DNA of 64,000 bases from Strigamia acuminata (lineage: Eukaryota; Arthropoda; Chilopoda; Geophilomorpha; Linotaeniidae): positions 62,133,369 through 62,197,368 of the forward strand of contig OX442314.1 of the NCBI GenBank assembly GCA_949358305.1, in the 5' to 3' direction. The translations under genes were made by a program, and so were the position numbers. Positions 1 through 64,000 of the stretch are shown here, in pieces. The notes beneath the pieces were generated by a model. That model was not told the DNA's origin, ran no database searches, and saw nothing but the letters and a program-made list of their open reading frames with translations. Each line of letters starts with the position of its first letter. Position 1 is the stretch's first letter.

Positions 1-2
1 GC

Positions 3-3000
3 ATTGTTCCCATCTATTTGAATAAAGCAATAACATTGGACATGTTTGTACAACCATTGCATAATGTTACTGATAGATTTGCTGTGATAGGTTGTAAAAC
101 TTTAACAGATTTCAAGAACGGCAAAGGCATCATTCGAGTGGCTAACCCAACCAAGAAGACAGTCTTTCTGAAGGAGAAGTCAGCAATCGCAAAAGCTTAT
201 TATGTGGTTGATGTTGGGGTGTTTGATGAAAAACAGGTACACTGTTTTGACTTTGACTCCTCAATAGCAAAAGACAAAATGAATAAAGACCAACAAGAGC
301 AAATGCGACAACTTCTTCAAAAGAATCAAGACAGATTTGCTGTTTCTGATAAGGATTTGGGAAGAGTTCAAGTGTATAAGCATAAAATCGATACTGGAGA
401 CCATGACCCAATACATTTGCAACCGTATCGTCGTTCTATGAAGGAAAAAGAAGTCGAAGCAGAGGAAACAAAGAAATTGCTTGATATGGGAGTGATAAGG
501 GAATCAGAAAGTCCCTGGAGCGCGCCTGTATTGCTAATAAAGAAAAGAGATGGTAAGTGGAGATTTTGTGTCGACTGGAGACGTTTGAATGCGATATCAA
601 AGAAAATGGTGTACCCATTGCCAAGAATAGATGACACTTTAGATCAGCTGGCAGGTGCACAGTTCTTCTCCATGATGGATCTTATTCAAGGATATTATCA
701 AGTCGAAATAGATGAACAAGATCGTGAAAAAACAGCGTTTACCACTTCAAGCGGACATTTTGAGTTTAACGTCCTAGGAATGGGATTATGCAATAGTCCA
801 GCAGCTTTTCAAAAGCTAATGAACAAAGTTTTAGGCAACCTCCTAGGCAAAGTTTGTATAGCATACATTGACGACCTTATCATTTTCTCTAAAACATTCG
901 ATCAGCATTTGAAAGATTTAGACAACGTTTTCGATAAGCTTAGACAATCTAACTTAAAGGTGAAGTTGAGCAAGTGCACATTTGGAACGAACACCATCAA
1001 GTATTTAGGACATGTCGTGGACTCTGAGGGTATATCACCAGACCCAAGGAATCTGGAATCCGTCGCGAAGTTTCCAGTTCCTACTAACCTCAAACTTCTT
1101 CGAGGATTCATAGGGCTCTGTTCGTATTACAGGAAGTTCATTCCAAGTTTTGCGGACATATCCAAGCCCTTAGTCAATTTGACGAAGAAGGACGAGAAAT
1201 TTGATTGGGGCCCACCTCATGACAAGGCCTTCAAAACATTGAGGACCGCCCTTATCACCGTGCCAGTGCTTGCGCACCCTAATTTTGAAGAACCCTTCAT
1301 GGTATCGACAGACGCGAGCGCATATGGGCTTGGAGCAGTGTTGAAACAGAAGATAAACAAACAAGAACATGTGATAGCTTATGCCAGCAGACTTCTCAGC
1401 CAAGCAGAACAGAATTACACAGCCACAGAAAGGGAATGTCTGGCTATTCTGTTTGGAATTGAAAAGTACCGACCTTATCTGTATGGTAAGAAGTTCCAGA
1501 TAATTACAGACCATTCGGCACTCCAATGGCTAAAATCAGTCAAAAACCCCAATGGCAGACTAGCTAGATGGAGCCTACAGCTAGTAGACTTTGATTTCGA
1601 TGTGATATACAAGAGCGGAAAAGCGCACAAAGATGCCGACGCCTTGAGCAGAATTCCAGAAGATTTAAGCGAGGAAGAAAACGAAATAGTTCCCTCACTT
1701 TTACTCGAACAGCTCGACCTTCCTGCTGAGCAGCGTAAGGACAAGAAGCTACTGGAATTGATCACCGCAATGAATCAAGTAGAGCAACTTCCGAAGAAGA
1801 GAAGACGTCCTCTAAAGCAGTTCGTTCTTCTCGACAATGTGTTGTTTAGGAAGAAAAATTCTTTGAATTCCCTAGACACGGAAGTAAATCTGTTATATGT
1901 TCCGCAGCATTTGAAAACTGCAGTTCTTGAAGAAATGCATGACGGACTGACGGGTGCTCACTTGGGCCTAAACAAAACATGGAAGAGAATGAGAACAAGA
2001 TTCTTCTGGCCCCGGATATATAAAGACGTTAGAAATTACGTACTTTCTTGTCCACATTGCGCGAGCTCGAAATCAATGACAACAGCGCCAAAAGGTTTAA
2101 TGCAGCCGTGGTCTACGATATCTAAGCCTTTCGAGAGGATTGGAATCGATACACTGGGAAGTTTTCCGACCTCCGACAAGGGCAACAAGTATGTTTTCGT
2201 AATGACAGATTATTTGTCGCGGACAGTGATTGCTAGAGCAGCTCCAGCATCAACAGCATTGGAAGCAGCTAGAACCTTACTTTATGAGTTAATGTTGAAG
2301 GAAGGCAGTCCGAGAGAAATCCTGAGCGATAGAGGCACAGAATACAGAAACAAAATGGTGGAAGAAGTATCAAATATGTTTAAAGCCCTACACAAAACCA
2401 CTTCAGGGTACCATCCAAGGACCAATGGACTTACTGAGCGTTTTAATGCGACGTTTGCAAAAATGTTGCAGATTTATGTTGATAAGGACCAGAGGGACTG
2501 GGATGATTTTTTGCCATTTTTGCTTTTCTCGTATAATACCGGTGTGCACGAGACGACAGGATATACACCTTATTATCTTTTGAAAGGATATGAAGTTGAT
2601 TTGAATGTGGACGTAAACCTCAACTTACCTCAAAAAGAATTTACCTTGCGAACCTCAAAATTCATCAGAGAAGCTAGGAAGATAGCAAATGAAAGGTTGG
2701 AGTGGCAAGGAGAAAAAAGCAGAAAAAGATTCGATCAAGGCCGAGTTCATGTGGAATTTGACCCAGGAGAATTAGTATATCTCAAAACACCCAATAGAAA
2801 AGTTGGGTTAAGTGAAAAACTCCTACCACAGTTCTCAGGCCCATACGAAATAGTAAGAAGAACCGCGCCAAATGACTACGAAATTAGAAGTTCAAATGGA
2901 AAGAAAACAGATATTGTTAACATTGAACGATTAAAACCGTATAAACCCAGAGAAGAAATTCCAGCGGAGATATTAGAAGAATTGACGGCTAAAAAAGTCA

Positions 3001-3395
3001 CATTTGCTGATGAAATTGCAACACAAAGTGAAAAACAACAAGAAATTGAAGAAAACACATCAATTTCGCCAATTCCGATCGCTAAAGAACGATTCATTAG
3101 CGATGACGACCAAATTTCGTTAAAAACACTCTTTGAACCTGAAGAAAATACAATAAAAGTGTCAAATTTCCCAATTTCAAGTGAAAAAGAGCGATTAAAA
3201 GCGCTCTATGGACCGAAAGAAATTATGGAAAGATGGCAAAACGAAGACGAACGGAAAAACAAAGAAAATCAATTGCGAAAACCGCCGACAGGTGTCGCTG
3301 ACGCAGTCGATGACGCGTCGCCGCCTGAAATCGAGAGTTTCCGATCACGTCGCCTTCGCAAACAGGCTCGTCGTGACTATAGTGGATTGTGTTAA
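3..3395 (+). CDS. pol: Gyp-U1 pol: RT, RNase H, integrase (5'-partial)
   Basis: Ty3/gypsy polyprotein that copies the element RNA into DNA and integrates it. The frame is open to the window edge. The first listed start (TTG at 18) is not a real start, because residues before it match Gyp-U2 pol. Counting from 18, the RT active site YIDD is near residue 283. RNase H motifs TDASAYGLG, TDHSALQWL and DALSR lie near 431-550. The integrase HHCC zinc domain is near 640-680, with catalytic Asp near 710 (GIDTLG), Asp near 770 (SDRGTEY) and Glu near 806 (NGLTERFN). The C-terminus ends in a GPYEIV/ERLKPYKP tail followed by a charged region rich in K, E and R. No stop or frameshift interrupts it. It is clearly related to Gyp-U2 pol but diverged throughout, so the two are separate families rather than copies of one. 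Confidence 0.96.
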   Translation: MVPIYLNKAITLDMFVQPLHNVTDRFAVIGCKTLTDFKNGKGIIRVANPTKKTVFLKEKSAIAKAYYVVDVGVFDEKQVHCFDFDSSIAKDKMNKDQQEQMRQLLQKNQDRFAVSDKDLGRVQVYKHKIDTGDHDPIHLQPYRRSMKEKEVEAEETKKLLDMGVIRESESPWSAPVLLIKKRDGKWRFCVDWRRLNAISKKMVYPLPRIDDTLDQLAGAQFFSMMDLIQGYYQVEIDEQDREKTAFTTSSGHFEFNVLGMGLCNSPAAFQKLMNKVLGNLLGKVCIAYIDDLIIFSKTFDQHLKDLDNVFDKLRQSNLKVKLSKCTFGTNTIKYLGHVVDSEGISPDPRNLESVAKFPVPTNLKLLRGFIGLCSYYRKFIPSFADISKPLVNLTKKDEKFDWGPPHDKAFKTLRTALITVPVLAHPNFEEPFMVSTDASAYGLGAVLKQKINKQEHVIAYASRLLSQAEQNYTATERECLAILFGIEKYRPYLYGKKFQIITDHSALQWLKSVKNPNGRLARWSLQLVDFDFDVIYKSGKAHKDADALSRIPEDLSEEENEIVPSLLLEQLDLPAEQRKDKKLLELITAMNQVEQLPKKRRRPLKQFVLLDNVLFRKKNSLNSLDTEVNLLYVPQHLKTAVLEEMHDGLTGAHLGLNKTWKRMRTRFFWPRIYKDVRNYVLSCPHCASSKSMTTAPKGLMQPWSTISKPFERIGIDTLGSFPTSDKGNKYVFVMTDYLSRTVIARAAPASTALEAARTLLYELMLKEGSPREILSDRGTEYRNKMVEEVSNMFKALHKTTSGYHPRTNGLTERFNATFAKMLQIYVDKDQRDWDDFLPFLLFSYNTGVHETTGYTPYYLLKGYEVDLNVDVNLNLPQKEFTLRTSKFIREARKIANERLEWQGEKSRKRFDQGRVHVEFDPGELVYLKTPNRKVGLSEKLLPQFSGPYEIVRRTAPNDYEIRSSNGKKTDIVNIERLKPYKPREEIPAEILEELTAKKVTFADEIATQSEKQQEIEENTSISPIPIAKERFISDDDQISLKTLFEPEENTIKVSNFPISSEKERLKALYGPKEIMERWQNEDERKNKENQLRKPPTGVADAVDDASPPEIESFRSRRLRKQARRDYSGLC

Positions 3396-3810
3396 GGTTT
3401 TCTGAGACGAACCGGGTTTACTGTGTGACTCAAAGAAACCTAAAGCATTAATAACAGCAGCAGTTGATTTGTGTGTGATTCCGTAAGTGAAAAGAGTGGA
3501 TTTTGAACGAATTTGGCGAACAAATAGCTTAAAAACGAAACGAATCTATCGCGAATTTTGTGAGAAAATAACATCGCGAAATGGAAATTTAGGCTTAAAT
3601 AATTGTGTTAAATCTTCAAAATGAAATTTTAGTGTGTGCATATATTATCAAGTGACTAATTAGTTGAAGAATTGTTAAATTTAGTGTAATTTAGTGCAAC
3701 ATGAAATGTTAAATGAAATAGTGAATGAAAATTGGAATAATTTTGTGAATATTTTGGATTAATGAATTAATTTATTTTATTTTCTTTTCAAATAAAATAT
3801 TAGAATCCGA
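3396..3810 (+). other. Gyp-U1 spacer between pol and ORF3
   Basis: About 415 bp of AT-rich sequence with stops in all forward frames. There is no recognisable domain. How ORF3 is translated (spliced subgenomic RNA or reinitiation) is not evident; no strong donor/acceptor pair was identified by eye. Confidence 0.6.
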
Positions 3811-5184
3811 ATGGACGAAATGGCAAGCAAATTTGATCGGATGGATGTGCGTAGTGACAGTGACAGCGATGCGGATTCGGTTTGCTCGATGCAAGTGGGC
3901 GATCTTTTGGAACGTCAACTTAAGAAAGGCGATGACTTGGAAATTTATTTAGCAAATAAGCCGAGCACAAGTAAAACTTTGGACGAATTGGTTAACTGCC
4001 CACGCCCGTTTACAGAAGGAAAACAAAAGGCGGAGGAAGACAAAAAGAAATATGCAGGACCATTAACAAAGGGTGAAGAAGGCTTATTGCGTCGTCGTCG
4101 TAAGAATCGACAATTGAAACGAGATAAGAAAGCACAAAAGAAGAAAGTGTTTGACGAGCAATCGAAAAGAATCCGGGAAGAAGAAATGCGTCACACCGTT
4201 GATCGAAACAAACGCCGATTAAATGATTTGCGAATGGAGCACCGGAATATGGTCAACGCCATTAGAGCCAGGAAATTAAAAGGAGTGATGGGATTGCCCG
4301 ACTATCAGTTGTGGAGAACAGGGGCGAATGCTTTGCTGATCCAGGAGGCGAAGATAAGAAAAAACATTCTAAAAGCCATCGCCCTAGCGAGAAGAGAGTC
4401 CTTCCAGGACCCTAGTGTAGTATTTCCTACTCCTATACGGGTATACCGTGTGGAGTTGGACGCTGCACGACAGGTCCAGGCTCTCGGACTTGCATTAGAC
4501 TATAGTAATGCGCCAAAATATGACTTAGCATTCGACGCCGTAGGTTGTCCGCCGATTAAAGTCATGAACTATCAGATGGCAGCATTAGGCGATCTAACGC
4601 CGGGACGACAGAGCTGGACGTATGACAGCGTCGTTGATCACTACCTCCAACTGTTAGAAGAGCGATATCCCATATTGGCACCAATTCAATCTGAGTGGGT
4701 CTTCAAAATGGTGGACCCAGCTAAACGAAAGGAAGCGATCTATTGGCTAATGAAGAGACTTCCAAGTGCTCAAAAGAAGATTTGGGTGTTTCCAGTTCCT
4801 ATTGAAGAGCATTGGCAGCTTTTCATAGTGGATTGGCGGAAAAAGCCAACCCAATACGTGCTTTACGACCCAAGCGGACCAATAGAGCGCACATATCCAA
4901 AGTGGGAATCTTTAAGGTACTCGTTGATGGATGCAGGAGTAAAGTTTCCAAACAAATTCATACGTTGGGACCCGCCACGTATGCACCAATTGGATAATGA
5001 CAGCTGTGGCCCAACCATACTCTACTTCATTAGAAGATACGTTGAAGACCGTGACTTAATGCAGTTTGGGGAGCCATGTGAGTTACGCTTACGATTTGTG
5101 TACGAGATTGCAAATCGTGAAATTCTCCCATTCGAATTGATCAAGGAAGAGGATAAGAAAGATCAAGCGGAAGGAGGAGAGTGA
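3811..5184 (+). CDS. Gyp-U1 ORF3: Ulp1/C48-like cysteine protease
   Basis: A 457-residue protein encoded after pol, where errantiviruses carry env. It has no signal peptide or membrane segment. Residues 1-30 are acidic and Ser/Asp-rich. Residues about 80-150 are strongly basic and probably helical or coiled. The last 140 residues carry a papain-like Ulp1/adenain pattern: His334 in EEHWQLFIVDW, Asp353 in LYDPSG, Gln393 and Cys399 in QLDNDSCGPT. The Gln-to-Cys spacing of 6 and the His-Trp and D-x-C-G contexts are those of Ulp1/SENP proteases. Such enzymes cleave SUMO, ubiquitin-like or viral polyprotein substrates; the substrate here is unknown. The start is the first ATG of the frame and aligns with the start of the Gyp-U2 homologue (47146). 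Alternatives are a Gag-maturation protease or an inactive protein-binding fold. Confidence 0.85.
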   Translation: MDEMASKFDRMDVRSDSDSDADSVCSMQVGDLLERQLKKGDDLEIYLANKPSTSKTLDELVNCPRPFTEGKQKAEEDKKKYAGPLTKGEEGLLRRRRKNRQLKRDKKAQKKKVFDEQSKRIREEEMRHTVDRNKRRLNDLRMEHRNMVNAIRARKLKGVMGLPDYQLWRTGANALLIQEAKIRKNILKAIALARRESFQDPSVVFPTPIRVYRVELDAARQVQALGLALDYSNAPKYDLAFDAVGCPPIKVMNYQMAALGDLTPGRQSWTYDSVVDHYLQLLEERYPILAPIQSEWVFKMVDPAKRKEAIYWLMKRLPSAQKKIWVFPVPIEEHWQLFIVDWRKKPTQYVLYDPSGPIERTYPKWESLRYSLMDAGVKFPNKFIRWDPPRMHQLDNDSCGPTILYFIRRYVEDRDLMQFGEPCELRLRFVYEIANREILPFELIKEEDKKDQAEGGE

Positions 5185-5593
5185 AGTGAACTTTAACTTC
5201 TTTAAGTGAATAAGTGTAAAATCAACACGAACTTTGAACATTTTTTTTTGTGTGTGTTTTTTTTTATTTTATAGAAAATTGAAAACTGAAAAAAAAAGTA
5301 ATATAAAACAAAAAACCAAAAAGTGTCATTATTGATGAAAAGTGTTAATTTTATTTAATTTTAAACTTTGAAAATTGTTTCCAATGTAGAAATGTAATAA
5401 AAAGTGACTATGACATTTACAAACATTGAAAAGTGTATCATACTATATTTTTGTAAAAATAAGGATGATGAAAAGAGATTCTCAAAAATTGTAAAATTGA
5501 GTTTATGATTTGAATTTTTTAATGTGAAAGGAGATGCGTTAGTTAGAACAATTCATTGTTTTTCGAGAGACCGAAAAAATTAAAGGGGGGGGC
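5185..5593 (+). other. Gyp-U1 3' untranslated region with polypurine tract
   Basis: AT-rich, T-tract-containing sequence with no ORF. It ends in a purine run (about 5582-5592, 'aaagggggggg') one base before the LTR, which is the expected plus-strand primer site. Confidence 0.8.
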
Positions 5594-6086
5594 TGTTACG
5601 CGGTAGAGCCGTACCGTGTATCGGCTGGCTCTGCTCGCTCTGTTTAGGCATTTAATGCAATGAATTCTCACTAGACGGCGCTGCGCACCTAATTAGATGC
5701 ACAGACCGTTCAACTTAGTTGATAGGGGGAATAGGAGTTTACTTAGTGAGCTGATTAAGCCAGAGAGCTCAGATCTCTTTTGATTCTCAAACTGTTACCT
5801 TCACCTACTACTGCCAGCCGGTTGACGGTCAGGCAGGACTAGGTTTCCTGAATTGAATTGAATAAACAACAGCATCATCCTTATTTGATTTGAATGAACC
5901 ATTTATGTGTTTTAGGTTTAATAAATGAACAAATGTAATAAGAGCTGATGACCGAACATTTACATTAGTAAATGTCCGACTTTGAACAATAAAGCCAACA
6001 GGCATTTTACATATAAAACCCTGTGTCATTCTTGATTGAATTCATGTCACGTAGGACTAAATCAATCCCCATTTAGCCACGTAACA
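5594..6086 (+). repeat. Gyp-U1 3' LTR (493 bp)
   Basis: It begins TGTTACGCGG after the polypurine tract and ends CCACGTAACA. Both ends share TGTTAC...CACGTAACA with the 517-bp LTR of Gyp-U2, although the middle differs. The 5' partner LTR lies outside the window. Confidence 0.9.
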
Positions 6087-6550
6087 ATATATACTCGGTG
6101 AGGAGAATAGCTGTTCAGTGATCCAATGGGATCACTGGGCAGTCAAATCCATCCAATCCTAGATCACAGGAAGTGGATACTCAGGACATAGTCTTCTACT
6201 AGGTCCACTACAGGAACTGGATACGCAGGACACACTTTGGATTAAGTCCTTTTGACTATAATCCGAAAGGAGTCCAACTCACAGCGGGTGATGAAGGGTG
6301 ACTTCACCAGGTGTAAAGTTTGCACATAATTCAATAGAATTATGTGACAAATAAATCAACTAGTTTTTAAACATCCAAAAGTATTTAAAAGTGTCTAAAG
6401 TTGCAGTGGAATAAAATATAAATAGTAATTTATATTTTATTCACTCAAAAATTGTCGAAATTTGAATTTACCGCTAAAACGCATCAGCGCCATCTATTGG
6501 TGAAATAATCGTCCTATACTAACAAAGTGTATGACAGTGTAACCGTCACA
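6087..6550 (-). repeat. Gyp-L 3' LTR, interrupted by Gyp-U1
   Basis: 464 bp matching 23177-23640 with one noticed mismatch. The inner end is TGTGACGGTTAC on the minus strand. It is preceded on that strand by a short purine run, AAGGGGGACT (plus 6551-6560), the polypurine tract. The rest of the LTR would lie beyond Gyp-U1, left of the window. Confidence 0.9.
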
Positions 6551-7116
6551 AGTCCCCCTTAAATATATGTTAATTCCATTGAATTTACATACTATTTACT
6601 CATCTTGAGGATCAAGACCACACTGTCATCTAGGGAACTCGAGCTGAAATTCTTGGTAAGTGAAATCTCTATTTTATAACTTAATCATATAAAATAAAGT
6701 TCAACCTTCAATCAAATGCTTCAAAATATTTATTAAGATTTTTAGAAAAATCAGAATAATCAAAACCTGTACATTAAGTGACCTTAATACTAACAAAATC
6801 TTTTTTCCCATTACAGAGAGGCTTATCTCAACAATAGAACGAAACAACGGAATAACATCAAAAGTGTAACTTATTAATAAAATGACAAATTTGAACATGA
6901 ATTTTTACAGTCTTCGACTTGAAAATGTAAAAATCACACAGAATAAATCTTGTTACGGGTTAAAACTTGTTAATAAACTTCAATAATTATCTAAATTCTA
7001 CCAATGGACTACTCCAAAAATTATCACAAAGAAAGAATTCCTGTAGACCGTGTTGCTTCTGGCTTTAGTGGCAAGTTGAGGAAAGCAACATATCCTCAAC
7101 TGCAAGCGCTTTTTCT
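6551..7116 (-). other. Gyp-L 3' untranslated region
   Basis: AT-rich sequence between the end of the extra ORF and the 3' LTR. It holds the polypurine tract at its LTR end. I see nothing else in it. Confidence 0.6.
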
Positions 7117-8787
7117 TCAGTCTAACTCGGAATCCTCCAATAACTCCTCCGCAGCGGTCGAGGTGGTGTAAGCTGGCGTGGTCGGGATTCCAATTATCGC
7201 GGCAGTGACAATTGCGGCGGCGATCTCTGGACTCATGGGCACCTCCTGAATTTCCGTGGTTTCAGGCTCGACGTCTAATCGCAGTGGGTCTACTGCTGCC
7301 CCATGTTGCTGTTCAGTGAACACTTCGAGTGGGTCTGGGCCTCCTAAAGGTGAAGCTTGGGCAGGGGCCGACTCAACATACAAAAGGTGGTGGTCCGGTA
7401 GTCCCTCGTGCCATCCATTTTTAATTGACGAGTGGGTGTCGTATGAGATCTTATTCAGGAGTTGACTCCAAACGTACGATCGGGTCTGGAAGGTCTCGGC
7501 TCGCATCGGGTGGAAGATCCACTGCATGATAGTCAACGGAATTGAATAATTAGGACTTGTACCTTCCTTTAACGCGGTGCTGATCTGTTTTGCTGCTTCG
7601 ATGAGAACAGGACGATAGTGCTGGATTTCCGCGTTTGCCCGCTCCTGAATGGTCATCTCGGGTGATGGTAGAAATGGAGCGACCATCAAGATGACTGGCT
7701 CGGGTGTAACTTGAATATTGACCGTCGGAATCGCAGCTTCGGTCGTTTTGACAACTTGTCCCTCCATTGGAGAAGTAGCAGAAGTTGTGGGCGCCGTCAT
7801 CTCAGGAGTGGTCGCCAAATTCAATGTTGAGACAACCTGACTCACTTGGGCAACGGTGGAGTCCGATTCTGTATCGGGCTGCGGTTCGGTAAATCCTCCT
7901 CGTGGGGTTGAGCTGCTGGACATTTGAGCCGGGTCCAAGTAAATCGCCTGTTCGGGTCCTTGATGGATGAGGCCACATTCGCGACACATCGCCCAATTGC
8001 GTGCTGTCGGCGTACTTAGCCCTTTGACGATGAACGGAAGAATTTCCTCATTCCACATGCTTGATATGGCGACGCGCTTACCACCGTGACAGTTCACGCA
8101 GACTACGGCGTGAATGCCGGACAAAAGGGAGGATAACCACCCGCATCCTGCGCACAATGGGCAGAACATAAGCTTTGACTTCGGCATGATGTTTGTTCCC
8201 AAGGCGGCAGCTTCCATATCACGAAACACGTGTTCTCGCCGTTGCTTTCGATAACTAGGCAAATTGAGCTCCGACAATGAGCGAGCTTGTGATGTAGGGC
8301 GAGTCAACGCTTCGGAGGAAGAGGCCAGTGTGGACTTGGTGGGTCCTTTGGACTTGCCGGTTTTTCCTCGACTAGCGGTATCGCGAGGATTTCGTGGTCG
8401 AGCAAACGGTCTGCTGGTAGTCTGGGGCGGGGCTTCCTCATACGATTCTTCTTCTTGTGAGAAGTTGTCTTGGCGCCGTCTCCTAGACGCGGAACGGGAA
8501 TGATGTGACGAGTCGTCAGAAAAATCCCAATTCGGAGTCTCGCGGGGTGCATCATAGGTGACAACACGCTGACTAGTTTGACGGCCTCTGGAAGGGCGCG
8601 AGTCGGTCGGGCTAACCCCCATGGCGGTCCTAATTCGTGGTGGCACGAGATCCGGGTTATCTCGGGCCCAGTTGGCGACGAGCTCGGGGTCAGAAGAAGG
8701 ATTAACAAAGCGATAATCCGTCTCTTCAGACTCCTCTGGATCCCAATGCACGTATTGTCGCTTGCTAGCACGACCTCGGCGACTCAT
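7117..8787 (-). CDS. Gyp-L ORF3: unrecognised zinc-cluster protein
   Basis: A 556-residue frame downstream of pol on the element's coding strand, starting at the ATG at 8787. I do not recognise the family. The first 200 residues are Arg/Ser/Pro-rich, basic and probably disordered (SRRGRASKR, RSASRRRRQ). Around residues 205-275 there are three Cys pairs: CPLCAGCG, CVNCHGG and CRECG. This resembles a treble zinc-binding ribbon. A Thr/Pro/Ser-rich linker follows (about 290-380), then a more ordered segment (about 385-460) and an acidic tail. There is no signal peptide or transmembrane stretch, so it is not an env. A nucleic-acid-binding or accessory Gag-like role is possible but is inference. 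The long open frame in a young element suggests a real product. Confidence 0.7.
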   Translation of the reverse strand: MSRRGRASKRQYVHWDPEESEETDYRFVNPSSDPELVANWARDNPDLVPPRIRTAMGVSPTDSRPSRGRQTSQRVVTYDAPRETPNWDFSDDSSHHSRSASRRRRQDNFSQEEESYEEAPPQTTSRPFARPRNPRDTASRGKTGKSKGPTKSTLASSSEALTRPTSQARSLSELNLPSYRKQRREHVFRDMEAAALGTNIMPKSKLMFCPLCAGCGWLSSLLSGIHAVVCVNCHGGKRVAISSMWNEEILPFIVKGLSTPTARNWAMCRECGLIHQGPEQAIYLDPAQMSSSSTPRGGFTEPQPDTESDSTVAQVSQVVSTLNLATTPEMTAPTTSATSPMEGQVVKTTEAAIPTVNIQVTPEPVILMVAPFLPSPEMTIQERANAEIQHYRPVLIEAAKQISTALKEGTSPNYSIPLTIMQWIFHPMRAETFQTRSYVWSQLLNKISYDTHSSIKNGWHEGLPDHHLLYVESAPAQASPLGGPDPLEVFTEQQHGAAVDPLRLDVEPETTEIQEVPMSPEIAAAIVTAAIIGIPTTPAYTTSTAAEELLEDSELD

Positions 8788-10089
8788 TGCATCTTCAAGA
8801 AAATATAAATTTTATTTGAGAACATGAATCGAAACGTCGGCAACTAATTTAATTTAAATTAAACTAATTGTCAACCTAAAATCGGGTTAAATTCCATAAT
8901 TAATTCTTAAGTTCCTTTCGTTAGAGTGTTTCTTTTATTTGCCGAATAACTATTAAAATTAATAATTATTCTTGACTCGGTAGATAATTTCATCTTATCC
9001 TTTAAAACGGCATCGTTGATAAAATATTCAAATTAGTGTTTATTAAATAAAATAAACCTAATTTTGGCATCTAAACGACATGATAACTAAAAAACCTGTC
9101 AAAATATTAAAAAATATTTTTGCAAGTATTTTTAGTACCTGACAATAGTCACTTTACATAATTCTAACTGTACGAATAACTCTATAATTCGTCCGAGTAA
9201 ATAATCTATTATCGACATCTGGTGGCGTTTGTTATTATCATACACGTGACTTGTTAACACATGTATGCTCACCAATTTCAAAGGAATTTAAGAGACATTT
9301 TATTTTCATAAAATAAACACTTACGAACTAGGTGGAGTCCTAGAAGGGTATATTTGGCTAATTTAACGTCTAGCTTCACGTATTTGCGAGGGCTGCCCGA
9401 TTCCGGCGACGTTGGCCGATAAAAACGTTGTGCGGCGCGTGCGAATTCTAAGTCTGCCGTAATGAACGCTTAACCAAAATAAATGTTGTCAATTAATGTC
9501 AAAATATTATAAATTTTGACAAAATATTGCTTAAATATTTACCGGGAATTCACTTAGTGAGTTCGTGAAAGGCTTACTCGCGATTTGTCCACGAGATGGT
9601 TTCGATAATCAACGTCGTGTCGATAATTTCTGAATTTGAACTGATATTCGTCAAATGAAAAAATCAGTAAAATAAACGATAAGTGTTCAAAATCATCTAG
9701 ATTTTAACTCACTAAATTTCAGCGAAAATCCGTTAAAGCGTCGAAGAGTTGAGAATAATCCTTGGTTTCAGTCCAGTGTAAAACTTGGTGAACAAGTGAG
9801 TGATAATCTCAGACCAGGGGTTAAGGGGAGTTTCGAGGAGTAATTTGATTGGTTTGTAATTACTCATCTCGAAGTTTCTATTGACCCAAAGGGGGAAACA
9901 TAGTTTCAAGTAAATGTTTACACGTAGATTAATTTAAATACAATCGGCCGTGTAAAAATAACTCAAACATTTGTTAGATTTTATTCACACCAAAAAAAAT
10001 GTTTTTAATTAATAAAATTTAACAATCCTTCGTGAATATGATTGGAAATATTTATTTTAAAATAAAATATTTTCAATATATTGTGTTTT
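8788..10089 (-). other. Gyp-L spacer between pol and ORF3
   Basis: 1.3 kb, AT-rich, with no long ORF on either strand. The stretch just upstream of the ORF3 ATG (minus strand, 'tatattttcttgaag' then 'atgcaatg') could be a weak 3' splice site. A spliced mRNA for ORF3 is therefore possible but not shown. Confidence 0.5.
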
Positions 10090-12408
10090 TTAACCCAACT
10101 TGACTTGTTTTAAACAATTTATGAGTTGTACAAAATCGGTCACGTATTTTGTGTTCGGCTTGGGTCTACGTTTAGACTGTCGAACGGGAGATGGAAATCT
10201 TTTCCTCTTTTTAGACGGATTTTGAGGAGTTTCGTCCTCTTTAGAAGAAATCTGAGAAGTTTCCTCCTCTTTCTCTTCAACTAAATCCTCTGTTTCCATG
10301 GATACAGGCTCATTTATTAATTCTGGAGAATTAATAACTTGATCCGCCATCCAATCTGGAGTCGGGTGTGACTCGTTGGTGCCGACTTTCTGATCTAATG
10401 TCCATTCCTCAATCGGGTAACTTGGGATATAAGGCATTAAATCCTGTATGTTGATCGCTTTTGCTTTCGTGTTATCAGAAAGCTTACGTAGTGTGTAGGA
10501 ACCTCCGCCGAGAACAGCCGTAATTTCCCAAGGTCCATCACGTTTCTCAGCGAATCCTGCCGAAATCCCTTTATCTTTATTCGATAAAATATGTGTGGCT
10601 TTCCACACGAGATCTCCTTTGGCAAATTGACAAATATAATATTTGTCCTTATGTAGTCGATCATGCTTCTCGTAATTCGATTGAATTTTTCGATGCATTT
10701 CGCTGTGGGCACGTCTAATTACGTCTAAAATACTATAGACATAAGCTTCGGGATTTTCTTTGTCGAATTTGATGGCGTGTTTAGTAATACGCGGGTCAAA
10801 TGGCAAAGGAACGATTCTTCCCGTATTAAGAATCATCGGAGAACAATTTGTTGCCTCGGACTTGGCGGTGCGCATCGCAAAGGCGAAAGAATTTAAATAT
10901 TTCGGCCAATGGGAGTGAATATCCGAGTATAAAGCTAACATCATTTTTAAAGTCCTGTTAGCCCGCTCTGTAATATTAGCGGCAGCGTGATATGGGCTAA
11001 TGTGAGCAATATCTACGTGATTTTTTCGACAAAAATCATTAAATATTGTCGACACGAATTGTTTGCCGTTGTCGGAGATTATCTTTTTTGGATATCCCCA
11101 ACGGTGGAAAACTTCGCTCATTTTATTAACGATGCATTCACTTGATGCAGTCGCTAGTGGGAAGACTTCAATCCATTTTGTACAATTATCAATGATTACT
11201 AAAATCCATTTTAATTGTGAACGACCGGCTGGCTTTGGTCCCATCAGGTCAATGCTGATTGTCTCCCACGGGTTGGTCATGTTGTGGGGTGTGTAGCTTG
11301 CCCGATGTTTTTGGTGTTGACTAGGTTTGTATTGTTGGCAATGAGTGCAACTGCGAACGTAGTTTCGAGTGTCTTTGCTCATTCTAGGCCAAAAATACAT
11401 CTTCTTTGCTCTATCCAGGGTTTTGCTCATGCCGGCATGTCCCGTAAGTGGGTGGCCATGGCATGCGAATAATGCACGTCTCACAAGAGAGCGTGGAATT
11501 ACCGCCTTAAACCCGTTGCCGGAGTCGTTTAACTCTTCCTCATCGGTCGGAGCAAAATAAATTAGCATAACACCTTTATTTTCTTCCGGTTCGTCGAGAG
11601 TGTAGCCACGAATATCATTTAACCATTGTTTATCCGTGATACAATTTTTTAATTTTTCGTTTCCTTTTAGATAAACAAGGATTTTACTACATGCTGGATC
11701 TTTAAGCTGCGCTTCGATAATTTCGTCTCGCATGGGCGGAACTACTTTTAGGATATCTGTTAGCGCAGTGTGTACATTTTCGTGATTACAATTGTGGACA
11801 TCTATATGTCTGCAATTTTCTCTCGTACATCCTTCTTCCTCCCCCTTTTCTCCAGAATCATGAAATCTAACTGGATTATATGATTCTGAGAAAAAATCTA
11901 AACTAAGGCCAACATTTGTAAGAAAATGTTTGCGCTCAGTCTCCGTCACTTGTAAAGATGCACACCTGTTTCCATTCCAAGTTGGATAGAAATGGGTGAT
12001 TTCCTCTGGTTCGATATAATCATAATCCGGAGTGTCTAGTGCAGACAGTGGGGCGCGTGATAATGCGTCCGCTACTTGGTTCATTGCGCCGCGTCTAAAA
12101 ATAATTTTAAACGCGCCACATTGTATTTTGACGGCCCAACGACCAAACCTTCCGGATGGTTCCGGCGTACTCATCAACCAGCTAAGGGCCTTAGCATCGG
12201 ACTCGAGAGTGAAAGTCGTGTATTCAATATAAGGGCGAAATCTTTCGATCGCCCATACAACATTCAAACACTCCAATTCCGGTGTCGAATACCTCACTTC
12301 AGCCCCGTGCAACACTCGACTGGCGTAAGCGACTGCCTTTGGAACCATGATTAATTTCTGTTTCTTTTCACAGAATAACTCGACATCTTGGCAGAGTACT
12401 GCACCTAA
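10090..12408 (-). pseudogene. pol: Gyp-L pol 3' part: RNase H and integrase
   Basis: Second half of the Gyp-L pol gene, separated from the first half by Cop-1. The frame runs on exactly across the 5-bp Cop-1 target duplication, so the gene was intact when Cop-1 arrived. RNase H motifs are YASRVLHGAE, LESDAKALSWL and DALSRAP. The integrase has an HHCC domain (CHGHPLTGHAG...CTHCQQYK), then Asp in SIDLMGP, Asp in SDNGKQF and Glu in ITERANRT. The tail is GPWEITAVLGGGSYTLRKL. The C-terminal 90 residues are rich in E, K and P and end in a basic cluster (KKRKRFPSPVRQSKRRPK), a plausible nuclear-localisation signal. The ATG at 12348 is internal and not a real start. Confidence 0.93.
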
Positions 12409-12613
12409 TGTTGGTTCCTATTCGGTTCCACAAAGATTTCGAATGTCCAAGTAATGAAAACACACGTTGTAACGGGAACATAAAATAACACGTCTTTACT
12501 TTACGGTAAATTTTACAACAATTCAATTGCACGTGCATTACGTGCGTGCAACGTTCACACATTTGATAACGTTAAAACCTTTGATAATTTGTAACAATAG
12601 ATTAAATCTAACA
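12409..12613 (-). repeat. Cop-1 3' LTR (205 bp)
   Basis: Direct repeat of 16961-17165. On the minus strand it is preceded by a purine stretch (plus 12614-12626, 'aaccctccttaca') acting as polypurine tract. Confidence 0.95.
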
Positions 12614-12733
12614 AACCCTCCTTACAAATTTTTATAAGTTTTAAAATGAATTAAGAAAAACTAAAACTAACATTCAATGAAATTCGAAAACAAAAACAAA
12701 AAACATGAATAAAATATTATTTCGAACTTAAAA

Positions 12734-15700
12734 CTATTTGTCTTCGTCTTCGTTCTTCTCTTCGTCCTCGTTTATCTTAACTTCTCCTCTCAGACTCACG
12801 CCGTCGCGTCCCTCCATGAATTTGTCTTTCGCGACCGCCTTCGTCAGGAAATCAGCAATCATGTCACCTGTTGGTAAATGGATTAATTCAATGTTGCCAA
12901 GTTTTATCTCGTCCCTTATGAACATCAAGTGTCGGTTCATATGTTTAGTTCTTCCAAACTGGTTCGAACCGCACAAAATCTGCATTGCTGGTTGACTGTC
13001 CGTGAAGATTGGTACTTTTCTCTGCACACAGCTTCCTTCGCCCACTTCACTCAAAAAGTCTCGCGCCCATTTTATGGATTTCAGCAATTCGCAGATGGCC
13101 AAAATCTCGCTTTCTGTCGATGACATCGCGACTAATCGTTGTTTTTTGGTTTTCCACGTTATTGTTGTTGATCCAATTTTTACTATCATCCCTGTATGTG
13201 ATTTTGCATCTTGGGTGACGTTCCAGCTTGCGTCCGCAAATCCTTGTAATTTCCCCTCCTCATTTGAGAAAAACAATCGCATCTCAATCGTCTTCTTCAG
13301 ATATCGCATCACTCGTTTGACCGCTCTGAAGTGTAATTGGCGCGGATCTCTTGAATATGCTGACAACGCACTTATTGCGAATGATATGTCCGGTCGTGAT
13401 ATTATCATCACGTGCATCAGCGATCCTATCATTTGCTGATAAAGTTGTTGGTCGACTCTTTTCGATTTCTCAAAATCATCTAAGTCTTGTCCAGTAGCCA
13501 TTGGTGTGTTTGCAGTGACTCCGTCCATCAGCTCGTATCTCTTCAAAACATCGTTTATGTATTTTTGTTGACCAATTAGAATTCCGTTGTCCATTATCGA
13601 AATTTCCATTCCCAATAGGAAATGTACTTCTCCCAAATCAACAATTTCAAAAACTCTTTTTATCTTCTTTAGAATCCGGTCCAATATCTTTTGACTAGTA
13701 AACGCTGCCAAAATGTCATCTACGTACACCCCCAGAATAATAAAGTCATTTTTTCTCTTGTAAATATACACACACCTGTCGTTAATTAGTGGTGTCAGGC
13801 CAATTTTCTGCAATTCCGTGTCCAGTCTCTCGTTCCAACATCTCCCTGATTGTCTCAGGCCGTACAGGCTTCGTTCAAGTCTGCAAATCAAGTCCTTCTG
13901 TTCATATCCCTCCGGCTGCTCCATGAAAATCGTTTCATCAATCAGGCCGTACAGGTAGGCTGTTTTTATGTCAAACTGACGCGTCATCAATTTGTGTTTG
14001 GCCACCATGGATAAAATGATGCGGAGTGATTCGACTCTTACAACTGGCGAGAAAGTTTCCGTGTAATCAATGCCTGCTCTCTGGGAATACCCCACTGCCA
14101 CCAATCTTGCCTTGTATTTATTTACACTCCTGTCCACGTTGAGTTTTATCCGATAAATCCATTTGCTCTTTATCGTAGTCATTTGTTTTTCCTTCTTCAC
14201 CAATGTCCAAACATTGTTCACGTGCAATGAGTCTATTTTACTATCCATCGCCGTTTTCCATTTTTCTTTTTCGTCGCAATTTATTGCTTGCTCGTATGTT
14301 TCCGGTGTAAATAAGTCGTCAACGCCTTCGAATGCTATATTCGCTGCTTCAACCGCTGCATTTACTGCTTCATGTTGTGCTGCGATGCGCTGTGATCGTC
14401 GTACACCTTCTTGTTGCAATTGTTGCTCACGCTGCTCCATTTGTTCCGCGTGTCGCTGCTCGAGCACGGCTTGTGTTGTTCCTCGAGGCCTGCCAACCTG
14501 CGCTGGTTGATCTCGTTGCAGCTCTTGTTGTTCATCTTCAACAATCACTGCAGGCTGTTGAGCATTGTTGTCATCGTTAGCATTTGTTTCTCCAATTGCC
14601 TCGTCTTCGAATTCTTGACAAAAACGCTTATTTTCGTCCGGTTTTGTCAAATTAAAGATGTCCGCCCCCTGAATTTCTTCATTAAATTCGACTGTTCTAC
14701 CTTCTTGGATTTTCTTTTCTGCTGGGACGTAAATTCTAAATGCTTTTCTTTCCGTCGAATATCCCACGAATATTCCGCGTTTTGCTTTTTGATCAAGCTT
14801 TTGCCTCTTCTCTGCTGGGATGTGCAGGAAAGCCTCACAACCAAAAACTCGAAGATGTTTTATTGATTGCTTGCGTTTTAACCACATTTCTTCTGGAACT
14901 AAATCCCCATTTGGTTTCGTCAAAGTTCGATTTTTCACGTGTATTGACGTTGAAAATGCTTCGGCCCAAAATATTTGCGGTAGGCCCGATTCCAAAAGCA
15001 ATGTTCGTGTCGCCTCAACGAGCGTTCGATTCGTACGCTCCGCAATGCCGTTGCTGGCTGCATTGAATGGCACTGTGAGCTCGTGCAATATGCCTTCATC
15101 GTTGCATAAACGTTTAAAATTCTCGTTGACAAACTCGCCTCCGTTGTCGCTTCTAATACGCTTTAATTTATTTCCCGTTTGTTTTTCCGCCATCGCTTTA
15201 AACGATTTGAAGAAGTCAAATGTTTGAGATTTCTCGCTCATGAAATAAGCAAATTTCTTGCGGGTAAAGTCTTCAGTAATTACAAAAGCGTACCTGCTTC
15301 CTCCCATTGATGGTGTCTTGAATGGTCCAATCAAATCCATGTGTATTAGTTGCAAAACATCATCCGACTGCTTTTCGTTTATTCGTTTGTACGGGCTCTT
15401 CGTCATTTTTCCGAGTATGCACGCGGTGCATTTCTCCAATGGTGCATTGTTGTATTCCAACCCGTAAACCAATTCCTTGTTGGTCATCTTGTCGATTGTT
15501 CGTTCGTTTGCATGACACAATCGTTTATGCCATATTTCCTTGGTTTGTTTAGTTGTCGTGGCAACCGCATTCGCTTGCTCTTCTTTTTTCAGTTGCAATA
15601 AATACATGGTGCCACACTTCGCTCCCTTTCCAATCGTCTCTCCAATTGGACTATTAATGTCCGCCCAGTTTCCTCTGAATTGAACGGTGTAGTTCTTTGC

Positions 15701-16834
15701 CGTCAAGCGCGGAATTGAGAGCAAATTTCCTTTTAGCTCTGGAACAAAGAGCACATCTTGCAGCAAAATCTTCATTGTTGCTGCTCCGTCGAGTTGACAA
15801 TCCAAAATTATGCTTCCTTTTCCAGTTGCTAGAAGCTTCACACCTTTCTTGGCTGTGGTTATTGTTGTCTCCATCTCAACAAACGTTTTAAACAGCTCGC
15901 GCTTGCTCGACATATGCACAGAAGCTCCTGAATCTAAAATCCAGTCGTCAAGGTGATCACTCGATTCCAATTCAACCACTAGCGCGTGTTGTATTGTTGC
16001 AAATTCTACTTCGGCCTGCGCCATCTTTGCCGCCTCCTTTGGTCTCTGCGTCATTTTCGTGGGGCGCTTCTCTGGATGGCGCTGCCAACAGTCTTTGGCA
16101 ATATGGCCACTTTTGCCACACTCATAACAAACAAATTTTGTCCCACCTTTTGTTTTCCTGCCTCCCGAATTTTTTCCGACTTGTGCCTTGAACGCCACTG
16201 TCCCGCTTTCCGTCGCTGCTCCTTTCAAATTAAACGCTGACCATTGGTCCTCCATTTTGAGTTCACGTCGTAATTCTTCAATTGTTGCGGCTGCATTCGA
16301 TCGAAAATTCCTCGCAATGTGGGAAAATCTTGTCACGAGACCACGCGTCACGTACATCATCAATTCGCGATCTTTTATGTCACGTCCGACTGCCTTGGCT
16401 CTCGATTGAATTGACTTTGCCCTGTTTAAGTAGCTGTCCACTGCTTCGTCGTGTCTCATACGTAATTCGCACAATTCTGCCGCCGCGTCGATTTGACGTT
16501 CCTCCGTCGTTCCGGCGTACAGCGCTTTTAACGCATCCCAAACTTCTTTTGCACTGGTTTTCCCCATGCAATTCGTCGCTTCCTCGTTCGAAACGGTCAA
16601 AATAATGATGCCGAGTGCCTCGTTGTTGTTTTTCACCCAAGTGTTATATTTTACGAGATTATCTGCGTAACCCGCAGAGCCCACCACCGGTTCCACCACC
16701 GCTGGGTCCGTGATCATATTTTTCAAACTTTTAGCTGCTAATAAAGTTCCAACCTTAAACTGCCAGATGAAATAGTTCTCCGGTGTAAGAAGATCAATTC
16801 GATTCAACGAACCGCCCGAAATCGCATCCGCCAT
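12734..16834 (-). CDS. gag-pol: Cop-1 Gag-Pol polyprotein (copia type)
   Basis: A single 1366-residue frame from the ATG at 16834, the usual length for a copia polyprotein. In order: Gag (UBN2/DUF4219-like, residues 1-220); CCHC zinc knuckle CYECGKSGHIAKDC near 235; aspartic protease LDSGASVH near 300; integrase with GAG-pre-integrase His/Cys motif (HKRLCH...CTACILGK near 440), DFTRKKFAY, SDNGGEF and GIAERTNRT; RT with KARLVAVGYSQ and YVDDILAAF near 1036; RNase H with FADASWN, SSTESEILA and TKHMNRHL near 1180-1320. The domain order PR-IN-RT-RH defines Ty1/copia. The N-terminal MADAISGG start is supported by the nearby leader and primer site. The acidic Glu/Lys-rich C-terminus (DEEKNEDEDK) is unusual. 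No stop or frameshift is present. Confidence 0.97.
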   Translation of the reverse strand: MADAISGGSLNRIDLLTPENYFIWQFKVGTLLAAKSLKNMITDPAVVEPVVGSAGYADNLVKYNTWVKNNNEALGIIILTVSNEEATNCMGKTSAKEVWDALKALYAGTTEERQIDAAAELCELRMRHDEAVDSYLNRAKSIQSRAKAVGRDIKDRELMMYVTRGLVTRFSHIARNFRSNAAATIEELRRELKMEDQWSAFNLKGAATESGTVAFKAQVGKNSGGRKTKGGTKFVCYECGKSGHIAKDCWQRHPEKRPTKMTQRPKEAAKMAQAEVEFATIQHALVVELESSDHLDDWILDSGASVHMSSKRELFKTFVEMETTITTAKKGVKLLATGKGSIILDCQLDGAATMKILLQDVLFVPELKGNLLSIPRLTAKNYTVQFRGNWADINSPIGETIGKGAKCGTMYLLQLKKEEQANAVATTTKQTKEIWHKRLCHANERTIDKMTNKELVYGLEYNNAPLEKCTACILGKMTKSPYKRINEKQSDDVLQLIHMDLIGPFKTPSMGGSRYAFVITEDFTRKKFAYFMSEKSQTFDFFKSFKAMAEKQTGNKLKRIRSDNGGEFVNENFKRLCNDEGILHELTVPFNAASNGIAERTNRTLVEATRTLLLESGLPQIFWAEAFSTSIHVKNRTLTKPNGDLVPEEMWLKRKQSIKHLRVFGCEAFLHIPAEKRQKLDQKAKRGIFVGYSTERKAFRIYVPAEKKIQEGRTVEFNEEIQGADIFNLTKPDENKRFCQEFEDEAIGETNANDDNNAQQPAVIVEDEQQELQRDQPAQVGRPRGTTQAVLEQRHAEQMEQREQQLQQEGVRRSQRIAAQHEAVNAAVEAANIAFEGVDDLFTPETYEQAINCDEKEKWKTAMDSKIDSLHVNNVWTLVKKEKQMTTIKSKWIYRIKLNVDRSVNKYKARLVAVGYSQRAGIDYTETFSPVVRVESLRIILSMVAKHKLMTRQFDIKTAYLYGLIDETIFMEQPEGYEQKDLICRLERSLYGLRQSGRCWNERLDTELQKIGLTPLINDRCVYIYKRKNDFIILGVYVDDILAAFTSQKILDRILKKIKRVFEIVDLGEVHFLLGMEISIMDNGILIGQQKYINDVLKRYELMDGVTANTPMATGQDLDDFEKSKRVDQQLYQQMIGSLMHVMIISRPDISFAISALSAYSRDPRQLHFRAVKRVMRYLKKTIEMRLFFSNEEGKLQGFADASWNVTQDAKSHTGMIVKIGSTTITWKTKKQRLVAMSSTESEILAICELLKSIKWARDFLSEVGEGSCVQRKVPIFTDSQPAMQILCGSNQFGRTKHMNRHLMFIRDEIKLGNIELIHLPTGDMIADFLTKAVAKDKFMEGRDGVSLRGEVKINEDEEKNEDEDK

Positions 16835-16940
16835 TTTTCACGACGTTCGATTTTCGAATTCCGTCACGTGCGCACTTCGTTCTCACTCGAATCTTCGAAA
16901 AATGTCGTCTGAGTGCCGTGGATACTTCTTTTCGAAGAAA

Positions 16941-16958
16941 AACCACCCTCTGCTACCA
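16941..16958 (-). other. Cop-1 primer-binding site (initiator-Met tRNA 3' end)
   Basis: On the minus strand TGGTAGCAGAGGGTGGTT, two bases from the LTR. It is complementary to the 3' end of eukaryotic initiator-Met tRNA (…CTCTGCTACCA), with at most one mismatch. This is the standard copia-type primer site. Confidence 0.9.
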
Positions 16959-16960
16959 CT

Positions 16961-17165
16961 TGTTGGTTCCTATTCGGTTCCACAAAGATTTCGAATGTCC
17001 AAGTAATGAAAACACACGTTGTAACGGGAACATAAAATAACACGTCTTTACTTTACGGTAAATTTTACAACAATTCAATTGCACGTGCATTACGTGCGTG
17101 CAACGTTCACACATTTGATAACGTTAAAACCTTTGATAATTTGTAACAATAGATTAAATCTAACA
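16961..17165 (-). repeat. Cop-1 5' LTR (205 bp)
   Basis: Identical by eye to 12409-12613. It is followed on the plus strand by the CCTAA duplication (17166-17170). As the 5' LTR it should hold the element promoter; no individual motif is claimed. Confidence 0.95.
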
Positions 17166-19138
17166 CCTAAGCCTGAATGAGAAGCATCTGTCAGAATGAC
17201 AAAAGGTTTATTCATATCTGGCATGTGAAGAAGGGCTTGGTCCTTGTCACACAAAATATCTTTGATAGTTTCGAATGCAGTTGTTTGTGGATCATCCCAC
17301 ACAAACTTTGCTTGATCATGCATAATATTGGTCAATGGACGAGCAATATTGGCGATGTTAGGAATGAATTTTCGGAAAAAATTCGCAAGTCCTACAAATC
17401 TTTGAATGTCTTTAGAACAAGTCGGTTTGGGAAAATTCCTTACAGCCGAGACTTTGTCAGGGTCTGGAAGAAGAGATCCCTCCGAAATTAAATGGCCTAA
17501 AAATCGTAATGATGTTCGACCAAATTTTGACTTGTCTTTATTGATAGTTAGATTTGCGGCATCTAACTTCTCAAGTACGTCTTTAATATGTAGTAAATGA
17601 TTTTCCCATGTGTCGGAAAAAATAATTATATCATCTAAATAGACTAGAGCGTGTTTATATAAAGAGTCACCCAATACTTTGGTCATGAGGTGTTGAAAAG
17701 AGCTAGGTGCATTACAAAGACCAAATGGCAATCTTTTGAATTGAAATTTGCCCTTTGGGGTGTAAAAAGCAGTTTTACTCTTGTCCCCTTCCTCCATTTC
17801 CATTTGATGATAACCTTTAGTTAGATCAATGGACGTAAAATATTTGGCCTGATTAGTATGATGAATTAGCAGGTCAATACTTGGCATTTGAATTGCATCA
17901 ACTTCTGTGATTGCATTCAACCAGCGGTAGTCGATGCATAATCGGTACTTCCCGCCGGGTTTGGCCACTATGACGGGGTGACTTATATAGGGGCCAGTTG
18001 CGGGTTCGATCAACCCATCGGCCTCCAGTTCCTCGACCAATTCCGTCATAATCGCCTTCTTGGCCGGATTATACATTCTATACGGCTGGTGTTTCCAAGT
18101 AGCACCAGGTTTAAACTTGATGCTGTGCTTGGCTATCTGCGTGCAGCCCAATTGATCTCGAAATACGTTTTTTGCTTCCAAAAGAACGTTTACGAGTAAC
18201 TGTTTTTCTTCCGCCGAGCTGTTGCAGCCTTCGACGAGTTTTTCTGCCCAGTCAGGTGAAGTGGGAGTTCCTTCACCTTGGAGACCCAAAGTCTTAATGT
18301 TTGCTAAGCAACAGTTAAGTTCGGTGGTCTCGTACGGGGCTGTCCATCCGGGCATGTCATCACAGGTGAACACTGCTCGTTTTGGATTTAAATTGACTCC
18401 GGTTCTACGCATAAAATTGTGGCCCAAAATTAATCCACATACATTTTTGTGTAGAATTATGAAGGTCATAGGCGTAACTCTCTTTTTATCTGCCCATTTG
18501 ACACAAAGACAAACTTGACCGATAGGTCGGTGATCTATTCCGACCGCGCAGACACGCATTCCCCGGGGACATTCTTGTATGAATTCCACCAGAATTTCTG
18601 TGTTTGAAAGGAGTTGTACTCCAATAAAACATTGGGTGGCTCCAGAGTCCATTAGTGCGTTGTAATCCAAACCTCCAATTTGGACATTCATACGCGGATC
18701 ATCTTTGCCACCATTAATTAATTTGCTATTGCAAAGTTTGCCAAGAAATTCTTTTCGATCTTTATTGTTCCATTTTTCAAGTTTAAGGATTTTCCTTAAC
18801 TTGAAAACTTTGGGTATAAGTGGTTTCTTTGGTGCATTCCAACTTCCACTGAAAATACTCAAATTTTCTAGTTGGTCTGTCATGACTTTTAAATTCTCAT
18901 CGATACCACCAGTGGAACTATTAGCTTTCCGACAGACAGGCACTGCTTCGTAAGAAATGACCAACGATGGTGGTTTATTCTTCGAATCGTCGACATATGG
19001 CACTGTGAGGTGACTAGGTTTATGTCTTAATTTAAATTCATCTTTTCGTGAAAATAAATCATTTGAAAATTCCGAGAGAGGAAACAACTCGTTAGGCGGG
19101 GGTTGGGCAATTTGAACAACCCCCTGAATCAGTTTTTT
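17166..19138 (-). pseudogene. pol: Gyp-L pol 5' part: protease and reverse transcriptase
   Basis: First half of the Gyp-L pol frame, entered from gag by -1 frameshift at 19132-19138. There is no ATG near the gag stop (the first listed start, 19087, is TTG). Aspartic protease motif ALMDSGATQCFIG lies about 170 residues in. RT motifs follow: HPVIVAKPGGKYRLCIDYRWLN (cut to its core, CIDYR), FTSIDLTKGYHQ, the active site YLDDIIIFSD (plus about 17640) and FLGHLISEG. The RNase H start TDASHSGLG abuts the Cop-1 insertion at 17166. The residual frame then reads into the Cop-1 LTR and stops at 17090, so a truncated protease-RT product is still possible. No other lesion was found. Confidence 0.93.
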
Positions 19139-21180
19139 GTCTCGTCGGGAGTGGCTAAATCCGTGGGTGCTGGTAAACGCTTAGTTAATAGTTCAACCAT
19201 GGTTTTCTGGAAGTCAGTAAATTTGGAGTCTAAAGTTTCCGTCGTAACCCAATTTTGTTTGGGTCGCTTAAACTCGGGGTTGGGAGCAGAGTGGTTAAAT
19301 CTTTTATTAGAATTTAACGAGTCTGTTTTCCCTGCTAATTTTTTCGCAAGAGCTGGACATTCTCTTTTAAAATGTCCGGGCTCGTGACAGAAGAAGCATT
19401 TGCCAGTAGTTTTTTCATACTGGGCGGCAAATAGTCGCTCCATCGACCCATCATCGGTTGAGTCGTCATTTTCCGACTCGTCTTCATCTTCAACCTCATC
19501 TTGCGTTTGCGTTAAACGTAGTGAAGTTTTAGATGGAAAAATCTTAGATTTTTCGTGAAGTTTGGGAGTAGGATGATTCTCTCGATTATCGTACTCCAAT
19601 TTTGCTGCAAGTTGAGCAGAACTTTCAAACTTAGAGCGATTTGCTCCTACATATTGTAGAATGTCATCTACTGTAAAGTCACCATACATTCCTTGTGTAC
19701 ATAACGCCGTGAAACTTTCTTGAGTTAGATTATCGAATAACTGCGCACGTCCAGTTTTATCACCTGGCGGCACTTCACCTTGTTCTTGCGTATACCGCAA
19801 GAGAAAACTATAAAGTGACTCGTCGGCTCGTTGTTTTACATTAAGAAGTCGCCTTTCTCTTGTGAGTGGGACGAGGTCGAAACAATTGAGAAAAGAGGCT
19901 TCGAAAGTTCGCCAGCTGTTAAAAGTATGGCGTTGCTTATGGAACCAACGTTGTGCATGTCCTAATAGTCGTCCAGGTACAGCCGTGTGTACCATGTCGT
20001 CTAAAGGAATGCCTTTTCCGAGTGCGACAGCTTTGACGATTTCAAGGAATCGCGCAACCTCTGTCTGTTTCCCGTCAAAAATAGGAATCTCAATTCCTTT
20101 TCCAAAATTCTGATTGGGAGTATTTGGGCTTCGGATTTGACCAACTAAACCCTGAATAATTTGTTTTACATTTTCGTCTGACAAATTAGAAGCAGAGTTT
20201 GAATTGGGTGTAGATCGACTCTCATGGTCTCTGGGTGGTGGATTTGGCTCTTCTCGAAAATTTTGACGTCTGTCAGGTGGCGGAGGAGAACGCGAATTAT
20301 TTCGTCGGTGGAAATTATTGTTATAATTTCCCCCTCCACCAGCGTGAGATTCGTCGCTACTCGAGTTAGGATCGGAGTCACGAGGATCGCCTGGAGCTCC
20401 GGGAAATCGTTGATTTCTCGGCGGAGCTCGTCCACCTTGAGAGCGGGAACTTCTATAATTCCTAAAATCTCCATCAGATTGGGCGTGAGATTGAAAATTT
20501 TGATAATTTTCATTTCTCCCCCTTGGTTGGATCGACAGATTAGTTCGAGGCTGTGGAATTCTGAAAGAATCGTTCAAATTTCCAGTGGGAGCGAGTAAAT
20601 TATTATTTACTGCCGTCGCACTTGGTAAATTTCGGGAAATTGGCGCAGAAAAATTTCCTTGTCCGGAATTTCCCATTCTTTCGGTCGAATTCGATCGCCA
20701 AGAAGTAGCTGGTAACTGAATCGAAGGCTGAACAGAAAGTGAAGAATTTAACTGTCCGTTATCGTCACGAGCAACATTCATTCGCCATCCAGGTAATTGC
20801 TGGTAGCGATATGTGGCCGGTGAACGAGGGCCAGTTCGATCTACAGAAACACTTTGCTCGTTGGTTACAATTACATCGGGAGTAATTGCACGATTTCTTT
20901 CGTGACCATTATTCGCCGTGTACTGTTGAGCTTCACACAAAGTGGAGAACTGCGTCACTTCCAATTGGTAATGGCGACAATAAACCTCTAAATCATGCGG
21001 GACGGATAGTGGATCTGTTCGAGAACTACCTGGGTTGGAAACGTCTCTAGGAACATTTTCTTCCCCCTGGCTTTCGAAATCAGACTCCACATTTCCTCTT
21101 GGAGTTTCACACATTCCACCACGTCGTCGTGCTCCACGATTTCCTCGTGTTCCACGAACTCTTACAGGTCTTCGGGCCAT
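19129..21180 (-). CDS. gag: Gyp-L gag: capsid/nucleocapsid
   Basis: Structural protein of the element particle, 683 residues from the first ATG (21180). The frame is open a little further upstream, to a GTG at 21204. The N-terminus is Arg/Gly-rich (RRPVRVRGTRGNRGARRRGG). A long Asn/Ser/Arg/Pro-rich region with poly-Asn and poly-Pro follows. The retrotransposon gag domain lies near residues 365-540 (PIFDGKQTEVARFLEIV, AQRWFHKQRHTFNSW, ERRLLNVKQRADESL). An acidic stretch (DEVEDEDESENDD) precedes the CCHC knuckle CFFCHEPGHFKREC near residue 593. It ends in DETKN followed by TGA, immediately after the slippery site. The frame is intact. Confidence 0.94.
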   Translation of the reverse strand: MARRPVRVRGTRGNRGARRRGGMCETPRGNVESDFESQGEENVPRDVSNPGSSRTDPLSVPHDLEVYCRHYQLEVTQFSTLCEAQQYTANNGHERNRAITPDVIVTNEQSVSVDRTGPRSPATYRYQQLPGWRMNVARDDNGQLNSSLSVQPSIQLPATSWRSNSTERMGNSGQGNFSAPISRNLPSATAVNNNLLAPTGNLNDSFRIPQPRTNLSIQPRGRNENYQNFQSHAQSDGDFRNYRSSRSQGGRAPPRNQRFPGAPGDPRDSDPNSSSDESHAGGGGNYNNNFHRRNNSRSPPPPDRRQNFREEPNPPPRDHESRSTPNSNSASNLSDENVKQIIQGLVGQIRSPNTPNQNFGKGIEIPIFDGKQTEVARFLEIVKAVALGKGIPLDDMVHTAVPGRLLGHAQRWFHKQRHTFNSWRTFEASFLNCFDLVPLTRERRLLNVKQRADESLYSFLLRYTQEQGEVPPGDKTGRAQLFDNLTQESFTALCTQGMYGDFTVDDILQYVGANRSKFESSAQLAAKLEYDNRENHPTPKLHEKSKIFPSKTSLRLTQTQDEVEDEDESENDDSTDDGSMERLFAAQYEKTTGKCFFCHEPGHFKRECPALAKKLAGKTDSLNSNKRFNHSAPNPEFKRPKQNWVTTETLDSKFTDFQKTMVELLTKRLPAPTDLATPDETKN
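19132..19138 (-). promoter_or_regulatory. Gyp-L gag-pol -1 frameshift heptamer
   Basis: The minus strand reads ACA AAA AAC TGA at the gag end. The heptamer A AAA AAC is a canonical X XXY YYZ slippery site directly before the gag stop. The pol frame is the -1 frame and is open through this point. No downstream pseudoknot was tested. Confidence 0.8.
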
Positions 21181-22030
21181 AATACTCAAAGGGAATACAC
21201 GCACAGAACAAAAATAAAAATTTAAATGAAACTAGCGTAAATGAAACACGCTTAATTTTAAACTAAAAAATAATTTGAAAAAATACAACCTTAGCTGCTG
21301 AAAACTGGAGTAGTTTCGGGAAAACTGTCCTGTTGTTCGGTCAAGAATGGTCCAAAGCGGGCACTGGTCACAAAGGCACAACTGGATGGTCACACTGTCG
21401 AAAAGTAAGTGGCTGAATATTGGTTGTCAAACTAGCTTCCGGAAAATTTCCTTTGTCAAGACAATCTGCTGTGATTGGTGATGTTGAGAAATTTCAGATA
21501 ATTTTAATCCGAAATTCTCAACAATTCCACATCTGGATGACCCACTCCGAGCTGCATCGTGAGTGGCTCCCTTTGTTACATTCTTTACTTCGTCAAAGAT
21601 TAAAATAATAATCCAAAACGTTGAACAGAACAATGGAAACTTGGTCAAGTCTTTTAACCAGCAAAATAAAATGTTTTAACTTTTATTCTTTCGTCAGCAG
21701 AATTTCTGGTCAAAATCGTTTTTTGATCAAAATTCAGGGTTTCAAAATTTTCCAGAATATAGTCGAATATTCTGGGAAACTCAACAAAATCAAAATAGAT
21801 TTTTTGTACGAAATTCGGAATTATAATGAGTTTTCAAAATAATCCAAAAATTCGACTTCAAATATTTCCAAAAGATAATGAGAATTTTTTGAAAACAAAT
21901 GAATATTGCGCAATAAATTCAAGGAGAAAATCGGAAATTTTCTGATTATAATATTTACATAAATAATCAAAAATTCGCTTTTCAATTTTTACACTTTGAT
22001 CACAGAGTTCACTTCGATAAAATGCAACCT
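21181..22030 (-). other. Gyp-L untranslated leader
   Basis: About 850 bp between the primer site and the gag ATG. It is AT-rich in the part nearest the primer site. Only short frames occur, so it probably holds packaging signals; none is identifiable by eye. Confidence 0.6.
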
Positions 22031-22048
22031 ATCTCGGTAGAACCTCCA
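22031..22048 (-). other. Gyp-L primer-binding site (tRNA-Gln-like)
   Basis: Plus-strand ATCTCGGTAGAACCTCCA is the tRNA-like sequence; its complement on the minus strand starts TGG AGG. It matches the 3' end of eukaryotic tRNA-Gln (…ATCTCGGTGGAACCT-CCA) with one difference. It lies two bases from the LTR end at 22051, which fixes that boundary. Confidence 0.8.
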
Positions 22049-22050
22049 CG

Positions 22051-23640
22051 TGTGACGATTACCTTCTGGAGATAGCAATTGCTAAACTAAAGTGTGAACT
22101 ATCTGTGTGAAAGTGTAAAATATGTAAACCTGATGTTTTCTCAAAACATATAACATTTATTCCGGTTGAAACTTATATAAATATTATGCCTACAAGTGGC
22201 TAAAATGACGATGAGTTAAACTATACAGTTATTTGGCAAGAGCCCTGAAATAATATCATTTGAAGGCTTCAGTCATGCAATAAGAATTTGTAACGGTCTT
22301 ATTGCTGTGACGTAAAAGATGTCATCTATGAATGGCTTTGGCTTCTAAATGGTCCGGGGTTTGGTTCTAAAAGGTGTGTAAATGGTTAGGCTGGGTGGGT
22401 TATATCCGAGAGGTGCGGTTGACTTTTCTGTATCGTCACACACATCGCATCGCAGATAATTGTTGTAATCAATAATTACCGCGAGATGTAACAATGTGAG
22501 AATAAATAGTCATATTAATTCTATGGAATTAATCATGATATTTTAGAGTCACAAACTTAACTAAACTGTGAAAATAAATAACATATATTAAAATAGCGCC
22601 GAGCTATTTTTTGCCCCGAGTGCAATCAACATCTAAGTTAGACTTAAATGTTCCGTCAAACCAATAACGAATTGAATCGAAATATCTCGCAGGAAAGGTT
22701 ATCCATCGCCGGGAAATTACTCCACTCGGTCCTGGCTGGCGGGAGAGTAACCGGGAAATTACTCCGCGTCGATTACTCTGATAATGTGTCTGTGGAATAT
22801 TAAATACTCCACTCTAGATTCTACATTACCAATGCGTCTGTGAATTTTACTCCACTCTAGATTCTGCATTCTACAACGGAATGTTGGCATGAAGCTGGAG
22901 GGAGTGCGTCTGTGGGTTGTACCCCACTCTAGATACTACACTTAAATGTGTCTGTGAAGTACTCACTCTAGTTACTACATTTCTACAACGGAATGTTGGC
23001 ATGAAGAGGCGGGCAGTGTGTCTGTGAGTCTTCTACCCACTCTAGATACTTACACTAAATACAAAGTATTTCTACAACGGATTGTCGGAACGCAGAGAAG
23101 TATAATATGTGCTCAAGTAAATATCGGTATCAAACAAAACAAGAACAAGAGCGAGCTATATCCGTTTTGCAGGGGGATATATACTCGGTGAGGAGAATAG
23201 CTGTTCAGTGATCCAATGGGATCACTGGGCAGTCAAATCCATCCAATCCTAGATCACAGGAAGTGGATACTCAGGACATAGTCTTCTACTAGGTCCACTA
23301 CAGGAACTGGATACGCAGGACACACTTTGGATTAAGTCCTTTTGACTATAATCCGAAAGGAGTCCAACTCACAGTGGGTGATGAAGGGTGACTTCACCAG
23401 GTGTAAAGTTTGCACATAATTCAATAGAATTATGTGACAAATAAATCAACTAGTTTTTAAACATCCAAAAGTATTTAAAAGTGTCTAAAGTTGCAGTGGA
23501 ATAAAATATAAATAGTAATTTATATTTTATTCACTCAAAAATTGTCGAAATTTGAATTTACCGCTAAAACGCATCAGCGCCATCTATTGGTGAAATAATC
23601 GTCCTATACTAACAAAGTGTATGACAGTGTAACCGTCACA
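22051..23640 (-). repeat. Gyp-L 5' LTR (1590 bp)
   Basis: Bounded by TGTGACGATTAC (22051) and GTAACCGTCACA (23640), almost perfect inverted ends of 12 bp. The inner boundary is supported by the primer site. The last 464 bp are shared with the 3' LTR at 6087-6550. It is long for a gypsy LTR. It contains the degenerate ~60-bp subrepeats listed separately. Confidence 0.87.
22786..23085 (-). repeat. Degenerate ~60-bp subrepeats within Gyp-L LTR
   Basis: Four to five imperfect copies carry 'gtctgtg' followed 20-30 bases later by 'cactctagatactaca'. 'tctacaacggaatgttggcatgaag' occurs twice, with a related third copy. They may be enhancer-like or structural repeats in the transcribed LTR. Confidence 0.7.
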
Positions 23641-26600
23641 TGGTCATTTGACAAAACTAGTAAAAAGTGAAATAGTGCTGATGGTCATTTGAAAAAACTA
23701 GTCAAAAGTGAAATAGTGCTGTTTTTCATTTGACAAAACTAGTCAAAAGTGAAATAGTGCTGATGGTCATTTGAAAAAACTAGTCAAAAGTGAAATAGTG
23801 CTGTTTTTCATTTGACAAAACTAGTCAAAAGTGAAATAGTGCTGTTTTTCATTTGACAAAACTAGTCAAAAGTGAAATAGTGCTGATGGTCATTTGACAA
23901 AACTAGTAAAAAGTGAAATAGTGCTGATGGTCATTTGAAAAAACTAGTCAAAAGTGAAATAGTGCTGTTTTTCATTTGAAAAAACTAGTAAAAAGTGAAA
24001 TAGTGCTGTTTTTTATTTGAAAAAACTAGTAAAAAGTGAAATAGTGCTGTTTTTCATTTGACAAAAATAGTTAAAAGTGAAATAGTGCTGTTTTTTATTT
24101 GAAAAAACTAGTCAAAAGTGAAATACTGCTGTTTTTCATTTGACAAAACTAGCCAAAAGTGAAATAGTGCTGTTTTTCATTTGACAAAACTAGTAAAAAG
24201 TGAAATAGTGCTGTTTTTCATTTGACAAAAATAGTTAAAAGTGAAATAGTGCTGTTTTTTATTTGACAAAACTAGTAAAAAGTGAAATAGTGCTGTTTTT
24301 CATTTGACAAAACTAGTCAAAAGTTAAATAGTCCTGATGGTCATTTGAAAAAACTAGTCAAAAGTGAAATAGTGCTGTTTTTCATTTGACAAAACTAGTC
24401 AAAAGTGAAATAGTGCTGTTTTTCATTTGACAAAACTAGTAAAAAGTGAAATAGTGCTGTTTTTCATTTGACAAAACTAGTAAAAAGTGAAATAGTGCTG
24501 TTTTTCATTTGACAAAAATAGTTAAAAGTGAAATAGTGCTGTTTTTTATTTGAAAAAACTAGTCAAAAGTGAAATAGTGCTGTTTTTCTTTTGACAAAAC
24601 TAGTCAAAAGTGAAATAGTGCTGATGGTCATTTGAAAAAACTAGTCAAAAGTGAAATAGTGCTGTTTTTCATTTGACAAAACTAGTCAAAAGTGAAATAG
24701 TGCTGTTTTTCATTTGACAAAACTAGTAAAAAGTGAAATAGTGCTGTTTTTCATTTGACAAAACTAGTAAAAAGTGAAATAGTGCTGATGGTCATTTGAA
24801 AAAACTAGTCAAAAGTGAAATAGTGCTGTTTTTCATTTGACAAAACTAGTCAAAAGTGAAATAGTGCTGTTTTTCATTTGACAAAACTAGTAAAAAGTGA
24901 AATAGTGCTGTTTTTCATTTGACAAAACTAGTAAAAAGTGAAATAGTGCTGATGGTCATTTGAAAAAACTAGTCAAAAGTGAAATAGTGCTGTTTTTCAT
25001 TTGACAAAACTAGTAAAAAGTGAAATAGTGCTGATGGTCATTTGAAAAAACTAGTCAAAAGTGAAATAGTGCTGTTTCTCATTTGACAAAACTAGTAAAA
25101 AGTGAAATAGTGCTGTTTTTCATTTGACAAAACTAGTAAAAAGTGAAATAGTGCTGATGGTCATTTGAAAAAACTAGTCAAAAGTGAAATAGTGCTGTTT
25201 CTCATTTGACAAAACTAGTAAAAAGTGAAATAATGCTGTTTTTCATTTGACAAAACTAGTAAAAAGTGAAATAGTGCTGATGGTCATTTGAAAAAACTAG
25301 TCAAAAGTGAAATAGTGCTGTTTCTCATTTGACAAAACTAGTAAAAAGTGAAATAGTGCTGTTTTTCATTTGACAAAAATAGTTAAAAGTGAAATAAAGC
25401 TGTTTTTCATTTGACAAAACTAGTAAAAAGTGAAATAGTGCTGATGGTCATTTGAAAAAACTAGTCAAAAGTGAAATAGTGCTGTTTTTCATTTGACAAA
25501 ACTAGTCAAAAGTGAAAGAGTGCTGTTTTTCATTTGACAAAACTAGTCAAAAGTGAAATAGTGCTGATGGTCATTTGACAAAACTAGTAAAAAGTGAAAT
25601 AGTGCTGATGGTCATTTGAAAAAACTAGTCAAAAGTGAAATAGTGCTGTTTTTCATTTGACAAAACTAGTCAAAAGTGAAATAGTGCTGTTTTTTATTTG
25701 ATAAAACTAGTAAAAAGTGAAATAGTGCTGATGGTCATTTGAAAAAACTAGTCAAAAGTGAAATAGTGCTGTTTTTCATTTGACAAAACTAGTAAAAAGT
25801 GAAATAGTGCTGTTTTTCATTTGACAAAACTAGTCAAAAGTGAAATAGTGCTGTTTTTCATTTGACAAAACTAGTAAAAAGTGAAATAGTGCTGTTTTTC
25901 ATTTGACAAAACTAGTCAAAAGTTAAATAGTGCTGATGGTCATTTGAAAAAACTAGTCAAAAGTGAAATAGTGCTGTTTTTCATTTGAAAAAACTAGTCA
26001 AAAGTGAAATAGTGCTGATGGTCATTTGAAAAAACTAGTCAAAAGTGAAATAGTGCTGTTTTTCATTTGACAAAACTAGTAAAAAGTGAAATAGTGCTGT
26101 TTTTCATTTGACAAAACTAGTAAAAAGTGAAATAGTGCTGTTTTTCATTTGACAAAACTAGTAAAAAGTGAAATAGTGCTGTTTTTCATTTGACAAAAAT
26201 AGTTAAAAGTGAAATAGTGCTGTTTTTTATTTGAAAAAACTAGTCAAAAGTGAAATAGTGCTGTTTTTCTTTTGACAAAACTAGTCAAAAGTGAAATAGT
26301 GCTGATGGTCATTTGAAAAAACTAGTCAAAAGTGAAATAGTGCTGTTTTTCATTTGACAAAACTAGTCAAAAGTGAAATAGTGCTGTTTTTCATTTGACA
26401 AAACTAGTAAAAAGTGAAATAGTGCTGTTTTTCATTTGACAAAACTAGTAAAAAGTGAAATAGTGCTGATGGTCATTTGAAAAAACTAGTCAAAAGTGAA
26501 ATAGTGCTGTTTTTCATTTGACAAAACTAGTCAAAAGTGAAATAGTGCTGTTTTTCATTTGACAAAAATAGTTAAAAGTGAAATAGTGCTGTTTTTCATT

Positions 26601-27010
26601 TGACAAAAATAGTTAAAAGTGAAATAGTGCTGTTTTTTATTTGAAAAAACTAGTCAAAAGTGAAATACTGCTGTTTTTCATTTGACAAAACTAGCCAAAA
26701 GTGAAATAGTGCTGTTTTTCATTTGACAAAAATAGTTAAAAGTGAAATAGTGCTGTTTTTCATTTGACAAAACTAGTAAAAAGTGAAATAGTGCTGTTTT
26801 TCATTTGACAAAACTAGTAAAAAGTGAAATAGTGCTGTTTTTTATTTGACAAAAATAGTTAAAAGTGAAATAGTGCTGTTTTTTATTTGAAAAAACTAGT
26901 CAAAAGTGAAATAGTGCTGTTTTTCTTTTGACAAAACTAGTCAAAAGTGAAATAGTGCTGATGGTCATTTGAAAAAACTAGTCAAAAGTGAAATAGTGCT
27001 GTTTTTCATT
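23641..27010. repeat. 41-bp tandem array (about 82 copies)
   Basis: The unit is about 41 bp, built on catttga(a/c)aaaactagt(c/a)aaaagtgaaatagtgctg. There are two main variants: one with 'atggt' and one with 'ttttt' before 'catttga'. Variants are arranged in longer blocks; for example 'gtttctcattt' recurs at 25074, 25197 and 25320, every 123 bp (3 units). It has no coding capacity. It abuts the Gyp-L LTR on the left and the Cop-5 leader on the right (27010/27011). It fits a minisatellite or satellite. Confidence 0.97.
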
Positions 27011-27403
27011 CTCGAAAATAAAGGCTTATAATTCCGCCAAATAACTGCTCAAATAAACGATAAAAGTCCTTACGGCCTGTGTGGGCTTTCCAACGCCGAT
27101 TCCAACCAATTTCAAACGATTCTCGCCTCGATTATGTGCCCGACACGTCGTCGTCTCGTTCGCGGCGACCTCCGTCAGATTCTCCGCCGAAATCCGTCTC
27201 GAAACCGCAATCTCGCCCGTCGCGAGTGCGTAGACGACCCGCGAAGCTTCTCTGCTTGGCAGGGACGAGGAAACCGCTCGTTTCAGCAGCGCGTCGCTGC
27301 TACGTGTCCGCCGGATCGCGCGACGAACTCCGCGCTTTGAAAAATGGTCGGAAAACTTTGCAAACGTTTCTCAAACGTTGCAAACACTCACCACAACTGG
27401 ACA

Positions 27404-27421
27404 AACCACCCTCTGCTACCA
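27404..27421 (-). other. Cop-5 primer-binding site (initiator-Met tRNA)
   Basis: Plus-strand AACCACCCTCTGCTACCA, the same 18-mer as in Cop-1 and Cop-3, one base from the LTR start at 27423. Confidence 0.88.
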
Positions 27422-27422
27422 A

Positions 27423-27929
27423 TGTTGAGTTCTAATCGCAGTTGGGTGAGTGTTTGGAAAGCAGACTCCATCATTTAAGATTGGCTTAAGACCAGCAAAC
27501 AATATGGCTGCCACTTTATTAGCAGTCTAGTAAAAGTGTGACCTCACACATAAACAAGGCAGGACAAATCCCCTGTGGATTACAGAATAAATCTCCAAGG
27601 ATTCCAGAACATAAGCTATACAATGACTATAGAACAAATCACACAGGTACAAATAAGGCGCAGTATTTGGACCAGCACCGAAAAACCTCAAATGCGCGAT
27701 ACAACAACTCGTCGCTATCGTACACGGAACCAAACACTGCAAACGACGGTTTGCATTGATGCAACGACATGCTATTCACATTGGGTATTCGTCGTACACA
27801 TTTAAACACAGGGCCAATGTGTAATAGCACTGGACCGCAGCTCAAACATCGCTCCTGGCGCGCTAAGACAGAAACACGCACCGTAAACAAGTCGTTATAC
27901 GCGATCACTATGGAAACTGATTCCCAACA
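27423..27929 (-). repeat. Cop-5 5' LTR (507 bp)
   Basis: It begins TGTTGAGTTC next to the primer site and ends ATTCCCAACA, a TG...CA structure with short inverted ends. No second copy is in the window, so the outer boundary is inferred. Confidence 0.75.
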
Positions 27930-29602
27930 GATAGTTCCATTGGATCGCTCGATAGTTCCATTGGATCGCTCAATAGTTCTATTGGGTCGCTCACTAGTTC
28001 CATTGGGTTGCTCGCTAGTTCCATTGGTCGCTTGCTTGTTCAATTTGGTCGCTCGCAGTTCCATTGGATCGCTCAATAGTTCTATTGGGTCGCTCACTAG
28101 TTCCATTAAGTTGCTCGCTAGTTCCATTGGTCGCTTGCTTGTTCAATTTGGTCGCTCGCAGTTCCATTGGATCGCTCAATAGTTCTATTGGGTCGCTCAC
28201 TAGTTCCATTGGGTTGCTCGCTAGTTCCATTGGTCGCTTGCTTGTTCAATTTGGTCGCTCGCAGTTCCATTGGATCGCTCAATAGTTCTATTGGATCGCT
28301 CGCTAGTTCCATTGGATTGCTCGCTAGTTCCATTGGTCGCTTGCTTGTTTAATTTGGTCGCTCACAGTTCCATTGGATCGCTCGCTAGTTCCATTGGTCG
28401 CTTGGTTGTTCCATTAGGTCGCTCGATAGTTCTAATGGATCACTCAATAGTTTCATTGGGTCGCTCACTAGTTCCATTGGGTCGCTCACTCGTTCCATTG
28501 GGTTGCTCGCTAGTTCCATTGGTCGCTTGCTTGTTCCATTAAGTCGCTCGATAGTTCCATTGGATCGCTCGCAGTTCCATTGGATCGCTCAATAGTTTCA
28601 TTGGGTTGCTCGCTAGTTCCATTGGATTGCTTGCTAGTTCCATTGGTCGCATGGTTGTTCCATTAGGTCGCTCGATAGTTCCATTGGATCGCTCAATAGT
28701 TCCATTGGGTCGCTCGCTAGTTCCATTGGATTGCTCGCTAGTTCCATTGGTCGCTTGCTTGTTCAATTTGGTTGCTCGCAGTTCCATTGGATCGCTCAAT
28801 AGTTCCATTGGGTCGCTCGTTAGTTCCATTAGGTTGCTCGCTAGTTCCATTGGTCGCTTGCTTGTTCAATTTGGTCGCTCGCAGTTCCATTGGATCGCTC
28901 AATAGTTCTATTGGGTCGCTCACTAGTTCCATTGGGTTGCTCGCTATTTTCATTGGTCGCTTGGTTGTTCCATTAAGTCGCTCGATAGTTCCATTGGATC
29001 GCTCGCAGTTCCATTGGATCGCTCAATAGTTTCATTGGGTTGCTCGCTAGTTCCATTGGATTGCTTGCTAGTTCCATTGGTCGCATGGTTGTTCCATTAG
29101 GTCGCTCGATAGTTCCATTGGATCGCTCAATAGTTCCATTGGGTCGCTCGCTAGTTCCATTGGATTGCTCGCTAGTTCCATTGGTCGCTTGCTTGTTCAA
29201 TTTGGTTGCTCGCAGTTCCATTGGATCGCTCAATAGTTCCATTGGGTCGCTCGTTAGTTCCATTAGGTTGCTCGCTAGTTCCATTGGTCGCTTGCTTGTT
29301 CAATTTGGTCGCTCGCAGTTCCATTGGATCGCTCAATAGTTCTATTGGGTCGCTCACTAGTTCCATTGGGTTGCTCGCTATTTTCATTGGTCGCTTGGTT
29401 GTTCCATTAGGTCGCTCGATAGTTCCATTGGATCGCTCAATAGTTCCATTGGGTCGCTCACTAGTTCCATTGGGTTGCTCGCTATTTTCATTGGTCGCTT
29501 GGTTGTTCCATTAAGTCGCTCGATAGTTCCATTGGATCGCTCAATAGTTTCATTGGGTCGCTCACTAGTTCCATTGGGTCGCTCACTCGTTCCATTGGGT
29601 TG
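27930..29602. repeat. 21-bp tandem array, left block
   Basis: Units of about 21 bp on the pattern tagttccattggatcgctcg, with variants. A 103-bp period is seen at 28015-28333, and a larger duplication of 434 bp makes 28539-28905 and 28973-29339 nearly the same. Because 21 is a multiple of 3, long stop-free frames appear on both strands (repeats like SNGTIER or SIVPLDR). These are by-products, not genes. It is the same array as 59792-60097. Confidence 0.95.
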
Positions 29603-30187
29603 TGTGGTGTTGTGGAAGACTTCTGTTAATTCTAAATACTGGAAAGATGTCCTGCTGTCCTGTCCTGTGTGTGTTTTAGCAATAAAACCTCCAAAGTTGT
29701 TAAAATCAAACCAAATGTTGTTTAATCCTCTGAACATAAAATATACATAACATCCAGCTTGGATGGAGTACAGTGAGCAAGTGAATGCTTAAAAACAAAA
29801 CATCAAACAAGTGAAAACATCAGTATGACATCACCAACCAATGGAAACCCATAAATGCAAATTCTAACATGGTGCATACATTAAATATAAGTTTCACATT
29901 AACAATTCAATAAATGAGTACATTCTATAATATAATATGTTATTACATTTATACACTATAAATAACACAGTATATTCGAGTTACAATGTCATCGGTTTAA
30001 TCTCCACATTACAATCCACGATGGGCGCATTAAAACCCCGCATGCTCACATAGGCGCATCAGGGCGCTCTCATTATACGCGCCCTCGCGCGCCTCGCATC
30101 ACCACGGCATACGCGCCCACGTCGGGCGCATCAGGGCGCGTCGCTTCGCGTACACTTCGCGCGATCTGCGTCAATTACTGCGCCACA
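29603..30187 (-). repeat. Cop-3 3' LTR (about 585 bp)
   Basis: The outer end is TGTGGTGTTG at 29603. The inner end is inferred at 30187, because the minus strand there reads a purine tract (AAAAGGGGAGAT) then TGTGGCGCAG, as in other copia elements. Its outer 134 bp recur at 59658-59791. The inner part is rich in 'gcgc' motifs. An alternative is a 134-bp LTR with a long 3' UTR, but no polypurine tract precedes 29736. Confidence 0.7.
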
Positions 30188-30212
30188 ATCTCCCCTTTTA
30201 AACCGATCTCAT
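30175..30212 (-). pseudogene. pol: Cop-3 RNase H C-terminal tail
   Basis: The last dozen codons of the Cop-3 polyprotein, beyond the Cop-4 insertion. The frame resumes across the CTCAT duplication and ends at TAA (30175-30177), just inside the inferred LTR. Confidence 0.75.
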
Positions 30213-30541
30213 TGTTAAGCTTTGATGTCCTGTAATGTCGTATCATCAAGCGACAATGTTCTTTGTATTATTTATACTATGTTAATTTGTTCACTATATT
30301 AACTGCACGACTGGCTGCAGTATTTGTTCACGTACGGCTCGTGTTTGTTTACATGCAGCTTCTGTGTATTGCCCAAAGGGGGCATTGTCTATGTCTTTCT
30401 GGTCACATGACCAGACAATAAATATCACTTGTTGTTCTGCTTTCAACACGTTAAGATGGCGCTGATTTCTTTCTAGAATAGATGTTTTCCACACCACTGC
30501 TTATGTACATAACATATACATATTTGCACCACAAATTAACA
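30213..30541 (+). repeat. Cop-4 5' LTR (329 bp)
   Basis: Direct repeat of 34266-34594. It ends TTAACA and is followed at once by the primer site. Confidence 0.95.
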
Positions 30542-30542
30542 A

Positions 30543-30554
30543 GGTTATGGGCCA
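30543..30554 (+). other. Cop-4 primer-binding site (tRNA-iMet anticodon arm)
   Basis: GGTTATGGGCCA next to the LTR is complementary, except at the last base, to the anticodon stem-loop of initiator-Met tRNA (GGGCCCATAACC). Drosophila copia is known to prime from this internal tRNA region rather than the 3' end. It differs from the other copia elements in the window. Confidence 0.8.
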
Positions 30555-31225
30555 CAATAACGATGAGAAACATCTGGAGCAACTTTGTGAAGTCAGCTGC
30601 CATTTGGAGGTCACCAAGGCGACTCATCTCTATTTATCCAACATGGCGGCGCCCATGGGAGAAGAAGCCAGTCTGTGTTTGTGCCACTAAATTCGAGATT
30701 GGGAAGCAGGAAGCAGTCACCAAACCACACAGGAACAATAAGGGTTCGAAAAACTGTAAAACATTTTGTTTAAACGTTTTCTCTTTTTGTTTTGGGGAAA
30801 TTTGTTCCCATATTGCGAAGGCGCAATACGTATTGTCAACGTGTCAACATTTTCGGCGGAAAGACGTCTGGGATACGACGGCGACTGTTCCAGCCAACCA
30901 CACGTGAAGTGTGAGCAGGAAAACGTTGACGAACGGCGAAACAACGGACGATTTAGTGGACAATTCGCGAAATTCGAAATGACGCAAAACGAGCGGACGA
31001 ATTACGAAGAGAAAACAACATTTATGAACATTTCTCGTGTTTATTTTTGATTATTGTCGTTTAATACTATTGCTAGCTTAGTGTTGTGTCAGGATAAATA
31101 CTAACTTAGTATTAAGAGCGTACTAACATCGCAACACTGCACTTTGTTGCGATTATCAGTAAGGAAAGTGTTTTTGGGATTTCAAAGTGTGTGACTTTTC
31201 AACAAGTTCAAATCAAAAGCACAGA

Positions 31226-33565
31226 ATGGATTCGGACAAATTGGAGAGAAAAATAACACTGCTCAACAGACTGAATTACGACAGCTGAAAGCAACAGATC
31301 AAAGTTCTCCTCATGCATCACGGCTGCTGGGGATTTACAGACGGAACTGAAGAGGCGTTGGCACCCGGAGCGTCCTGGCGTGATCGCTCGGACTACAAGC
31401 TGCGAAAGGGACGAGCCTTTAGCCTCATCTACTACTCAATTGAAGAGCAGTACCACGAGCTACTCAACGGGGTCGAGGACGCCAAGAAAGCGTGGGACAC
31501 GCTGAAAACAAACTTTGAACCGGTCTCGAGGGCGAGAATAATACGTCTTCTCGACGAATTCTTCAGCTTGAAGTATGACCCGACGACGGAAACGATCGGG
31601 GTTTTTGCTGCGAGAATAAGAAATGCAGCAAAGAAGCTAGCTGATGTTAAACACCAATTAGACAATCTCTACCAGGCTTTCCAACTAATAAGATATCTCC
31701 CGCAAGAATACCAGTCAATTGTCCAAACAATTTACCGATGGGAAGATGCTAATTTCACCTTGGAAAAGGTGGAAATCAAATTGGTCGCCGAGGAGGGCAG
31801 ACTTGTGCAACAAAGGCGAGACACAGGCCAAGGACAGATTATAGATGCATTTAGCACAGGACAAGGGTCAACAAGTGCTAAAAGTGGCGACAATTCTTCG
31901 AAAACACAGCAAAAGAACGGTAACCAAAGCAACAAAGCGAATTACACTGGACAACGAGGCGGCAAATCAAATTGGCGAGGCAGCAGAAACACGAATTTCA
32001 GAGGAAATAGCACCGGGTCAACGGGACGGGGGCCGTGTTTCCGTTGCAACCAACATGGACATTGGGCCAAAGAATGCACGGCGCAACTACAATTGGCCCC
32101 AAACAGCAACATGAAATCGAATACTATCGAGGAATTAGATACGAACATGTTGGACGTTGGTTTTCTCACCGAATTAGGCGAACAGGAGATGCTGCAGTGC
32201 AGTGAAGCCAGTAACTGCTGGATTTATGATACGGGAGCAACAGGGCACTTCTGCAAGGACAGAAGTCAATTTCACAACTTCAAAGAAATGACAGGAACAA
32301 TTAGTCAGGCCGACAAGAAGACCCTAATCCAGATACAAGGAGTTGGGGATGTTTGTATCATGTGTTTGGTCGGGAATGAAACGATCCCCATAACACTGAA
32401 GAAAGTGTACTACGCGCCTGATCTACGAAGGAATTTGCTGTCGGGACCGTGTATTGACGAGGCGCGATGCAGGGTCGCCGTTGGCGCGGGGTTGGTGAAA
32501 ATTTACGACCCGCAATGGAAAAGACAATTGATGGAAGGCGTCAAGAAAGACCGACTGTACTACATTAAACTCAGTGACCAAAAACCCGATTTTGAGAAAC
32601 TAAAGGCGAAGGAATTGAACAAAGCCAATGTGAGCGAAGACAAGAACGAACACAAACAACAAGAACTCCCTCACACAAGCAGGACCAAGTCAAATCCAGA
32701 AGAGGCGAGGTTGTGGCATGAACGATTAGGGCACATTCATTTCCCAAGTGTGCAGGGAATGAGTAGAAGCGAAGCTGTAATTGGATTGCTATTATTGGAT
32801 GTTCCTATCACGCAATGTGATGTCTGCAGCTTGGCGAAGAAGAAAGCGATTTCTCATAAGTCCATACCGGGCATTAGGTCCAAGGAACCACTACAACTAC
32901 TTCATATGGACGTATGCGGAGCGTTTAACACAGCGACGCTGTCGGGAAATCGATATTTTCTCACAATAACGGATGATTTTTCCCGTTATTCAACAGTATA
33001 TCTCATGAAAAGGAAGGACGAGGTGTTTGACATTTTCCAGAAACACGTAAAACGAATTGAGCGGCTACTCGGCAAATCGGTCTTAGCCATACGGACAGAT
33101 AATGGCATGGAGTTTTGTTCCAACAAGTTTGGTGAATACCTCGAGGGCCAAGGTATTGCGCATGAATGAACAAATGCGTACACACCTGTCCAAAATGGTG
33201 TTTCTGAAAGGCTCAACCAAACTTTGGCAAACGGGATGCGAGCTCTTATTTATGATGCACAATTGGAGCACCGATTCTGGGGCGAAGCCATCCTCACCTT
33301 CAATTACTTGCGAAATAGAATTGCAAAGCTCAACTCAGAAAAGACGCCGATGGAGCTTTATTATGGACGAAAACCATCATTGCGTCATTTGAGAAAGTTT
33401 GGAAGTCTCTGCTTTGTGCAGAAGAAAGTACGAGATGGAAAGATAGACAATAAGGGCATATTATGCCATATTATGCCATATTATGCTCGGATATTCAAGA
33501 ATTACCAAAGGATACAGGATTTGGCTGCCAGAATTTTCGAAAGTCATAGAGACAAGCGACGTTAA
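31226..33565 (+). pseudogene. gag-pol: Cop-4 Gag-PR-IN, with two nonsense codons
   Basis: The frame starts with an ATG at 31226 (MDSDKLERKITLLNRL). After 20 codons it meets TGA at 31286 where copia Gag usually has Trp. The next part, listed from 31313, is open to 33169. It has Gag, the knuckle CFRCNQHGHWAKEC, protease IYDTGATGHF, pre-integrase HERLGHIHF...CDVCSLAKKK, integrase DDFSRYSTVYL and RTDNGMEF. A TGA at 33167-33169 (probably from CGA) breaks integrase before the QNGVSERLN motif. The same frame continues to 33565, but from about 33451 it is shifted by three copies of the 10-mer 'catattatgc'. Confidence 0.88.
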
Positions 33566-34247
33566 ATTCGTGGAAAGCAAGCGCGGAGTTGAAGGCGTGC
33601 TGGGCCTACCGGAGAAGTACACCACAAACATCGACAGTTTGAACGACAACTTAGAGAACGACGACCGTCAATATTACTCCGACGAGGACAATAGGCCACC
33701 GCTACCCCCGCCACAGCCAATTATGAAGAGAGGAGATCCAGAACCGGAAGTGCCTCCAGTCAAGTTGAAATTTCGACAGCCTGAAGAAAAACTACAACAT
33801 AACTTACCAAGAGTTAATTTTCAAAAGGCTTTACCACAACTTGGACAAGTACTTCCAAACCCAGTTGCAACGATACCCGCACTCGTTTGGAAGAAGACGG
33901 AGAAGACAAGGGCGACAGGACAGAAGGATTATGAATACACCATTGAGGGGTATGACAAGCCAAAGTTGCGATCAATACCAGATGTCAAGCGATATTGCAC
34001 GGATCATAATCTTCAAGTCCCAGAGCACCTCTTCGAAGACAAGAAGAAGAAGAAGCCTTCTGAATCCAATGTGACTACTGATGATTTCGATTCGTACCTG
34101 GATGAGTTGACACTCGATTTCGAAGCCAATCATCTTGAAGTCAACATACCCACACGTTTCGAACAAATTGCCAAATCGGTCGATAAGACGGACTTAGTCC
34201 AATTTTGTAATCGTTTTTTATTTAATTTCAATGTTTTAAATGCTTGA
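33483..34247 (+). pseudogene. Cop-4 integrase C-terminus and linker
   Basis: Continues the Cop-4 polyprotein in another frame after the 10-bp repeat expansion. The GYRIWLPEFSKVIETSDVKF segment is typical of the copia integrase C-terminus. A Pro-rich linker follows, then a segment SIPDVKRYC resembling the pre-RT region of Cop-2 and Cop-3. The RT core (YVDD) and RNase H are absent: the frame stops at 34247, 18 bp before the 3' LTR, after a purine-rich tract. Confidence 0.85.
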
Positions 34248-34265
34248 TAATACGAGGGGGCCGAT

Positions 34266-34594
34266 TGTTAAGCTTTGATGTCCTGTAATGTCGTATCATC
34301 AAGCGACAATGTTCTTTGTATTATTTATACTATGTTAATTTGTTCACTATATTAACTGCACGACTGGCTGCAGTATTTGTTCACGTACGGCTCGTGTTTG
34401 TTTACATGCAGCTTCTGTGTATTGCCCAAAGGGGGCATTGTCTATGTCTTTCTGGTCACATGACCAGACAATAAATATCACTTGTTGTTCTGCTTTCAAC
34501 ACGTTAAGATGGCGCTGATTTCTTTCTAGAATAGATGTTTTCCACACCACTGCTTATGTACATAACATATACATATTTGCACCACAAATTAACA
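34266..34594 (+). repeat. Cop-4 3' LTR (329 bp)
   Basis: Copy of 30213-30541, preceded by the polypurine tract 'acgagggggccga' and followed by CTCAT. Confidence 0.95.
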
Positions 34595-37189
34595 CTCATT
34601 ATGACTCTCAACAAAAATATTTTCACATAATAACTTAATGCCACTTCCCGGCAAAAACTTAGTAAATACATCGGCTACATTAATGAGCCCGGGAACGCGT
34701 TTGATTTGGAAAACGTTCTTTCGAAACCAATCGCTTACAAAATGATATCGGATTCTAATGTGCCTTGTTCGCACATTTTCCACTTCGTTTTCGGTAAAAC
34801 GAGTCGCGGCAGAGGAATCAACATAAACAATGGGTGTGTCGGGTTCTTCACAAATGTCACTTCTAATGCATAATTCATGCAACCAATATAATTCTTTGAC
34901 ACAAGACACCATCGCTACGTATTCCGCTTCCATCGAACTCAACGCCACCATATTCTGCTCCTTGCATCCCCAGCTCAGAGGGGCCCCACCAATGAATACC
35001 ATAAATCCCCCAAAACTCTTCGAGGATTCCCTATCGTTCGCCCACGCCGCATCCGAATATGACCAAATGTCAGTCGAACGACCTGTCGAAAGATCTAAAC
35101 AATAATGCATGGTATTAACTGTGTATTGTAAAATCTGCAATAACAATTTAATGTGTCTTGGCCCATGAGCATTGTTGTATTGAGACATGAGTATAGTGGG
35201 AAACAGAATATCAGGGCGCGTTCTAGTAGCTACGAACAACAGACTACCAATTAAAGACCTGTAAGAAAAGATTTCATCCAGAACTTCAGTTTTCTTAACT
35301 ATGCCAATATCAGTTCCGACTGGAATAGGGCATTTCACTAAATTATTCTTTACAATTCCATAAGCTTTAGCTAACTTCTCAATGTAGGTTCTCTGATGCA
35401 ATAAAATCTTCCCTTCGTCACGTTCAAAATTTACACCTAATAAAGTATTAACTCGACCAAGATCAACAATTTCAAAACAAGTTTGAAGTTGTTTTACAAT
35501 TTCATTTTTGATCTGGTCATTCCGTGTAAATAAAATCAAATCATCCACATAGACGAGTAATATCGCATCATAATTATAACGGTATACACAATTGAAACCC
35601 GGTATTTTAACAAAACCAATCGAATTTAAAGACTCATCAAGTTTGTTGTACCACATTCTGCTGCTCTGGTGCAGACCGTACAACGCTTTGTGCAAAAGCC
35701 ACACAGTATCTTCACTTGATGTCTTCCATCCTAATGGAATGTTCATATATACTTTATAGTCCAGGGTCCCGTAAAGGTAAGCACATTTCACGTCCATGTG
35801 CGTATCATTCCACTTCAGGAGTACCACAAGCAGGCAGAAGAACAGACGAATTAACACATAATTAACGACTGGTGAGAACACTTCATCGTAGTCGATCCCA
35901 TGCGTCTGTCTAAAGCCTTGCGCAACAAGGCGCGCGCGATAACGTGCGTAAATCCCCTCCGCGTTGCGCTTCACTTTGAAGATCCATTTCGATCCTAATA
36001 TGGTGGTATCCTTCGGTCGTGGAACTTCTTCAAATACTTCTATCTTCTCAAACGTTTGGAATTCTTCATTAATGGCGCCTTGCCATTCTGCCTTCTGATC
36101 CGAACCCATAGCCTCCTTGAAGTTCTTTGGTTCTGTGACGACACAATTCGCTCTGACTCTTGGGTGTTTACCCACGCAAACACTCGTCGTTGCTTTCGGA
36201 GTCGCCGTCTTCGGCTGCTTAAAGTCGAAACAATTCGGATCAAATTCAATCTCTTCGGATTCGCAATAGCGTTTGACATCCGGCAGACTTCGGAGTTTTG
36301 TCCCATCAGGTGGGTAATAATAAATGTCACTCCGTCCCGGCATTGTCCCTCCAGTCCGGACAATTTCCTCACGTCTCCATTCAGCATACGGATCTGCCGG
36401 ATCAATGTGAACTGGAGGCAATGCAGGTACTTGCACCAGTTGTTTCCTGATAACTGGTGGAGAACCTGGTGGTGTATGCGTTGGTGTGCCAAATGGCGTA
36501 CTCGTTGTACTGCTAGGCGGACTCTGGGTATCCGGCTGTCCTCCCTCATCTTCGGTTGACGGAGATGCGAAAACTTCAGGCGTTTCCGCGCGTTCTGGCA
36601 CATTCCACATGCGCGTTTCATCGATCGATACGTGCTTCGATTCGACGACTCTGTTCTGTGCCGGATCCCAGATGCGGTAGCCTCTTGTCTTCAATGCGTA
36701 TCCAACAATGGCACCTGGCCATGCTCGGTTGTCCAATTTCCCTCGGTATCGCTGTGGGATGTGGACAAATGCCATTGCTCCTGGGATGCGCAAATGGCAA
36801 ACGGCTAACGCGCGCTCATTCCAAAGTACATATGGAACCTTGTCCTTGATGGCTCTGTGAGGTGACCTATTCTTCAAATGAATGTATGCCATGGCTAACT
36901 CGGCCCATAAATTCTTTGGTAGTTGTGACTCATTCAACATGGATCAAACGCTTTCGAAAATGGACCGGTTCAGGCGTTCGGAAACGCCGTTCATTTCTGG
37001 GCTATAGACGTTGGTTCTCTGAAATTCGATGCCTTCTTTTCTTAAATAATCTTCGAATTGTCGGCTCGCAAATTCCATTCCATTGTCTGTCCGAACGCAT
37101 TTTATTTTCCGATTCCGTTTTCGTTCCATGCTTCGCTGCCAGTTGCAGAACGTTTTGAAAACGTCACCCTTCCTCGGTAATGGGTATAG
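34595..37189 (-). pseudogene. pol: Cop-3 integrase, RT and RNase H part
   Basis: Minus-strand copia pol fragment between two insertions. The upper part carries integrase RTDNGMEF and NGVSERLNRS. A TGA at 36944-36946 breaks the frame, which is otherwise continuous with the 783-codon part below. That part has the integrase C-terminus (GYALKTRGYRIW), a Pro-rich linker, SLPDVKRYC, RT (KARLVAQGF-type motif with RARLVAQGFRQTHG), the active site YVDDLILF, and RNase H (YSDAAWAND, SSMEAEYVAM, RTRHIRIRYHF). The C-terminus reads into the Cop-4 LTR (stop at 34589). Apart from the single nonsense codon and the insertions it is well preserved. Its domain order is the same as in Cop-2, the closest relative here. 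Confidence 0.92.
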
Positions 37190-38630
37190 CCAAGGAGGTG
37201 AGAAGGAGATGTAACTCCTGCAAAAATGGTGTCACCATGCGTACGCAATAATCTTCTGCACATGCGCGATTTGCGCAGTGCATTGTGGGATTGTTTCCGC
37301 CATTTTCCATACACAGCGATGCTTCCCAAGCGCGGTAGGCCGGTAAATGCAAATGGAAAAGATGCAAAGCTATGGACTGTGCAAAAGTGACAGTCGTTAG
37401 TGTGGAATTTATTCCATTTCCCAAACCCAGCATATCGTGCCTTCAATCTTACATACAAAAATAACATTGCGACATTCGGGATTGTAAAAGTATTTATTGT
37501 CGGAAATGCTGTTTGCATTCCATCCAAGACATCTTTAGTAACACTTTGGAACTGGGTGTAGTATTTGCATGCTTTGCTAATTTTATTTCGTTAATTTTTT
37601 CAAAGTATTGTGTACAATAAATCTCAAAAGTATGTACACGATCAATTATATTAAAACAAAAACACGTAGTTCACTCTCAAATGGCACGATACAAAATCTA
37701 GCACTCTCATCGCTGGGAGTGGAATTTTTGTTCCTGGGCCGAAAATTGCGCACCCGCCGAGCTTGCCGATTTTGTGTAAGTGGTCGTAATCCTGTGGCGG
37801 AATAACGCTGACGCAAACTATAAGAATGTCCCTAAATAAAACAAAAATTGTTATTTTCATTGCGTTTTTTTCCTTTTTTAATATTAATTTACGATCTAGC
37901 TTCTAATCTAGCGTCTAGCTTCTAATGCTTTTGCTAATTCCGGTACTAGCGTTCTGTGTCCGGCTGCTAGCGAACTGATTCCCACGACGTGAACATCAGC
38001 GTCGATCGCTTGTTGAGCAAATTCGGCCGGTGTCTTAAATTTAAATATTTAAATTAATGTTTAAATTTTTCTCAATTATTATTTTTAAAACCTGAAATCC
38101 GCCTCGACATCAAATCCCCGACATCAAATCCCAAATCGACAAAACCGGTCGCTATCACTTTAGCACCGCGGTCTTGGCCATTTTGTCAAACTTTGGACGA
38201 CTAGAATACGTGGTCTTCTACCTTACATCTTTTCAAACTCCTATTAATCGTCTGTTGGTTTAATTTTGTTTTAAATTTAAGTTATTACGTACGAATTACC
38301 TCGACTTTCTTCTGCACCAGTTCCCAACTCGTTCGTTTGACCGTAGTCGGTTTTGTACGCACCACTCACTAGACTCCCAGTAGCGACGTGTCTTTCAATA
38401 TCTTTTAAATTTTACACCTTAGACGTTTAAAAATAATTAATTTTTCCATGGATTGCATGATTTCATCCACGGTACAATGCGTTTTGGCCGCTTTAGCTGT
38501 GTGTTTAGGCAGCACGCGGCATGTTACTGTTTGGAAAATGGCGGATTGAGAGGGAATGACATCACTTCCGGGAAGACAAGCATTGTACCGGAAGTTCTGC
38601 AGGAGTTACGTCTCCTTCTCACCTCCTTGG
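37190..38630. mobile_element. 1.44-kb non-autonomous inverted-repeat DNA element
   Basis: Terminal inverted repeats of about 33 bp begin CCAAGGAGGTGAGAAGGAGA at the left and end TCTCCTTCTCACCTCCTTGG at the right, with one mismatch noticed further in. Flanking 5-bp duplications are TATAG (37185-37189 and 38631-38635). No transposase frame is present. It interrupts the Cop-3 integrase between the first and second catalytic Asp regions, and the frame resumes exactly. The superfamily is not assigned. Confidence 0.88.
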
Positions 38631-39380
38631 TATAGCCATGCATATCTAGAATAGTCATCGATAATAGTCAATAAATAATTCGAACCTCCCAATGAAGTTT
38701 GCGCGGGTGATGGACTCCAAACGTCCATGTGCACGAGCTGTAATGGCTCCTTTGATGTGACACCACTCGTCCACGGAAATGACGCGCGCGTTGACTTGCT
38801 TAGTTCACATGTTGAACACTTTCCCTTCGGTGTCTCGCCAAATTCAACTCCGTGTACATCTTTACTTTTCATTAGCGTCTTTAGACTGTGATAATTTAAA
38901 TGGCCATAGCGTTTATGCCATAAAATGGCTTGGTTATCACTACTTTGTAAAGCACTAATGGTTTCAATTGTGTTTACCTTATTAATTGGGTTAGTAACAC
39001 TAGCATTTACATTAGAATAATACACTTGTGCCATACCATTCAAACAATACAAATTTTCGACCTTCTTAGCCGTTAACAAACAATCAGTGTGAGTTGATTC
39101 ATACACTTTCATTAAATTCTTAAATATATGAATGTGATAACCGGCATCATCAATTTTTGAAATGCTAATCAAATTTTTGCCAAAGTTAGGGGCAAAGTAG
39201 ACATTCTTTAGGGTTACCGTACATTCGGCTCCATCTACTTGTGTAATTAGAACAATCTCCCCTTTTCCAGTCACTCTGGAAATTCCCTCTCCCAATTCTA
39301 TGTCAAAGGGGGTAATTTCGGCAAAATTTGAGAAAGCACTCTTGTCAACAGTGATGTGGTCGGTCGCACCACTGTCTAAA
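38631..39380 (-). pseudogene. pol: Cop-3 protease-integrase part
   Basis: Copia fragment running from the protease active site at the Cop-2 junction (39380) to the integrase at the 1.44-kb element. It includes the flap segment (GKGEIVLIT, VTLKNVYFAPNFGKNLISI), the pre-integrase zinc motif HKRYGHLNYHSL...CSTCELSKSTRASF and the integrase start (LQLVHMDVW, DDYSRYAWLY). The visible portion has no stop of its own. The stop at 38606 lies inside the inserted element. Confidence 0.9.
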
Positions 39381-39916
39381 TGTTGGTCAAAAGACCAATT
39401 TGTATCGATGAATATATTTGTTATTTCCTAGATTTCCCATTGTGTTTAGGTATACAGCGCATTTTTGTTATTATTTAATTGATTACGATGTTACTGTTCT
39501 TTTTACGCTGTCTCGTATGTAATTCCATACCTCCGTTACACTATGCTATGATTTGTTCTTCAATTCAATGATTTGTTCACACCTAATGTTAATTTCCGGC
39601 ACCAGAGTGCCCTCATGCTTGTAATCCAAATTCAACATGGCGCTGCACGCAAGCTACTGCAGCTTAGCTGTTTTCTTTTCCAGTTTGGAACCTTATGTAA
39701 GATATTTCAATTATATTAAATCGTTTTTATTGTTTTAAGCATTGTCTTTACTTTAAAGCACCTTTAGTGCTTCTTGCCAGCGCATATAAGCGGCATTAGG
39801 CCGCGCGCATTTCCGACACGATACGCGTCGTATTGTTAACGTCTGTGCGGGTCGCACAGCGCCAATTCACGCTTCCAATCGGTTCTCACCGATATTTTGC
39901 GCATTCTCTGTCTACA
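39381..39916 (+). repeat. Cop-2 5' LTR (536 bp)
   Basis: TGTTGGTCAA...GTCTACA, copy of 57133-57668. One base separates it from the primer site. Confidence 0.95.
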
Positions 39917-39917
39917 T

Positions 39918-39935
39918 TGGTAGCAGAGGATGGTT
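39918..39935 (+). other. Cop-2 primer-binding site (initiator-Met tRNA)
   Basis: TGGTAGCAGAGGATGGTT, complementary to the 3' end of initiator-Met tRNA. It is the clearest primer site in the window. Confidence 0.92.
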
Positions 39936-40015
39936 GTTCAGTGAACAACCGTTCTATTTGCTTAATTTTTCGACACTTTTTTGCGAAATTCGCGAATTTG
40001 CGCCGATATTTATAT

Positions 40016-40532
40016 TGTTACGAGGTTGACGAGCACACTGTGAACCAGTTGTCGCCACCTCGCTTCCGTAACTAAACGATTCGAATTAATGCTGTAAACC
40101 CTCACTAGAGTTCGCCTTAAGCGAATGATCTCACTAATTTACCCATTAAGTAATAGTAGAATCACCCAAGTTTACTTGGCTGATGAGGAGAACTGAAACG
40201 TCAGTTCATTCCGAGCTTTCATACCGAGAGGTTGTCGGGCAGGTACTGCCGCGGCATCTTGAGGTTCTTCACCCACCAAAGTTATTCATGCTTACTAGAT
40301 TTAAGATAGTTTTATAAGATTTAGTTTTAAGTTAATCTTTGGTTCATTTCAGATTGTATTTATGATTTAATAAACATACAGTTATATTTTATTAATAATA
40401 CAATGAGTCCTCTTTATTTCCTTCTTATTAGCAACACAGTTAAATGCTAGTTTAACTTAATGCAATTACAAACCCCCAGTTTAATATAAAGTATTTACGT
40501 GGTCAAACAGTAGTCAGTCTGGCCACGTAACA
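40016..40532 (+). repeat. Gyp-U2 5' LTR (517 bp)
   Basis: TGTTACGAGG...CACGTAACA, matching 48998-49514 base for base as far as read. Confidence 0.96.
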
Positions 40533-40535
40533 AAG

Positions 40536-40550
40536 TGGTGGAGATTGCGG
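40536..40550 (+). other. Gyp-U2 primer-binding site (tRNA-Ala-like)
   Basis: TGGTGGAGATTGCGG, three bases after the LTR. The first ten bases match the complement of the tRNA-Ala 3' end (…ATCTCCACCA) and three of the next five agree. The assignment is tentative. Confidence 0.6.
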
Positions 40551-41190
40551 TTCTTTCTATTTGAGACCCATTAATTGGCTAAAAGTAGTGAAAAGTAGTA
40601 AAAGTAAAGTGAAATTGGCCAGTTATTTGCTAAAATTAGAAGATCCATTTGAAATCCGTACAAATTTGCATTAAAATTCAGTAAAATTCAAGTGAAACTC
40701 ATATAAAATTTTGAAAAGTTGCAAACTCATTTGCATGAGTGATAAGATTGAAAGGTGACTCATTGTGAAAACTTTCTTTTAGGGTCAATTGCAGTTGAAT
40801 ATTTAATTATAGTGCACTAATAAGATTTACATATTTGAATTTATTAAAGATATTTACTCAAGTTGAATTTATAATAAAATGAGGTTGTTTTGGAGGTTAA
40901 GAGTGGTGAATATTCAATGTTTGTTTAATGATAAAACTTATATTAATAATGATTCAATTATAGGAAATGTTTTCTTTTTGGTTTATGTAGAAGTTTATGT
41001 TGATTTTGATGATTAATTTTGATTATTTTTCAGGAAATAATAATAATTTTTTTTTGTTATTGAAATTTATTTTGAATTAGTGACTAATTGTGATAATTAA
41101 TTGTGCATAAGTTTGTTTCAGGGTTAGTGAAAGTTGTGAGTTGCTACAGCGTTGTGTGAATAAAGTGAAGGTATAATTTAAGGCTTAACA
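40551..41190 (+). other. Gyp-U2 untranslated leader
   Basis: About 640 bp, AT-rich, with many short purine-rich repeats ('aaaagtagt'-like near 40580). There is no ORF. Packaging and dimer signals are expected here but none is identifiable. Confidence 0.6.
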
Positions 41191-42540
41191 GTGGATCAGC
41201 CAGTTAAGTTATCACAGGCGCAAGTGGATAATCTACTGGACTTAAAGAATCAAGAATTAGAAAGAGAATTAGTAAGCACAGTGGATGATTCCAAAGTAGC
41301 GGTTAGAAAAAGGAAAACAACTTCACAGTCGGAACCTGGAATAAAGGAGGTTGAGCAAAATACTTCCACATTGGATGATAAACTTGTTTTTGCAACCCCA
41401 TTAAAATTTGCGCAATCAAAGTCTTTTCAATCAGTATTTGAATTGTTAACGCCAGTAAAATTAAAGGAATCCACATCAAAAGGAACTGTATCCAAGATGG
41501 CGGATCCAACAACAGTTTTAACTGATCTTCTCAAGGGTATTTTGATACAAAAGCGCGAAGTTGTTTGTTATGATACAGAAAAAGGTAACATCGACCAATG
41601 GCTTGTGGCTTATGAAGCTACAATAGCATCAGATGATGAACGAGTGAAACAATTGCCGTTAGCCCTTAAGACTGACGGACTGGCATGGTTTGTGGAACAA
41701 TATAAAACGAATCCAACCTGGACTTGGACAGAATGGAAGCCACAAATCGAAAAGAAGTTCAGGAAAAGCCAGGAAAATGTATTGAACACTCTTCATTTTA
41801 TGAGGCATTCAGATGGTAAAGCCGATGCATTTATGAAGAAGGTCTTGGCCGAATGTGCTTATGCGCGACCAGAATTACCTGAGAATTTGAAGATTAATTA
41901 CATTTTTCAAGGATTGAAGCCGGAAATGCAAAAGATGTTGATTACTGTATTCCCGAAGACTTTGGCGGATATGGAAGAGAGAATTAAGTTATTCGAAAGT
42001 CATAAAGTAAAAGACCCAGCAGATGTTCTACTTGCAGCGTTTAAAAAAATCGTGGACGAGAAGGCGATCCCGGTAACAGCAGGTAAACTGAGTGGAACCG
42101 TGGGGACCCAACCAACCCACGCTGAATTGTTAGCTGAAGTCGCTGATTTAAAGCGGCGATTGTTAGAAGCAGAGTCAGTGGATTTGCTGGATGAAGAGTC
42201 GATACTGATACAAAATCAGTGGTATGCGCCAATAAGGAATAGGGGACAGTATAATCAAGGAGGTAGAAGTAGAGGCGGTAGACAAGGCTTTAATCCTAAT
42301 TATAATAATTATAATACTAACAATAGTAATAATTCTAATAACCGTTCATGCGGATGTTATCATCATTTCAGCTGTGAGTTTTACAATCCACCCAGGCAAC
42401 AACAACAACAACAACAGCAGCAACAGGAAAGAGGTGGAAGTAACAGCTGGAAGTGGAATAAAAAGAGGAGAAGAGGTGAACAGCAAGATGGAAACCCTAA
42501 TCCTCAGGCACAAACGAAGGCTCAAAATTCGAAAAACTAG
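41191..42540 (+). CDS. gag: Gyp-U2 gag
   Basis: Gypsy Gag, structural protein of the particle. The open frame begins after an in-frame TAA at 41179, but its first likely start is GTG (41191). The first ATG is at 41497 (codon 103) in a good context (AAGATGG), giving a 347-residue protein; a GTG start would give 449 residues. The central part resembles retrotransposon gag (GNIDQWLVAYEA, WTEWKPQIEKKF, INYIFQGLKPEM). The C-terminus lacks a classical CCHC knuckle. Instead it is Gly/Arg-, Asn- and Gln-rich with a Cys/His cluster CGCYHHFSC and a run of about ten Gln. It ends TCG AAA AAC TAG, the frameshift site. Confidence 0.9.
   Translation: MDQPVKLSQAQVDNLLDLKNQELERELVSTVDDSKVAVRKRKTTSQSEPGIKEVEQNTSTLDDKLVFATPLKFAQSKSFQSVFELLTPVKLKESTSKGTVSKMADPTTVLTDLLKGILIQKREVVCYDTEKGNIDQWLVAYEATIASDDERVKQLPLALKTDGLAWFVEQYKTNPTWTWTEWKPQIEKKFRKSQENVLNTLHFMRHSDGKADAFMKKVLAECAYARPELPENLKINYIFQGLKPEMQKMLITVFPKTLADMEERIKLFESHKVKDPADVLLAAFKKIVDEKAIPVTAGKLSGTVGTQPTHAELLAEVADLKRRLLEAESVDLLDEESILIQNQWYAPIRNRGQYNQGGRSRGGRQGFNPNYNNYNTNNSNNSNNRSCGCYHHFSCEFYNPPRQQQQQQQQQQERGGSNSWKWNKKRRRGEQQDGNPNPQAQTKAQNSKN
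42531..42537 (+). promoter_or_regulatory. Gyp-U2 candidate -1 frameshift site
   Basis: GAAAAAC directly before the gag TAG. Pol is open in the -1 frame from 42501 (after a TAA at 42498), so the two frames overlap for 40 bases. The heptamer is a near-canonical relative of A AAA AAC and occupies the same place as in Gyp-L. Confidence 0.65.
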
Positions 42541-45500
42541 TTGAACGGCCACAGAGAAATTGTTGCCACCCAAAGAAAAGGAAAAGACAAAAGAAGAAGA
42601 GTAAGATAATTATAATTGACGTTCAGGTATCAGAATCATTGTTGGAGATCCCAGTAATTGTAAAAGAAATGGAAATAAAAGCGGTAATGGACACTGGAGC
42701 CAAACGAAACCTGCTAAGCGAAGAAGTTGCAATAGCTCTTCAATTGGATTATTCACCCAGCCCTAACATTAGGCTACGTGGGATAGGAAAGGATTTGGTA
42801 GTTCCAGTGGGTAAAACAAAAATGAACATTGCAATTGGAAAACTGACCTATAGAGTGGAAGTGTTAATAGTGTCAGGATTTCATCATCAGCTTTTGTTGG
42901 GGGATCCATTCATGAGGTCAACGAGAACTGTCGTCGATTATGATTTACAAAAAATCTTTGTGGGCCGGAACAATGATAGTGGAGTAGAAGAAGCAGTTTT
43001 TCCAATAAATAGATCATTTTCGGACCAGAGTTATGTTGCCAGAGTAATGAAGAATATCTCAATTCCACCAATGCATGAATGCGTTATACCAGTTTATTTA
43101 AATACAAAACTAACCACAGAAATGTTTATGGAACCTCTAGGAAATGTAATAGATAGGTTTGGAATTTTGTGTTGTAAAACATTAACAAATTTTGAGTATG
43201 GTAAAGGAGTTCTGCGTGTGGCTAATCCAACAAACAAATCAGTCTTTCTGAAGGAGAAATCTGCAATTGGTAAGGCGTATTACATTATCGAAATTGGGTT
43301 GTTGGATGAGAAGCAAGTGCATTGCTCTGACTCCTCAACCAAAGCGGTTGAGTTGACAGATGAAAAGCAAGTGCATTGCTTTGACTTTGACTCCTCGATT
43401 GCTAAAGATAAGATGAACAAAAGCCAACAAGAGCAGATGAAGCAGTTACTTCAAAAGAATCAGGATAGATTTGCAGCCACAGACAAAGACTTAGGTAGAG
43501 TAACAACATTTAAACACAAAATTGATACGGGGGACCATGATCCAATACATTTGCAGCCTTATAGACGTTCAATCGCAGAAAAAGAAGTAGAGGCAGAAGA
43601 GACCAGAAAGTTGCTTGAGATGGGAGTCATTAGAGAGTCAGAAAGTCCATGGAGTGCACCAGTACTTCTCATCAAGAAAAGAGACGGTAAATGGAGATTT
43701 TGTGTCGATTGGAGGAGGTTAAACGCGATCACAAAGAAAATGGTATACCCACTGCCCAGAATTGACGATACATTGGACCAACTGGCAGGGGCCCAGTATT
43801 TTTCGATGATGGATCTTATTCAAGGATATTATCAAGTCGAAATAGATGAACAGGATCGTGAAAAAACAGCGTTTACCACTTCAAGCGGACATTTTGAGTT
43901 TAACGTCCTAGGAATGGGATTATGTAATAGCCCAGCTGCGTTTCAAAAATTGATGAATAAGGTGCTTGGTAATCTTCTTGGCAAGGTCTGTATAGCTTAC
44001 ATTGACGACCTTATAATATTTTCAAAGACATTTGATCAGCATCTTCAGGATCTCGATGCTGTCTTCAGCAAGCTGCGGTTGGCAAACTTAAAGGTTAAAC
44101 TCAGCAAATGTACGTTTGGTACTAATACCATCAAATATTTAGGCCACATAGTTGATTCTGATGGAGTGTCACCTGATCCACGTAATTTGGAAAGTGTAGC
44201 TAAATTTCCAAAACCAACAAATTTGAAGCAGTTGAGAGGGTTTTTGGGTTTATGTTCGTATTATCGAAAGTTTATTCCAGGATTTGCGGACGTATCTAAG
44301 CCCTTAGCCAACTTAACTCGCAAAGATGAAGCTTTTGATTGGGGACCATCACAGGAAACAGCGTTTAAGGCCTTACGGACAGCTTTAGTTACGGTACCAG
44401 TATTGGCACATCCAAATTTTGCAGAGCCATTCATTGTATCTACGGATGCAAGTGCTTATGGGCTCGGTGCAATTCTGAAGCAGCGTATTAACAAGCAAGA
44501 ACATGTGATTTGTTACGCCAGTCGATTGTTAAGTACAGCGGAACAGAATTACACAGCTACGGAAAGAGAATGTTTAGCCATAATATTCGGCATTAACAAG
44601 TACAGACCATATCTTTACGGTAGGAAATTTACAATTGTGACAGACCATTCTGCGTTACAATGGCTGAATAAGGTGAAAAATCCCAACGGTAGATTGGCCA
44701 GGTGGAGTTTACAACTGGTAGATTACGACTACGATGTGATGCATAAGTCAGGCAAGAAGCACACGGATGCAGATGCTCTTAGCCGAATCCAAGAAGAGAT
44801 TGGTGAGGAAGAAAAAGAAATTATTCCCTTACTACTTCTCGAAAAACTCAACTTACCTGTAGAACAGCGTAAGGACGAGAAAATTTTGGAGATCATCACC
44901 GCAATGGAGAACATTGAGCAACTTCCAAGAAACAGGAAACGTCCTTTAAAACAGTTCGTTCTCCTGGATAATACGTTGTTTAGAAAGAAAAGTTATAATT
45001 CTCTAAACATGGAAGGAAACCTTTTAGTAGTACCGCAGCATTTACGTAAGCAAGTGTTAGAAGAAATGCATGACGGGCTCGTAGGTGCTCATCTCGGCCT
45101 AAATAAGACGTGGAAAAGGATTAGAGTAAGATTCTTTTGGCCGAGGATATACAGGGACGTAAGGAATTACGTTCTCAGTTGTCCACATTGCGCAGGAAGT
45201 AAGTCAATGACCACTCCACAAAAAGGTTTATTACAACCTTGGTCGACGATTTCAAGACCGTTCGAGAGGATTGGTATAGACACGTTAGGAAGCTTTCCAG
45301 TTTCAAATAGTGGAAATAAATTTGTTTTTGTCATCACTGATTATTTATCGCGTGCAGTCATTGCCAGAGCGGCTCCAGCATGTACAGCGTTGGAAGCAGC
45401 GAAAACTCTTGTATTCGAGGTAATGCTCAAAGAGGGAAGTCCACGCGAGATACTCAGCGATAAGGGGACAGAGTACAGGAACGAAATGATCAATGAAGTA

Positions 45501-46583
45501 TCAGCACTGTTTAAATCCCAGCACAAATCTACTTCCGGGTACCATCCAAGGACCAACGGATTAACGGAAAGATTTAATGCAACATTTGCCAAAATGTTGA
45601 CATGTTATACTAATAAAGATCACACAGATTGGGATGAATTTTTACCATTTGTCATTTTCTCCTATAATTCAGCAGTCCATGAAACAACTGGATATACCCC
45701 ATATTATTTGTTGAAAGGTTATGAAGTTGATTTGAATGTGGATGTGAACTTGAACCTTCCTCGAAAGGAATTCACTCTTCGCACTTCTAGATTTATGCGG
45801 GAGATGCGGAAAATTGCCAACGAAAGATTAGAATGGCAGAGTGAGAAGAGCAAGAGAAGATTTGATTTGGACAGAATTGTGGTGGAATTCGAACCAGGGG
45901 AATTGGTTTACTTGAAAACCCCGAATAGGAAAGTAGGGTTAAGCGAAAAACTCCTGCCGCCATTTTCTGGACCATATGAAATAGTTAGACGCACAGCGCC
46001 AAACGATTATGAAGTAAGGAATTCATCAGGAAAGAAAACTAGTATTGTCAATGTTGAGCGTTTAAAACCATACAAGCCGCGAGAGGAAATTCCAGAAACT
46101 ATTCTGCAGGATTTACCACCGAAGAAAGTAACATTTTCTGATGAAGTGCAAGGAAGTTCGCAAAAAGACGATCAAAATGCGGAAATTGCGAAGAAGGACG
46201 AAGATTCGCGAGATAGGCCTAAAGTAGAAGTAAATGAAAGGTTTATTGATGATGACGATCAAATTTCGTTGCGGAATTTCTTTGAATCCGAAGATAGAGC
46301 GTCGGATTTACCGGTTCTAACTGAGAAGGAGCGACTGAAGGCAATTTACGGGCCGAAAGAAATTGAGGAACGTCGGGCGAAAAAGGAGGTTGAGTTAGAA
46401 CAGCGAAATCAGTTGCTAAAATCGTCGCCAGACGAAAGCAAGAAGAATCGGTTGCAGAAACCATCACCAGGTGTCGCAAATGCTGTTGGCGCCGATACGC
46501 ATGCGCGACGTCCTGCTGAAAGTGATTTCCGGTCACGACGACTTAGATCGCAACCACGCCAAGATTACACTGCATTTTACTAG
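42531..46583 (+). CDS. pol: Gyp-U2 pol: PR, RT, RNase H, integrase
   Basis: Made by -1 frameshift from gag; the TTG at 42639 is only a nominal start, and numbering below counts from it. The aspartic protease VMDTGAKRNLLS is near residue 17. A linker of about 200 residues follows, with a short duplicated segment: 'DEKQVHC' occurs twice (near 43306 and 43360), the second copy matching Gyp-U1. RT active site YIDDLIIFS is near 454. RNase H motifs are TDASAYGLG, TATERECLA and DALSR. The integrase has an HHCC domain and catalytic residues in GIDTLGSF, SDKGTEY and NGLTERFN. The tail is GPYEIVRRTAPNDYEVR then a charged, disordered C-terminus ending DYTAFY. There are no lesions. It differs from Gyp-U1 pol mainly in the linkers and tail. 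Confidence 0.96.
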   Translation, partial: EKLVERPQRNCCHPKKRKRQKKKSKIIIIDVQVSESLLEIPVIVKEMEIKAVMDTGAKRNLLSEEVAIALQLDYSPSPNIRLRGIGKDLVVPVGKTKMNIAIGKLTYRVEVLIVSGFHHQLLLGDPFMRSTRTVVDYDLQKIFVGRNNDSGVEEAVFPINRSFSDQSYVARVMKNISIPPMHECVIPVYLNTKLTTEMFMEPLGNVIDRFGILCCKTLTNFEYGKGVLRVANPTNKSVFLKEKSAIGKAYYIIEIGLLDEKQVHCSDSSTKAVELTDEKQVHCFDFDSSIAKDKMNKSQQEQMKQLLQKNQDRFAATDKDLGRVTTFKHKIDTGDHDPIHLQPYRRSIAEKEVEAEETRKLLEMGVIRESESPWSAPVLLIKKRDGKWRFCVDWRRLNAITKKMVYPLPRIDDTLDQLAGAQYFSMMDLIQGYYQVEIDEQDREKTAFTTSSGHFEFNVLGMGLCNSPAAFQKLMNKVLGNLLGKVCIAYIDDLIIFSKTFDQHLQDLDAVFSKLRLANLKVKLSKCTFGTNTIKYLGHIVDSDGVSPDPRNLESVAKFPKPTNLKQLRGFLGLCSYYRKFIPGFADVSKPLANLTRKDEAFDWGPSQETAFKALRTALVTVPVLAHPNFAEPFIVSTDASAYGLGAILKQRINKQEHVICYASRLLSTAEQNYTATERECLAIIFGINKYRPYLYGRKFTIVTDHSALQWLNKVKNPNGRLARWSLQLVDYDYDVMHKSGKKHTDADALSRIQEEIGEEEKEIIPLLLLEKLNLPVEQRKDEKILEIITAMENIEQLPRNRKRPLKQFVLLDNTLFRKKSYNSLNMEGNLLVVPQHLRKQVLEEMHDGLVGAHLGLNKTWKRIRVRFFWPRIYRDVRNYVLSCPHCAGSKSMTTPQKGLLQPWSTISRPFERIGIDTLGSFPVSNSGNKFVFVITDYLSRAVIARAAPACTALEAAKTLVFEVMLKEGSPREILSDKGTEYRNEMINEVSALFKSQHKSTSGYHPRTNGLTERFNATFAKMLTCYTNKDHTDWDEFLPFVIFSYNSAVHETTGYTPYYLLKGYEVDLNVDVNLNLPRKEFTLRTSRFMREMRKIANERLEWQSEKSKRRFDLDRIVVEFEPGELVYLKTPNRKVGLSEKLLPPFSGPYEIVRRTAPNDYEVRNSSGKKTSIVNVERLKPYKPREEIPETILQDLPPKKVTFSDEVQGSSQKDDQNAEIAKKDEDSRDRPKVEVNERFIDDDDQISLRNFFESEDRASDLPVLTEKERLKAIYGPKEIEERRAKKEVELEQRNQLLKSSPDESKKNRLQKPSPGVANAVGADTHARRPAESDFRSRRLRSQPRQDYTAFY

Positions 46584-47145
46584 CTTTTCTTTAAGTGAAC
46601 GCAAGTTATTTGCAGTGAGCGAAGGGAATTGTTATTCTCCGAGTGTGATTGACGAGGATTTCGCATATTTTCTGTGAAAGTAGGTACTTTTAATTGACGA
46701 AAGTTAATATGAACGTAGACGAGACGTGACACGATTTTGAAGTTGTATTTTCTTGTTTTTTGAGGCGAACGCAAGTTATTTGCAGTGAACCAAGAATAAC
46801 TCGAATTTACTAGTTGATTTGAACAATTTTGAGACATTTTTCTCCAGTTTTGGATAATATTAATAAAAGTGCCGAAAGTGAACAGAACGGAACGAATCTA
46901 TCGCCATTTTTCCAGCGAATAAAGAGAACTTCGCACATTTTTGAAATGTTAACTTGACATTTAATTTTAAAATTTAATAGAAATAGCTATGAATATTTAA
47001 TTGGTTTAGATGAAATAATTTAAATATTGTATAAAGTTAAAAGTTTAACGAAATTTAGACAAATTGATTGTGAACATGAATTGTATTGGCCATTAATCAA
47101 TTGTAATTAATGAATTTAATTTATTTTTGCACATATTAGACTTGA
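46584..47145 (+). other. Gyp-U2 spacer between pol and ORF3
   Basis: About 560 bp, AT-rich. A 19-base segment 'gcgaacgcaagttatttgcagtga' occurs twice in near-identical form (46597-46620 and 46763-46788). No ORF. The duplicated segment could be a regulatory or translation signal for ORF3; this is a guess. Confidence 0.55.
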
Positions 47146-48507
47146 ATGGACGATATGACGGGAAAATTTAGTCGGATGGACGTAAAAGACAGCTCAGACG
47201 AAGACGACAATATTTCCGTGTGTTCGGGAGTTTCGACCCAGATGTTTGACTTATATGACAGGCAGTCGGAGTTGGAACACTTGGATGTCTTGGCTGAGGA
47301 GGAAGACATTGCAACTGTTCCCATTAAACCGTTGTCCGAACTGGTAACATTTAAGCGACCATTCTCCGAACGTAAAGAACTCGGTGCGCGGCCGAAAGTT
47401 TATGACAAGCCCTTGACGCCGAAACAACTTAGCAAGATTGAGCGCCGAAAACGCTGTGAGCAAAGGAGAAGAATGGCGGATACAGCGGAAAAGCGCGCGT
47501 TCACGAAAAAGGGACTTCAAGTCATCAAGAAGCAGGCTGAGAAGACAGTAACCCGAAATGAGAAGCGTCTTGGAGAACTTAGAGTCGAGCAGCGCTGTAT
47601 GACCGAGGAAGTGAGGAAAAAAGGTCTGAAAGGCCTTGATGGACGGTTGGTCTTTGAAGCATGGTTTCGTGCGGCAGATAAATTGCTTCAGTATGAGGCC
47701 AAGATCAGACGCAATATCCAGCGTGCGAAAGCGCTCGGGCGGCGCGAGTATAAAGAAGACCCTTGTGTAATTTTGCCAAAACAACTGATACTCTATCGCG
47801 TTCGTTTACAAGGAGATCAACAGATGGAGGCGTTGGAAGCAACGGTAGCTTTTAGTTATCGACCAAAGCATGAAACAGCGATTACTATGTCAGATGACCC
47901 GTCCATAATTATAACCAATAGGGAAATGGCGTCTCTTGGACACCTTGCGCCAGGTGAAAGGGCTTGGGTTCATCCAAGTGTGATTGATCATTATTTGCGA
48001 ATGCTCGCAAAATTTAATGAACGAGTATGGGCAGTCAGAGTCGACTTTGTCGAAATGATGCTAGACGCCGAGCGGTTTCCAGAAGCATGGAGATGGATGA
48101 AGAAAACCCATGACCATTATGGGAAGTCAATTTGGATTTTTCCTATACCGGAAATCGATCACTGGCAATTGTTTGTGGTCGATTGGACCAAATTTCCAAC
48201 ACAGGTAACGCTCTACGATCCGAGTGGGGTTCTGACTTTCAGTTGCCCTGCTTGGGAGCGAGTGCATAATTGTATTGTCGGGGCTGGAATGGTTTTTCCA
48301 CGGGGCTATGAGAAGTGGGACCCGCCCCGCATGCAGCAGCTTGACGGTGACAGCTGCGGGCCCACTATCTTATATTTTGCCCGCCGATATATTGAAGACA
48401 GGGACAACATGCGCCATGGCCATCCGATCGATTTGCGCCAGCGAATAGTGTACGAGATCTTACACGAGAAGTTGATCCCATTCGAAAAGGAGGAAAACCA
48501 GCCTTAA
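47146..48507 (+). CDS. Gyp-U2 ORF3: Ulp1/C48-like cysteine protease
   Basis: 453 residues from the ATG at 47146, homologous along its length to the Gyp-U1 product (3811-5184) but clearly diverged. It has the same acidic N-terminus (MDDMTGKFSRMDVK), a basic helical middle (residues about 90-170) and a C-terminal protease-like domain. The catalytic set is His339 (DHWQLFVVDW), Asp358 (LYDPSG), Gln398 and Cys404 (QLDGDSCGPT). Spacings His-Asp 19, Asp-Cys 46 and Gln-Cys 6 are identical to Gyp-U1. Retention of all four residues in two diverged copies points to selection for catalysis. The family (Ulp1/SENP/adenain fold) removes or cleaves ubiquitin-like proteins or processes viral proteins. Location and substrate are unknown. 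There is no signal peptide or membrane segment. Confidence 0.87.
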   Translation: MDDMTGKFSRMDVKDSSDEDDNISVCSGVSTQMFDLYDRQSELEHLDVLAEEEDIATVPIKPLSELVTFKRPFSERKELGARPKVYDKPLTPKQLSKIERRKRCEQRRRMADTAEKRAFTKKGLQVIKKQAEKTVTRNEKRLGELRVEQRCMTEEVRKKGLKGLDGRLVFEAWFRAADKLLQYEAKIRRNIQRAKALGRREYKEDPCVILPKQLILYRVRLQGDQQMEALEATVAFSYRPKHETAITMSDDPSIIITNREMASLGHLAPGERAWVHPSVIDHYLRMLAKFNERVWAVRVDFVEMMLDAERFPEAWRWMKKTHDHYGKSIWIFPIPEIDHWQLFVVDWTKFPTQVTLYDPSGVLTFSCPAWERVHNCIVGAGMVFPRGYEKWDPPRMQQLDGDSCGPTILYFARRYIEDRDNMRHGHPIDLRQRIVYEILHEKLIPFEKEENQP

Positions 48508-48997
48508 TCGGACATTAAGAGTTGTGTGAAATTATTTTTTTGTGTATTATTTATTTTGTATTATTCGTCAATGATGTGAGCCCAGGTGTACTGGAGCGAG
48601 CAGAGACATGGTTTTTTTTTTCTTTATTATTTGAAGTTGATATTGTTTTTCTTAATTTTGTTATTGTTTTCATTTTCATTCACATTGAATGTAGTGTATA
48701 TTATTTTTTTTGAATTATTAGTTTGTATAGAAAATAGGAAAACTGAGAAAAAAAAGTAATATAAGTGTAAAAATATCAAAAAGTGTTAATCTTGAAAGTG
48801 TATTTGTGTAATAGTTGACATATGATTTTGAATTTTTGTAATTTGAAATTGTTTTTAGTAAATGTTGTTTAAAGTATAAATTTTGTGAAAGTAAGCATGA
48901 ATAACAGGGAATGAACTCATATATAAGCATGAACAACAAGGGAGTTTGTTTAGTTAAATAACTTGTTTTTGGGGTCCAAAAATCTAAAGGAGGGGGC
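48508..48997 (+). other. Gyp-U2 3' untranslated region with polypurine tract
   Basis: T-rich, then AT-rich, without an ORF. It ends 'aaaggaggggg' plus one C before the LTR, the polypurine tract. Confidence 0.8.
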
Positions 48998-49514
48998 TGT
49001 TACGAGGTTGACGAGCACACTGTGAACCAGTTGTCGCCACCTCGCTTCCGTAACTAAACGATTCGAATTAATGCTGTAAACCCTCACTAGAGTTCGCCTT
49101 AAGCGAATGATCTCACTAATTTACCCATTAAGTAATAGTAGAATCACCCAAGTTTACTTGGCTGATGAGGAGAACTGAAACGTCAGTTCATTCCGAGCTT
49201 TCATACCGAGAGGTTGTCGGGCAGGTACTGCCGCGGCATCTTGAGGTTCTTCACCCACCAAAGTTATTCATGCTTACTAGATTTAAGATAGTTTTATAAG
49301 ATTTAGTTTTAAGTTAATCTTTGGTTCATTTCAGATTGTATTTATGATTTAATAAACATACAGTTATATTTTATTAATAATACAATGAGTCCTCTTTATT
49401 TCCTTCTTATTAGCAACACAGTTAAATGCTAGTTTAACTTAATGCAATTACAAACCCCCAGTTTAATATAAAGTATTTACGTGGTCAAACAGTAGTCAGT
49501 CTGGCCACGTAACA
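48998..49514 (+). repeat. Gyp-U2 3' LTR (517 bp)
   Basis: Identical by eye to 40016-40532, followed by the ATAT duplication. Confidence 0.96.
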
Positions 49515-50337
49515 ATATTTACAGTTTTCCCGGCGCCATTTTGGATCCGATTTTCGTCTCGAGTACGTCGACAACGGACTACGGACGTTTACAGACGACC
49601 AGGGTCGTCTATCACATCATCAGCCGTCTAATTTTCTCCGAAATTCCGCGGGATTCGCGAATTTCGAGAGAAATCTTTTGTATTTGCAGATTTTTCGCCG
49701 ATTTTCCATTCGTCAACGTCGAAGAGACGTTTAACATCGAGAAACGGATCGAATTCCGCTGTGTCTTACCCCGGCGTATGCACAGTATCGGCGATTTTGT
49801 TTTGTTAGCGACGATCTTGCACTTTTCTTGCGAAGAGCCTCATTTAATGAGAAGAATTTGGGTTTTCGAACCCAAATTGCGCTTTTTATCCGGTTTTTTT
49901 TGAGAAAAACCGAGCCGTGCCCTCATTTGCACGAGAAATTGCAACAGCAATCGATTCATCTATTTCTCCTTCTTCGTATTTACCTTTGTTAGTATTAAGA
50001 GGGGATTTTGGTGGGACATTTAGAATCCTCAACGCCCTACGTTCGATTCCGAACACCGCGTTGTTGTATTCTGTGACAAGGCTGAGCCCTGCGCCACCCG
50101 ACACTCCCGTGACCCCAGGTGGTCGTAAAGGACGTCGGGGGGACACTTGTCACAGGTTGTCAGTCGATTGCAGCATCGACTCCCAATTTTGGTCTTCCGC
50201 TTCGAACAACGGGGGATCAGTGAAGTGCAGTGCTACGGATTGTGAACAGTTTTGTGCGACGAGTCAGTGCCACTTTCTGAGCTTTTGTGTTCTCCGCGTT
50301 GTGTTGCGTTCTTCGCGCACCGATTCACCGATTTGTG
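49515..50337 (+). other. Cop-2 leader (rest)
   Basis: Untranslated leader of Cop-2 downstream of Gyp-U2. It has moderate GC and no domain-bearing frame. The forward frame 49917-50396 ends inside gag in another frame and looks accidental. Confidence 0.6.
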
Positions 50338-53300
50338 ATGCAGAAATCGACCAATTCAAATACTTTGATTCCGGTACTCGGCGTCGGCAACTGTGAGGAG
50401 TGGCGGTTGTCGATGCAGTTTTTGCTCAAGTCTGAGGGGCTCTGGAGGCACGTGACGGAGGACAAGGAAGCGGAGCATATTGCTACATTAACGCCCAAGG
50501 AACTGGACAGATTCATGATCAAGAAAGATAAGGCGTTAGGTCACATCTACATTCATGTGAGCCCCGGCAAGCGTACTGTTTTGGAAACCTGTAACACGCC
50601 AAAGGAGGCGTGGGACAAGTTGGCGACAACATACGCGCCCAGCTCTAGAGCCCGTCAAGCGGCGATGCGCTGGGAGTTCCTCAGCCTCCAACTCCAACCG
50701 AACGAGGATATGCCGGACTTTATTGCACGCGTGGACAATTACGTGCGGCAATTAAAGGACGTGAATGAGATCATTAGCCCGGTTCACCATGCGTACCAGT
50801 ACCTAAAGTGTTTGCCGCCTGAATATGCTCAGGCCACCTTCGCTATATACCATTGGAAAGACCCACAGTTTACGCCGAAGGATGTTGCCGAACAATTGAT
50901 TTCCGAGCACATGCGGCTCAAATCCATCGGATTACTCGGAACGAGCCAATCATCAGCTCACGCGTCTATGAAGGGACAATTCCGACCCCGAAATAAATCC
51001 GGACCTCGTGATATTTCGACAGTGAAATGCTTTAATTGTGACCAGTTCGGACATTACGCGAACCGATGCCCACGTCCGCCCCGTCAACAACAGGGACAAC
51101 CTACGGTTTCACTCCAACGTAATTCTCGGAGCAAGAGTCGCAGGCGCAACAAGAACGCTGCTGCGAAGGCCAACAACGCGCGTCCCCGAGAAGGCTCGCA
51201 TCCACACCGAGAGGGGACATTTTTCGTCAATGCGCCGCAGGTTATCCAACGTCCAGTTGCTCATTTTATGCAATCCAATGAGTGGATTCTGGATTGCGGC
51301 GCTACAGATCACGTATCTCACGTACGTGCGGGATTCACTGAATTTACGGATGTCATTCCATTCGACATCGAGTTGGGACAGGGAAAGTCCCAAGTCACGG
51401 GCAAAGGAACAGTTCGACTTCTTCTGGCGATCGATAAGACCCGATGCACCGTTAATTTGACGAATGTCCTCTACGCACCGAATTTTGAGGCCAACTTAAT
51501 TTCGGTTTCGAAGATTGATAAGGCTCGACACCACATCCATATCTTCAACAGTGAAATCCACGTTTACCAAGCGGACATTCGCAGTCCTCTTATCCGTGCA
51601 AAGGAAAGAGGTGGTCTTTATTATGTGGACGGTTTGTGCTCGAATCCGACATTTGCGACGACGGTTTCTTCCACCGTACATCCGACAGCTCCATCGCCAC
51701 CAGCGCAAATGTACGTAACGACCGAGGAGGATTTCATTAAAATCCCCAAACCGAAAAAGGGAAAAGGCCAACAGCGAGAGATTACGGATTTTCGAATTGA
51801 GGTGCCAGCTATTGAACTCGCGAAGCAGATTCCGACCCAACAAGCTCCTATCCAATCTAATCCGATTCCTCCTCCTATTCCTACCCAAATCCACAACGAT
51901 TTGACCACTCCTCCTTCCTATGCGAGTGCCTTGCAGTCGATCCCTACAACCGTTCCCGTCGCAGTTCCTAGTGCGAATTCCTTTCCCCCCCTCGGCAATC
52001 CGTCACAACCGAAAAAGGAGGTCATTGCCAATCCAGCTTCCGTCAAGGACGCCACCGGCTTATGGCACAGCCAACTTGGCCACCTTCACACCAATGGAAT
52101 GAAGTTGTTGGCCACAAACGACCAAGTTTACGGAATGCAACCAGGGGAAGTCAGCAGGGAATTGGCCTGCAACGATTGTCGGATCGCCAAATCAACTAGA
52201 GCTTCTCACAAGCCCGACCCGAATCCCTCGACAACAAAGCCTTTGGACCTTCTCCACATGGATATTTGGGGGCCCGCCCCTATCCCATCGTACGGAGGAG
52301 CGCGTTTCGTCCTTACCGTCATCGACGACGCTACTCGCTATTGCTGGATCATACCGCTAGCGCAGAAATCACAAGTTTTCGCAACTTTTAAGGATTTTGT
52401 TGCACGGGTGGAGCGGATACAGGACGCGAAAGTCAAGGCTATCCGTACGGATCGGGGTGGCGAATTTTTATCAAACGAATTTCTCCGCTACCTTCAAGAC
52501 AAAGGTATTCAAGGTCAGCGAACGAATCCATCATCGCCACAGATGAATGGCACGGCCGAGCGCATAAACCGGACAATGGCCGACAACTTTCGTGCAGTCT
52601 TATCCGAAACCAAGTTGCCGGAAGCGCTCTGGGCCGAGCTCGCGGTTACGTTCGCGTACATCAAGAACCGGTGCCCTCATTCTCGTCTCAACAATCAAGT
52701 TCCGTATATCCTTTGGCGACAGAGAGCCCTTTCGTTACGACATCTACGAAAAGTCGGTTCAAAGTGCTGGGTACACTACACTGCGCCAGGCCGCAAGAAA
52801 CTGGATCCGCGGGCCTGGGAGGGGTATTTGGTCGGCTACGCCACAGGGACCCGTGGATACAGGATTTGGAACCCAATCGACAACAAGGTTTACGAATCTA
52901 TTCACGTTAGAATCGATGAGCATCAATCGTATCGGAAATCGATTAAAATTTCATCTCAACAACCGCTGGAATCGTTTTTAAGCCCGAATCAGCAATCCGT
53001 TACATTTGACGACAACCTCCATTACCATCAGTGGCCGAGCGGATCTGATTCCGAGGCATCCGGACATTCCGCGAACGATTCTGACAATGGAAATAGTCAG
53101 CACGTGTCAACTGCATCCGCATCGATGCACACACCTCCGGCTTTTCCGCACATCCACATACCACCACCGACAACTCCGGAACGGGCATTGTTGGATTTAT
53201 GTGCGGCATTACCTCCAGGTTCTGCGTCTCTTCGTCAATCCCATCACATTTCGTACGAAGAGGAACGCGACACCGACCACGACATCCGAGAGATGGATGA

Positions 53301-53391
53301 ATTATCGGTTTATCCCGAGACATCCGAAGTCATTGACGCGTCAGCGGAACCATCGTCGCATCAATGGCAGAGTTTACAATTGACGTCATGA
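50338..53391 (+). CDS. gag-pol: Cop-2 Gag, protease and integrase part
   Basis: The polyprotein starts at the ATG at 50338; the frame is open to a GTG at 50287 but no ATG lies between. Gag is residues 1-220 (copia UBN2-like, TPKEAWDKLATTY, RARQAAMRWEFLSLQL). The CCHC knuckle CFNCDQFGHYANRC is near 231. The protease is ILDCGATDH with Asp319; the catalytic triplet is Asp-Cys-Gly, not the usual Asp-Ser/Thr-Gly. A Pro-rich insert (about 460-560) precedes the pre-integrase zinc motif (HSQLGHLHTNGM...CNDCRIAKSTRAS). The integrase has LLHMDIWGP, RTDRGGEF and NGTAERINRT. The last codons run into the foldback terminal repeat and end at TGA 53389-53391. The gene is thus cut before RT by that insertion; otherwise it has no lesion. 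Confidence 0.93.
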   Translation: MQKSTNSNTLIPVLGVGNCEEWRLSMQFLLKSEGLWRHVTEDKEAEHIATLTPKELDRFMIKKDKALGHIYIHVSPGKRTVLETCNTPKEAWDKLATTYAPSSRARQAAMRWEFLSLQLQPNEDMPDFIARVDNYVRQLKDVNEIISPVHHAYQYLKCLPPEYAQATFAIYHWKDPQFTPKDVAEQLISEHMRLKSIGLLGTSQSSAHASMKGQFRPRNKSGPRDISTVKCFNCDQFGHYANRCPRPPRQQQGQPTVSLQRNSRSKSRRRNKNAAAKANNARPREGSHPHREGTFFVNAPQVIQRPVAHFMQSNEWILDCGATDHVSHVRAGFTEFTDVIPFDIELGQGKSQVTGKGTVRLLLAIDKTRCTVNLTNVLYAPNFEANLISVSKIDKARHHIHIFNSEIHVYQADIRSPLIRAKERGGLYYVDGLCSNPTFATTVSSTVHPTAPSPPAQMYVTTEEDFIKIPKPKKGKGQQREITDFRIEVPAIELAKQIPTQQAPIQSNPIPPPIPTQIHNDLTTPPSYASALQSIPTTVPVAVPSANSFPPLGNPSQPKKEVIANPASVKDATGLWHSQLGHLHTNGMKLLATNDQVYGMQPGEVSRELACNDCRIAKSTRASHKPDPNPSTTKPLDLLHMDIWGPAPIPSYGGARFVLTVIDDATRYCWIIPLAQKSQVFATFKDFVARVERIQDAKVKAIRTDRGGEFLSNEFLRYLQDKGIQGQRTNPSSPQMNGTAERINRTMADNFRAVLSETKLPEALWAELAVTFAYIKNRCPHSRLNNQVPYILWRQRALSLRHLRKVGSKCWVHYTAPGRKKLDPRAWEGYLVGYATGTRGYRIWNPIDNKVYESIHVRIDEHQSYRKSIKISSQQPLESFLSPNQQSVTFDDNLHYHQWPSGSDSEASGHSANDSDNGNSQHVSTASASMHTPPAFPHIHIPPPTTPERALLDLCAALPPGSASLRQSHHISYEEERDTDHDIREMDELSVYPETSEVIDASAEPSSHQWQSLQLTS

Positions 53392-54872
53392 TGACGTCAC
53401 ACCCGTTCGAAAACGAGGCTAAGGGGTATAAACAAACCCAAATAGCATAGAATTCTCAGTACAATTTACGTAAAACCTTATTATTTCGTTGGCAAATTTT
53501 ATTTTAAAGATGCATTTCACATTTTCAAACATTTTGTGTGATTATTCACATGTTTTTACTTGTTTTAAATCATTTTCTACATTTTTTCACTGATTTAAAA
53601 TGTTTTTTGGTTTGGCCATTTTCGTCTTCAAATCAGGGGATGGACTAATTGTCAGCTGTCAATTGTCAGCCGACGATTTTTCGCCGTCTCGCTTGCGATT
53701 GTCGCGGCCGTCAGCTGTAGATTGTCGCGGCCTTCGCCCGACGATTTGTTGGCTATCGCCGTCGACTGTCGCGGCCATCAGCTTTTGCGTCCGACCGTCA
53801 GCTGGCGATTGTTGACCGACAGCTGACAATTTTTGGCCGTCACTGTCGACTGTCGCGGCCTTCGCCCGACGATTTGTTGGCTATCGCCGTCGACTGTCGC
53901 GGCCATCGCCATCGACTGTCGCGGCCATCAGCTGTTGCGTCGACCGTCAGCTGGCGATTGTTGACCGACAGCTGACAATTTTTGGCCGTCACTGTCGACT
54001 GTCGCGGCCGTCTGCTGACGATTTTTGGCCATCGCCGTCGACTGTCGCGGCCATCAGCTGTTGCGTTCGACCATCAGCTGGCGTTTGTTGGCCGAGTATC
54101 TGACAATTTTTGGCCATCGCCGTCGACTGTCGCGGCCATCAGCTGTTCCGTTCGACCGTCTGCTGACAATTTTTGGCCATCGCCGTCGACTGTCGCGGCC
54201 GTCAGCTGTTGGCGAGTGTTGACGGTCGACAGTCGACAGCTGACGGCCGCGACAGTCAACAGCTGACGGTCGGACGCAACAGCTGATGGCCGCGACAGTC
54301 GATGGCGATGGCCGCGACAGTCGATGGCGATGGCCGCGACAGTCGACGGCGATAGCCAACAAATCGTCGGGCGAAGGCCGCGACAGTCGACAGTGACGGC
54401 CAAAAATTGTCAGCTGTCGGTCAACAATCGCCAGCTGACGGTCGGACGCAAAAGCTGATGGCCGCGACAGTCGACGACGATAGCCAACAAATCGTCGGGC
54501 GAAGGCCGCGACAATCTACAGCTGACGGCCGCGACAATCGCAAGCGAGACGGCGAAAAATCGTCGGCTGACAATTGACAGCTGACAATTAGTCCATCCCC
54601 TGATTTGAAGACGAAAATGGCCAAACCAAAAAACATTTTAAATCGGTGAAAAAATGTAGAAAATGATTTAAAACAAGTAAAAACATGTGAATAATCACAC
54701 AAAATGTTTGAAAATGTGAAATGCATCTTTAAAATAAAATTTGCCAACGAAATAATAAGGTTTTACGTAAATTGTACTGAGAATTCTATGCTATTTGGGT
54801 TTGTTTATACCCCTTAGCCTCGTTTTCGAACTGGTGTGACGTCATCATGACGTAATTGTAAACTCTGCCATT
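53363..54872. mobile_element. 1.5-kb foldback element with long inverted arms
   Basis: The two halves are inverted copies meeting near 54220. The ends read AATGGCAGAGTTTACAATT inwards from both sides. The next 190 bp are unique-type sequence. The inner arms are tandem degenerate repeats around ctgtcgcggccatcagctg (left) and its complement (right). No transposase is present. It splits the Cop-2 polyprotein with the same frame (1) on both sides. No clear target duplication is seen. The general plan resembles Drosophila foldback elements, but relatedness is not shown. Confidence 0.88.
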
Positions 54873-56919
54873 ACCTCCGTCGACATCTCATCAATCTGCT
54901 CCGCCATCACCTCGCCCATCAGCTCCACCCTCGCCTCAGCGTTCGACAACGCATCTTCCCCCACGTGAGACACCGATACCGACGCCGAGATTCATCACAA
55001 CACGTCGTCAACAACGTGCTGGTGATCCTGCTATACATACGATGCAGATATTCGACCCCGATCCGATGTCACCGGCTCCGGTATTGGGAACCGAAGTTGC
55101 TGCGGCAACCGCTCGCCACACGACTCACATGTGGCGATTCGTCGGTGGAGATGGAGAGTGTCGTGAATGGGTACGGGAAGAGCATCTCCGGAAGGATCAA
55201 AAACCCGAATCAATCGCAATCGACGTTTATTATTTTCCAACTCCGAAGATTCGTCTAAGATCTTATCACGACATCGAGGAGTATTGTATGTTGAACAATA
55301 TTGATTACGATCCCGGACTATTTTTCTTCGGTAATCTCGAGCACAAATTGCCAACTCTTCCGGGCGCTCGTCATGCGGCTCATCTATGCCGAACTGAACC
55401 GGCCTCATTCGCCGAAATTCCCAAGTTCGACGACGCTCCGAAATGGCGCAAAGCCGTTCAAGAGGAATTGGACACTTTCAAAGAAAGAGAAATCTACACC
55501 GAAGTTCCCCGACCACCGGACACCACCATTCTCGGCTGCAAATGGATTTTCAAGCTAAAAACCGATGCAGCCGGAACCGTCACTTGTCATCGTGCTCGCC
55601 TGGTTGCCCAAGGATTTTACCAAACCCTCGGCGTGGATTTCGATGAGGTGTTTAGCCCGGTCGTGAACTTCGTGTTAATTCGTCTCTTCTTCTGTCTCCT
55701 GGTTGTGTTGCGAGGCTGGAAAGACGCACACCTCGACGTGAGATGTGCGTATCTGTATGGCGAGTTAAAACACAAAGTATACATGAGAATCCCTGCAGGT
55801 GCCACATGCACCGATCCAAATAACGTGTGGTTACTTCTCAAATCGCTTTACGGCCTCCATCAGTCCGGTAGACAATGGTTCGAGAAACTCGACGAGACAC
55901 TTCGGGCCCTCGGATTTCGAAGAATGCCGGCATGCAACTGTGTATACGTTTTCGGAAACACCGCTGTTATGCTGGTCTACGTGGACGATATTGTTATATT
56001 TTACGCGTCCGACAGCGTTTTCAATCAGCTAATCCGTCTCATCTCTTCGAAATTCGACATAGTCAACCTCGGTCCGATCACGAAGCTATTAGGCGTTGAA
56101 TTTATCCGCGACGCCGGACGCACGTTTATCACCCAACGTGCTTACATCGCCAAGCTTGTTAAGAAATTCGGGATATCAACAAACAACCTTGTCAAGACAC
56201 CAGTGACCCCGGGAACGACACTCGTCAGAGGATCGACCGAAAACTTGGAAGATTTTCCATATCGATCTCTAATCGGTTCACTTCTGTTTTTGGCATCAAG
56301 AACTCGTCCCGACATACTCTATTCCGTCATCGCTTTGGCACAGTACAACACGTGCTATAATCGAACCCACATCCGCGCCTTGTTGCAGGTTCTGCAGTAC
56401 GTAGCAAACACTGCGGAACTTTGCATCGAATTATCCGGTTGCTCTTCCAGTCAACTATCTGCATTCACCGACGCGTCGTGGGCAAGCGATCCGGAGACAT
56501 CATTGAGCTTCGGAGGATACATCGTATACATTGGAAATGTTCCCATTGGCTGGTCCTGTCGTAAACAGTCGACCGTAGCGTGCTCAACCATGGAAGCCGA
56601 GTTCATCGCCCTGGTTGAGTGCGTGAAAGAGCTCTTCTGGCTCGACAGTGTATACACCGAATTCCCGATTCTCAACCGTTTATCTCGACCTATCGTGTAT
56701 TCCGACGCCCTGGCCTCGATTCAATTCACATCCAATGATATCGAGAACGCGAAGACGAAACATATTCGCGTGAAGTTTCACTGGCTCAGGGAGTGGTTTA
56801 CTGCGGGAGTCTTCGATCTTCGAAAGGTAGCCGGCGAAGTCAATACCGCCGATATATTTACAAAGTGGCTATCTTCGGAACGTTTGCGATCATTGATTTC
56901 GAAGATCTTCCGAACATAA
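54873..56919 (+). pseudogene. pol: Cop-2 RT and RNase H part
   Basis: Continuation of the Cop-2 polyprotein after the foldback insertion. The frame is open from the foldback end. The ATG at 55042 is only the first internal Met. A Pro/Ser-rich linker precedes RLRSYHDIEEYC, the equivalent of SLPDVKRYC in Cop-3. The RT has WIFKLKTDAAG, RARLVAQGFYQTLGVDFDE, LYGLHQSGRQW and the active site YVDDIVIFY. RNase H has FTDASWASD, STMEAEFIALVE and TKHIRVKFHW, ending at 56919. All landmark residues are present and no stop occurs. It has no start of its own, so it is probably silent now. Confidence 0.93.
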
Positions 56920-57132
56920 ACTTATCGTGACATTCCTAGTTTCTTTTCACCCGACTTCGAGGATCATCAAGTAACAGAGGGAATTTTCGGGCTTCCTTAG
57001 AGAAGAGTTCTTCAATGACAGTACCCGGCTCGATGATTCGTCTTTATCATTTATTTCTCGACGATTATCAACTGTAATTCCAGTTTACGTTCATCTTGTC
57101 CCCTGATAAATATTTCCATCGAAGAGGGGATT
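56920..57132 (+). other. Cop-2 3' untranslated region with polypurine tract
   Basis: 213 bp with no ORF, ending 'gaagaggggatt' immediately before the 3' LTR. Confidence 0.8.
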
Positions 57133-57668
57133 TGTTGGTCAAAAGACCAATTTGTATCGATGAATATATTTGTTATTTCCTAGATTTCCCATTGTGTTTA
57201 GGTATACAGCGCATTTTTGTTATTATTTAATTGATTACGATGTTACTGTTCTTTTTACGCTGTCTCGTATGTAATTCCATACCTCCGTTACACTATGCTA
57301 TGATTTGTTCTTCAATTCAATGATTTGTTCACACCTAATGTTAATTTCCGGCACCAGAGTGCCCTCATGCTTGTAATCCAAATCCAACATGGCGCTGCAC
57401 GCAAGCTACTGCAGCTTAGCTGTTTTCTTTTCCAGTTTGGAACCTTATGTAAGATATTTCAATTATATTAAATCGTTTTTATTGTTTTAAGCATTGTCTT
57501 TACTTTAAAGCACCTTTAGTGCTTCTTGCCAGCGCATATAAGCGGCATTAGGCCGCGCGCATTTCCGACACGATACGCGTCGTATTGTTAACGTCTGTGC
57601 GGGTCGCACAGCGCCAATTCACGCTTCCAATCGGTTCTCACCGATATTTTGCGCATTCTCTGTCTACA
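57133..57668 (+). repeat. Cop-2 3' LTR (536 bp)
   Basis: Copy of 39381-39916 with one noticed substitution, followed by the CTAAA duplication. Confidence 0.95.
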
Positions 57669-58068
57669 CTAAATACCAAACACGAGATTCATCATTAATG
57701 TTAACACTCAAACCTGATACGAAGAAAGCTCCCGCTTTGCGTCCTCGTGCGTCGCCGCGCGTCTTGCCTTGAGCGCGTCCTCGTCCACGTTGAGGCGACG
57801 GGCCTTTACCGCCGCGTTGTGCGATGGGATGCGGGCAATTGCGAATAAAATGTCCTGTTTCGCCGCAATTGTGGCAGGTCCACAGTCCCGATGCACTGGA
57901 TTCACCTTTCTTTGAAGTGGGCTTCTTCTGTACAGCCTTTTGAGTTGAAAAAGCTTTAGAAGAATCAGAATCCTTTTCACTTTCGGCTGCACGGTACTTT
58001 TTCCTTCCAAATTCGGCTATCAGTTGATTTTTCACCTCAGTTGGGGTAAACTTTGTGTCATCCCAGTA
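57669..58068 (-). pseudogene. gag: Cop-3 Gag C-terminus up to protease
   Basis: Minus-strand Gag fragment between the 0.72-kb element and Cop-2. It continues the Gag core (FTPTEVKNQLIAEF), has a Lys/Ser-rich linker, the knuckle CHNCGETGHFIRNC, an Arg/Gly-rich basic tail (GRGRAQGKTRGDARGRKAG) and ends at the protease strand SRVWYL. The protease Asp codon itself spans the Cop-2 junction and continues at 39380. The ATG at 58035 is internal. Confidence 0.9.
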
Positions 58069-58786
58069 GGTGCATTCGAAAAGTCATTAAAACGAGTGTA
58101 AACGTGTTTACACTCGTTTTCACACGACATTTACACGAATTAATTCGTGTAAATGTCGTGTAAACTGGTTAAACGGAAACGGCCTGTACGCCACGTTTAC
58201 GTTTAAATTTCCGTGCAACGAGTTTTCTCGTTCAAATCGGGTCTTGCTGGCAGCCATCTTGGATTTTCGTTAGATCGGTTCCAACGATTTCGATGGTAAG
58301 AACAATTTTGTAGCAGTTATTAGCCGCATTTGTGCGATCGAATGTGGCCAGCAATGTTTAGCCTCATTTGTGCAATCGAATGGGGTCGATGTTCGGCCGC
58401 ATTTGTGCGATCGAATGTGGCCGAACACCGACCGCATTCGGCCGCATTTGTGCGATCGAATGCGGCCGACGTTCGGCCTACGTTCGGCCGACTCCCCGTT
58501 CTTAAATAAATAATAATAAAAAAAATAATTTAAATAAACTTACATTTATAATTTTAACCAAGTTTTTATAATTTTACAAGTTGAAATTGAACGCGCCTGT
58601 TTTTTTAAGAGTAAACAATAACAAATATGACTATGGTTATTATTTGGGCTGATTTATTTACACTTGAATTTACACTGAAATTTGCACAGAAATTTATTTT
58701 TAAATTCGAAAATTGGGTCGTTTAACTTGACATTTACACTACCAGTTGCACTGGTCGTTTAGTGCAAATGACTTTTCGAATGCACC
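58069..58786. mobile_element. 0.72-kb MITE-like inverted-repeat element
   Basis: The ends are a 20-bp inverted repeat, GGTGCATTCGAAAAGTCATT, flanked by TA (58067-58068, 58787-58788; a 3-bp CTA/TAG reading is also possible). It contains two large palindromes (58089-58120 and 58122-58161) and three repeats of 'cgcatttgtgcgatcgaatg' around 58325-58470. It has no ORF. It interrupts Cop-3 gag, whose frame is restored if the insertion and one TA are ignored. The TA duplication suggests a Tc1/mariner-type or related non-autonomous element. Confidence 0.88.
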
Positions 58787-59298
58787 TAGTGATAAATCTG
58801 CTGGGCAACACTGTCGTAGTCCTCTGGTAAGAAATCAAGATACTGATAAGCCCGTTCTTTGTCCGTGATGGTGTATCCAATGTCCTTTAACTCGGTCTTC
58901 ATCCGGTCAACTCGCGCAATGAATACCGCCATCTCCTCGTTCTCTCCTAAATGTAACGACAGAAACTCACGTCGTAATTTGGCCTCTCTCGCTTTGGATG
59001 TTGGCTGATAAATTTTAATTAATTCATCCCACGCCTCCTTGGCAGTTTTACAATCAACAACTACTGTTTTCAGGTCCTTGGAAACGCTTAGACAAATCAT
59101 GGCCCTTGCTCGCTCCTTTCGTGCCTCGAAAATCTTCTTATCTTTGTCATCCGCTTTATCATCCAATTTCTCCGTGTCATCAACGAGTCCCCATAAATTC
59201 TTCTCAACAAGTAGAAGCTTCATATCGATTTTCCAACTCGGGAAATTATCGCTGGTCAGCTTGTCTATGACAAAACGTGTCTCTTGTTGTTCCGCCAT
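58787..59298 (-). pseudogene. gag: Cop-3 Gag N-terminal part
   Basis: Gag from the ATG at 59298 (MAEQQETRFVIDKL). The frame is open slightly further, to a GTG at 59313. Copia UBN2-type Gag features: FPSWKIDMKLLLVEK, AKEAWDELIKIY and REFLSLHLGENEEM. It ends at QQIYH where the 0.72-kb element is inserted (stop within the insertion). The remainder is at 57669-58068. No lesion other than the insertion. Confidence 0.9.
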
Positions 59299-59637
59299 CT
59301 CGAAAATCCACACGATGCTAAACTAGGCGTGATGTGGCTCGTTGGGCGCGTTACGGCGCTATGGGGCGCGTGATGTACTGCGATGAGGCGCGATGTCGCG
59401 CGATGAATCGAGCAAAATTCCCGTGATGCGCCCGGTACGAGATAACTGCCGTTAATTAATAACAAAAGCAGTAAATGTCTTATAAAACAATATAATCGAC
59501 TGTTACGTACCGCATAATGCCCTAAACGTGATATAAGGCAATTACAAAAGCAATCCAGAGTTGGGCTTAGTGTTAACCCTATCCAAAACAATTTTCTGCA
59601 TTTGACCTTGGTTTGGAGAACAGGAAACAGGAAGCAG
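59299..59637 (-). other. Cop-3 untranslated leader
   Basis: About 340 bp between primer site and gag ATG. It has a 'gcgcg'-rich stretch (59335-59405). No ORF belongs here. Confidence 0.65.
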
Positions 59638-59655
59638 AACCACCCTCTGCTACCA
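59638..59655 (-). other. Cop-3 primer-binding site (initiator-Met tRNA)
   Basis: Plus-strand AACCACCCTCTGCTACCA, the same as in Cop-1 and Cop-5, two bases from the LTR at 59658. Confidence 0.9.
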
Positions 59656-59657
59656 AT

Positions 59658-59791
59658 TGTGGTGTTGTGGAAGACTTCTGTTAATTCTAAATACTGGAAA
59701 GATGTCCTGCTGTCCTGTCCTGTGTGTGTTTTAGCAATAAAACCTCCAAAGTTGTTAAAATCAAACCAAATGTTGTTTAATCCTCTGAACA
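59658..59791 (-). repeat. Cop-3 5' LTR remnant (134 bp)
   Basis: Matches 29603-29736 throughout. It stops at GAACA where the 21-bp array begins, while the left copy goes on for another ~450 bp. It is best read as the U5 end of a truncated LTR. Confidence 0.8.
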
Positions 59792-60097
59792 TTGGTCGCT
59801 TGCTTGTTCAATTTGGTCGCTCGCAGTTCCATTGGATCGCTGAATAGTTCCATTGGGTCGCTCACTAGTTCCATTGGATCGCTCGATAGTTCCATTGGGT
59901 CGCTCGATAGTTCCATTGGGTCGCTCGTTAGTTCCATTGGATTGCTCGCTAGTTCCATTGGTCGCTTGCTTGTTACATTTGGTCGCTCTCAGTTCCATTG
60001 GATCGCTCAATAGTTCCATTGGGTCGCTCAATAGTTCCATTGGATCGCTCAATAGTTCCATTGGATCGCTCGCTAGTTCCATTGGGTTGCTCGCTAT
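59792..60097. repeat. 21-bp tandem array, right block
   Basis: About 306 bp of the same ccattgg(a/g)tcgctcg repeats as 27930-29602. It represents the other side of the array into which Cop-3 was inserted. Confidence 0.93.
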
Positions 60098-60188
60098 TTT
60101 TGTTGTTTATCGATGCCAAACAGTCCTCCGTACTTGTTTTGCGCATTTCTTAATGTATTACTGCATTATGCAGCCTAGTGTATTTTGT
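60098..60188. other. Short unassigned segment
   Basis: About 90 bp between the array and the presumed LTR of Gyp-P. It has no repeat and no ORF. It could be the start of the LTR if that begins earlier than 60189. Confidence 0.4.
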
Positions 60189-61181
60189 TGTGACCCGACT
60201 GGACCGGGGTCAACGAAGAGTTTCTCTCGTGACCTCGTTTCGGGTGTAAGGGGAGCCGCAAGCGCGTCTCCCTTCCCTCAGTGCATTGACATCTAGTCAA
60301 TGGACAGGCGTCTGCCCTGAGGGAGTGGGGATGGCTCGTCCACCCCACCATTGGGTGATTCTGGTCACCTGTCAACCCCGCTTTGTGCAAAGGAATGTGC
60401 CTTGCACTGAGCGGGCAGAACCAACACAACCATCAAACAAGAAACACACGAGAAATCTACCGTCCTACCGATCAGGCCTAAGTCAAGCACTAGGAGTGAC
60501 CAGGGACAAAGGATATATTCTTCGTGAGTACATTTGATTCGTGTTAACCTCCGCAGAGTAACCTGCGTGATAAGATTACCGCGCAGTTTTAGCACACCCG
60601 CTAGAAACAGCAAACACCACTCCAGTTTAGCGAGTTGTGCAGACAAACGGTCGCACAAGCCTAAACTGCAGTAAAACCACGACGAGCGTTCCCGCCGCTG
60701 TGTGATCGCCGGGAGCCAGAAGAGTCCGCCGCTGTGTGATCGCCGGACACCTACAAAAAACCCTAAACCTAGACAACAGACCAGAAGTAAGACCTTTTAG
60801 GCATTCACTCGCGCCCGACCAGCGTGAGCCCGAAGGACCGAACAAGAAACGTGAGACGAGGACGCCATTCATTGCCACGCCGGCCCAAGACGACACCACG
60901 TTACCACGCGGACGCCATCTTGGATCCAGAGCGTCAACAAAGGACGACCTCGACCAGTTTCCCGACAACTTCACACATCCCCAACCTTTTACCTTTATTC
61001 CCTCACATATTTTATTCCTTTTACCTGTAAATTCCCATATAATAAATACATTTATTATATTTACCATTTTACATTGTTTGCCGTTTCACATTATTTGGGT
61101 AACCGCTTGAGTAAAGCGGTATTGCGAGATTAGAGAGTGACTCATACCACGAGTTAGCGACAGTTAGAGTTGAGCGCGACA
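60189..61181 (+). repeat. Gyp-P presumed 5' LTR (~1 kb)
   Basis: Starts TGTGACCCGA and ends GCGCGACA, two bases before the primer site. It has an AATAAA at 61040 followed by T-rich sequence, compatible with a poly(A) region. The right end is well supported, the left end is not. Confidence 0.6.
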
Positions 61182-61183
61182 CG

Positions 61184-61201
61184 TGGGGGCCTGTCCGGGA
61201 T
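61184..61201 (+). other. Gyp-P primer-binding site (tRNA-Pro-like)
   Basis: TGGGGGCCTGTCCGGGAT agrees at 16 of 18 positions with the complement of the tRNA-Pro 3' end (TGGGGGCTCGTCCGGGAT), the site used by many gammaretroviruses. Confidence 0.72.
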
Positions 61202-61250
61202 CGATTTAAACGACTCGAATAGAACTTGAGATCATTTTTCATACCCAAAA

Positions 61251-64000
61251 ATGGCAGACAATATCCGAGTAACGGATTCCGACTCCGACGCAAATAAGAG
61301 AGCTGGTAGCCGTAAAGGCGCCGATTATCATTTGCGATCTGGAGGTCCCTTACCCAAAGCCTCAGCGCACGAGTCTAGGCAAAAACGCCGCAAGGCCAAG
61401 CCAGACCGACGAAGCGCTTCGGAGGCATCGCACCCGTCTCACGCCGAGACGAGGCAGCGATTGGACGAGACGGAGCGGAGTGAGGATCCGTCCCACTCCA
61501 AACCGCCGCGTCTCCATCGTGACGGCGAGACGAGGGGAAACGAGGTTTTATCCCGTAACCAATCGCCTCGTCTAACGCACGATACCGAGGTAAACGATCC
61601 GAGGGCGACGTCTTCGATACAAAGGACGGCGTCCGACACGACAGCGAATTCAGCGCTAAACACGCCAATTACGCACAGTCGACCAGCCTCGGTAGTGTCT
61701 GAAGGGCACAAGTCCAACTCGTCCTCTGTCAAGCGTGTTTCGAGCCAGCCTTACAGCGTCTCGGGCACCTTGATTGATGCGATGCAATTGGCACAAGCGG
61801 AGGGAGTGAGATACACCCTTCCGACGGGGAAGATTACAGTGTACGAAACGTTACAAATCGTACGTGCAGCTTTAAAAGCGCACAGTGTATCCCCACAAAT
61901 CACCATTGTTGAAGGTGCACACGCTCAACAATTGGTTGATTCCGCTCAATTTGAAGCGGATGCAGAGAACGAGGCTCGACAAGCCATTCGCGAGAGACGG
62001 AGGAAGCTGGCGGAAAGAGAAGCGCAAGCTCTCGAGTACGGCAGAACCCAGCCCAATCCGACTACTCCCGAGGAGGTAGAAATAGTTGACCGAGCCCTGA
62101 GAGCACATCGATATGCTTTCCACTCGCAACAAGAAGCAGAGCGAGCATTTATGGCCAGATTGCGACGAGATGACCCGAAATCCGTTCGCAAACCAGAGGT
62201 CAGTTCATCCGAGCTGTCCGACGAGAGCCTAGAGGGAGACCCAAAGCGCACGCCGAAGGCCAAACCCAAACCCCAGCCGGAGAGGGCGACACCAGCTACT
62301 CCGCGCAAGAGAGATGCGTCGGCCAGAGAACAACAAACTCGGCCCCGCATGCAAGCTCTCGATTCAGCCACAAATAATGCGATAACGCGGTTAATCAACG
62401 CTAATAATGCTAGACGAAATGAAGAGCAAGCTCTCACAAGCCAACAGCATGATGATCCGCAAGGGACTGAGTGGCAACAACCAGTGCCCATCCTTAAAGA
62501 CGACGAGTCGTCAAGGAGACAATCGCATGATCACACCTCTTCGCGAGAAGAAGGCAAACGCGATGAAAGACCGAAATATTTTCACTACGGAAATAGTGAT
62601 TCGTCGTCAGATGGACTGGAGTCAAATGCACCCAGTCATCACAATTCGGAGAGTGGTTCCGGAGAAAAACGAAGGGAAAGAGAACGCGATGAACGCAGGG
62701 AAAGGGAACGTGACGACCGTCGTAGGGGCCGGAAAGAGTCAAACTCTTCACGGCGCAACCCGCCACGCCGCTCACCGTCTCCCGACCCCAGCTCCGACCC
62801 CATATCCAACGACGACAGACGAAAGGATAAATCAAGTAATCGCCGGAAGAGATCCAACTCTCCGCGCGATAGAGAGAAACGACGTCGATCGGAAAATAGC
62901 GACCACCGACGGGAGGAGTTTCAGGACCCTCCCCGACAAAGCGCGTTTACCGATTCGACGGGTCGACAGTATACGATGGGAGAGCTTGGAAGAGCACTAC
63001 TTGGCTCGTTAAAAGCCGAGGGAATCGATCTGAGCAAACGAAACGATCGTAATCGTAGCACTGGTGACCGCGTAAAGAAAAAATACGCTGTCTCCCGACG
63101 TGACACCATGAGTGTTACCGGGAATATTAGGTGGCAATTTTATATTCAGAACCGTTTCGACGGGTCATGGAAAGCGGGAGATCGCTTCCTTGACGAAGTA
63201 ATTCGAATTAAGACTGCCACTAAAGCCACCGTAGGAGACATGCTCACCCACGGTATTGTCGAGCTAATGACAGGCTCGGCACGTGAGTGGTACCAAGGAT
63301 TGAAAGGCGTCAATTGGGACGACTTTTTAATGAGATTTGACCTGCGCTACGGCGAGACACCCGAAGAGGTGAGCCGAAAGATGCGAGGTCTTCGCCAGAT
63401 GCCTGGTGAAACCATAATGGATTACGACATTCGCGCCAGATTGTTGTTCGAAAAGGCCCCGATGGAATTTCATGCCACGGGATTCAACCTTTTCTTTCTC
63501 GGCGGTTTGTCGGAATACTCGCAACGGGTGCTACTTGAAGAAAGGGCACCGACAGGAGGCAGCTACGAGGAGATGAGCGCCTTCCTGTTTGAGAACACGA
63601 TAGATATCGAGAAGAGATATTATTCCGCTTTACCAGAAGCGGAGAAAGCAGCAACCGCTAAACGTCTCAAGTTGAGTGCGGAAAGATATGGGGCGACAGA
63701 TAAAATTATGCGCCCTACTGAATATCTTAGCGGTATAATGGAGCTGGCAGAAGCTAGCGTTGGTTTACAAATAAAAAATAAACTGACATCCACGCTGCCT
63801 TCCAACCCTTTGGCCGCCCCTAAAAAGGCACCGACAGCGTCAGCCATGCAAGCGACACTGGAGGAGGTCAAGGAGGGGGAGGAAGCCGGACAAGATGCCG
63901 GAAAATCAGACGAAAAAGAAGAAAAAGACGATTATTCGACGGACGAAGAAATACGAAGCTATCGCGATACCTTATCAACGGGTTGCGATGAGGAAGGACC
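61251..64000 (+). CDS. gag: Gyp-P gag, >916 codons, 3'-partial
   Basis: I translated the frame codon by codon from the ATG at 61251 to the window end and found no stop. It is absent from closed-ORF lists only because it runs off the window. The N-terminal ~190 residues are basic and Ser/Arg-rich (MADNIRVTDSDSDANKR). Residues about 230-270 are Glu/Arg-rich and probably coiled-coil. Residues about 465-560 are an RS/RE-type low-complexity region (KRRERERDERRERERDD). Residues about 620-800 are the retrotransposon gag core: SAREWYQGLKGVNWDDFLMRF, then ETIMDYDIRARLLFEKAP and FNLFFLGGL. An acidic Lys/Glu tail follows. No zinc knuckle is reached before the edge. For a gypsy Gag it is unusually long; a Gag-Pol fusion frame is possible. 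Confidence 0.9.
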   Translation, partial: MADNIRVTDSDSDANKRAGSRKGADYHLRSGGPLPKASAHESRQKRRKAKPDRRSASEASHPSHAETRQRLDETERSEDPSHSKPPRLHRDGETRGNEVLSRNQSPRLTHDTEVNDPRATSSIQRTASDTTANSALNTPITHSRPASVVSEGHKSNSSSVKRVSSQPYSVSGTLIDAMQLAQAEGVRYTLPTGKITVYETLQIVRAALKAHSVSPQITIVEGAHAQQLVDSAQFEADAENEARQAIRERRRKLAEREAQALEYGRTQPNPTTPEEVEIVDRALRAHRYAFHSQQEAERAFMARLRRDDPKSVRKPEVSSSELSDESLEGDPKRTPKAKPKPQPERATPATPRKRDASAREQQTRPRMQALDSATNNAITRLINANNARRNEEQALTSQQHDDPQGTEWQQPVPILKDDESSRRQSHDHTSSREEGKRDERPKYFHYGNSDSSSDGLESNAPSHHNSESGSGEKRRERERDERRERERDDRRRGRKESNSSRRNPPRRSPSPDPSSDPISNDDRRKDKSSNRRKRSNSPRDREKRRRSENSDHRREEFQDPPRQSAFTDSTGRQYTMGELGRALLGSLKAEGIDLSKRNDRNRSTGDRVKKKYAVSRRDTMSVTGNIRWQFYIQNRFDGSWKAGDRFLDEVIRIKTATKATVGDMLTHGIVELMTGSAREWYQGLKGVNWDDFLMRFDLRYGETPEEVSRKMRGLRQMPGETIMDYDIRARLLFEKAPMEFHATGFNLFFLGGLSEYSQRVLLEERAPTGGSYEEMSAFLFENTIDIEKRYYSALPEAEKAATAKRLKLSAERYGATDKIMRPTEYLSGIMELAEASVGLQIKNKLTSTLPSNPLAAPKKAPTASAMQATLEEVKEGEEAGQDAGKSDEKEEKDDYSTDEEIRSYRDTLSTGCDEEG

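Follow-up and report, generated by a model that had tools for sequence, protein, structure and literature searches.

The window analysed here (the whole stretch of Strigamia acuminata DNA, 64,000 nucleotides) contains two related LTR retrotransposons, A and B, and in both copies of this lineage (2/2 within the window) a third ORF (ORF3) was found after pol (Table 1). The 5' part of element A lies beyond the window edge, with pol entering from the left and only the 3' LTR inside, and its LTR ends were placed by the TG...CA termini and by likeness to the LTR of B. Element B (40016–49514) is a complete relative of A. ORF3 of A is an open, intact ATG frame of 457 codons between pol and the 3' LTR, and B carries a homologous, intact frame of 453 codons at the same place, which indicates that ORF3 belongs to the element lineage.

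A and B are Ty3/gypsy LTR retrotransposons by their domain order, TG...CA LTRs, polypurine tract and short target duplication, the protease–RT–RNase H–integrase order and the paired LTRs being read in B and the RT–RNase H–integrase order in A. In pol of B, the Pfam search recognized the retropepsin, RT, RNase H and integrase domains, arranged as in Ty3/gypsy elements, and it gave no match for the gag-like ORF of this element. The putative primer binding site of B presumably resembles the complement of the 3' end of tRNA-Ala. Neither tRNA genes nor Rfam families (at the gathering score) were recognized in the 64-kb window.

Table 1. Features of elements A and B (positions within the window)
Feature	Positions	Strand	Remarks
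pol of A	3..3395	+	RT, RNase H, integrase, C-terminal extension; Pfam RVT_1, RT_RNaseH, Integrase_H2C2, rve
AG of putative 3' splice site, A	3802..3803	+	ends 7 nt before ORF3 start codon
ORF3 of A, 457 aa	3811..5184	+	acidic N-terminus, basic segment, C48-like domain
Polypurine tract of A	5582..5593	+	AAAGGGGGGGGC, immediately 5' of LTR
3' LTR of A, 493 bp	5594..6086	+	TGTTACG...CGTAACA, then ATAT; ends inferred
Target site duplication ATAT, left, B	40012..40015	.	
5' LTR of B, 517 bp	40016..40532	+	517/517 bases identical to 48998–49514
Putative primer binding site of B	40536..40545	+	TGGTGGAGAT, 3 nt past 5' LTR
Candidate 5' splice site, B	41171..41172	+	AAG/GTATAA upstream of gag; pattern alone
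gag-like ORF of B, 347 aa from frame's first ATG	41497..42540	+	
pol frame of B, stop to stop	42501..46583	+	overlaps gag, other frame
AG of putative 3' splice site, B	47138..47139	+	ends 6 nt before ORF3 start codon
ORF3 of B, 453 aa	47146..48507	+	C48-like domain with H339, D358, Q398, C404
Polypurine tract of B	48986..48997	+	AAAGGAGGGGGC
3' LTR of B	48998..49514	+	
Target site duplication ATAT, right, B	49515..49518	.	

Between pol and the LTR, the sequence stays free of stops for at most 462 codons in A and 453 codons in B, whereas the maximum in 500 first-order Markov resamplings was 143 for each element; thus, the length of ORF3 is more than chance. The original prediction had described an intact 457-codon frame after pol with His334, Asp353, Gln393 and Cys399, and both the frame and its motifs were reproduced, HWQLF starting at 334, LYDPSG at 351 (Asp353) and QLDNDSCGP at 393 (Gln393 and Cys399). 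The order His-Asp-Gln-Cys, with the Gln six residues before the Cys, is common to both ORF3s and aligns with SENP1.

The homology of ORF3 to the C48 (Ulp1/SENP) peptidases is well supported by sequence comparison. When a profile of the two ORF3s was compared with the PDB sequences, all 14 distinct sequences found at E ≤ 1 were C48 chains, including SENP1 (E-value = 3e-10), SENP2 (1e-5) and yeast Ulp1 (1e-5). ORF3 of B alone matched SENP/Ulp1 peptidases exclusively (SENP1, E-value = 9e-9), and ORF3 of A alone matched SENP1 with an E-value of 3e-4. The cut-off of the Pfam C48 family (PF02902, 20.7 bits) was not reached by either protein (11.8 bits for A and 14.5 bits for B), so that by the Pfam criterion ORF3 is a divergent C48 relative rather than a called member. 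A domain model of low confidence (pTM 0.55) placed C48 structures at the top of the structural ranking, and adenovirus protease was absent among the 50 VIA-align structural matches listed; the full-length model of the ORF3 pair had a pLDDT of 42. The NCBIfam search gave one weak match (InaC, E-value = 0.058), which was taken as chance, and none of 831 BFVD matches reached E ≤ 0.001, the best (5e-3) being to a protein of a Feldmannia virus for which no function is given.

The two ORF3s have diverged much more than pol: amino-acid identity between A and B is 42% in ORF3 and 79% in pol (aligned residues). The four catalytic positions are nevertheless in register (H334/D353/Q393/C399 in A and H339/D358/Q398/C404 in B). 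In windows drawn by hand around these positions, 34 of the 44 residues are identical, as compared with 53 of 137 elsewhere in the domain, and only three of 181 circular shifts (unshifted included) reach 34 identical residues. Within the ORF3 domain, conservation is highest at the catalytic tetrad and the residues flanking it. Synonymous sites of ORF3 are saturated (pS 0.85, pN 0.42), and the pN/pS ratio of 0.49 (bootstrap interval 0.43–0.56) suggests that the protein is under constraint, though clearly weaker than that on pol (0.17). The suggestion that this gypsy element has an Ulp1/C48-like third ORF is upheld by the profile search. Two contrary outcomes had been named with it, namely a predicted structure without an Ulp1 fold and loss of the Cys or His from other copies; C48 structures come first for the model, weak as it is, and both residues are kept in the two copies of the window.

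ORF3 is acidic over residues 1–80 and basic over residues 81–200, and the C48-like domain occupies residues ~263–443. The net charge over residues 81–120 is +11 in A and +9 in B, and segment 81–200 is helical in the poor full-length model, with block pLDDT values mostly of 57–75. No convincing database match was found for the basic N-terminal half. ORF3 starts 415 nt (A) or 562 nt (B) after the pol stop codon, and a T-rich stretch followed by ATATTAG can be aligned between A and B just 5' of both start codons. Expression of ORF3 from a spliced subgenomic mRNA is therefore plausible, with this putative 3' site and the donor-like AAG/GTATAA before gag in B as its candidate signals. The spacer between pol and ORF3 also contains a short identical block, AACGAATCTATCGC, at 3539–3552 in A and 46891–46904 in B, while most other spacer sequence differs.

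Relatives of ORF3 were searched for inside and outside the window. Among 702 stop-to-stop frames of at least 40 aa in the window, the ORF3 profile matched the two ORF3s alone (next best E-value = 0.32). No homologue was found among ~5.8 billion proteins, either with P0001 (ORF3 of A) at E ≤ 1e-3 or with the two-sequence alignment at E ≤ 1, in a search that required shared five-residue words and scored the 7997 top word-sharing candidates per ORF3 query. The DNA collections scanned for ORF3 were those of viruses, phages and prokaryotes: the viral contigs yielded no relative of ORF3 or of pol, and the phage DNA gave no match to ORF3 of A by tblastn. The single ORF3-pattern match in genome contigs, a Polaromonas record, was rejected as a chance match; it overlaps a 511-aa ORF that we take to be a photolyase. 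The pol search, on the other hand, gave 1344 relatives among 7982 scored candidates. Among the 120 of these matches listed, identity was at most 52%, the named relatives were mostly arachnid (a hint only), and none had ORF3 fused to pol (best E-value = 1.5).

Ulp1-like domains in mobile elements and enzymatic ORF3s in LTR elements are both already known. ORF3 shares with SENP1/SENP2 and yeast Ulp1 the His-Asp-Gln-Cys order, the Gln–Cys spacing and the HW motif, over ~180 aligned residues, but is encoded by an LTR retrotransposon, has DSCGPT around the cysteine, scores under the Pfam C48 cut-off and carries the unmatched basic half. Ulp1-like domains occur in Ginger1 transposases, and Mutator examples are cited (PMC2836005). 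Ginger1 resembles the present elements in having a gypsy-type integrase together with an Ulp1 (or OTU) domain; however, it moves by cut-and-paste as a DNA transposon and has the domain inside the transposase, whereas here a separate ORF3 accompanies an LTR element with RT (PMC2836005). NeSL and Utopia-1_TSP are likewise retroelements with an Ulp1-like cysteine protease domain, but they are non-LTR elements and the domain is N-terminal in the encoded protein (PMC4640811). In LTR retrotransposons of bdelloid rotifers, captured non-envelope enzymes form an ORF3 between pol and the LTR, but these are GDSL esterases and DEDDy exonucleases, and the main text of PMC5408684 has no occurrence of 'ulp' or 'sumo'. 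Polintons combine a cysteine protease with an RVE-family integrase, but are large DNA transposons, and the protease is of the adenovirus-like maturation type (PMC4028283). An Ulp1/C48 ORF3 in an LTR element was not found in the literature searched, which includes available text of PMC2836005, PMC5408684, PMC6338049, PMC7998251, PMC2774666, PMC4640811, PMC7264820 and PMC11118728 and excepts Repbase and most subscription papers. The C48 enzyme as a separate ORF3 of a Ty3/gypsy element therefore appears, within that literature, to be a new combination. An LTR element thereby joins Ginger1, Mutator-like, NeSL/Utopia and Polinton elements as carriers of such proteases.

Maturation proteases of the adenovirus type favour Gly-Gly-like sites, and the fold of the Polinton protease is related to the C48 fold. 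ORF3 could be a maturation endoprotease of this type, as in Polintons and large DNA viruses, and cut Gag or some other protein of the element inside the particle. Gly-Gly pairs are present in Gag of B, Polintons encode an adenovirus-like cysteine protease (PMC4028283), and the ASFV pS273R and poxvirus core (I7L) proteases are in the structural list, ranked under the Ulp1/SENP group. The sequence likeness, however, is to SENP/Ulp1, with no viral maturation protease among the 14 PDB profile matches, and the pol of the element already has a retropepsin, which makes ORF3 an improbable candidate for the particle protease; we regard this explanation as unlikely. The same low probability is assigned to a deubiquitinase or deneddylase that, instead of acting on SUMO, prevents the ubiquitin-dependent degradation of Gag, integrase or cDNA complexes. 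The NEDD8 protease/Den1 is in the structural list together with NopD and XopD (also solved with ubiquitin), and the occurrence of either an OTU or an Ulp1 domain in Ginger1 transposases suggests interchangeable roles on ubiquitin-like tags (PMC2836005), but the top sequence matches are SENP1, SENP2 and Ulp1, and the NEDD8 protease is in none of the 14 profile matches.

If ORF3 had been captured from a host SENP-like gene and its catalysis were irrelevant, the element might instead benefit from the basic N-terminal half, through a function such as RNA binding or packaging. The presence of this half in both ORF3s and the much faster divergence of ORF3 than of pol are in favour of such a passenger, but conservation of the tetrad and its flanks above the rest of the domain is unexpected if catalysis is dispensable, and we consider it very improbable. 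ORFs between pol and the 3' LTR are usually taken for env (PMC5408684), in which case the C48 likeness would be accidental. An env-like ORF3 with transmembrane or fusion features is rejected, with practically no probability left to it, because no segment is strongly hydrophobic (maximum 19-residue Kyte-Doolittle means of 0.72 and 0.69) and because the C48 matches are consistent.

C48 enzymes take SUMO or related modifiers off proteins. The best explanation, to which we give an even chance, is that ORF3 encodes a captured C48 isopeptidase, translated from a spliced mRNA, that would free host silencing factors of SUMO or a related modifier. On this view, a Ty3/gypsy lineage took up the gene of a cysteine isopeptidase of the C48 (Ulp1/SENP-like) type, which now stands third in the element, after pol and before the 3' LTR; the protein may be made from a spliced subgenomic mRNA, as is env of other LTR elements. 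The basic N-terminal half might bring the protein to chromatin, RNA or the particle of the element, where the C48 domain would strip the modifier off host factors responsible for silencing or blocking the element, and so permit transcription or integration. SUMO could be removed from silencing factors or, as another proposed role, from Gag or integrase. The fast divergence of ORF3 relative to pol would fit a moving host target.

Transcriptional silencing of genomic elements involves SUMO conjugation (PMC8131101, PMC8585004). In yeast, inactivation of Ubc9 or deletion of both Siz1 and Siz2 raises Ty1 RNA, and the authors attributed Ty1 activation to lowered SUMOylation of certain factors (PMC8585004); in C. 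elegans, SUMOylation of HDA-1 is needed for Argonaute-directed silencing (PMC8131101). A locally acting desumoylase would thus favour the element, with the caution that loss or untethering of the host Ulp1 likewise raises Ty1 RNA, so that the direction is not simple (PMC8585004). A more specific form of the desumoylase explanation, which we hold tentatively and at somewhat less than an even chance, is that the SUMO protease is kept under selection as a counter-defence, acting at the locus of the element to desumoylate the small-RNA or heterochromatin silencing machinery, and that its divergence reflects an arms race. An apparently intact SUMO-type protease in an LTR retrotransposon would be a candidate for a retroelement factor that counters silencing, and it opens the direct question of whether one captured enzyme alters host SUMO conjugates and element expression.

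The insertions of A and B both look recent. For B this follows from the complete identity of its LTRs. The right end of element A coincides with the point from which the left LTR of E2 (another gypsy element, 6087–23640, minus strand) matches its partner (ATATATACTCGG at 6087 and GGGGGATATATACTCGG in the right LTR), and A was therefore most likely inserted into the LTR of E2 at ATAT. The LTR stretches of E2 match at 463 of 464 positions. Its gag-like frame (19129–21231) and pol frames (17090–19180 and 10090–12417) are interrupted by a nested Copia element (12409–17165, minus strand), which has an uninterrupted 1367-aa gag-pol frame between identical 205-bp repeats. A third ORF (7117–8787, minus strand; 556 aa) follows pol in E2 as well; it contains the Cys-rich stretch CPLCAGC...CVNC and has no match in Pfam, NCBIfam or PDB. 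A satellite with a period of ~41 bp (23640–27018) adjoins the right LTR of E2, and two related tandem arrays were found at 27930–29600 and 59790–60096, the minus-strand frames over the former encoding repeats such as NGTSERPNGT.
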